From contig JARKQG010000041.1 in NCBI GenBank assembly GCA_029974035.1, forward strand, positions 1 through 26,080: a stretch of DNA of 26,080 nt. Reading direction: 5' to 3'. The stretch comes from Eubacteriales bacterium. Its GTDB lineage: Bacteria; Bacillota_A; Clostridia; Christensenellales; Aristaeellaceae. The notes below the pieces were generated by a model that saw nothing but the letters and a program-made list of their open reading frames with translations, ran no database searches and was not told the origin of the DNA. Numbering within the stretch: position 1 is the stretch's first letter; each line of letters opens with the position of its first letter. Positions 1 through 26,080 of this stretch are shown piece by piece. The translations under genes were made by a program, and so were the position numbers.

Positions 1-367
1 CGGCAAGACCCACAACAACTGGTACAGCCTGTACGATGCGGCGATGCTCAGCTTCACCTCCTACACCAAGAGCGGCCTGCGCGTCGCGACGATCGGCGGC
101 TTCATCCTGTCCTGCCTGAGCATGGCGGCGGCCATCGCATACCTCGTGCTCAAGCTCGTGCGCTGGCAGGATTTTGCCGCGGGGCAGGCACCCATCCTGA
201 TCGGCATGTTCCTGCTGGGCGCGGTACAGCTGTTCTTCATCGGCCTTCTGGGCGAGTACGTGATGAGCATCAACACCCGCGTGATGCGCCGCCCGCTGGT
301 GGTCGAGGAGGAGCGCATCAACTTTGACAGCGGCGACAGCCAGGAAAGCAAGACTACCGTGGCGTGA
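1..367 (+). CDS. Glycosyltransferase family 2 (GtrB/DPM1-like), C-terminal part
   Basis: The 5' end is outside the window; the open frame runs from base 2 to the TGA at 365-367. What remains is the tail of a polyprenyl-phosphate glycosyltransferase: a short amphipathic stretch (GKTHNNWYSLYDAAMLSF), then two membrane segments (roughly VATIGGFILSCLSMAAAIAYL and PILIGMFLLGAVQLFFIGLL) and the GLLGEYV...RRPLVVEEE tail that is typical of GtrB/DPM1-like enzymes. These enzymes transfer a sugar from a nucleotide sugar to undecaprenyl phosphate on the cytoplasmic face. The gene 49 bases downstream encodes a GT-C-type membrane transferase that could use the lipid-linked sugar. The catalytic N-terminal domain cannot be seen, so donor specificity is unknown. 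Family call is fairly safe, function inferred. Confidence 0.8.
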   Translation, partial: GKTHNNWYSLYDAAMLSFTSYTKSGLRVATIGGFILSCLSMAAAIAYLVLKLVRWQDFAAGQAPILIGMFLLGAVQLFFIGLLGEYVMSINTRVMRRPLVVEEERINFDSGDSQESKTTVA

Positions 368-416
368 TCCGCGCCGGGCGGCCGATCCAATGCCACGGGG
401 GATGGGGGAGGATATC

Positions 417-2258
417 ATGCGCAAAGCGCCTTCGCCGCGTGAACAGGGGGTGCGCTGGTTTGACTGGGCGGGGTTCGCCCTGTGCGCCGCGGCCTGTTTT
501 CTGCTGTTTTGCCATAGTGACATCGGCATCACCGCGCAGCACTCCCTGGAATACCTGAACGGTCATTTTACCGACTTTTACAGCGCCTGCCGGGCGACGA
601 TGGGCGGCTATTTCGCCAACTACATGCCCACCACCTTCCTGGCGTTTGCGGTGTGGAACCTGCCGCTGAAGCTTTTTGAGCTGCTGCCCCGGTACGCGGG
701 GGACTGGTCGGTCGGCTTTCTCATGTGGAACCGGCTGCTGAGCGTCGGCGCGTACCTGCTGAGCGGATGGCAGATGCTGCGCATCTGTCGGGACCGGCTC
801 GGCATGGGAATGGGGCAGGCGAGGCTCGGCGCTTTTTTGTTTCTGACCGCGCCGGCCGCGTTTTACAGCCAGTTTCTGTTCGGCCAGTACGACAGCTTTA
901 CGGTGCTGTTTGTGCTGGTGGGGCTCCATTCGTGCCTGAAGGAGGACATGGAGGCGGGGGACTGGCGGCGCGCGGCGCTCTGGTTCGGCCTGGCGGCCTC
1001 GTTCAAGTATTACGCGATTTTGCTGTTCGCGGTGGTGCTGCTCCTTCGGGTGAAGGACCTGGGCAGGGTCTTCCGGTATGCCGCGGTTTCGGCGGTTCCC
1101 GTCGCGCTGGCGGCGGCCTTTTACCTGATTACGGACCGGGACGCCTTCGTCTCCGGGGTGCTCAATTTTACGATGCTGGGCGCGCCTTCGGGCATGGAGT
1201 GGGCGGTCGGCCCGGTCAACATCCAGCCGTCGATCGTCGTCTGGTGCTTTCTTCTGGCGTTCGCGTTCTTCTGCCAGCCGCGCAGCCCGCGGGAGATGAT
1301 CGGCTACGCGCTGTACTTCTGCTCGGGCGTCTGCGCGACGCTGTTCACCGTCATGAGGTGGAACCCCCAGTGGGTGATGCTGGCGGTGCCCTTCTGGACG
1401 CTGGGCGCGACGGTCAGCAAGCGGCGCGACGTGTTTTTGTGGCTGGACGTGCTGTTCGCGGTGGTGTTCGTGGTGTTCGTGGTCAACCGATGGCCGGACA
1501 ATGTGGATCAGGAAGTGCTGCGCAACGGCATTCTGATGCCGCTTCTGCGCACACGCGTCCAGGCGCCGGTCACGATGCGGCAGCTGTTCCACTTCACCAA
1601 GGTCGATTCGCTGTACTCGGTGCTGACGGCCGTCATCTGGGTGCTCTTCTTCTTCCGGCACCCGCGCTACAACCTGGAAGACTTCTCCGCCGCGCCGGTC
1701 CGGCCGGTGCGCGCGCCGGCGACGCTGCGGTTTCTGGCCATCGGGCTTTTGTTCACCGCCGCCGCGCTGGCCTGCGTGCCGGCCTGGCTCCAGGCGGACC
1801 GGGTGCTGTGGCGGCAGGGGGAGGCGACCGACGTGCTGAGGCTGGCCGCCACGGCGGAACAGGGCGGAATTGTGCAGACGGTCACGCTGCCGGACGGGGT
1901 GGTGCGGGGCGCGGTGTTCACCGCGTCGGGCGCGCCCGGCGGGGTGCGGGTGGAGATGGTGGACGGGGAGACCGGCGCGGTACTGGCCCGGGCGGAAGCG
2001 GGCGCGGCGGACGCCGCCGGCGTCACCTCGGTGCGGTTTGACCGGCCGGTGGACGTCCGAAGCGGCGCGCCCTACGCGGTGCGCTTCCTCGTCGACGCGC
2101 CGGACGCCGCCGTACTGTGCGGCGACGGCGAAATCTCCCAGATCAGCTATCGCGGCGTGGAGCAGGTGCCCGCCGGGCCGACGCGCCTGATTTGCGCCGG
2201 GGAGGAAGTGGAAAACGGCCACGTGGCGCTGACCCTCACCGGCGACGTGTCCGGGTGA
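417..2258 (+). CDS. Polytopic membrane protein, GT-C fold glycosyltransferase-like (GT87/mannosyltransferase type)
   Basis: 613 residues from the ATG at 417, chosen because GGGGGAGG lies a few bases upstream; an in-frame ATG at 402 is the alternative. One membrane segment at about 14-34 is followed by an outside loop with a TDFY acidic motif, as in GT-C enzymes where an acidic residue in loop 1 is catalytic. About ten further hydrophobic segments follow, including the QFLFGQYDS stretch that resembles GT87-like mannosyltransferases. After a last membrane segment near residues 450-470, the final 130-140 residues are hydrophilic and beta-rich, probably an extracytoplasmic domain. It sits directly downstream of the GtrB-like gene, suggesting that it transfers a lipid-linked sugar to a surface glycan. 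Acceptor and sugar are unknown. Its stop is only 15 bases from the stop of the convergent rpiR-like gene. Confidence 0.7.
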   Translation: MRKAPSPREQGVRWFDWAGFALCAAACFLLFCHSDIGITAQHSLEYLNGHFTDFYSACRATMGGYFANYMPTTFLAFAVWNLPLKLFELLPRYAGDWSVGFLMWNRLLSVGAYLLSGWQMLRICRDRLGMGMGQARLGAFLFLTAPAAFYSQFLFGQYDSFTVLFVLVGLHSCLKEDMEAGDWRRAALWFGLAASFKYYAILLFAVVLLLRVKDLGRVFRYAAVSAVPVALAAAFYLITDRDAFVSGVLNFTMLGAPSGMEWAVGPVNIQPSIVVWCFLLAFAFFCQPRSPREMIGYALYFCSGVCATLFTVMRWNPQWVMLAVPFWTLGATVSKRRDVFLWLDVLFAVVFVVFVVNRWPDNVDQEVLRNGILMPLLRTRVQAPVTMRQLFHFTKVDSLYSVLTAVIWVLFFFRHPRYNLEDFSAAPVRPVRAPATLRFLAIGLLFTAAALACVPAWLQADRVLWRQGEATDVLRLAATAEQGGIVQTVTLPDGVVRGAVFTASGAPGGVRVEMVDGETGAVLARAEAGAADAAGVTSVRFDRPVDVRSGAPYAVRFLVDAPDAAVLCGDGEISQISYRGVEQVPAGPTRLICAGEEVENGHVALTLTGDVSG

Positions 2259-2273
2259 CGCGGAGAGGGCGCG

Positions 2274-3143
2274 CTATATGCGCTCATCCTCGATGGCGCC
2301 CTGCGTCTTGAGAAAGCACTGCCTGGCCAGCGCCTTGCGGCGGCCGATCAGCATCATGTACAGGCAGTCCACCAGCAGAATCTGGGACACGGTTTCGCAG
2401 GAGGGCTCGTACTCCCGGCCGGTCTTGTGGTCGGCCACCGCGCACAATACGCAGTGGGCGTGCCGGTTGATGGGCGTGTCCCGGAAGCTCGTCAGGCCGA
2501 GCACCCGCGCGCCGGCCGCCTTGGCGCGCTCCATCGCGCGCAGCACCGAGCGCGAACGGCCGTAGGTGCTGATCCCGATCACCACATCCCCCGGGCCGGC
2601 CAGCGACGAATACACCGCCTGCGTCTGCGGATCGGAGGATTCCACGCAGTGCATGCCCAGGCGGTAAAACCGGTTGACGAGGCTCCTGCTCACCACCGCG
2701 GACCGGCCCTGCGCGAACACGTAAAGCGCGCGGCAGTCCAGCAGCATGTTCAGGGCCTCGTCCATTTTTTGGGGATCGATCAGCGATTGGGTCTCCATCA
2801 GCGACCGCACCCCGTTTTCAAACACCTTCCGGCAGACGGTCTCCGCGGTGTCCCCGTCGCCGATGTCCGAATAGGCCATGCCGCCGCCCGCGCCGCAGCC
2901 GGCGCGGGCGGCGTCGATCTGAAACGCCCGGTAGCTGGCGTACCCCAGGCGCCGCACGCACCGGGTCAGCGTCGCCTTGCTGACGCCGCACGCCTCCGCC
3001 AGCGCGGCGCCCGTCATCGCCTGCACCCGCTCCGGGTGCTCAAGAGCGTACCGCGCCAGCTTCTGCTCCGACGCGGACAGCGCGTTGATCCTGCTTTTCA
3101 GGCCCGCAAAAAAGTCGCCGCGGGCGGCGCCGTCTTCCTGCAT
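2274..3143 (-). CDS. MurR/RpiR family transcriptional regulator (HTH + SIS)
   Basis: 289 residues. The ATG at 3143 has a GGGGAGG site just upstream; the open frame continues further but into the neighbouring gene. Residues about 10-75 are the HTH_6/RpiR domain (ALSASEQKLARYALEHPE..., helix-turn-helix around GVSKATLTRCVRRLGY). Residues about 125-265 form a SIS sugar-phosphate-binding domain (ALYVFAQGRSAVVSRSL; DVVIGISTYGRSRSVLRAMERAK). The family senses phosphosugars and usually controls the adjacent sugar genes. Here it is divergent from an aldolase and a kinase gene, so it most likely responds to the phosphorylated intermediate made by that kinase. A linker rich in glycine at 83-90 joins the domains. 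Whether it activates or represses cannot be told from the sequence. Confidence 0.9.
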   Translation of the reverse strand: MQEDGAARGDFFAGLKSRINALSASEQKLARYALEHPERVQAMTGAALAEACGVSKATLTRCVRRLGYASYRAFQIDAARAGCGAGGGMAYSDIGDGDTAETVCRKVFENGVRSLMETQSLIDPQKMDEALNMLLDCRALYVFAQGRSAVVSRSLVNRFYRLGMHCVESSDPQTQAVYSSLAGPGDVVIGISTYGRSRSVLRAMERAKAAGARVLGLTSFRDTPINRHAHCVLCAVADHKTGREYEPSCETVSQILLVDCLYMMLIGRRKALARQCFLKTQGAIEDERI

Positions 3144-3189
3144 CAGACATCCTCCCCTGCGCGGGTTTTCCGGCCCTGCCGGGACTATC

Positions 3190-3218
3190 ATTGTAAACGG
3201 TGGCCGGGGCGCTGTCAA
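3190..3218 (-). promoter_or_regulatory. Sigma-A promoter of the rpiR-like gene
   Basis: On the minus strand TTGACA (3218-3213) is followed after exactly 17 bases by TACAAT (3195-3190). The -35 hexamer is consensus and the -10 differs at one base. It lies 47 bases upstream of the ATG at 3143. A 12-bp palindrome, GCCGCCGGCGGC (3220-3231), sits just upstream of the -35 box and could be an operator, although such GC palindromes are easy to find in this GC-rich DNA. Confidence 0.8.
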
Positions 3219-3255
3219 TGCCGCCGGCGGCCTTTCCGCGGGACGCGAACGGGCG

Positions 3256-3284
3256 TTGACACTGCCCGCCGCGCGGCGTATAAT
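3256..3284 (+). promoter_or_regulatory. Consensus sigma-A promoter of the aldolase-kinase operon
   Basis: TTGACA (3256-3261), a 17-base spacer and TATAAT (3279-3284): both hexamers match the sigma-A/sigma-70 consensus fully. The leader to the aldolase ATG at 3354 is about 60 bases and AT-rich, with a weak dyad (ATG ATAAAA CAT inside two direct GAAAT repeats, about 3299-3320) that could bind the divergent RpiR-type regulator. A perfect promoter in such a GC-rich genome would be expected to need repression. Confidence 0.88.
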
Positions 3285-3353
3285 GAAACCAAGTACCGGA
3301 AATATGATAAAACATGAAATTCTGTTGCGAACACGCTTTTGAGGAGGGGTATC

Positions 3354-4220
3354 ATGGCGATTGAAACCGTCAGGAAACTGCTGAACGAGGCCGAACGGGC
3401 GAACACGGCGATCATCGCGTTTGAATGCAGCGACTACAACATGGCGTACGCGGCGTGCGCAGCCGCCGAGCGGGTGTCCAAGCCGGTCATCGTCATGCTG
3501 GACCCCTTTACCTGCTACGAAAAGAACGTGTCCGCGCCCCGGGCCTTTGCCGGCGCCTTTGAGGCCGCGGCGCGTTCGGTTTCGGCGCCGGTGGCGCTGC
3601 ATCTGGACCACAGCTCGGACTATTGCTACATCGTGGGCGCGATCCGCGACGGCTTCCGGTCGGTGATGTTCGACGGGTCGAACCTGCCTCTGGAGGAGAA
3701 CCTGGCCCTCACCCAGAAGGTGGTGGAGACGGCGCGCATCTTTGACGCCGACGTCGAGGCGGAGCTGGGCCGGGTGGGCTTCGCGGCGGATTCGGACGAG
3801 GACAGGCTGGACATGTACACCAAGCCGGAGGTCGCCGCCTACTTCTGCGAAAAGACGGGGGTCACCTCGCTGGCGGTGGCGATCGGAAGCGCCCACGGCA
3901 TCTACAAGAGCGAGCCCCGCCTGGACCTGGACCGGCTCGCCCAGATCAAGGCGGCCACCGACGTGCCGCTGGTGCTGCACGGCGGCAGCGGCATTCCGGA
4001 CGATCAGCTCCGCAAGGCGTTCCGGATGGGCATACGCAAATTCAACGTGGGCACCGAGTACTTCCAGCTCTATTACGAGGCCGTGCACGCGTTCTGCCAG
4101 AAGTACGGGATGGATCTGCCCGCCCGCCGGATGCCGGTGCACATTCTGGACATGCCGGCCTTTGTGCAGAACCGGCTGATCGACTACCTCTGCAAAAAGC
4201 TGGAGCTCTGCGTGATGTAG
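3354..4220 (+). CDS. Class II (zinc) fructose/tagatose-bisphosphate-type aldolase
   Basis: 288 residues; ATG at 3354 follows GAGGAGGGG. It is a ketose-bisphosphate aldolase of the FbaA/KbaY/GatY family: ALHLDH (catalytic Asp85, zinc His86), SVMFDGSNLPLEENL (104-117), VEAELG (134-139), IGSAHG (zinc His181), LVLHGGSG (zinc His209 and the phosphate-binding loop) and NVGTE (231-235). The N-terminal motif AFECSDYN differs from the usual AFNVNN-like sequence, so the substrate may not be fructose 1,6-bisphosphate. The enzyme cleaves a ketose (bis)phosphate to DHAP plus an aldehyde. The kinase gene follows after 20 bases, so kinase and aldolase probably act in sequence on one imported sugar or polyol derivative. 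Family is sure; substrate is not. Confidence 0.92.
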   Translation: MAIETVRKLLNEAERANTAIIAFECSDYNMAYAACAAAERVSKPVIVMLDPFTCYEKNVSAPRAFAGAFEAAARSVSAPVALHLDHSSDYCYIVGAIRDGFRSVMFDGSNLPLEENLALTQKVVETARIFDADVEAELGRVGFAADSDEDRLDMYTKPEVAAYFCEKTGVTSLAVAIGSAHGIYKSEPRLDLDRLAQIKAATDVPLVLHGGSGIPDDQLRKAFRMGIRKFNVGTEYFQLYYEAVHAFCQKYGMDLPARRMPVHILDMPAFVQNRLIDYLCKKLELCVM

Positions 4221-4240
4221 GCCTTAAAGGGGGGGCGCTC

Positions 4241-5707
4241 GTGAGCTACATCGGCCTTGACGTGGGAACATCCGGCTGCAAGGCGGCCGTAATGGACGGG
4301 CGCGGCGTGCGGGCCATCGCGCGCAGCGAATATCCGCTGCGGATGGAAAGACCCGGATGGGCGGAACTGGACATGGCCCTCGTATGGGAGGCCGCAAAGC
4401 GGGCGCTCCTGGAAATCGCGCCCTTTGCGCGGGACACCTCCGGGATGGCGGTGTCGTCGCTGGGCGAGTCCTTCGTGCTGCTGGACGGGCGCGACCGGCC
4501 GCTGGCCGGTGGCATGACCTACCTGGACGAGCGCGGCGAGGATGAGCTGGAGGACATCGCCCGCGCCTTTTCCCCGCAGGCGCTTCACGCGCTGACCGGC
4601 GCGCAGCCAAGCGCCATGTACTCGCTGCCCAAGCTGCTGTGGATCCGCAAAAACCTCCCGGAGGCGGCGGCCCGCGCGAAAAAGCTCATGCTGGTTTCGG
4701 AGTACGCGGGCTATCTTCTGACGGGGGAGCGCGCCATCGACTGCTCCCTCGCGTCCCGGACGATGATGCTCGACGTCCGGGCGCTGGACTGGTCCGACGA
4801 AGTGCTGGACCGCTTTGACATCCCGCGCGGCCTGCTCGCGCCGGTGGTGCCCGCGGGCCGGCCGGTGGGCAGGGTCCGGGGAGAGATCGCGCGCGCGCTG
4901 GGGCTGCCCGAGGGGCTCACGCTGTACGCCGGCTGCCACGATCAGTGCGCGGCGACGCTGGGGGCCGGCGTGTTTGAAAAGGGCGGCGTGATGGCGGGGG
5001 AGGGGTCCTCCGAAAGCCTGATCGTGCTGGCCGGGCGCGGCGAAATCGACGCCTCGGCCGACCTCATGGCCGATCGCGCCCTCAGCTTTGAGCCCTTCGT
5101 TCTGCCGGGGTTGTACGCCGTTACGCTGGGGCAGCCCACCTACGGCACGTGCTTCCGGTGGTTTGCCGAAAAATTCAGCGACGGCGCCACGCCCGCCCAG
5201 CTCGACGCGGCCTGCGCGGAGGACGCCGGTTCGGCGCTTTTCCTGCCCTATCTGGCGCAAAACCCGATGGACCGGGGTACAGGCGCGCAGGGCGCGTTTC
5301 TGGGGCTGACGCTGGGCACCTCAAAGGCGCAGATGTACCGCGCGCTGCACGAGGGCCTGTGCATGGAAACGCGCGTCAACTGCGATCTTCTGGCGGCGCT
5401 GGGCGCCGCGCCCGCGCGTCTGGTGGCCACCGGCGGCTGTTCGCGGTCCGCGCTTCACATGCAGATCAAGGCGGACGTGCTGGGCATGCCGGTGGACGCG
5501 GCGGCCTCCGGAGACGCCGGGATCGTCGGGCTGGCGATGGTGTGCGCGGTCGCGTCCGGCGAATTTTCCGGGTACGAAAAAGCTGCCGCCGCGATGGTGC
5601 CGAAGGGCGTCACATACCTGCCCCGGCGGCGCTGCGATGAAAAGCTGACCCGCTACCGGCGGGCGCGGGCGGCGGTCCGGGCGATTGACGGCGGCGGAGC
5701 GCCCTAG
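4241..5707 (+). CDS. FGGY-family carbohydrate kinase (xylulokinase-like)
   Basis: 488 residues with a GTG start at 4241 preceded by a G-rich ribosome site (AAAGGGGGGG). The N-terminal phosphate loop is IGLDVGTSGCKAAVMD with Asp7; the central GCHDQCAATLGAG carries the likely catalytic base Asp234; the C-terminal ATP-binding signature is ATGGCSRSALHMQIKADVLG. Length fits FGGY kinases (450-520 residues). Closest in style to xylulokinase/L-xylulose kinase relatives, but the sugar-contact residues cannot be assigned by eye. It is co-transcribed with the class II aldolase upstream and under the divergent RpiR-type regulator. Its TAG stop lies at the edge of the large inverted repeat downstream, so that element probably forms the 3' end of the mRNA. 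Confidence 0.9.
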   Translation: MSYIGLDVGTSGCKAAVMDGRGVRAIARSEYPLRMERPGWAELDMALVWEAAKRALLEIAPFARDTSGMAVSSLGESFVLLDGRDRPLAGGMTYLDERGEDELEDIARAFSPQALHALTGAQPSAMYSLPKLLWIRKNLPEAAARAKKLMLVSEYAGYLLTGERAIDCSLASRTMMLDVRALDWSDEVLDRFDIPRGLLAPVVPAGRPVGRVRGEIARALGLPEGLTLYAGCHDQCAATLGAGVFEKGGVMAGEGSSESLIVLAGRGEIDASADLMADRALSFEPFVLPGLYAVTLGQPTYGTCFRWFAEKFSDGATPAQLDAACAEDAGSALFLPYLAQNPMDRGTGAQGAFLGLTLGTSKAQMYRALHEGLCMETRVNCDLLAALGAAPARLVATGGCSRSALHMQIKADVLGMPVDAAASGDAGIVGLAMVCAVASGEFSGYEKAAAAMVPKGVTYLPRRRCDEKLTRYRRARAAVRAIDGGGAP

Positions 5708-5718
5708 TGGACGAACTA

Positions 5719-5884
5719 CCAGTAGTCCGCGAAGCCCAATTCCCGCGCTATGGCTGGATCTTTTCCTGTCCGGCTGTGTCGCTCTCCGCTTGACGTAGCG
5801 CTGCTACGCCTGCGCTCCGGCTCCGTGCCGGGCAGAAAAATCTCTGCGCCCTATCATCGGTTCTTGGACTTCGTGGACTACTAG
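5719..5884. repeat. Large imperfect inverted repeat (about 166 nt hairpin) between convergent genes
   Basis: The two halves are reverse complements with scattered mismatches. Outer arm: AGTAGTCCGCGAAGCCCAA at 5721-5739 pairs with the end of the element (to 5882), differing mainly by transitions (one G/A and one C/T). Middle arm: 5761-5774 pairs with 5827-5840 at 12 of 14 positions. Apex: CGTAGC (5794-5799), loop GCT, GCTACG (5803-5808). CTAG occurs at both edges (5704-5707 and 5881-5884), and these supply the TAG stop codons of the kinase gene on the plus strand and the ROK gene on the minus strand. No reading frame of note lies inside. It may be a MITE-like element, a dispersed palindromic repeat or a bidirectional 3' end structure. 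Confidence 0.75.
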
Positions 5885-7095
5885 ATTGTTTCCTTCAGGA
5901 ACTCAAACTGACGGTTGATCACCAGGGCCGCGGCACCGTACGCGCCCATGCTCTCGTCGCACTCGCAGGGGATCACGGTCAGGTGCTCGAAGTTGTCCGG
6001 GATCGCGTTGCGCTCCAGCGCCGAGCGCAGCGGCCCCATGAACGCGTCGCCCGCGCGGATCAGCTCGCCGTAGAGCACGATGTGGCGCGGCGCCAGGATG
6101 TCCAGAATGACGCCCAGCGACTGGCCCAGGTACTCGGCCGTCTCGCCCAGGAGCCGGAGGGCGGACGGGTCCCCCTCGAGGGCCAAGTCCACGAAGGCGC
6201 CGACGCCGATCCTCGTATAGTCGCCGCCGACGCGCGCCAGAAGGGCGGGCATCCCTCCCGCCAGCGCCGCCTCGATCAGCTTGACCCGGAGGCCCACGTC
6301 GGACACCTCCGCGTTCAGGCAGCCCCGCCGGCCGCAGGTGCACAGCCGGTTGCTGCCGTACACCTTGGTGTGGCCCAGCTGCCCGGCGTAGCCCTTGTTG
6401 CTGAGGAAGAGCTCGTTGTTGATCACCGGGACGAGCCGGACGCCATTGCGGATGGAGACGAACAGAAAGTCGTCCGTGTATCCGGGCGGCAGCTTCCGGT
6501 GCTTGTAGCCGATGGCCATCGCGGTCACGTTGTTTTCCACGTAGCAGGGGCATTGGAACCGCGCCTCGATGAAGGCCTTGACGGGCACGTTGCGCCACGC
6601 CTTGATAAAGGCGTACTCCAGCCCGACGCCCCGCTCGCTGTCATAGTAGCCGGGCAGGCCGATGCCGATGCCGAAGAGCTGGTTGGGCCTGTGGGCCCGG
6701 AGCACTTCCTCGATCAGTCCGGCCAGCTTTTCCAGCACGTCCTCCGAGCTGTCGCCGGGGTCGATCACGCGGGAGGCGCTGCCCATTACGTTGTCGCAGA
6801 AGCCCAGCATCGCGCAGTTCATGCGCGTCGCGTTGAATTCCACGCCGATGAAGCTGCCGAACTCCGGGTTGATGCGCAGCCACGTCGGCTTGCGCCCGAC
6901 GTGGCCGTCGCTGCTCTCCTCCTCGTAGAGGTATCCCTTTTCCAGCAGTTCGTCGATGACGCCCAGCACCGTGGCCATGCTGTAGGAGGTCATCTTTTTG
7001 ATGTCGTAGCGGGACAGGCGCCCGCAGGTGCGGATCAGGTTGAGAATCTTGTTGCGCTTATAGTATTTTCGGGTCTCGATGATGGACTCGCTCAT
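5881..7095 (-). CDS. ROK-family transcriptional regulator (NagC/XylR type), probably no kinase activity
   Basis: 404 residues from the ATG at 7095 (G-rich site upstream; the frame continues upstream but without ROK homology). Residues 10-75 are a winged helix-turn-helix (RNKILNLIRTCGRLSRYDIKK...GHVGRKPTWL). The ROK domain follows: GIGIGLPG (142-149), VENN (186-189), GYAGQLGH (235-242, zinc His242) and CTCGRRGC (zinc Cys252, 254, 259). Catalytic ROK kinases have END at the VENN position, so the expected catalytic Asp is Asn189, and the usual GTG(I/L)G nucleotide loop is degenerate (SIRNGVR). I infer a sugar-binding repressor without kinase activity. Last gene of the minus-strand fucose/rhamnose-type operon, but with its own promoter, so it likely controls that operon. 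The stop lies in the inverted repeat. Confidence 0.88.
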   Translation of the reverse strand: MSESIIETRKYYKRNKILNLIRTCGRLSRYDIKKMTSYSMATVLGVIDELLEKGYLYEEESSDGHVGRKPTWLRINPEFGSFIGVEFNATRMNCAMLGFCDNVMGSASRVIDPGDSSEDVLEKLAGLIEEVLRAHRPNQLFGIGIGLPGYYDSERGVGLEYAFIKAWRNVPVKAFIEARFQCPCYVENNVTAMAIGYKHRKLPPGYTDDFLFVSIRNGVRLVPVINNELFLSNKGYAGQLGHTKVYGSNRLCTCGRRGCLNAEVSDVGLRVKLIEAALAGGMPALLARVGGDYTRIGVGAFVDLALEGDPSALRLLGETAEYLGQSLGVILDILAPRHIVLYGELIRAGDAFMGPLRSALERNAIPDNFEHLTVIPCECDESMGAYGAAALVINRQFEFLKETI

Positions 7096-7120
7096 ACGTA
7101 CCCCCACTGCCCAAGGATTT

Positions 7121-7140
7121 GCCGCGCCCGGCGGCGCGGC
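7121..7140 (-). other. GC-rich hairpin in the ROK leader
   Basis: GCCGCGCC (7121-7128), loop CGGC, GGCGCGGC (7133-7140): a perfect 8-bp stem, extended by a T-A pair at 7120/7141. It lies between the ROK promoter and its start codon. No U-tract follows on the minus strand, so it is not a classical terminator; it could tune ROK translation or mRNA stability. Confidence 0.5.
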
Positions 7141-7176
7141 AGTCCGCAAAACCGGAGCGTCACCGCGTTTCCACTG

Positions 7177-7206
7177 ATTATACCCCGGATGGGGCGGGTT
7201 TTTCAA
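7177..7206 (-). promoter_or_regulatory. Sigma-A promoter of the ROK gene
   Basis: On the minus strand TTGAAA (7206-7201), an 18-base spacer and TATAAT (7182-7177). It lies in the 133-base gap between the permease stop and the ROK start, about 80 bases upstream of the ATG. It suggests that the regulator is made independently of the transport operon upstream. The spacer carries a CCCC-ATCC-GGGG mini-dyad. Confidence 0.7.
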
Positions 7207-7228
7207 GGCGGCGCGCTTTAGGCGCCGG

Positions 7229-8050
7229 TCAGCCCTTGATCGCGCCGCTCATCATGCCGCTGACGAAGTACTTCTGCACCGCAATGTAAAACGCGATCAT
7301 CGGGAACGTGATGATGACCAGCACCGCGAACAGCGCGCCCGGCTGGCTGAAGTAGAAGCCCTGATACTGCATGGGGACGAGGGTCAGCGTCTTCATGTTC
7401 ACGTCGCTCATCGTGACCAGCGCCAGGAAAAATTCGTTCCAGGACGTCAAAAACTGCCAGATGACGATCACGATCATGCCCGGGCGCAGGATGGGCAGCA
7501 CCACCTGGAAGAACAGCCGCCAGTACCCGCAGCCGTCCACCGTCGCGGCCTCCTCGAGCTCCTCGGGGAAGGAATCCATAAAGCCCTTGAGCACCACGAT
7601 GGCAAAGGGGATGCCCAGCGCCGTGTACGGGAGGATCAGCCCCTGATAACGGTTGAGCCACCCCAGCCGGCTGTTGATCTGCGCCAGCGGGATCACCAGC
7701 GCGCTGATGGGCACCATCAGCGTGATCATGAGGAGGTTGTAGATCAGCTTCTTGTGCACGATCTCCCTGCGCGTCAGCCCGAAGGTGGCCATCGACGCGA
7801 AGAGCGCCACCAGGATGACCGTCGACACGGTCACCACGGCGCTGGACAGGAAGTTCCAGCCCAGCGAGCTCTGGGACAGCACCAGGCGGTAGTTGGTGTC
7901 CACCACCGGCGGCAAAAACAGCACCGGCTCAAAGGCCAGCTCCGCCGGGCGGAAGGACATGCTGACCATGTAGACCAGCGGCACCATCCACAAAAGCGCG
8001 ACGGCGCCCAGGCCCAGCTTCCACAGCCATTCAAACTTTCCCCGCTTCAT
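7229..8050 (-). CDS. ABC sugar importer permease, MalG/CUT1 type
   Basis: 273 residues; the ATG at 8050 overlaps the stop of the upstream permease gene by four bases (ATGA), so the pair is translationally coupled. Six membrane segments are visible, the first at about 11-31. The EAA cytoplasmic loop is at 163-190 (FPEELEEAATVDGCGYWRLF then LPILRP), which docks to the shared ATPase. The C-terminus (VQKYFVSGMMSGAIKG) is the standard end of MalG-like permeases. It forms the inner-membrane channel with the MalF-like partner; the solute-binding protein and the catabolic kinase and aldolase are encoded upstream in the same operon. No ATP-binding subunit is encoded nearby; in Firmicutes a distant MsmK-type ATPase often serves such systems. 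Confidence 0.93.
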   Translation of the reverse strand: MKRGKFEWLWKLGLGAVALLWMVPLVYMVSMSFRPAELAFEPVLFLPPVVDTNYRLVLSQSSLGWNFLSSAVVTVSTVILVALFASMATFGLTRREIVHKKLIYNLLMITLMVPISALVIPLAQINSRLGWLNRYQGLILPYTALGIPFAIVVLKGFMDSFPEELEEAATVDGCGYWRLFFQVVLPILRPGMIVIVIWQFLTSWNEFFLALVTMSDVNMKTLTLVPMQYQGFYFSQPGALFAVLVIITFPMIAFYIAVQKYFVSGMMSGAIKG

Positions 8051-8952
8051 GCGCGCTCGCCTCCCTTTCCGATGAAGTTGCCGGAGCCGACGGTCACGAC
8101 CTGCGCCACCGTCAGAATCAGCGCGATCAGCAGCACCACCACGGAAATCGCCGACGCGTACCCCATCTGCTGCACCGAAAAGCCCATGCGGAAGATGTAG
8201 GTGCCCGGCATTTCGGAGGCGGAATTCGGGCCGCCGCTGGTCATCGAATAGACGAGGGCAAAGGTCTGCAGCGAGCCGATGATGCCCAGCATGATCAGCG
8301 ACTTGTGCACCGGGGCGAGCAGCGGCAGGTAGATGCGGCGGATCAGGCGAAAGCCCTTCGCGCCGTCGATCATGGCGGCCTCCTTGATATCGGGCGATAT
8401 CTGGGAAATGCCCGCGATGTACAAAAGCATGGACCAGCCGGTCCATTCCCAGATGTTGACCGCAATCACGCCGAATATGGCGCTGTGGACGTCGCCCAGC
8501 CAGTTGAACGGGCCCTTGAAGCCCATGCGGTACAGCGCGTTGGTGATCAGCCCCTGGTAGGGCGAGAACATGTTCTTGAACAGGATGGCGATCGCCACCA
8601 CCGACGTGACCACCGGAATGAAGAACACGGTGCGGTACAGCGACTTGCGGCGGGTCATCTTCTCCTCGATGATGTAGGCGAAGGTGAAGCCCAGCAGCAT
8701 CTGGACGAAGACGGTGACCACGATCCAGTACAGGCTGTTGCGCAGCGTGATGCCAAAAACCTTGTCCTGAAAGAGCGCCTTATAGTTGTCCAGGCCGACA
8801 AACTGCATGTTCGCCAGCGTGGACCACTTGAAAAAGCTGCCCTGTACGATGAATTCCACCGGATATGCGATAAACAGGATGAAAAAGATCACGGCCGGCG
8901 CCAGAAACAGGCGGGCGGAGATTTTGTTGCTCAAGACCTTTCCTTTTTGCAT
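8047..8952 (-). CDS. ABC sugar importer permease, MalF/CUT1 type
   Basis: 301 residues; the ATG at 8952 follows GGGGAGG at a suitable distance. It begins with a short positively charged N-terminus and a first membrane segment at about 15-36 (LFLAPAVIFFILFIAYP), then the FVGLDNYKALF motif common to MalF-like proteins, and about five more segments. The EAA loop is at 187-214 (SPDIKEAAMIDGAKGFRLIR then IYLPLL). Partner of the MalG-like permease whose start overlaps its stop. Transport substrate presumably matches the fucose/rhamnose-type enzymes of this operon, either the monosaccharide or a short glycoside containing it. Confidence 0.93.
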   Translation of the reverse strand: MQKGKVLSNKISARLFLAPAVIFFILFIAYPVEFIVQGSFFKWSTLANMQFVGLDNYKALFQDKVFGITLRNSLYWIVVTVFVQMLLGFTFAYIIEEKMTRRKSLYRTVFFIPVVTSVVAIAILFKNMFSPYQGLITNALYRMGFKGPFNWLGDVHSAIFGVIAVNIWEWTGWSMLLYIAGISQISPDIKEAAMIDGAKGFRLIRRIYLPLLAPVHKSLIMLGIIGSLQTFALVYSMTSGGPNSASEMPGTYIFRMGFSVQQMGYASAISVVVLLIALILTVAQVVTVGSGNFIGKGGERA

Positions 8953-9012
8953 GCGTCGTGCCTCCCCGGATGTACTCGGCGCCGATGATGTGTCTGAACC
9001 TGAATGGATGGA

Positions 9013-9043
9013 GGGCGGTGCCGAACCGAAACCGGCACCGCCC
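9013..9043 (-). other. Strong intercistronic hairpin after the solute-binding protein gene
   Basis: GGGCGGTGCCG (9013-9023), 9-base loop, CGGCACCGCCC (9033-9043): 11 perfect GC-rich pairs between the solute-binding protein stop and the first permease gene. No U-tract follows on the minus strand, so it is more likely a 3' mRNA stabiliser or partial attenuator that keeps the binding protein more abundant than the permeases, as known for malE-malF type operons. Confidence 0.75.
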
Positions 9044-9063
9044 GAACCCGGAACCCCGGGGCG

Positions 9064-10338
9064 TTACTTGCCCAGCACCTTGTCCTGTTCGGCCTGGATC
9101 TGCTCCAGCGCCGCGAGGGGCTCAAGCTGGCCGGCGGCCACGCCCTGCAGCGCGTTTTGCAGCGCGTTCTCGATCTCGGGGGAGGCGATGCGCTGGTTTT
9201 TGGCGTCGTCCAGCTTCGCGGAGTAGGCCTCGATCTGCGCCTTGATCTTGGCGTCGATGTCGCCCTGGGGCGCGATGCCCTTGAAGGCGGGCAGGTTGTT
9301 CAGGTCGTTGATCGCCTGCTGGTTGGCCGCGCCGGCTGCGAAGGAGGAGAGCACCTTCCAGGCCGCGTCGGGGTCCTTGCAGCTCTTGGAAATGCCGTAG
9401 CCAAAGTCCATGCCGCCGATGGCGGGCGAGGCGGTGGCGCCGTCGGTGCAGGCGGGCAGGTAGAAGCTGTCAAAGCTCCAGTCGGCGACCAGCGGCACCG
9501 GGGTGGGGGCGGTATACTCCTGCCACCACCAGGAACCCAGGGCCATCATGCCGACCTTGCCGGCGGTGAACAGGTTCACGCCGTCCGGGTAGGAATTGTT
9601 GGACAGCGCGCCCACCTGCATGATGCCGTCGGTGTACATGCTCTTGTAGGCTTCCATGGCCTTGACGAGGTTCTCGTCGGTCCACTTGCCGGTGCCGTCC
9701 TGGGCGGCGTAGACCTGGTCGCCGAACTGGGTCGCCAGCATCAGGAACATGTTGACGTGCTGCCATCCGTCGGAACCGCCGAAGTACAGCGGCGCATAGC
9801 CGTTGTCCGTCAGCGCCTTGGATACGTCGATCAGCTCCTGCCAGGTGGTGGGCACGGAGAGGCCCAGCTTTTCAAAGATCTTCGTGTTGTAGAGGATGTT
9901 GATGATCTGGCTCTCGATGGGGATGATGTACACGCCGTCGTCGCCCTCGGGGTTGCCAAGGCGCATCTGGGCGGCGTCGATGCCGTAGAACTTCTCCTCC
10001 CAGTCGTCGCCCCAGGTGGCCTTCGCGTAGGGCGCCAGATCGATCAGGTAGTCGCGGTACTGCTGGGTGAGCGAGCCGGGCTGCAGGCCCAGCACGTCGC
10101 CCATGTTGTTGGCGCCGGCGCCCGCCGCCAGCGCGGCCAGGTATTCGGGGTTGTAATTGTAGTTGGTGTAGGTGATCTTGATGTCGGGGTTTTCCTCCTC
10201 CACGGCGGCGATCATCTTCTCGATGGTGCGCGGAATCGGCGTCCATGTCCAGATGCTCACGTTCGTTTCCGCGAAGGCTGCGATGGAACCGACCAGAAGT
10301 GCCAGCGCGAGTGCAATAGCGACCAAGCTCCGTCTCAT
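9064..10338 (-). CDS. Extracellular solute-binding protein of a CUT1 sugar importer (family 1)
   Basis: 424 residues; ATG at 10338 with AAGGAGGG upstream. A Sec signal peptide is at 1-23 (charged MRRS, hydrophobic core, cleavage after AFA), but there is no lipobox cysteine. The mature protein reads as a family 1 binding protein: NVSIWTWTP start, NPDIKITYTNYNYNPEYLAAL, ILYNTKIFEKLGLSVPTTWQEL (the typical YN...f...G...P.TW.E motif, about 150-170) and GKVGMMALGSWW (about 260-272). Tryptophan- and tyrosine-rich stretches suit sugar stacking. It delivers substrate to the two permeases downstream. The gene is flanked by strong hairpins on both sides. Substrate inferred from the co-operonic enzymes only. 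Confidence 0.93.
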   Translation of the reverse strand: MRRSLVAIALALALLVGSIAAFAETNVSIWTWTPIPRTIEKMIAAVEEENPDIKITYTNYNYNPEYLAALAAGAGANNMGDVLGLQPGSLTQQYRDYLIDLAPYAKATWGDDWEEKFYGIDAAQMRLGNPEGDDGVYIIPIESQIINILYNTKIFEKLGLSVPTTWQELIDVSKALTDNGYAPLYFGGSDGWQHVNMFLMLATQFGDQVYAAQDGTGKWTDENLVKAMEAYKSMYTDGIMQVGALSNNSYPDGVNLFTAGKVGMMALGSWWWQEYTAPTPVPLVADWSFDSFYLPACTDGATASPAIGGMDFGYGISKSCKDPDAAWKVLSSFAAGAANQQAINDLNNLPAFKGIAPQGDIDAKIKAQIEAYSAKLDDAKNQRIASPEIENALQNALQGVAAGQLEPLAALEQIQAEQDKVLGK

Positions 10339-10389
10339 GATTGGAAACCCTCCTTAATGTCGGTGTTCGCCAGGGCGTCGGGATCCGAA

Positions 10390-10412
10390 TTCGCCGCGCA
10401 TGCGCCGGCGAA
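10390..10412 (-). other. Hairpin between the aldolase and the solute-binding protein gene
   Basis: TTCGCCG at 10390-10396 pairs with CGGCGAA at 10406-10412; the core CGCATGCG is itself self-complementary, so an almost continuous stem with one bulged C forms. It lies within the 86-base gap upstream of the binding protein's ribosome site. Together with the hairpin at 9013-9043 it brackets the binding-protein message. Confidence 0.6.
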
Positions 10413-10424
10413 ACCTTGAAAACG

Positions 10425-11042
10425 TCACTTGTCGAGAAACATCTGGACTTCGGCGTCCGGCAGGTTGGAGATCGGCCCGATGCGCTCCGCGTGGTAGAGC
10501 ACCTTGGCAATGGACTCCGCCGCCTCCACCTTGTTCATCGCGGCGCGCAGGTCCGCGCCGACGGCCAGCACGCCGTGGTTTCCCAGCAGCACGATGTCGT
10601 GTTTTTTCACGAATTCCTCGGCCACGTCAAAGATCTCGGTGGTGCCGGGGCGCCCGTAGGGGGCGCAGGGGATGATTTTGAAGTTCCCGATCATTTCCGG
10701 GTACGCGCGGGTTTCGATGGATTTTCCGCACAGCGAATACGCCGTCAGCATCGTCGGGTGCGCGTGCACCACGCCGAACACATCCGGGCGGGTTTCGTAG
10801 GCGCGGGTGTGCAAAAGCATTTCGGACGAGGGCTTCCGGACGCCGGCCACCTGCCGGCGCGTCTTTTCGTCGATGACGCAAATCAGCTCCTCCGTCAGAA
10901 AGGCCTTGTTTACGCCCGCGGGCGTGATGTAGATGTAGCCGTCCTTCCTGAGGGACACGTTGCCCTCGTAGGCATTGACCAGATGGCATTCATCCAGGCG
11001 TTTGCAGACCCTGAGTACCTCTTTGATTGCGCCGACATCCAT
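10425..11042 (-). CDS. Class II aldolase (AraD/FucA family), L-fuculose-1-phosphate aldolase-like
   Basis: 205 residues; ATG at 11042 with AAAGGAGGAG upstream. The zinc and catalytic set matches E. coli FucA with an offset of one: Glu74 (in SSEMLLHTR), His93 and His95 (VVHAHPT) and His156 (GNHGVLAVG). The N-terminal EGNVSLRKDGYIYITPAG is the substrate phosphate-binding region. FucA-type enzymes split L-fuculose 1-phosphate into DHAP and L-lactaldehyde; ribulose-phosphate epimerases of the same fold are the alternative. The RhaB/FucK-like kinase is encoded 30 bases upstream and the importer genes lie downstream, which supports a deoxy-sugar pathway. No isomerase gene is in the window, so the ketose-forming step must be encoded elsewhere. 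Confidence 0.9.
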   Translation of the reverse strand: MDVGAIKEVLRVCKRLDECHLVNAYEGNVSLRKDGYIYITPAGVNKAFLTEELICVIDEKTRRQVAGVRKPSSEMLLHTRAYETRPDVFGVVHAHPTMLTAYSLCGKSIETRAYPEMIGNFKIIPCAPYGRPGTTEIFDVAEEFVKKHDIVLLGNHGVLAVGADLRAAMNKVEAAESIAKVLYHAERIGPISNLPDAEVQMFLDK

Positions 11043-11072
11043 GAAAAGCTCCTCCTTTGTGTTTCGTCGAAA

Positions 11073-12542
11073 TTATCCGAAAACGCCGACGCTCGCCGCC
11101 CGTTCCATTTTTTCGGTCCAGAGCCGGCTGTCGCGCGGCTCGAAGCGGGCGGTTTCAAACGAGCGGGCGGAAATTTCGCGCATTTCCGAAAGGCTCCCCA
11201 CTTCGCCCAGGGCAAAAAGCTGCGACAGCGCGTTGCCCGCCAGCGACGCGTGGGGGAGCCCCGCCCGGACCGGAAGGTTCGCGGCGTCGGCGGTCAGCTG
11301 GTTGATCAGGGCGTTGCGCGATCCGCCGTTGATGATGGTGAGCCTGGCGATGGGCCGCCCGGCCGCCCGGGCCAGCATCCGCGCCGTGTGCGCCGTCTTG
11401 AGGGCGATGCTCTCAAACACGCACCTGAGGTATCCGGCGTCGTCCGCCGGGCGCGGCTGCCCGGTCCGGTCAAAATAGGCGTTCATCTTTTCGATCATCG
11501 CCCCGTCGAAGCGGTTGAAGGATTCGTCGTCCAGGTCGAGGAAGCTCCGGTTGTCAAAAACCCCCTCCGCCATGCGGATCACGTCCTCGTGGGAATACCG
11601 CACGCCCCGCCTCGCCCAGTCCTCCATGAGGCCGTTCAGGAACCAGAACGCCGCGAAGTCCCGGTAGATCAGGTTTCTGCCGCACATGCCGCCGGTGTTT
11701 TTGAACCCGCCCCGGAAAAAGGCGTCCGTCAGGCCGATGAAGTCGCACTCGATGCCCATGTTGATGTTGGTGCCGGAGCTCACGTACGCGCAGTCGTCGC
11801 CAAAGTCCGGGATGGCGCAGGTGGCGGCCGCGGTGTCGTGGGAGCAGGCGGCGACCACCTTTGTATCCGCCCCAAGGCCGGTTTCGCTCCGCACCAGCGC
11901 CGTCAGACGGCCCTTGACCGAGCCCGCGGGCACGAGATCGGTAAAGAGGTGCTCCGGAATGCCGAAGCTGCGCATGAGGGGCGCGCACCACCCGTCCAGC
12001 CGGTCGTTCAGAAGCGCCGTCGTGCCCGCGAAGGAGCGCTCGGTGCTCATCACGCCGCTGAGAAAGTAGGCGAAGAGGTCCGGCAGGAACAGCACCGCCT
12101 TCGCGGTGCGCAAAATGGCCTCCCCGCGCCGGGCCATCACGTAGAGCTGCGGCAGGGAGTAGTTGCGCGTCGGCTGACAGCCCGTCATGCGGAAGATCTC
12201 CCGCGCGGAGACGGTTTGGTACATGTCCTCAAGCGCGTCCTTCGTGCGCATGTCCCGGTAGTGGAACACCGGCTCCGCCAGCTGGCCCGAGGCGTTGATC
12301 ATGGCGAAGGTCGCGCCCCAGGTGTCCACGCCCACCGACGCCGCCGGCGCGTCCGAAAACGCCCGGAAGCCCTCCAGCATGTGGGTGTAGAGCGAGAACA
12401 CATTCCAGTACAGGTTGTCGTGGATCGCCACGGGCACGTTGGGGAAGCCGAAGTTTTTATCTATTTCGATTTTATTGCCGTCAAATGCGAAGCGGCACAT
12501 CTTGCCGTTGCTGGCGCCCAAATCGGCAGAAATAACATACAT
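11073..12542 (-). CDS. FGGY kinase, rhamnulokinase/L-fuculokinase-like
   Basis: 489 residues from the ATG at 12542, preferred because AAGG lies nine bases upstream; an ATG at 12551 would put that site too close. Motifs: ISADLGASNGKMCRF (phosphate 1), SVGVDTWGATFAMI (Asp73, as in RhaB SIGIDTWG), YRDMRT (95-100), SHDTAAA (Asp236, likely catalytic base, as in RhaB THDTA), YVSSGTNINMGIE (253-265) and INGGSRNALINQLTADA for adenosine binding. The product is expected to be a ketose 1-phosphate, feeding the FucA-like aldolase. First gene of the minus-strand operon and directly downstream of a near-consensus promoter with an operator-like dyad. RhaB-like kinases in Firmicutes can act on L-rhamnulose or L-fuculose; the sequence does not decide. 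Confidence 0.9.
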   Translation of the reverse strand: MYVISADLGASNGKMCRFAFDGNKIEIDKNFGFPNVPVAIHDNLYWNVFSLYTHMLEGFRAFSDAPAASVGVDTWGATFAMINASGQLAEPVFHYRDMRTKDALEDMYQTVSAREIFRMTGCQPTRNYSLPQLYVMARRGEAILRTAKAVLFLPDLFAYFLSGVMSTERSFAGTTALLNDRLDGWCAPLMRSFGIPEHLFTDLVPAGSVKGRLTALVRSETGLGADTKVVAACSHDTAAATCAIPDFGDDCAYVSSGTNINMGIECDFIGLTDAFFRGGFKNTGGMCGRNLIYRDFAAFWFLNGLMEDWARRGVRYSHEDVIRMAEGVFDNRSFLDLDDESFNRFDGAMIEKMNAYFDRTGQPRPADDAGYLRCVFESIALKTAHTARMLARAAGRPIARLTIINGGSRNALINQLTADAANLPVRAGLPHASLAGNALSQLFALGEVGSLSEMREISARSFETARFEPRDSRLWTEKMERAASVGVFG

Positions 12543-12612
12543 CGGGTTCATACCTTGGATCGCCTCGCATATCGCTGAAGATTCCGCGGGGTAATTCGCA
12601 TCTTTTGCGTAT

Positions 12613-12641
12613 ATTGTAATGCCGGAGGCAGGCATTGTCAA
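12613..12641 (-). promoter_or_regulatory. Sigma-A promoter of the kinase-aldolase-transport operon
   Basis: On the minus strand TTGACA (12641-12636), a 17-base spacer and TACAAT (12618-12613). The -35 is consensus and the -10 differs at one position. The start of transcription should fall about 60-65 bases before the kinase ATG at 12542. The spacer is occupied by an inverted repeat described separately. Confidence 0.85.
12618..12636. promoter_or_regulatory. Operator-like inverted repeat inside the promoter spacer
   Basis: AATGCC (12618-12623), seven bases, GGCATT (12631-12636): perfect 6-bp arms that fill the -35/-10 spacer exactly and touch both hexamers. Such a position would block RNA polymerase when occupied. 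The ROK regulator encoded at the end of this operon is the natural candidate, but this is inference. Confidence 0.65.
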
Positions 12642-12720
12642 GCTGTGCCCGGTGTTAATTTTATCAATAAAGTAGCATATACACAAAAAATAAGTCGAAA
12701 ATGATAAAATGCGCCTTTGC

Positions 12721-12749
12721 GTGACGCGGCCGCGCTTTTGGGGTATAAA
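12721..12749 (+). promoter_or_regulatory. Likely sigma-A promoter of the G6PD gene
   Basis: GTGACG (12721-12726; four of six consensus bases), a 17-base spacer and TATAAA (12744-12749; five of six). It lies about 50 bases upstream of the GTG start at 12800. Weaker than the divergent promoter. Confidence 0.55.
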
Positions 12750-12799
12750 GCGGGTACCAAGGCGCGTTGCCCGTCGCCCGGCGGAAAGGAGGGCTTGCC

Positions 12800-14308
12800 G
12801 TGCCCGGAAGCACCGAAGGGGCGGAGGACCGCCCGCTGCTCATGACCATCTTTGGCGGCACGGGGGATCTGACCCAGCGCAAGCTGCTGCCCGCGCTGTA
12901 CCACCTGCTGGCGGAGGGCCGCCTGCCGCGGGAGACCGTCATCCTGGCCGTCGGCCGCAGGCCCATGGAGGACGAGTCCTACCGGCGCCGCGCCCGCGAG
13001 GCCGTGGCGGCCTTTTCGCGCTCCGGGGCAGACGAAGAGAAGCTGGCGGGCTTCCTCGCCCGCCTGCACTACCGGCAGATGGACTTCATCGGCCAAAGCG
13101 ACAGCTTCCGCCATCTGGCGGACTGGATCGGGCGGCGCGAGGCGGACTTTGGCGCGCCGGCGGTGCGGCTCTTCTTTCTGGCCGTGAGGCCGGAGCACTT
13201 CGGGCCCGTGGTGCGCAGCCTCGGCGCCCACGGCCTGGCGGAAAAGGGCAACCCCGACCACCGGGTGCTGATCGAAAAGCCCTTCGGCCGGGATCTGGCC
13301 TCGGCGCGGGCGCTGGGCGCCACCATCGCCCAGGGGCTGGAGGAGCGGCAGGTGTACCGCATCGACCACTACCTGGGCAAGGAGATGATCCGAAACATCC
13401 TGGCCATCCGCTTTGGCAATTCCCTTTTTGAGCCGCTGTGGAACCACCACTACGTGGACAACATCCAGATCACCTCCACTGAAACCCTGGGCGTGGAGGG
13501 GCGCGGCGAATATTACGAGCAAAGCGGCATCCTCCGGGACATGCTGCAAAACCATCTCCTGCAGATGCTCGCCCTCATCACCATGGAGCCGCCGGTGGAC
13601 CTGACGCCGGAATCCGTGCGGGACGAAAAGGTCAAGGTGCTGCGCTCCCTGCGCCGGTTTGATTCGGCCGACGCCTGCCGGGGCGTCGTGCTGGGCCAGT
13701 ACGGCCGGGGCGGCGCCGGAGTGCCCGCCTACCGGGAGGAGGCCAGGGTGGCCGCCGACTCCATCGTGCCCACCTACATCGCCCTCAAGGCGGGGGTGGA
13801 CAACTTCCGCTGGGGCGGCGTGCCCATCTACATCCGGTCGGGCAAGCACCTGGAAAAAAACCTGACGCAGATCGTGGTGGAGTTCAAGCGCCTGGCGGGC
13901 GTCAACTTCTACCCGGAGTTCGAGGGCCGGCCGCCGAACCTTCTGGTCATCCGGGTGCAGCCCGAGGAGGGCATGTCCTTTCAGATCAACGCCAAGCGCC
14001 CGGGCGACGCGCTTCAGATGGAGCGGGTGGCGCTCAACTACAGCCAGAGCGGCCGCTTCCAGGGCAACGTGCCCGAGGCCTACGAGCAGCTCCTGATGGA
14101 GGCGCTGCGGGGCAACGCCTCGCTCTTCACCCGGTGGGACGAGCTGGAGCACTCCTGGCGCTTCATCGAGGGGCTGGAGGGCTACTGCGGCCGGGGCGAG
14201 GGCCGGCCGCTGATCTACCCCGCCGGCTCCCGCGGGCCCGGGGCCGCCGACCGGATGCTGGCCCTGGACGGCCGCCGCTGGTGGGACATCGACGAAGCCG
14301 GAAAGTAA
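12800..14308 (+). CDS. zwf: Glucose-6-phosphate 1-dehydrogenase
   Basis: 502 residues from the GTG at 12800, chosen because AAGGAGGG lies six bases upstream; an upstream GTG at 12767 would add 11 unconserved residues. NAD(P) loop IFGGTGDLTQRKL (17-29); VLIEKPFG with Lys160; RIDHYLGKE with Asp189 and His190; catalytic His252 in RDMLQNHLLQ; RSGKHLEKN. The His190/His252 spacing of 62 equals that of the Leuconostoc enzyme (178/240). The enzyme oxidises glucose 6-phosphate to 6-phosphogluconolactone and makes NADPH in the cytoplasm. No phosphogluconolactonase or 6-phosphogluconate dehydrogenase gene is adjacent; instead a cyclase-family hydrolase follows after 19 bases. Confidence 0.96.
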   Translation: MPGSTEGAEDRPLLMTIFGGTGDLTQRKLLPALYHLLAEGRLPRETVILAVGRRPMEDESYRRRAREAVAAFSRSGADEEKLAGFLARLHYRQMDFIGQSDSFRHLADWIGRREADFGAPAVRLFFLAVRPEHFGPVVRSLGAHGLAEKGNPDHRVLIEKPFGRDLASARALGATIAQGLEERQVYRIDHYLGKEMIRNILAIRFGNSLFEPLWNHHYVDNIQITSTETLGVEGRGEYYEQSGILRDMLQNHLLQMLALITMEPPVDLTPESVRDEKVKVLRSLRRFDSADACRGVVLGQYGRGGAGVPAYREEARVAADSIVPTYIALKAGVDNFRWGGVPIYIRSGKHLEKNLTQIVVEFKRLAGVNFYPEFEGRPPNLLVIRVQPEEGMSFQINAKRPGDALQMERVALNYSQSGRFQGNVPEAYEQLLMEALRGNASLFTRWDELEHSWRFIEGLEGYCGRGEGRPLIYPAGSRGPGAADRMLALDGRRWWDIDEAGK

Positions 14309-14327
14309 AAGGATCGGAGGCCGCACC

Positions 14328-14963
14328 ATGCGCATCATCGACATCTCCATGACCATCCGGGAGGACATGCCCGTCTACCACGACGCGCCGGAAAAGCGCC
14401 CCGTGCACACGGTGGTGCGCCGCATCCCGCCGGACGGCGTCAACGAGTCCGCGCTCAGCATGAACCTGCACACCGGCACGCACCTGGACGCGCCCCTTCA
14501 CATGATCCGGGACGGACGGCCCACCGAATTTCTGCCGCTGGAGCGGCTGATCGCGCCCTGCCGCGTGCTGGATCTGACCCATGTGGCGGGCGGGATCACC
14601 CGCGGCGATCTGGAGGGGCTGGACGTCCGCGCGGGGGAATTTCTGCTCCTTAAAACGGAAAACTCCGCCCGCGATGCATGGCGGGAGGAGTTTGTGTACC
14701 TTGAAAAGAGCGGCGCCGAATGCCTGGCCGAGCGCCGCGTCAGCGGCGTGGGCATCGACGCCCTGGGCATCGAGCGCGCCCAGCGCGGCCACGAAACCCA
14801 CATTACGCTGATGAAAAACGACGTCATCATCCTGGAAGGCCTTCGGCTTGGGCACGTGGCGGCGGGGCGCTATCTTCTGATCGCGCTGCCGGTGAAGATC
14901 GCCGCGGCGGACGGCGCGCCCGCGCGGGCCGTGCTGGTGGAAGGGGCGCTGCCCGAGGGATAG
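14328..14963 (+). CDS. Cyclase-family metal-dependent hydrolase (PF04199, kynurenine formamidase-like)
   Basis: 211 residues; ATG at 14328 with GGAGG upstream. The signature HTGTHLDAPLH (His48, His52, Asp54, His58) is the metal-binding HxGTHxDxPxH motif of PF04199. The N-terminal IIDISMTIREDMPVYH and the later VSGVGIDALGIE stretch are also typical. Characterised members hydrolyse N-formylkynurenine, isatin and other amide or lactone-like bonds. The gene is 19 bases downstream of zwf and probably co-transcribed. No tryptophan genes are nearby, so a formamidase role is unlikely on context. A role on a sugar lactone is possible but is inference. Its stop lies in a 14-bp palindrome shared with the convergent gene. 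Confidence 0.88.
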   Translation: MRIIDISMTIREDMPVYHDAPEKRPVHTVVRRIPPDGVNESALSMNLHTGTHLDAPLHMIRDGRPTEFLPLERLIAPCRVLDLTHVAGGITRGDLEGLDVRAGEFLLLKTENSARDAWREEFVYLEKSGAECLAERRVSGVGIDALGIERAQRGHETHITLMKNDVIILEGLRLGHVAAGRYLLIALPVKIAAADGAPARAVLVEGALPEG

Positions 14964-14975
14964 CCCCCGGGGGCT
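14962..14975. terminator. Short palindrome between convergent stop codons
   Basis: AGCCCCCGGGGGCT is a perfect 14-bp palindrome that starts within the cyclase TAG stop and ends at the base before the TTA (stop, minus strand) of the FAD oxidoreductase. On the plus strand it is followed by TTTA only, so it would be a weak terminator at best. Likely the whole 3' boundary between the two convergent units. Confidence 0.4.
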
Positions 14976-16289
14976 TTACCGCGCCGCGGCAGGCCCCAGG
15001 TTGGCGCCGAGGTCCGCCAGCGCCCGCTTGAGCCGATCGACGTCCGCCGCGTGCACGCTCCGGCCGTCTTCGGCGCACTGGGCCGCGGCCAGGCCGGCCG
15101 CCTGCCCGAGGCCCATCATCGACGCCTGCACCCGGGCGGAGGCCGAGGCTTCCCGGTCGGCGGAGAAGGAGCGGCCCGGGACCAGCAGGTTGGGAAAGCC
15201 CTCCGCGATCAGCGACCGGTAGGGGATGTAGGCGGCCTCCTTCAAAAACTCGCACTTCTGGCTGGCGCCGTCGGCGGCGTGAATGTCGATGGGGTGCGCG
15301 CCGCGGCCGACCGCGTCCGGAAAGGGCAGGGCGGCGGCGTATTCCGCGCCGGTCAGCACGTGGACGCCCCGGATGTGCCGCGTTTCGCGCACGCCGGTCT
15401 GCGCCGCGGTGTAGACGATGCGCGCGTTCCGGAAGGCCTCGAACCGGTCGCGGAGCGCCTCCGTCAGGCGGAAGGCGTCCTCCCGAAGCCGGCATTCCAC
15501 CCGCGTCTGGTCCCGCTCGTCGGCCATGTCGCCCTCCGCGCGGGTCATGTTGACCAGCACCCGGTCCTCCGCGGTCATCCAGCACATCCAGGGCCCGCCG
15601 AAGGTGGGAATTTCGCCCCGCGCGGCGAGGGGCAAAAGCTCGTCCCGCAGCCATTCCATGTGATAGTTGACGCCCTGCCGATCGTGGCGGATTTTGGGAA
15701 GCGCCCGGGCGTCCACGCCGCCCAGACAGAAGCAGAGGGACGCGGGCTGTCCGGGCTGCGGAAAGCGTTGCATCGGCACGCCCGCCATGTGGCCGAGGTC
15801 GCCGTCGCCGGTGCAGTCGAGAAAGTACCGGCCCGCCAGCGCCCGCGCGCCGCCCTTGCCTTCGAATACGGCGTGGGTAATTTTTCCGCCGTCCGTCAGG
15901 CAGTCCGAGAGATAGGCGTGCAGAAAAAGCGTCACCCCGGCCTCGAGGGCCATGCGCTGGGCCAGCAGCTTGTAGGCCTCCGGATCGAAGCAGACGCTGC
16001 CCAGCGGGTATTCGATGGAGGCGCCGCCGGATTCCTCCAGGCGCCGGGCGAAGGCCCACGGGATGCCGCCCACGACCAGTTCGCCGTTATAGCAAAATTC
16101 GCTTACGGGCGCCACCAGCCCTGCCGTCGCCATGCCGCCCAAAAAGCCGTAGCGCTCGATCAGCGCCACCTTTGCGCCGGCGCGGGCCGCGGCGATGGCG
16201 CCGATGAAGCCGCTGGGCCCGCCGCCGCACACCACCACGTCGTACGCGCCCGCCACGGGCGCTTCCTTATGGATGGAAACCGATGTCAT
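14976..16289 (-). CDS. FAD-dependent oxidoreductase (PF12831 type), short form
   Basis: 437 residues; ATG at 16289 with AAAGGAGGG upstream. Rossmann FAD loop YDVVVCGGGPSGFIGAIAAARAGAKVALIER (about 16-46), then GFLGGMAT, a substrate-side segment with FDPEAYKLLAQRM...GVTLFLHAY (101-125), the second FAD contact FLDCTGDGDLG (156-166), GVRETRHIRG and a C-terminal PNLLVPGRSFSADREASASARV...GLGQAAG nucleotide-binding region. No signal peptide, so it is cytoplasmic. Substrates of this family are mostly unknown. It is the second gene of a two-gene unit with the 634-residue paralogue 51 bases upstream and resembles the 469-residue enzyme encoded divergently. It oxidises or reduces an unknown compound, possibly sugar-derived. 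Confidence 0.88.
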   Translation of the reverse strand: MTSVSIHKEAPVAGAYDVVVCGGGPSGFIGAIAAARAGAKVALIERYGFLGGMATAGLVAPVSEFCYNGELVVGGIPWAFARRLEESGGASIEYPLGSVCFDPEAYKLLAQRMALEAGVTLFLHAYLSDCLTDGGKITHAVFEGKGGARALAGRYFLDCTGDGDLGHMAGVPMQRFPQPGQPASLCFCLGGVDARALPKIRHDRQGVNYHMEWLRDELLPLAARGEIPTFGGPWMCWMTAEDRVLVNMTRAEGDMADERDQTRVECRLREDAFRLTEALRDRFEAFRNARIVYTAAQTGVRETRHIRGVHVLTGAEYAAALPFPDAVGRGAHPIDIHAADGASQKCEFLKEAAYIPYRSLIAEGFPNLLVPGRSFSADREASASARVQASMMGLGQAAGLAAAQCAEDGRSVHAADVDRLKRALADLGANLGPAAAR

Positions 16290-16340
16290 GCCGTTGCCCT
16301 CCTTTGCCGCTTTTCGCGGGGAGAATGCCCTTTGCGCCGC

Positions 16341-18245
16341 TCAGCCATAGGCGCGGATCTCGTACACGCGGGCGTCGGCATCGCCATTGGTGGCGAGGAC
16401 GCGCAGCTCGAGCCGGTCGCACTTGACGGCCTTGTCCAGGTCGTGCACCCTGAGCCGCTGGTGGTTGTCCGACACCCGAAGGCGCAGGACCTCCGCGCCG
16501 CCGCGCCAGGCCCTCAGCTCGTAATCCCGCGCCAGTTCCTTCGCCACGCCCCGCGGTTCCTTGTCGATGAACGCCCTGGACACCGTGATGCACCGCTCCT
16601 CGGACAGGTTCGGGTCCAGCGTCAGCCGGATCTGCCGCAGAAAGACGGGGCTTTTCCAGGTGAGGGTCAGCGCCTCGCCACCGGGGGCGAGGCCGTTTGA
16701 GCGCCACAGGTGGCTCTCGCCGCCCACGCGCCGCGCGACGCCGCTGAGCACGTTTTTCGCCCCGTAGCCCGGCCGCTCGGAAGTGGCGCTGACGGCGGAC
16801 CGCCGCGCCAGGTCGTCCGGGTCCTCGTTTTTGCGGCCGGGGATGTAGCAGTCCGCCTTCAGAAGCTGCTGGCGAAGGGCTTCGATGTGGCGCCTCCCGA
16901 ATTCCGCCGGCTTGAGGCCGCGAAGCGCCGCCATGCCCGCCGCGGTCCCGGCCGCCTCGCCGCCCACGGCGCAGGTCGCCATCACGCGGGTGGAGCCCAT
17001 GGCCAGCTTGGTGGCGCTGATGTTGCGGCCGGCCATCATCAGGTTTTCGATGTTCTTTGAGCAATAGCAGCCGTAGGGGATGGAGTACAGCCCCTCGAAG
17101 GAGCGCACCCGGGAGGGGATTTCGCCCTTGGCCCGAAAGCCGCCGGCGGTGTGTTCGTCCATCGGCCAGCCGCCGTAGGCCACGGCGTCCGGAAAGACCC
17201 GGTTGGTCAGGATGTCGTTTTCGGTCAGGATGCGGTCGCCCACCAGCCGACGGCTCTCGCGGGTGCCGGGCACGGTGCCCACCCACACCAGCTCGTAGTT
17301 GTCCGCGCCGTGGTCGCCGCCGTTTTTGATGTGATCCCACACGCCGTAGACGCAGCGGTACAGTTCGTAGCGGATGTCCTCCGCCTGGGCGATGATGTCG
17401 TCCCAGTCCCCGCCCAGCTCGATCCACCAGTAGCCGGACTCCACGTCGTACTTTTCCACCAGCTGGTCGGCGTGGTCGGCGTAGTCCTCGCCGGGCCTGA
17501 GCACCACCACGTCCGAGGCGTCGTGGTACACCACGATGTCGCCGTGGTAGCGGTGCGCGAAGTCGCTCTCGTCAAAGGCGTAGGCCCAGGAGGGGCGCAC
17601 AAACTTCACCGGGCGGCCGGTGTCCCGCGCGCAGAAGTAAATGGTGTTGCCCATGGTCTCGCCGTCCCGGGCGGGGGGCGCGTCCTTTTCGCCGAACTCC
17701 GCGGCGGCCTCGCGGCCGATCATGTACTCCGCGCCGGCAAAGTAGCCCAGTGTGCCGTGGCCGGTGCAGTCCAGGTAGATCCCGCCCTCCAGCGCGAAGC
17801 GCCGCTCGGTGGTCATCTGGTAGCACTCGATAAACTGGATATTCCGTCCGTTGGAGAAGACGCGGTCCATGGTGGTGTTCATATAGAGCTCCAGGTTTTC
17901 CGTGTTCTTTGCCGCCGACCACAGCACCCCGTCCCAGATGGAGTAGTTGTAACTGTCGTTCAGGTACTTGTTTTCCAGCTGCAGCTCCATCAGGATGCCG
18001 GTCTCGGCGGCGTCCTTTTTGCCCCAGTGGCAGGACGCGCCGGAGATGTGCATGCGCGTTTCCGAGCTGGCGTTGCCGCCGAACACGCCGCGGTCCTGCA
18101 CCAGCGCGGTGCGGGCGCCCTGACGCGCGGCCGCCATGGCCGCGATGAGGCCGCTCATGCCGCCGCCCACCACCACCACGTCATAGCGCCGCGGGTCGGC
18201 GGGGTTTTGCGAGCAAACGGGGGTTTCGCGAATGTACTGTTTCAT
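16341..18245 (-). CDS. FAD-dependent oxidoreductase (PF12831 type) with C-terminal discoidin-like domain
   Basis: 634 residues; ATG at 18245 with AAAGGAG upstream. FAD loop YDVVVVGGGMSGLIAAMAAARQG (21-43), GVFGGNASSETRMHI (53-67), YLDCTGHGTLG (157-167), GTRESRRLVGD (327-337), NLMMAGRNISATKLAMGSTRVMATCAVGGEAAG (401-433, FAD tail). From about 485 to the end a beta-rich module (SATSERPGYGAKNVLSGV ... LWRSNGL ... LRQIRLTLDPNL ... CDRLELRVLATNGDADARVYEIRAYG) reads like an F5/8C discoidin domain, normally a carbohydrate-binding fold on secreted proteins. There is no signal peptide, so here it is probably inside the cell. First gene of the minus-strand unit. Family call good; discoidin assignment by pattern only. 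Confidence 0.87.
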   Translation of the reverse strand: MKQYIRETPVCSQNPADPRRYDVVVVGGGMSGLIAAMAAARQGARTALVQDRGVFGGNASSETRMHISGASCHWGKKDAAETGILMELQLENKYLNDSYNYSIWDGVLWSAAKNTENLELYMNTTMDRVFSNGRNIQFIECYQMTTERRFALEGGIYLDCTGHGTLGYFAGAEYMIGREAAAEFGEKDAPPARDGETMGNTIYFCARDTGRPVKFVRPSWAYAFDESDFAHRYHGDIVVYHDASDVVVLRPGEDYADHADQLVEKYDVESGYWWIELGGDWDDIIAQAEDIRYELYRCVYGVWDHIKNGGDHGADNYELVWVGTVPGTRESRRLVGDRILTENDILTNRVFPDAVAYGGWPMDEHTAGGFRAKGEIPSRVRSFEGLYSIPYGCYCSKNIENLMMAGRNISATKLAMGSTRVMATCAVGGEAAGTAAGMAALRGLKPAEFGRRHIEALRQQLLKADCYIPGRKNEDPDDLARRSAVSATSERPGYGAKNVLSGVARRVGGESHLWRSNGLAPGGEALTLTWKSPVFLRQIRLTLDPNLSEERCITVSRAFIDKEPRGVAKELARDYELRAWRGGAEVLRLRVSDNHQRLRVHDLDKAVKCDRLELRVLATNGDADARVYEIRAYG

Positions 18246-18294
18246 GGTGCGTACGCTCCTTTAAGCCGGGCCTCGGGGACCGCTGCCGGTTTCG

Positions 18295-18323
18295 ATGGTA
18301 GCACCGGCCGGGCGCCCCGTCAA
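18295..18323 (-). promoter_or_regulatory. Probable sigma-A promoter of the minus-strand FAD oxidoreductase pair
   Basis: On the minus strand TTGACG (18323-18318, five of six), a 17-base spacer and TACCAT (18300-18295, four of six). It lies about 50 bases upstream of the ATG at 18245. The weaker -10 would suit an activator. Confidence 0.5.
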
Positions 18324-18367
18324 CGCACGATCCTTCTGGATTTTGGCGGATTGTGGTCCGATATTTC

Positions 18368-18419
18368 GAATCTGTCCCATTCCTTTTGAATACTATTCCT
18401 AGAATTGACTTTCAAATTC
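18368..18419. promoter_or_regulatory. Alternating GAAT/ATTC motif array in the divergent promoter region
   Basis: In an AT-rich island GAAT occurs at 18368, 18388 and 18402 and its complement ATTC at 18379, 18395 and 18416, strictly alternating. The core is GAAT-N3-ATTC-N3-GAAT (18388-18405), two overlapping perfect palindromes. It lies upstream of and across the -35 box of the plus-strand promoter and about 45 bases upstream of the minus-strand -35. Likely an operator cluster for a dimeric regulator; the YesN-like protein encoded downstream is a candidate. Confidence 0.55.
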
Positions 18420-18433
18420 CGCGCGCCTATACT
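18405..18433 (+). promoter_or_regulatory. Sigma-A promoter of the plus-strand FAD oxidoreductase/YesNM unit
   Basis: TTGACT (18405-18410), 17-base spacer, TATACT (18428-18433); both hexamers miss the consensus at one base. A perfect TATAAT at 18433-18438 overlaps the -10 but would need a 22-base spacer. The leader to the GTG at 18479 is about 40 bases. Confidence 0.72.
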
Positions 18434-18478
18434 ATAATCGTGGGGTTTGTGTGAAACGGCGGATGGGAGGACGGGGCA

Positions 18479-19888
18479 GTGAAGACGGACATCGTAACCT
18501 ATGACGTGATCGTCGTCGGGGGCGGCCCGGGCGGCCTGCCCGCGGCAATCGCCGCGGCGCGGCAGGGCGCGAAGGTGCTGCTGGTGGAGAAAAACGGCTA
18601 CCTGGGCGGCAACCTGACCATCGGGCTGCCGCTTCTGGGGTTTCTCGACAAGGACGGCAACCAGGTGATCCGCGGCATCGCGCAGGAGCTGATCGACGCG
18701 CTGACGGCCCGGAGCGCCGCCAGCCCCCACCACTGGTGCCCCATGCACGATTCGGTGACGATCTACGACCACGAGGTGTTCAAGGTCGTCGCCTTTGAAA
18801 AGTGCCTGGAGGCCGGGGTGACGCTTTTGATGCACACCCAGGTGATCGACGCCGACGTGGAAAACGGCGCGCTCCGGTCGGTGACGCTCTTTGGAAAGTC
18901 CCGGCGGATCGAGGCCCGCGCGAAGGTGTTCATCGACGCCACCGGCGACGGCGACGTGGGCTACATCGCGGGCGCGCGGTTTGAAATGGGGCAGAAGGAC
19001 ACCGGCGTACTGCAGCCGCCGACGCTGATGTGCACCGTGGACGGCGTGGACGTGGAGGAGATCATCCGCTATCTGGAGGCGCACCCCGAGCAGATGCGCC
19101 TGGCGCCCACCATCGAAACCTACCCGGGCTATGACGCGGCCTACCTGCGGTCCAACCCCCGGCACCATGTGCTGGTGGGGCTGCGCGCCCTGTTCTCCGA
19201 GCTTCGGGAGAAGGGCGAGCTGCCCGTCAGCCGGGATACGCTGATCTACATCCAGAGCCTCGTGCCCGGTCAGGTGCACCTGAACTGCACCCGGCACCAG
19301 GGCATCGACGGCAGCGACGCATTGGACCTGACCCGTGCGGAGATCGAGGGCCACATCCAGATTCTGAAGCTGGTGGAGATGCTCAGGGCCCGCGTGCCCG
19401 GCTTTGAAAACTGCCATCTGACGCAGATCTACCCGTTCATGGGCGTTCGGGAAACCCGCCGGTTCCGCGGCCTGGCCACGCTGACCGAGGACATGCTGAC
19501 GCGCGGCGCGATCGGCGGGGATTCGGTGGGCATCGGCTCCTACATCATCGACATCCACGACGGCGGCGGCGCGGGCACCATCGTCAAAAAGGTGAAGCCC
19601 TACGGGCTGCCCTACGGGATGACCTGCTCCGCCGACATCGCCAACCTGATGTTCAGCGGCCGGTGCGCGTCGATGGACGCGGTGGCCCTCAGCTCGGCCC
19701 GGGTGATGCCGCCGCTGATGGCCATGGGCCAGGGCGCGGGGGTCGGCGCCGCGCTGGCGGTCCGCCTGGGGGTCTTCCCCGGGGCGGTGGACGTGCGGGA
19801 GATCCGCGCCATCCTCGCCGCCGACGGCGTGATGCTCGAGACCGACCCGAACGCAACGGAAATGCCGGCGGCCGGGGAGCGGAACTGA
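18479..19888 (+). CDS. FAD-dependent oxidoreductase (PF12831 type), 469 residues
   Basis: GTG start at 18479, eight bases after GGGAGG. FAD loop [23 protein letters not shown] (8-30), GYLGGNLT (40-47), the insertion [24 protein letters not shown] (84-107) that precedes the [10 protein letters not shown] strand, [15 protein letters not shown] (151-165), [21 protein letters not shown] and [32 protein letters not shown] near the C-terminus. Cytoplasmic. It is a paralogue of the two minus-strand enzymes, closest in layout to the 437-residue one. It heads an operon with the two-component regulator genes 18 bases downstream and, after a further gap, an importer, so the oxidised substrate may be what the sensor detects or the transporter brings in. 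Exact reaction unknown. Confidence 0.88.
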
Positions 19889-19906
19889 TCCGGAGAGGGG
19901 GACGCG

Positions 19907-21535
19907 ATGTACAGGGCCATTTTGGTGGACGACGAGGAGGCGGTGCTGAGCGGGCTGAAGCGCCACGTGAACTGGCGCCGGCACGGCGTGGAGATCGTCG
20001 GCGCCTTTCCCGATGGGCAGAAGGCCTGGGACTACGTCCGGGAGCACCCGGTGAACCTGGTGGTCACCGACGTTTGCACGCCCTTCATGGACGGCATCGA
20101 GCTGGCCAGGCGGGTGCGCGCGGCGTATCCCCGCACCAAGATCCTCTTTATCAGCGGCCATGCCGACGTGGCCTACCTCAAGGACGCGCTGAAGCTGGAC
20201 GCCGTGGACTACATCCTGAAATCCATCGATCTGGACGAGATGGACCAGACGCTGACCCGCGTGACGGGCATGATCGGTGAGGAGCGGGCGCGCGAGGAGA
20301 AGCTCTATGAAATGGAGGATCTGCTGACGCAGTCGATGCCGCTGCTCCGCAGCCGGCACCTGGCGATGCTCCTGAGGGAGAACGACGAGGACGAGGCCGC
20401 GGCGCTCAGCGAGGCGCAGTACCTGGGCATCCCGCTGGAGGCGAACGTCCACTATGCGGTGGTGGTCGTGCGCCTTTGCAACAAGTGGCAGGTGATCGGC
20501 GGCATGAACGAAAAGCAGCGGATGCTTTTCAGCCTGAAGATCCAGACCATCTGCGAGAACGCGCTGCGCCGCCACGGCAGCAGCATCTGCTTCAAGGACC
20601 GGATCGGCGAGTACATCCTGATCGTCAACGCCGAGGGCGAGGACTGCGAAACCGCGATCCTGGGCGTGGCCGCGGACGTGCGCGAGTGCCTGATGGCGGA
20701 GCTGGAGCTTTCGGTGTCCATCGGCATCAGCGACCGCTTCACGGGCATCCTCAAGATCCGCGAAGCCTACAAAAGCGCCTGCGAAGCCATCGAGATGCGC
20801 TACCTGATCGATTCCGATCTCCCCATCTCGGTCAACAAGTACGAAGAGGTGGACGACCTGAGGCGCGCCCGGGAGCGGGCGGAAAAGGAGATCGGCGAGG
20901 CCATCATGAACGGCGACGCCGACGCCGTGCGGAAGGCGCGCGAGGGCCTGATCGAATACGTGCGCCGGATCCCCTCTGAGGACGAGCGGCAGAACTTTCT
21001 CATGTTCCTTCTGCTTTTGCCCGCGCGCCTTCTGACCAGCCTCGCCACCCGGGAAAAGGGCGTCTATTCCTCCCAGCGCCGGCTGATGGAGCGGTTTTTG
21101 TCCTGCCGGGCCGAGGAGCAGGAGTCGCTGATCGCCCGGGCCTACGACGAGGTGACGGCGCTGATCCGGCGGCGCAGCGCGCCCCAGTCCAGCGCGGTCA
21201 TCCAGCGGGTGCGGGAGATCATCGGCAGCCGGTACGCCCAGCGGCTCTCGGTCTCCGGACTCGCGCGGGAGGTGTACCTGACGCCCACCTACCTGTGCGT
21301 CCTGTTCAAGCAGCAGACCGGCAAGACCATCAACGAGTACATCACGCTGGAGCGCATCCGCCGCGCCAAGGAACTGCTGACGGATTCCGGCATCCTGCTC
21401 TACGACGTGTGCTTCATGGTGGGGTACCTGTCGCCCAGCTATTTTTCCAAGCTCTTCAAAAAGTACACCGGGTTTACGCCCAGCGAATACCGGGAGCACT
21501 CCGTGCTCGGCGCCCGGAAGGGCGGCAGGGCGTGA
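19907..21535 (+). CDS. Response regulator with AraC-type DNA-binding domain (YesN-like)
   Basis: 542 residues; ATG at 19907 after GGAGAGGGGG. The receiver domain is at 1-120: acidic pair Asp8/Asp9, phospho-acceptor Asp55 in VVTDVCTPFMDG, and Lys104 in YILKSID, where the usual KP is KS. A long middle region (about 130-430) of the YesN type carries no assigned motif. The AraC double helix-turn-helix is at about 432-531 (LSVSGLAREVYLTPTYLCVL...; YDVCFMVGYLSPSYFSKLFK). The next gene, a histidine kinase, starts within its stop (GTGA overlap), so the pair is coupled. Family members switch on nearby oligosaccharide importer genes; here the LplB/YtcP-type genes downstream and perhaps the divergent oxidoreductases are likely targets. 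Confidence 0.95.
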   Translation: MYRAILVDDEEAVLSGLKRHVNWRRHGVEIVGAFPDGQKAWDYVREHPVNLVVTDVCTPFMDGIELARRVRAAYPRTKILFISGHADVAYLKDALKLDAVDYILKSIDLDEMDQTLTRVTGMIGEERAREEKLYEMEDLLTQSMPLLRSRHLAMLLRENDEDEAAALSEAQYLGIPLEANVHYAVVVVRLCNKWQVIGGMNEKQRMLFSLKIQTICENALRRHGSSICFKDRIGEYILIVNAEGEDCETAILGVAADVRECLMAELELSVSIGISDRFTGILKIREAYKSACEAIEMRYLIDSDLPISVNKYEEVDDLRRARERAEKEIGEAIMNGDADAVRKAREGLIEYVRRIPSEDERQNFLMFLLLLPARLLTSLATREKGVYSSQRRLMERFLSCRAEEQESLIARAYDEVTALIRRRSAPQSSAVIQRVREIIGSRYAQRLSVSGLAREVYLTPTYLCVLFKQQTGKTINEYITLERIRRAKELLTDSGILLYDVCFMVGYLSPSYFSKLFKKYTGFTPSEYREHSVLGARKGGRA

Positions 21536-23313
21536 CGGGCAATGCGTTCCCGCGGCGCAACCTCCACCTGACGCGGGCCGTGCTGGTGGCGCTGCTGGCG
21601 GCCTTTGTCTGCCTCACGGTCATCTCCGCGCGGCTGTACGCCCGCTCCACCAACGCCGCGGTGGAGTCCGAGGCGCTGCGCGGCATGCAGCTGTCCGTGG
21701 AGCAGGCCAAAAACAACCTCGATTACCGGCTGCGCCAGACCGCCGACAGCGCCAGGACGCTGCTGGGCACGGTCTACCCCTATCTCAACTCCAGCGCGGG
21801 CACCGAGGGCCAGCTGCAGGAGTATTCCGACATGACCCGCGTGCTCAACGAGTACCGGGGCAAGTACATGATCTCCAAGGTTCGCCTTTTCGTGCCGGCG
21901 GGCAAGATCTACGCGCGGCAGGGGGCGACATTTTATTCCCTCGCGTCGCTGGAGGACGACCGGGACTTCCGGCGCCTGGTGGGCGACAGCTGGGGCGGCG
22001 TGTTCTGGCAGGGGCCCCGGCGGGTGACCACCGACATCGGCGTCAGCATGCTGGCCATTTCCTGCGTGGGGGTGGTCTCCGGCAGCAAAAACTACAACCA
22101 GTACGTCGGCGCGCTGTACCTGGACATCGACGTGGGCCAGATCGGCGGCATCTTTGAGGTGGGCGGCGCGGAGGGCACCGAGCTGTACCTGGTGGACGAG
22201 GACGGCGTGGTGGTCGCCCACGCGGACGAGGAGCGCATCGGGCAAACGGCCCTCGGCGCGGAGCAGATGGCCCGGGTCCGCCAGGCGGGGAGCGGCGCCC
22301 TCTCCGGCGACAGCGTGACCGCCTTCCGGAAGATCGACACCTGTGACTGGTACCTGATCGACACCACCGACCGCGCCGCGCTCACCCGGGCCAACGGGCA
22401 GACGGCGGGCATTTTGATGGTGCTGATCGCGGCGACGCTGCTGGTGGCGCTGGTCATCGCGATGATGATCGCCTACGACATGATGCTGGGCCGCACGGCG
22501 TCTACCATCAATCAGGCGGTGCGAGCGCTGGAGAGCGAGCCGGACCCCGCCGCGCCGGTCCGGGGGCCGGGCCGGTTGGACGCGCTGGCGCGGCTCAGGG
22601 TCAGCGCCGGCAAGATGGCCCTCGCGGTGCAGAGAATCGTCGAGGAGCGATACCGCAACCGCCTGGCCATCTCCGAATACCAGATGCAGGCGCTGCAGGC
22701 GCAGATCAAGCCCCACTTCCTTTACAATACGCTGGACGTGATCAAGTGGATGATCGCCGACGGCGACATGGAAAACGGCGTGTGGATGGTGAACGCGCTG
22801 TCAAAATACCTGCGCATGAGCATCAACAAGGGGCCCGGGACGGTGCCTCTTGGCGAGGAGCTGGCGCTGACGCACAACTACCTGGGCATCATGCGGCGCC
22901 GCTTCAAAAACGCCTTCCGGGTGGAGACCGAGATCGAGCCCGAGGCCATGGAGTGCCATCTGCCCCGCTTTTCGCTGCAGCCGCTGGTGGAAAACGCGCT
23001 GCTTCACGGGCTGATCGACTGCGACAAGCCCGACCGCAGGCTGACGCTGCGCGCGTGGCTGGAGGGCGACCGGGTGTTCATCGAGATCGAGGACAACGGA
23101 AAGGGCATGCCCGAGGAGGCGCGGGCGCGGCTGGAGTCGCGCGGCGCCGGGCGCGACGCGGGCTACGGCGTGGCCAACGTCCGCGAGCGGCTGCGCCTGT
23201 TCGGCGGCCCGGAGGCCGGCTTCCGGGTGTCGTCGCGGGAGGGCGCGGGCACCTGCGTGTCCATCGCGCTGCCCGTCCGCTTTGACGACGCGGAGCCGGA
23301 GGGCGGGGCCTGA
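21532..23313 (+). CDS. Sensor histidine kinase, YesM/LytS-type (His_kinase PF06580)
   Basis: 593 residues from the GTG at 21532 that overlaps the regulator's TGA by four bases; no other start precedes the first membrane segment (about 12-35). An extracytoplasmic sensor region of about 250 residues follows (37-290, double-Cache-like: YLVDEDGVVVAHADEERIG, CDWYLIDTTDRAAL), then a second membrane segment (about 292-318) and a poorly conserved HAMP-like linker. His395 in QIKPHFLYNTLD is the phosphorylation site. The ATPase domain has the N box at SLQPLVENALLHG (Asn488), DNGKGMPEEA (Asp521) and GYGVANVRERL. It senses an outside solute and phosphorylates the upstream regulator. The stop codon sits in the loop of a 7-bp GC hairpin. 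Confidence 0.94.
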   Translation: MTGNAFPRRNLHLTRAVLVALLAAFVCLTVISARLYARSTNAAVESEALRGMQLSVEQAKNNLDYRLRQTADSARTLLGTVYPYLNSSAGTEGQLQEYSDMTRVLNEYRGKYMISKVRLFVPAGKIYARQGATFYSLASLEDDRDFRRLVGDSWGGVFWQGPRRVTTDIGVSMLAISCVGVVSGSKNYNQYVGALYLDIDVGQIGGIFEVGGAEGTELYLVDEDGVVVAHADEERIGQTALGAEQMARVRQAGSGALSGDSVTAFRKIDTCDWYLIDTTDRAALTRANGQTAGILMVLIAATLLVALVIAMMIAYDMMLGRTASTINQAVRALESEPDPAAPVRGPGRLDALARLRVSAGKMALAVQRIVEERYRNRLAISEYQMQALQAQIKPHFLYNTLDVIKWMIADGDMENGVWMVNALSKYLRMSINKGPGTVPLGEELALTHNYLGIMRRRFKNAFRVETEIEPEAMECHLPRFSLQPLVENALLHGLIDCDKPDRRLTLRAWLEGDRVFIEIEDNGKGMPEEARARLESRGAGRDAGYGVANVRERLRLFGGPEAGFRVSSREGAGTCVSIALPVRFDDAEPEGGA

Positions 23314-23320
23314 CCCCGCC
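23302..23320 (+). other. GC hairpin across the histidine kinase stop codon
   Basis: GGCGGGG (23302-23308), loop CCTGA containing the TGA stop, CCCCGCC (23314-23320). No T-run follows, so it is not a normal terminator; it may be a partial attenuator separating regulator from importer transcription, or chance in GC-rich DNA. Confidence 0.4.
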
Positions 23321-23395
23321 GGCGCGCCATGTGCGAAAGTTTGAGCCAGAATACCATACATATGGGCATTTACGGTTTTAAACAAAATGTGTTAA

Positions 23396-23404
23396 TGTTA
23401 TCCT
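23396..23404 (+). promoter_or_regulatory. Possible extended -10 promoter of the importer genes
   Basis: TGT followed by TATCCT forms an extended -10 (TGnTAnnnT) in the AT-rich 156-base gap before the LplB-like gene; no convincing -35 box lies 17 bases upstream. GAATACCAT at 23349-23357 upstream matches GAATACTAT at 18388-18396 at eight of nine bases and could be an activator site, which would suit a promoter with a poor -35. Confidence 0.3.
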
Positions 23405-23469
23405 GAACAGCGGAATCGTAATTGGGAGTAAAACATAGATTCACGCAGGCCAGAAAGGAAGGAAGTGTA

Positions 23470-24471
23470 ATGGCGCAGAACCCTTCGCGCGCATGCGCCT
23501 CGGCCGGGGGCGGCCGGGTGCCCTGCCACAGGATTCCCGTCCGGAACAAAATCCACAACTTTTTCGTATACCTCCGGCAGCACCCGATGCTGTACGTGAT
23601 GCTGATCCCCGGGCTGGTGTTTCTGATCGTCTACAAATTCACACCGCTCTACGGCATCCTGATGGCCTTCAAGGACTACAACATCTTTGCCGGCGCCAAC
23701 CCCATTGACGCCATCGCCCACAGCCCGTGGGTGGGCATGAGCCATTTCAGCAAGCTCTTTGCCAGCTCCCAGTTCGGGAAGGTGCTTCTGAACACGCTCG
23801 TCATCAACGGCTACAAGATCGCGTTTCTGTTCCCGCTGCCCATCATCTGCGCGATTTTGCTCAACGAGATTCGCCAGCGGTCGGTCAAGCGCCTTTTGCA
23901 GACGTCGATCTACGTGCCCTATTTCTTTTCGTGGGTCATCGTGTTCGGCATATTCTATTCGCTGCTGGGCACCTATGGCATCGCGAACACGTTTTTGGCG
24001 TCGTTGGGCCTGGAGCGCATCCGCTTTTTCACCGACACGGCGGTCTTCCGAAGCCTGCTGGTGTTCACCGAGGGCTGGAAGGAAATCGGCTACAACACGG
24101 TCATCTACCTGGCGGCCATTTCCGGCATCGATATCGGCCTTTACGAGGCGGCCCGCATCGACGGCGCCAACAAGTGGCGGCTGATCTGGAATGTGACCCT
24201 TCCGGGGCTTTTGCCCACGATCGTGCTGATGCTGATCCTCAAGGTGGGCTACATTCTGGACACGGGCTTCGAGCAGGTGCTGGTGTTTTACAATGCCGCG
24301 GTGTACGACGTGGCCGACATCATCCAGACATACGTCTACCGCCTGGGCATGGGCCAGATGAACTTTTCGCAGTCGACGGCGCTGGGCCTTTTTAACTCGG
24401 TGGTGGCGTTCGTGCTGATCGTCGGCGCCAACGCGGTGAGCAAAAAGCTCCTGAACCGCAGCATTTGGTAA
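23470..24471 (+). CDS. ABC importer permease, LplB/YteP type
   Basis: 333 residues; ATG at 23470 after AGGAAGG; the frame is open upstream but has no ribosome site there. N-terminal cytoplasmic stretch, then a first membrane segment at about 40-58 (PMLYVMLIPGLVFLIVYKF) followed by TPLYGILMAFKDYN, a hallmark of LplB-like permeases, and five further segments. The EAA loop is at 224-250 (LYEAARIDGANKWRLIW then TLPGLLPT). C-terminus YRLGMGQMNFSQSTALGLFNS is also typical. These permeases import oligosaccharides such as pectin or xylan fragments and often lie beside YesNM-type regulators, as here. The YtcP-like partner follows after 13 bases. Confidence 0.94.
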   Translation: MAQNPSRACASAGGGRVPCHRIPVRNKIHNFFVYLRQHPMLYVMLIPGLVFLIVYKFTPLYGILMAFKDYNIFAGANPIDAIAHSPWVGMSHFSKLFASSQFGKVLLNTLVINGYKIAFLFPLPIICAILLNEIRQRSVKRLLQTSIYVPYFFSWVIVFGIFYSLLGTYGIANTFLASLGLERIRFFTDTAVFRSLLVFTEGWKEIGYNTVIYLAAISGIDIGLYEAARIDGANKWRLIWNVTLPGLLPTIVLMLILKVGYILDTGFEQVLVFYNAAVYDVADIIQTYVYRLGMGQMNFSQSTALGLFNSVVAFVLIVGANAVSKKLLNRSIW

Positions 24472-24484
24472 GGGGGCGAACGGC

Positions 24485-25411
24485 ATGACCACAAACATCG
24501 CGCGGAGAAAACTCAGGGGCGTTCCGCTGGAAAAGAGCGAAAAGCTGACCGTCGGCATCGCCTACACCGTGCTGATCCTCTTCGGGTTGATGGCGGTGCT
24601 GCCCTGCCTGCACGTGGTTTCCAAGGCCTTCAGCCTGGGCGCGCGGGTGACGGCCGGGCAGGTGGCCTTCTGGCCCAACGGCTTTCAGCTGGAGACGATC
24701 CGGTACGTCCTGACCAAGACCAGCTTTTTCGGCGCCCTCAAAAACTCGCTGATCGTGTTCGCGCTGGGCACGGCGGTATCCATGCTCACCACGGTCACCA
24801 CGGCCTATCCGCTGTCCAAGCCCGGCTTCAAGGGGCGCCGGGTGGTGACGATGCTCTACGTGATCAGCATGGTGTTCTTCGGCGGCATCATCCCGGCGTA
24901 CATGGTGGTCCGCGCGATCGGCATCTTCGACACCCACTGGGCGTGCATCCTGCCCTTCGCCATCGTGCAGTTCAACATGTTCATCGTGAAGAACTACTTT
25001 GAGGGCCTGCCCGAAAGCGTCGAGGAGTCGGCCAAGATCGACGGGGCGGGCGACGTGCGCACGCTTTGGAGCATCGTATGCCCCATGTCCACGCCGGTGT
25101 TGGCCACGGTGGCGCTTTTGTACGCGATCACCTACTGGAACAACTACTTCCACGTGATGATGTACACCAATTCCACCGAGATGCGCACCATCCAGCTCTA
25201 CCTTTACGACATCATCAACAACGGCCAGGCCTTCGCGGAGAACCTTTACAGCGGCTGGAACAGCGGCGGCGCCTCGATCTCGTCCAATGTGACCACCGAC
25301 GGCATGGTTGCGGCGGCGGTCACCATGTCGCTGGTGCCGATCGTGCTGATGTATCCCTTCGTCCAGCGCTACATGGTGCAGGGGATCACGATCGGGTCCG
25401 TCAAGGGGTGA
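24485..25411 (+). CDS. ABC importer permease, YtcP/LplC type
   Basis: 308 residues; ATG at 24485 with an AAGGGGGCG site. Six membrane segments, the first at about 23-45. NSLIVFALGTAVSMLTTVTTAYPLSKPGFKGR (88-119) is characteristic of the YtcP/LplC group. The EAA loop lies at 174-205 (LPESVEESAKIDGAGDVRTL then VCPMSTPV), with Ser in place of the first Ala. The protein ends PFVQRYMVQGITIGSVKG, as is standard for this family. Works with the LplB-like permease and the binding protein downstream. No ATPase gene accompanies them within the window. Confidence 0.94.
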   Translation: MTTNIARRKLRGVPLEKSEKLTVGIAYTVLILFGLMAVLPCLHVVSKAFSLGARVTAGQVAFWPNGFQLETIRYVLTKTSFFGALKNSLIVFALGTAVSMLTTVTTAYPLSKPGFKGRRVVTMLYVISMVFFGGIIPAYMVVRAIGIFDTHWACILPFAIVQFNMFIVKNYFEGLPESVEESAKIDGAGDVRTLWSIVCPMSTPVLATVALLYAITYWNNYFHVMMYTNSTEMRTIQLYLYDIINNGQAFAENLYSGWNSGGASISSNVTTDGMVAAAVTMSLVPIVLMYPFVQRYMVQGITIGSVKG

Positions 25412-25438
25412 GGCAGCCCGGGGCAACGGGGAAATCTT

Positions 25439-25455
25439 GGCCGCGCCACGCGGCC
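25439..25455 (+). other. Intercistronic GC hairpin before the second solute-binding protein gene
   Basis: GGCCGCG (25439-25445), loop CCA, CGCGGCC (25449-25455): a perfect 7-bp stem in the 74-base gap between permease and binding protein genes. A TATATT (25461-25466) follows, with TTGGCC (25437-25442) 18 bases upstream of it, so a weak internal promoter is an alternative reading. Either could raise binding-protein output relative to the permeases. Confidence 0.45.
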
Positions 25456-25485
25456 CGAGATATATTGAAACGGAGGGATTGCGAA

Positions 25486-26080
25486 ATGAAACGAATGTTG
25501 TCTGTCGCGCTGGCGCTGATGCTGGCGGTCCTGGTGGCGGCGCCGATGGCCGGCGCCGAAGCCCCCGCGCTCAAGGGGCCCGGCAACGTGACGCTCAAGC
25601 GGCTGGGCGGCAACGTGGGCTTTGACGTCAACGCCGACTACATGGTGCCCGTCATCAAGGAAGCCACGGGCTACGACGTCACCTACTACTCGCTGCCGGC
25701 CGAGAACGCCGACGAGAAGCTGCTGATGGACGTGGCCGGCGGCGCGGATTACGACGTGGTCAACGTCAACGTCAACCAGTGGCGCACGCTGATGGCCCAG
25801 GGCGCGCTGCTCCCGCTGAACGCGCTTCTGGACGCCTACGGGCAGGACATCCTGGCCGGCAACTCCGAGGAGACCTGGAAGGCGCTCTCCGACGCCGAGG
25901 GCAACATCTACGGCGTGCCCTACATGTATCCCTACAACAACGAGATCGCCAACTTCATGGCCTGCCGCTGGGACCTGATGAAGGCCGCGGGCATTGAAAA
26001 GATCCCCGCCACCATCGACGAGTTCTACGATGCCCTGGTGACCCTCAAGGACTTCTACGGCGATGAGTACATCGTCTTCT
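25486..26080 (+). CDS. Extracellular solute-binding protein (LplA-type importer), N-terminal part
   Basis: ATG at 25486 after CGGAGGG; 198 codons are in the window and the frame is open at the edge. Signal peptide at 1-24 (MKR, hydrophobic core, cleavage near AGA-EAP) with no lipobox cysteine. The mature start (VTLKRLGGNVGFDVNADYM, VIKEATGYDVTYYSLPAENADEKLLMDVAGGADYDVVNVN) has the pattern of family 1 binding proteins: a target helix, then the DYDVV strand and QGALLPLN loop, and later GNIYGVPYMYPYNNEIANF and RWDLMKAAGIEKIPATIDEFYDAL (the hinge-linked W.DLL...G...P.T..E motif). It should deliver the substrate to the LplB- and YtcP-like permeases encoded just upstream. Substrate unknown. Confidence 0.9.
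   Translation, partial: MKRMLSVALALMLAVLVAAPMAGAEAPALKGPGNVTLKRLGGNVGFDVNADYMVPVIKEATGYDVTYYSLPAENADEKLLMDVAGGADYDVVNVNVNQWRTLMAQGALLPLNALLDAYGQDILAGNSEETWKALSDAEGNIYGVPYMYPYNNEIANFMACRWDLMKAAGIEKIPATIDEFYDALVTLKDFYGDEYIVF

Follow-up and report, generated by a model that had tools for sequence, protein, structure and literature searches.

PF12831 flavoproteins linked to a YesNM-type sensor and an LplBC-type importer in a probable catabolic island of anaerobic bacteria

We analyzed a stretch of 26,080 nucleotides (hereafter the window) from an Eubacteriales bacterium, the distal part of which carries two divergent gene units. One comprises F2 and F1; the other runs in a single direction through F3, a response regulator, a sensor kinase, LplB-like and LplC-like permeases and a solute-binding protein (SBP). 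The features are as follows:

14976..16289, minus strand: F1, PF12831 flavoprotein of 437 amino acids, last gene of the F2-F1 unit
16341..18245, minus strand: F2, PF12831 flavoprotein of 634 amino acids with a C-terminal beta-rich extension (open reading frame and Pfam)
18364..18381, minus strand: motif AATGGGACAGATTCGAAA between the divergent F2 and F3 genes, differing by one mismatch from the motif upstream of F1 in relatives
18405..18433, plus strand: promoter of the F3 unit recognized by eye, sigma-70-like, with TTGACT and TATACT separated by 17 bp
18479..19888, plus strand: F3, PF12831 flavoprotein of 469 amino acids, first gene of the second unit (open reading frame and Pfam)
19907..21535, plus strand: YesN-type response regulator with Response_reg, GGDEF_2 and AraC HTH domains (Pfam)
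21532..23313, plus strand: YesM-type sensor kinase with dCache_1, His_kinase and HATPase_c domains (Pfam)
23338..23374, plus strand: operator-like direct repeat with 21-bp spacing upstream of lplB, found with a matrix from F3 and lplB promoters of relatives
23422..24471, plus strand: LplB-type permease, likely ATG start at 23470 (open reading frame and Pfam)
24485..25411, plus strand: LplC-type permease (open reading frame and Pfam)
25486..26080, plus strand: N-terminal part of the solute-binding protein, cut at the window's end (Pfam)

All three flavoproteins are intact, cover positions 1-416 of the 416 of the PF12831 profile and score 345.3 (F1), 277.0 (F2) and 374.7 bits (F3) against a Pfam gathering cut-off of 27, which bears out the three PF12831-like proteins of the first-pass annotation, as Pfam does for the co-orientation of F3 with a two-component pair and importer genes. 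The pair is of the YesNM type, with an AraC-type HTH regulator adjoining a Cache-domain His_kinase (PF06580) sensor whose start overlaps the stop of the regulator. Two BPD_transp_1 permeases and a large binding protein, cut in the window and 522-531 amino acids long at full length in relatives, define the importer as LplABC-type; of the “full set” of membrane and binding proteins first described, the LplB and LplC permeases stand, while the binding protein is incomplete. Among the 25 open reading frames scanned with Pfam (the first 320 bases and some overlapping frames lay outside the scan), neither an importer ATPase nor a glycoside hydrolase or polysaccharide lyase was matched, the latter as previously noted. 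D-psicose 3-epimerase, Zn-dehydrogenase, YesL and PfkB genes are absent from the window by tblastn, and neither Rfam (at its gathering threshold) nor a tRNA scan gave any match in it.

F1 and F3 share 33% identity over 450 columns, F2 and F3 25% over 446, and F1 and F2 only local matches; judged from these alignments, the three are distant paralogues. The extra C-terminal region of F2 matches DUF7402 below threshold (21.0 versus 27 bits), its predicted structure is poor (pLDDT 59.9) and no signal peptide was seen by eye. NCBIfam models matched the flavoproteins only far under their cut-offs, mainly at the FAD motif, and none of the solved relatives listed covers by sequence much beyond the FAD-binding part. 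As for geranylgeranyl-reductase/FixC FAD enzymes, the best 50 matches listed include many unrelated FAD enzymes, all scoring 17-20, so the resemblance shows only a common flavoprotein fold. An alignment of 73 PF12831 sequences is more informative: the GxGxxG motif (G14, G16, G19 in F3 numbering) is present in 72, with one gap, R324 and H360 are invariant in all 73, and E325 and D358 are found in 72. R324, E325, D358 and H360 form a likely active-site signature, as predicted from this conservation.

To explore conservation, F3 was searched in a genome collection holding one genome per species (84,980 species), a scan that detects close relatives only. It returned five loci, 71-77% identical and all from Clostridia or Oscillibacter metagenome-assembled genomes. 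F2, lplB, lplC and the SBP gene adjoin F3 in all five; the response regulator is present in 5/5 and the kinase in 4/5, the exception, L003, being a short contig. Unlike in the window, regulator and kinase are directed away from F3-F2-lplB-lplC-SBP in these relatives, and since gene order and strand differ in the window, the linkage has survived rearrangement. In the four longer loci the operon goes on with further PF12831 genes (F4, F5, F6), YesL and a Zn-dehydrogenase. Each of the genomes with these longer loci has F1 next to genes for a D-psicose 3-epimerase and a Zn-dehydrogenase, this group sitting on a separate contig in G002. Full-length PF12831 genes form clusters of five (G002, contig 33), six (G001, contig 2; G005, contig 39) and eight (G004, contig 7). 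Proteins 88% identical to F3 and F1, plus one 68% identical to an island F4, apparently come from the same relative, a hint, short of proof, that the window's closest relative has F4 alongside F1 and F3.

The distribution of F3-type genes is patchy (4/200, 2/300, 6/136 and 1/86 genomes at the thresholds applied, counting the centre genomes), and with orthologues so rare the shared linkage could partly reflect block transfer. In the genus of G005, with no more than 12 candidates scored per genome, PF12831 matches reach E 1e-60 or better in 50 of 136 genomes; among the matches listed, no genome free of the locus has more than two PF12831 genes within 30 kb (G003 is fragmented). Around F3 relatives of about 48-50% identity in G165, G339 and G371, no such importer occurs within the 20 kb examined.

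Searches independent of F3 led to the same association. PF12831 is not rare in the class: with four candidates scored per genome, matches of E 1e-75 or better occur in at least 125 of 391 genomes, and at least eight (G001, G555, G569, G646, G711, G745, G752 and G804) have three or more listed matches within 30 kb. The same regulator, kinase, lplB and lplC are found in six of these eight, namely G001, G646, G711, G745, G752 and G804; G555 has an SBP match without lplB or lplC, and G569 a different sugar-type importer. The sensor-importer module is also present in G867, which has two listed PF12831 genes on contig 39, and G189 combines members of the F1, F4/F7/F8 and F6 clades (described below) with a different sugar-type importer.

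In the opposite direction, an LplB alignment searched against 382 class genomes gave seven matches at 635-646 bits and the next at 438, a gap that is partly built in because five of the seven were rows of the search model. All seven lie inside islands, with the nearest flavoprotein at 2.6-2.7 kb. Of 39 LplB-like matches, including the five used to build the model, at least 15 lie no more than 15 kb from a listed PF12831 gene, versus 0.86 expected from the listed genes; once the seven islands are excluded, the figure is at least 8/32 against an expected 0.60 (density of listed genes). Agreement of the searches from both directions supports a real flavoprotein-importer association. Conservation of the flavoprotein genes beside the importer in related genomes, whose lack was to count against the first-pass idea, is thus found at 5/5 F3 loci and beside 7/7 top LplB matches.

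Six islands lying outside the F3 search (G646, G711, G752, G804, G745 and G867) are of a distinct, Ruminiclostridium type. Their identity to the window is 69-77% for lplB, 61-66% for lplC and 45-46% for the regulator. F3, found in five of the six, is 65-66% identical to that of the window; the stretches examined yielded no F2 or F5, and F1 is replaced by a distant member of its clade (F1b). In G646, DAE-F3-F8 lie on one strand and RR-HK-lplB-lplC-SBP-F4-F6-F1b-MDR_b-MDR_c-PfkB on the other; every open reading frame of the cluster matches a labelled island protein and the flanking ones match none (the flanks lay outside the family scan). The islands of relatives hold three to eight PF12831 genes from several deep clades together with Zn-dehydrogenases; a D-psicose 3-epimerase is usual among them and a PfkB kinase frequent. 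The trio of the window is hence not fixed, and the earlier proposal that successive oxidation steps are split between three enzymes is unsupported. Neither a glycosidase nor a Gfo/Idh/MocA gene was encountered among the island genes identified, none of which is uronate-specific.

The epimerase is the best defined of the accessory enzymes. It scores 425.9 (G001) and 475.1 bits (G646) on the D-psicose 3-epimerase model NF051856 (NCBIfam equivalog cut-off 300), and the G646 protein is identical over 293/293 residues to the crystallized enzyme of PDB 3vnk/3vni, which we take to be the D-psicose 3-epimerase of R. cellulolyticum H10. We infer that G646 is Ruminiclostridium cellulolyticum H10 and that the G804 island belongs to R. 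hungatei. D-psicose 3-epimerase is used industrially to make the sweetener allulose. In R. cellulolyticum, d-psicose isomerase is encoded by Ccel_0941 according to the available part of PMC8576529. The G867 island additionally has an L-ribulose-5-P 3-epimerase. PfkB, which is not in every island stretch examined, scores 204 on a fructokinase model, under the cut-off of 450, and the island Zn-dehydrogenases resemble L-threonine, inosose and idonate dehydrogenase models, all below cut-off. No published description of these islands was found in the literature consulted, mostly that outside subscription, where PF12831 is also scantly mentioned by accession or name.

A FastTree reconstruction of 73 PF12831 proteins placed F1, F2/F5, F3, F4/F7/F8 and F6 in separate clades with supports of 0.998-1.0. 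The F1 clade includes proteins named Alistipes and Parapedobacter, among others, and is common to Bacteroidota and Limiplasma proteins; the F2 clade includes Paenibacillus, Streptomyces, Flammeovirga and a haloarchaeon; a Microvirga protein groups with F3 at lower support (0.79-0.90). Sampling of F4 and F6 was confined to genomes of Clostridia. Tandem duplication as a simple origin of the window trio was rejected, given the separate clades and the relatives of F1, F2 and F3 in other phyla; recruitment is the preferred origin. In the tree, F2/F5, F7/F8 and, deeper, F4 with F7/F8 look like duplicate pairs. To our knowledge, PF12831 enzymes mostly lack an assigned function, and we know of no activity for these clades.

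Beyond Clostridia, 14 plasmid regions around F2 and F3 relatives were inspected: an annotated sugar importer is visible in five and missing from another five, one carries ABC genes whose type is not stated, and three are unannotated. With several regions devoid of a sugar importer, the association does not hold throughout the family. At about 40% identity, F3 relatives come after sugar permeases in Neorhizobium and Microvirga, the Neorhizobium one (41%, annotated in two pieces) lying between sugar permeases and UgpC-SDR-FGGY kinase genes. F2 relatives have two sugar permeases, a binding protein and a sensor kinase alongside in Paenibacillus cellulositrophicus, beta-galactosidases and a sugar importer on two Streptomyces plasmids, and, in a haloarchaeon, sulfatases and a beta-galactosidase together with ABC genes whose type is not given. 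No sugar importer was seen in the P. urinalis region (amino-acid-type ABC genes, Gfo/Idh/MocA, sugar phosphate isomerase/epimerase), the Flammeovirga region (sulfatases), the Bacteroides finegoldii region (GH130, GH2, GH88 and GH43) or those of Variovorax and Polaromonas.

Promoter regions were compared for signs of shared control. In close relatives, the F3 and lplB promoters have a common direct repeat, spaced by 21 bp, that ends at a TTGAC/TTTAC box. Eight such sites, with the window withheld, served to build a matrix. In the relatives, scores of 37 or more are confined to the regions upstream of F3 and lplB and, in G004, that of F8; the training set contained neither the F8 site nor the two sites of G005. 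This shared repeat supports co-induction of F3 and lplB in the close relatives. In the window the matrix peaks at 15.6 bits (23338-23374), ahead of 7.6 for the next site and of 12.5 for the best of 20 simulated first-order Markov windows; the F2/F3 region reaches only 2.1, and the window has the repeat only upstream of lplB. Motif AATGGGACAGATTCGAAA has a single window match and none in 100 shuffles, statistics that are post hoc because the motif was first noticed by eye. With an F1-type motif in the F2/F3 region and the repeat only at lplB, importer and flavoproteins of the window may be under partly different control. Upstream of lplB in L076-L079 the matrix scores 17.2, with best values of ten shuffles of 13.5, 18.3, 24.2 and 14.3, exceeding the best shuffle in two of four and falling below it in two, and nothing stands out in L080-L083. 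A single operator across all islands is unsupported, the signal being weak or absent in the more distant ones.

Gene content, the conserved linkage, the identity of the epimerase and the lack of a glycosidase among the identified island genes lead us to regard the window as probably one version of a conserved catabolic island, in which an imported carbohydrate-derived solute undergoes flavin/NAD redox chemistry and leaves through psicose, fructose and fructose-6-phosphate. The YesNM-type pair would sense an extracellular carbohydrate-derived solute, and the LplBC-SBP importer would take it up with an ATPase encoded elsewhere. Cytosolic PF12831 flavoproteins and NAD-type Zn-dehydrogenases would then transform the solute by oxidation and reduction, without a dedicated glycosidase. 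In relatives, D-psicose (allulose) could be converted to D-fructose by the D-psicose 3-epimerase, and D-fructose to fructose-6-phosphate by the PfkB kinase; the corresponding genes of the window's organism would be encoded outside the window. The idea of import coupled to redox chemistry is supported by flavoproteins tied to a YesNM-LplBC importer in relatives, and the genes that these relatives have in common, for D-psicose 3-epimerase, Zn-dehydrogenases and PfkB, speak for a hexose/ketose exit. We infer the substrate class, the order and direction of the redox steps, the electron acceptor and the psicose-fructose exit. Ketose 3-epimerases act on several sugars, so the true intermediates may be others than psicose and fructose.

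Other readings of the same genes deserve consideration. A route for a polyol, cyclitol or rare sugar, in which FAD-dependent dehydrogenases and Zn-dehydrogenases invert or shift a carbonyl and feed a ketose to the epimerase and kinase, is a serious candidate, though we would not bet on it: the 41%-identical Neorhizobium F3 relative sits among sugar permeases and UgpC-SDR-FGGY kinase genes, the Zn-dehydrogenases resemble (below cut-off) L-threonine, inosose and idonate dehydrogenase models, and epimerase and PfkB occur in relatives. Yet five or more flavoproteins seem excessive for one polyol, and a binding protein as large as that of the relatives, like the YesNM-LplBC pairing, is commoner for oligosaccharides. 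Rather unlikely, in our view, is deglycosylation by oxidation and elimination, whereby a flavoprotein oxidizes a ring hydroxyl, a partner eliminates the aglycone and a Zn-dehydrogenase reduces the keto-sugar, with separate enzymes for each linkage or position. It would accommodate the missing glycosidase, and it has a precedent in an operon pairing a flavoenzyme with a Gfo oxidoreductase and two sugar-phosphate-isomerase-like proteins, as described in the accessible part of PMC10628242; one F2 relative also adjoins a sugar phosphate isomerase/epimerase and a Gfo/Idh/MocA gene. Against this, the TIM barrel of the islands is by family score a D-psicose 3-epimerase and not an eliminase, Gfo/Idh/MocA genes are lacking among the identified island genes, and the window frames scanned contain no candidate eliminase.

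A broader and more doubtful extension would make the islands a flavin-based, glycosidase-free route for imported glycans or glycosides, with a PF12831 battery bearing the R-E + D-x-H signature that performs position-specific oxidation and possibly redox-neutral cleavage, feeding the psicose-fructose step. Finally, the flavoproteins might have no functional tie to the importer, both simply travelling on one accessory island that moves as a block. The patchy occurrence of F3-type genes fits such a scenario, but the association recurs with different gene orders, reappears in the Ruminiclostridium-type islands whose lplB and lplC are 61-77% identical to those of the window, extends to other LplB relatives, and in G569, G189, Microvirga and Neorhizobium involves sugar-type importers of other kinds, so that we consider it improbable.

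PF12831 enzymes gain a reproducible setting, in islands of three to eight, many of them tied to one importer subfamily and, in relatives, also to a characterized ketose epimerase. This gene set, coupling a sugar-type importer and sensor to several flavin enzymes, is common to distantly related anaerobic bacteria. If true, a sugar pathway driven by flavin enzymes and free of glycosidases would raise, for strict anaerobes, the question of the electron acceptor. The natural role of the allulose-producing D-psicose 3-epimerases becomes testable in R. cellulolyticum, for which gene inactivation has been published (PMC8576529, from the part of the text available).

Among known systems, the locus most resembles the YesNM-regulated LplABC-type oligosaccharide importers of Firmicutes, with which it shares a dCache/His_kinase sensor, an AraC-type regulator, LplB and LplC, a large binding protein and, in relatives, YesL (DUF624); it departs from them in having several PF12831 flavoproteins instead of any identified glycoside hydrolase or lyase. 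The accessible text of PMC10628242 describes the GlycDH-AtOGE-AtHYD-Gfo operon of Agrobacterium, in which a flavoenzyme, an oxidoreductase and TIM barrels of isomerase-like type process glycosides with no glycosidase involved. By comparison, the islands have a psicose epimerase as TIM barrel, Zn-MDR and not Gfo dehydrogenases, and three to eight flavoproteins. The combination of isomerase-like eliminase, hydratase and Gfo-type reductase was found neither among the window frames scanned, the locus running past the window, nor in the G646 island, where all frames are assigned and the psicose epimerase is the only TIM barrel. In the available part of PMC8576529, Ccel_0941 is treated as a lone enzyme with its neighbours unmentioned; here, it takes its place inside a flavoprotein-importer island.

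Besides its flavoprotein/importer island, the window carries a further sugar-type locus (7229-12686, minus strand), an aldolase/kinase group (2274-5707), and a dehydrogenase/cyclase pair convergent with the PF12831 flavoprotein gene F1:

2274-4142, minus: RpiR/SIS-type ORF, overlapping the aldolase ORF
3339-4220, plus: class II FBA/tagatose-type aldolase ORF
4241-5707, plus: xylulokinase-like FGGY kinase, following this aldolase ORF
5881-7206: ROK-family gene, adjoining the MalG/MalF locus
within 7229-12686, minus: MalG, MalF and a binding protein
within 7229-12686, minus: FucA-like class II aldolase
within 7229-12686, minus: rhamnulokinase-like FGGY kinase, whose score of 270 bits falls short of the cut-off of 528
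within 12767-14963, plus: glucose-6-phosphate dehydrogenase (556.9 bits)
within 12767-14963, plus: arylformamidase-like PF04199 cyclase, following the dehydrogenase (131.5 bits, below the cut-off of 223)

Sequences resembling F3, another flavoprotein of the window, occur elsewhere. On a Neorhizobium sp. EC2-8 plasmid (L067, 8944-10343), the F3-like gene lies within a sugar ABC operon as two overlapping annotated pieces and is therefore probably broken in that record. A shortened F3 match in genome G555 (L080, 5830-7249) is immediately adjoined by binding-protein-like sequence, with no lplBC permease genes in between, a junction reflecting either a deletion or an assembly join. The F3-like gene of G165 (L057, about 10405-11769) contains a single in-frame TGA, and is clustered with an FGGY kinase, the Zn-dehydrogenase MDR_b (74%) and a hydantoinase-A homologue 61% identical to that of G005. 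The latter genome harbors a satellite island on contig 47 (L044, 5058-15779), comprising hydantoinase-A, a Zn-dehydrogenase, a GDSL hydrolase, an FGGY kinase, an SDR, a PfkB kinase and the flavoproteins F7 and F8.

In G339 (L058, 2583-10582), an F3-like flavoprotein (49%) occurs without lplBC, near a 2-hydroxyacid-dehydrogenase homologue and genes resembling, by eye, KDPG-type aldolases and 2-keto-3-deoxy-galactonate kinase; this setting may point to sugar-acid chemistry among some members of the F3 clade.
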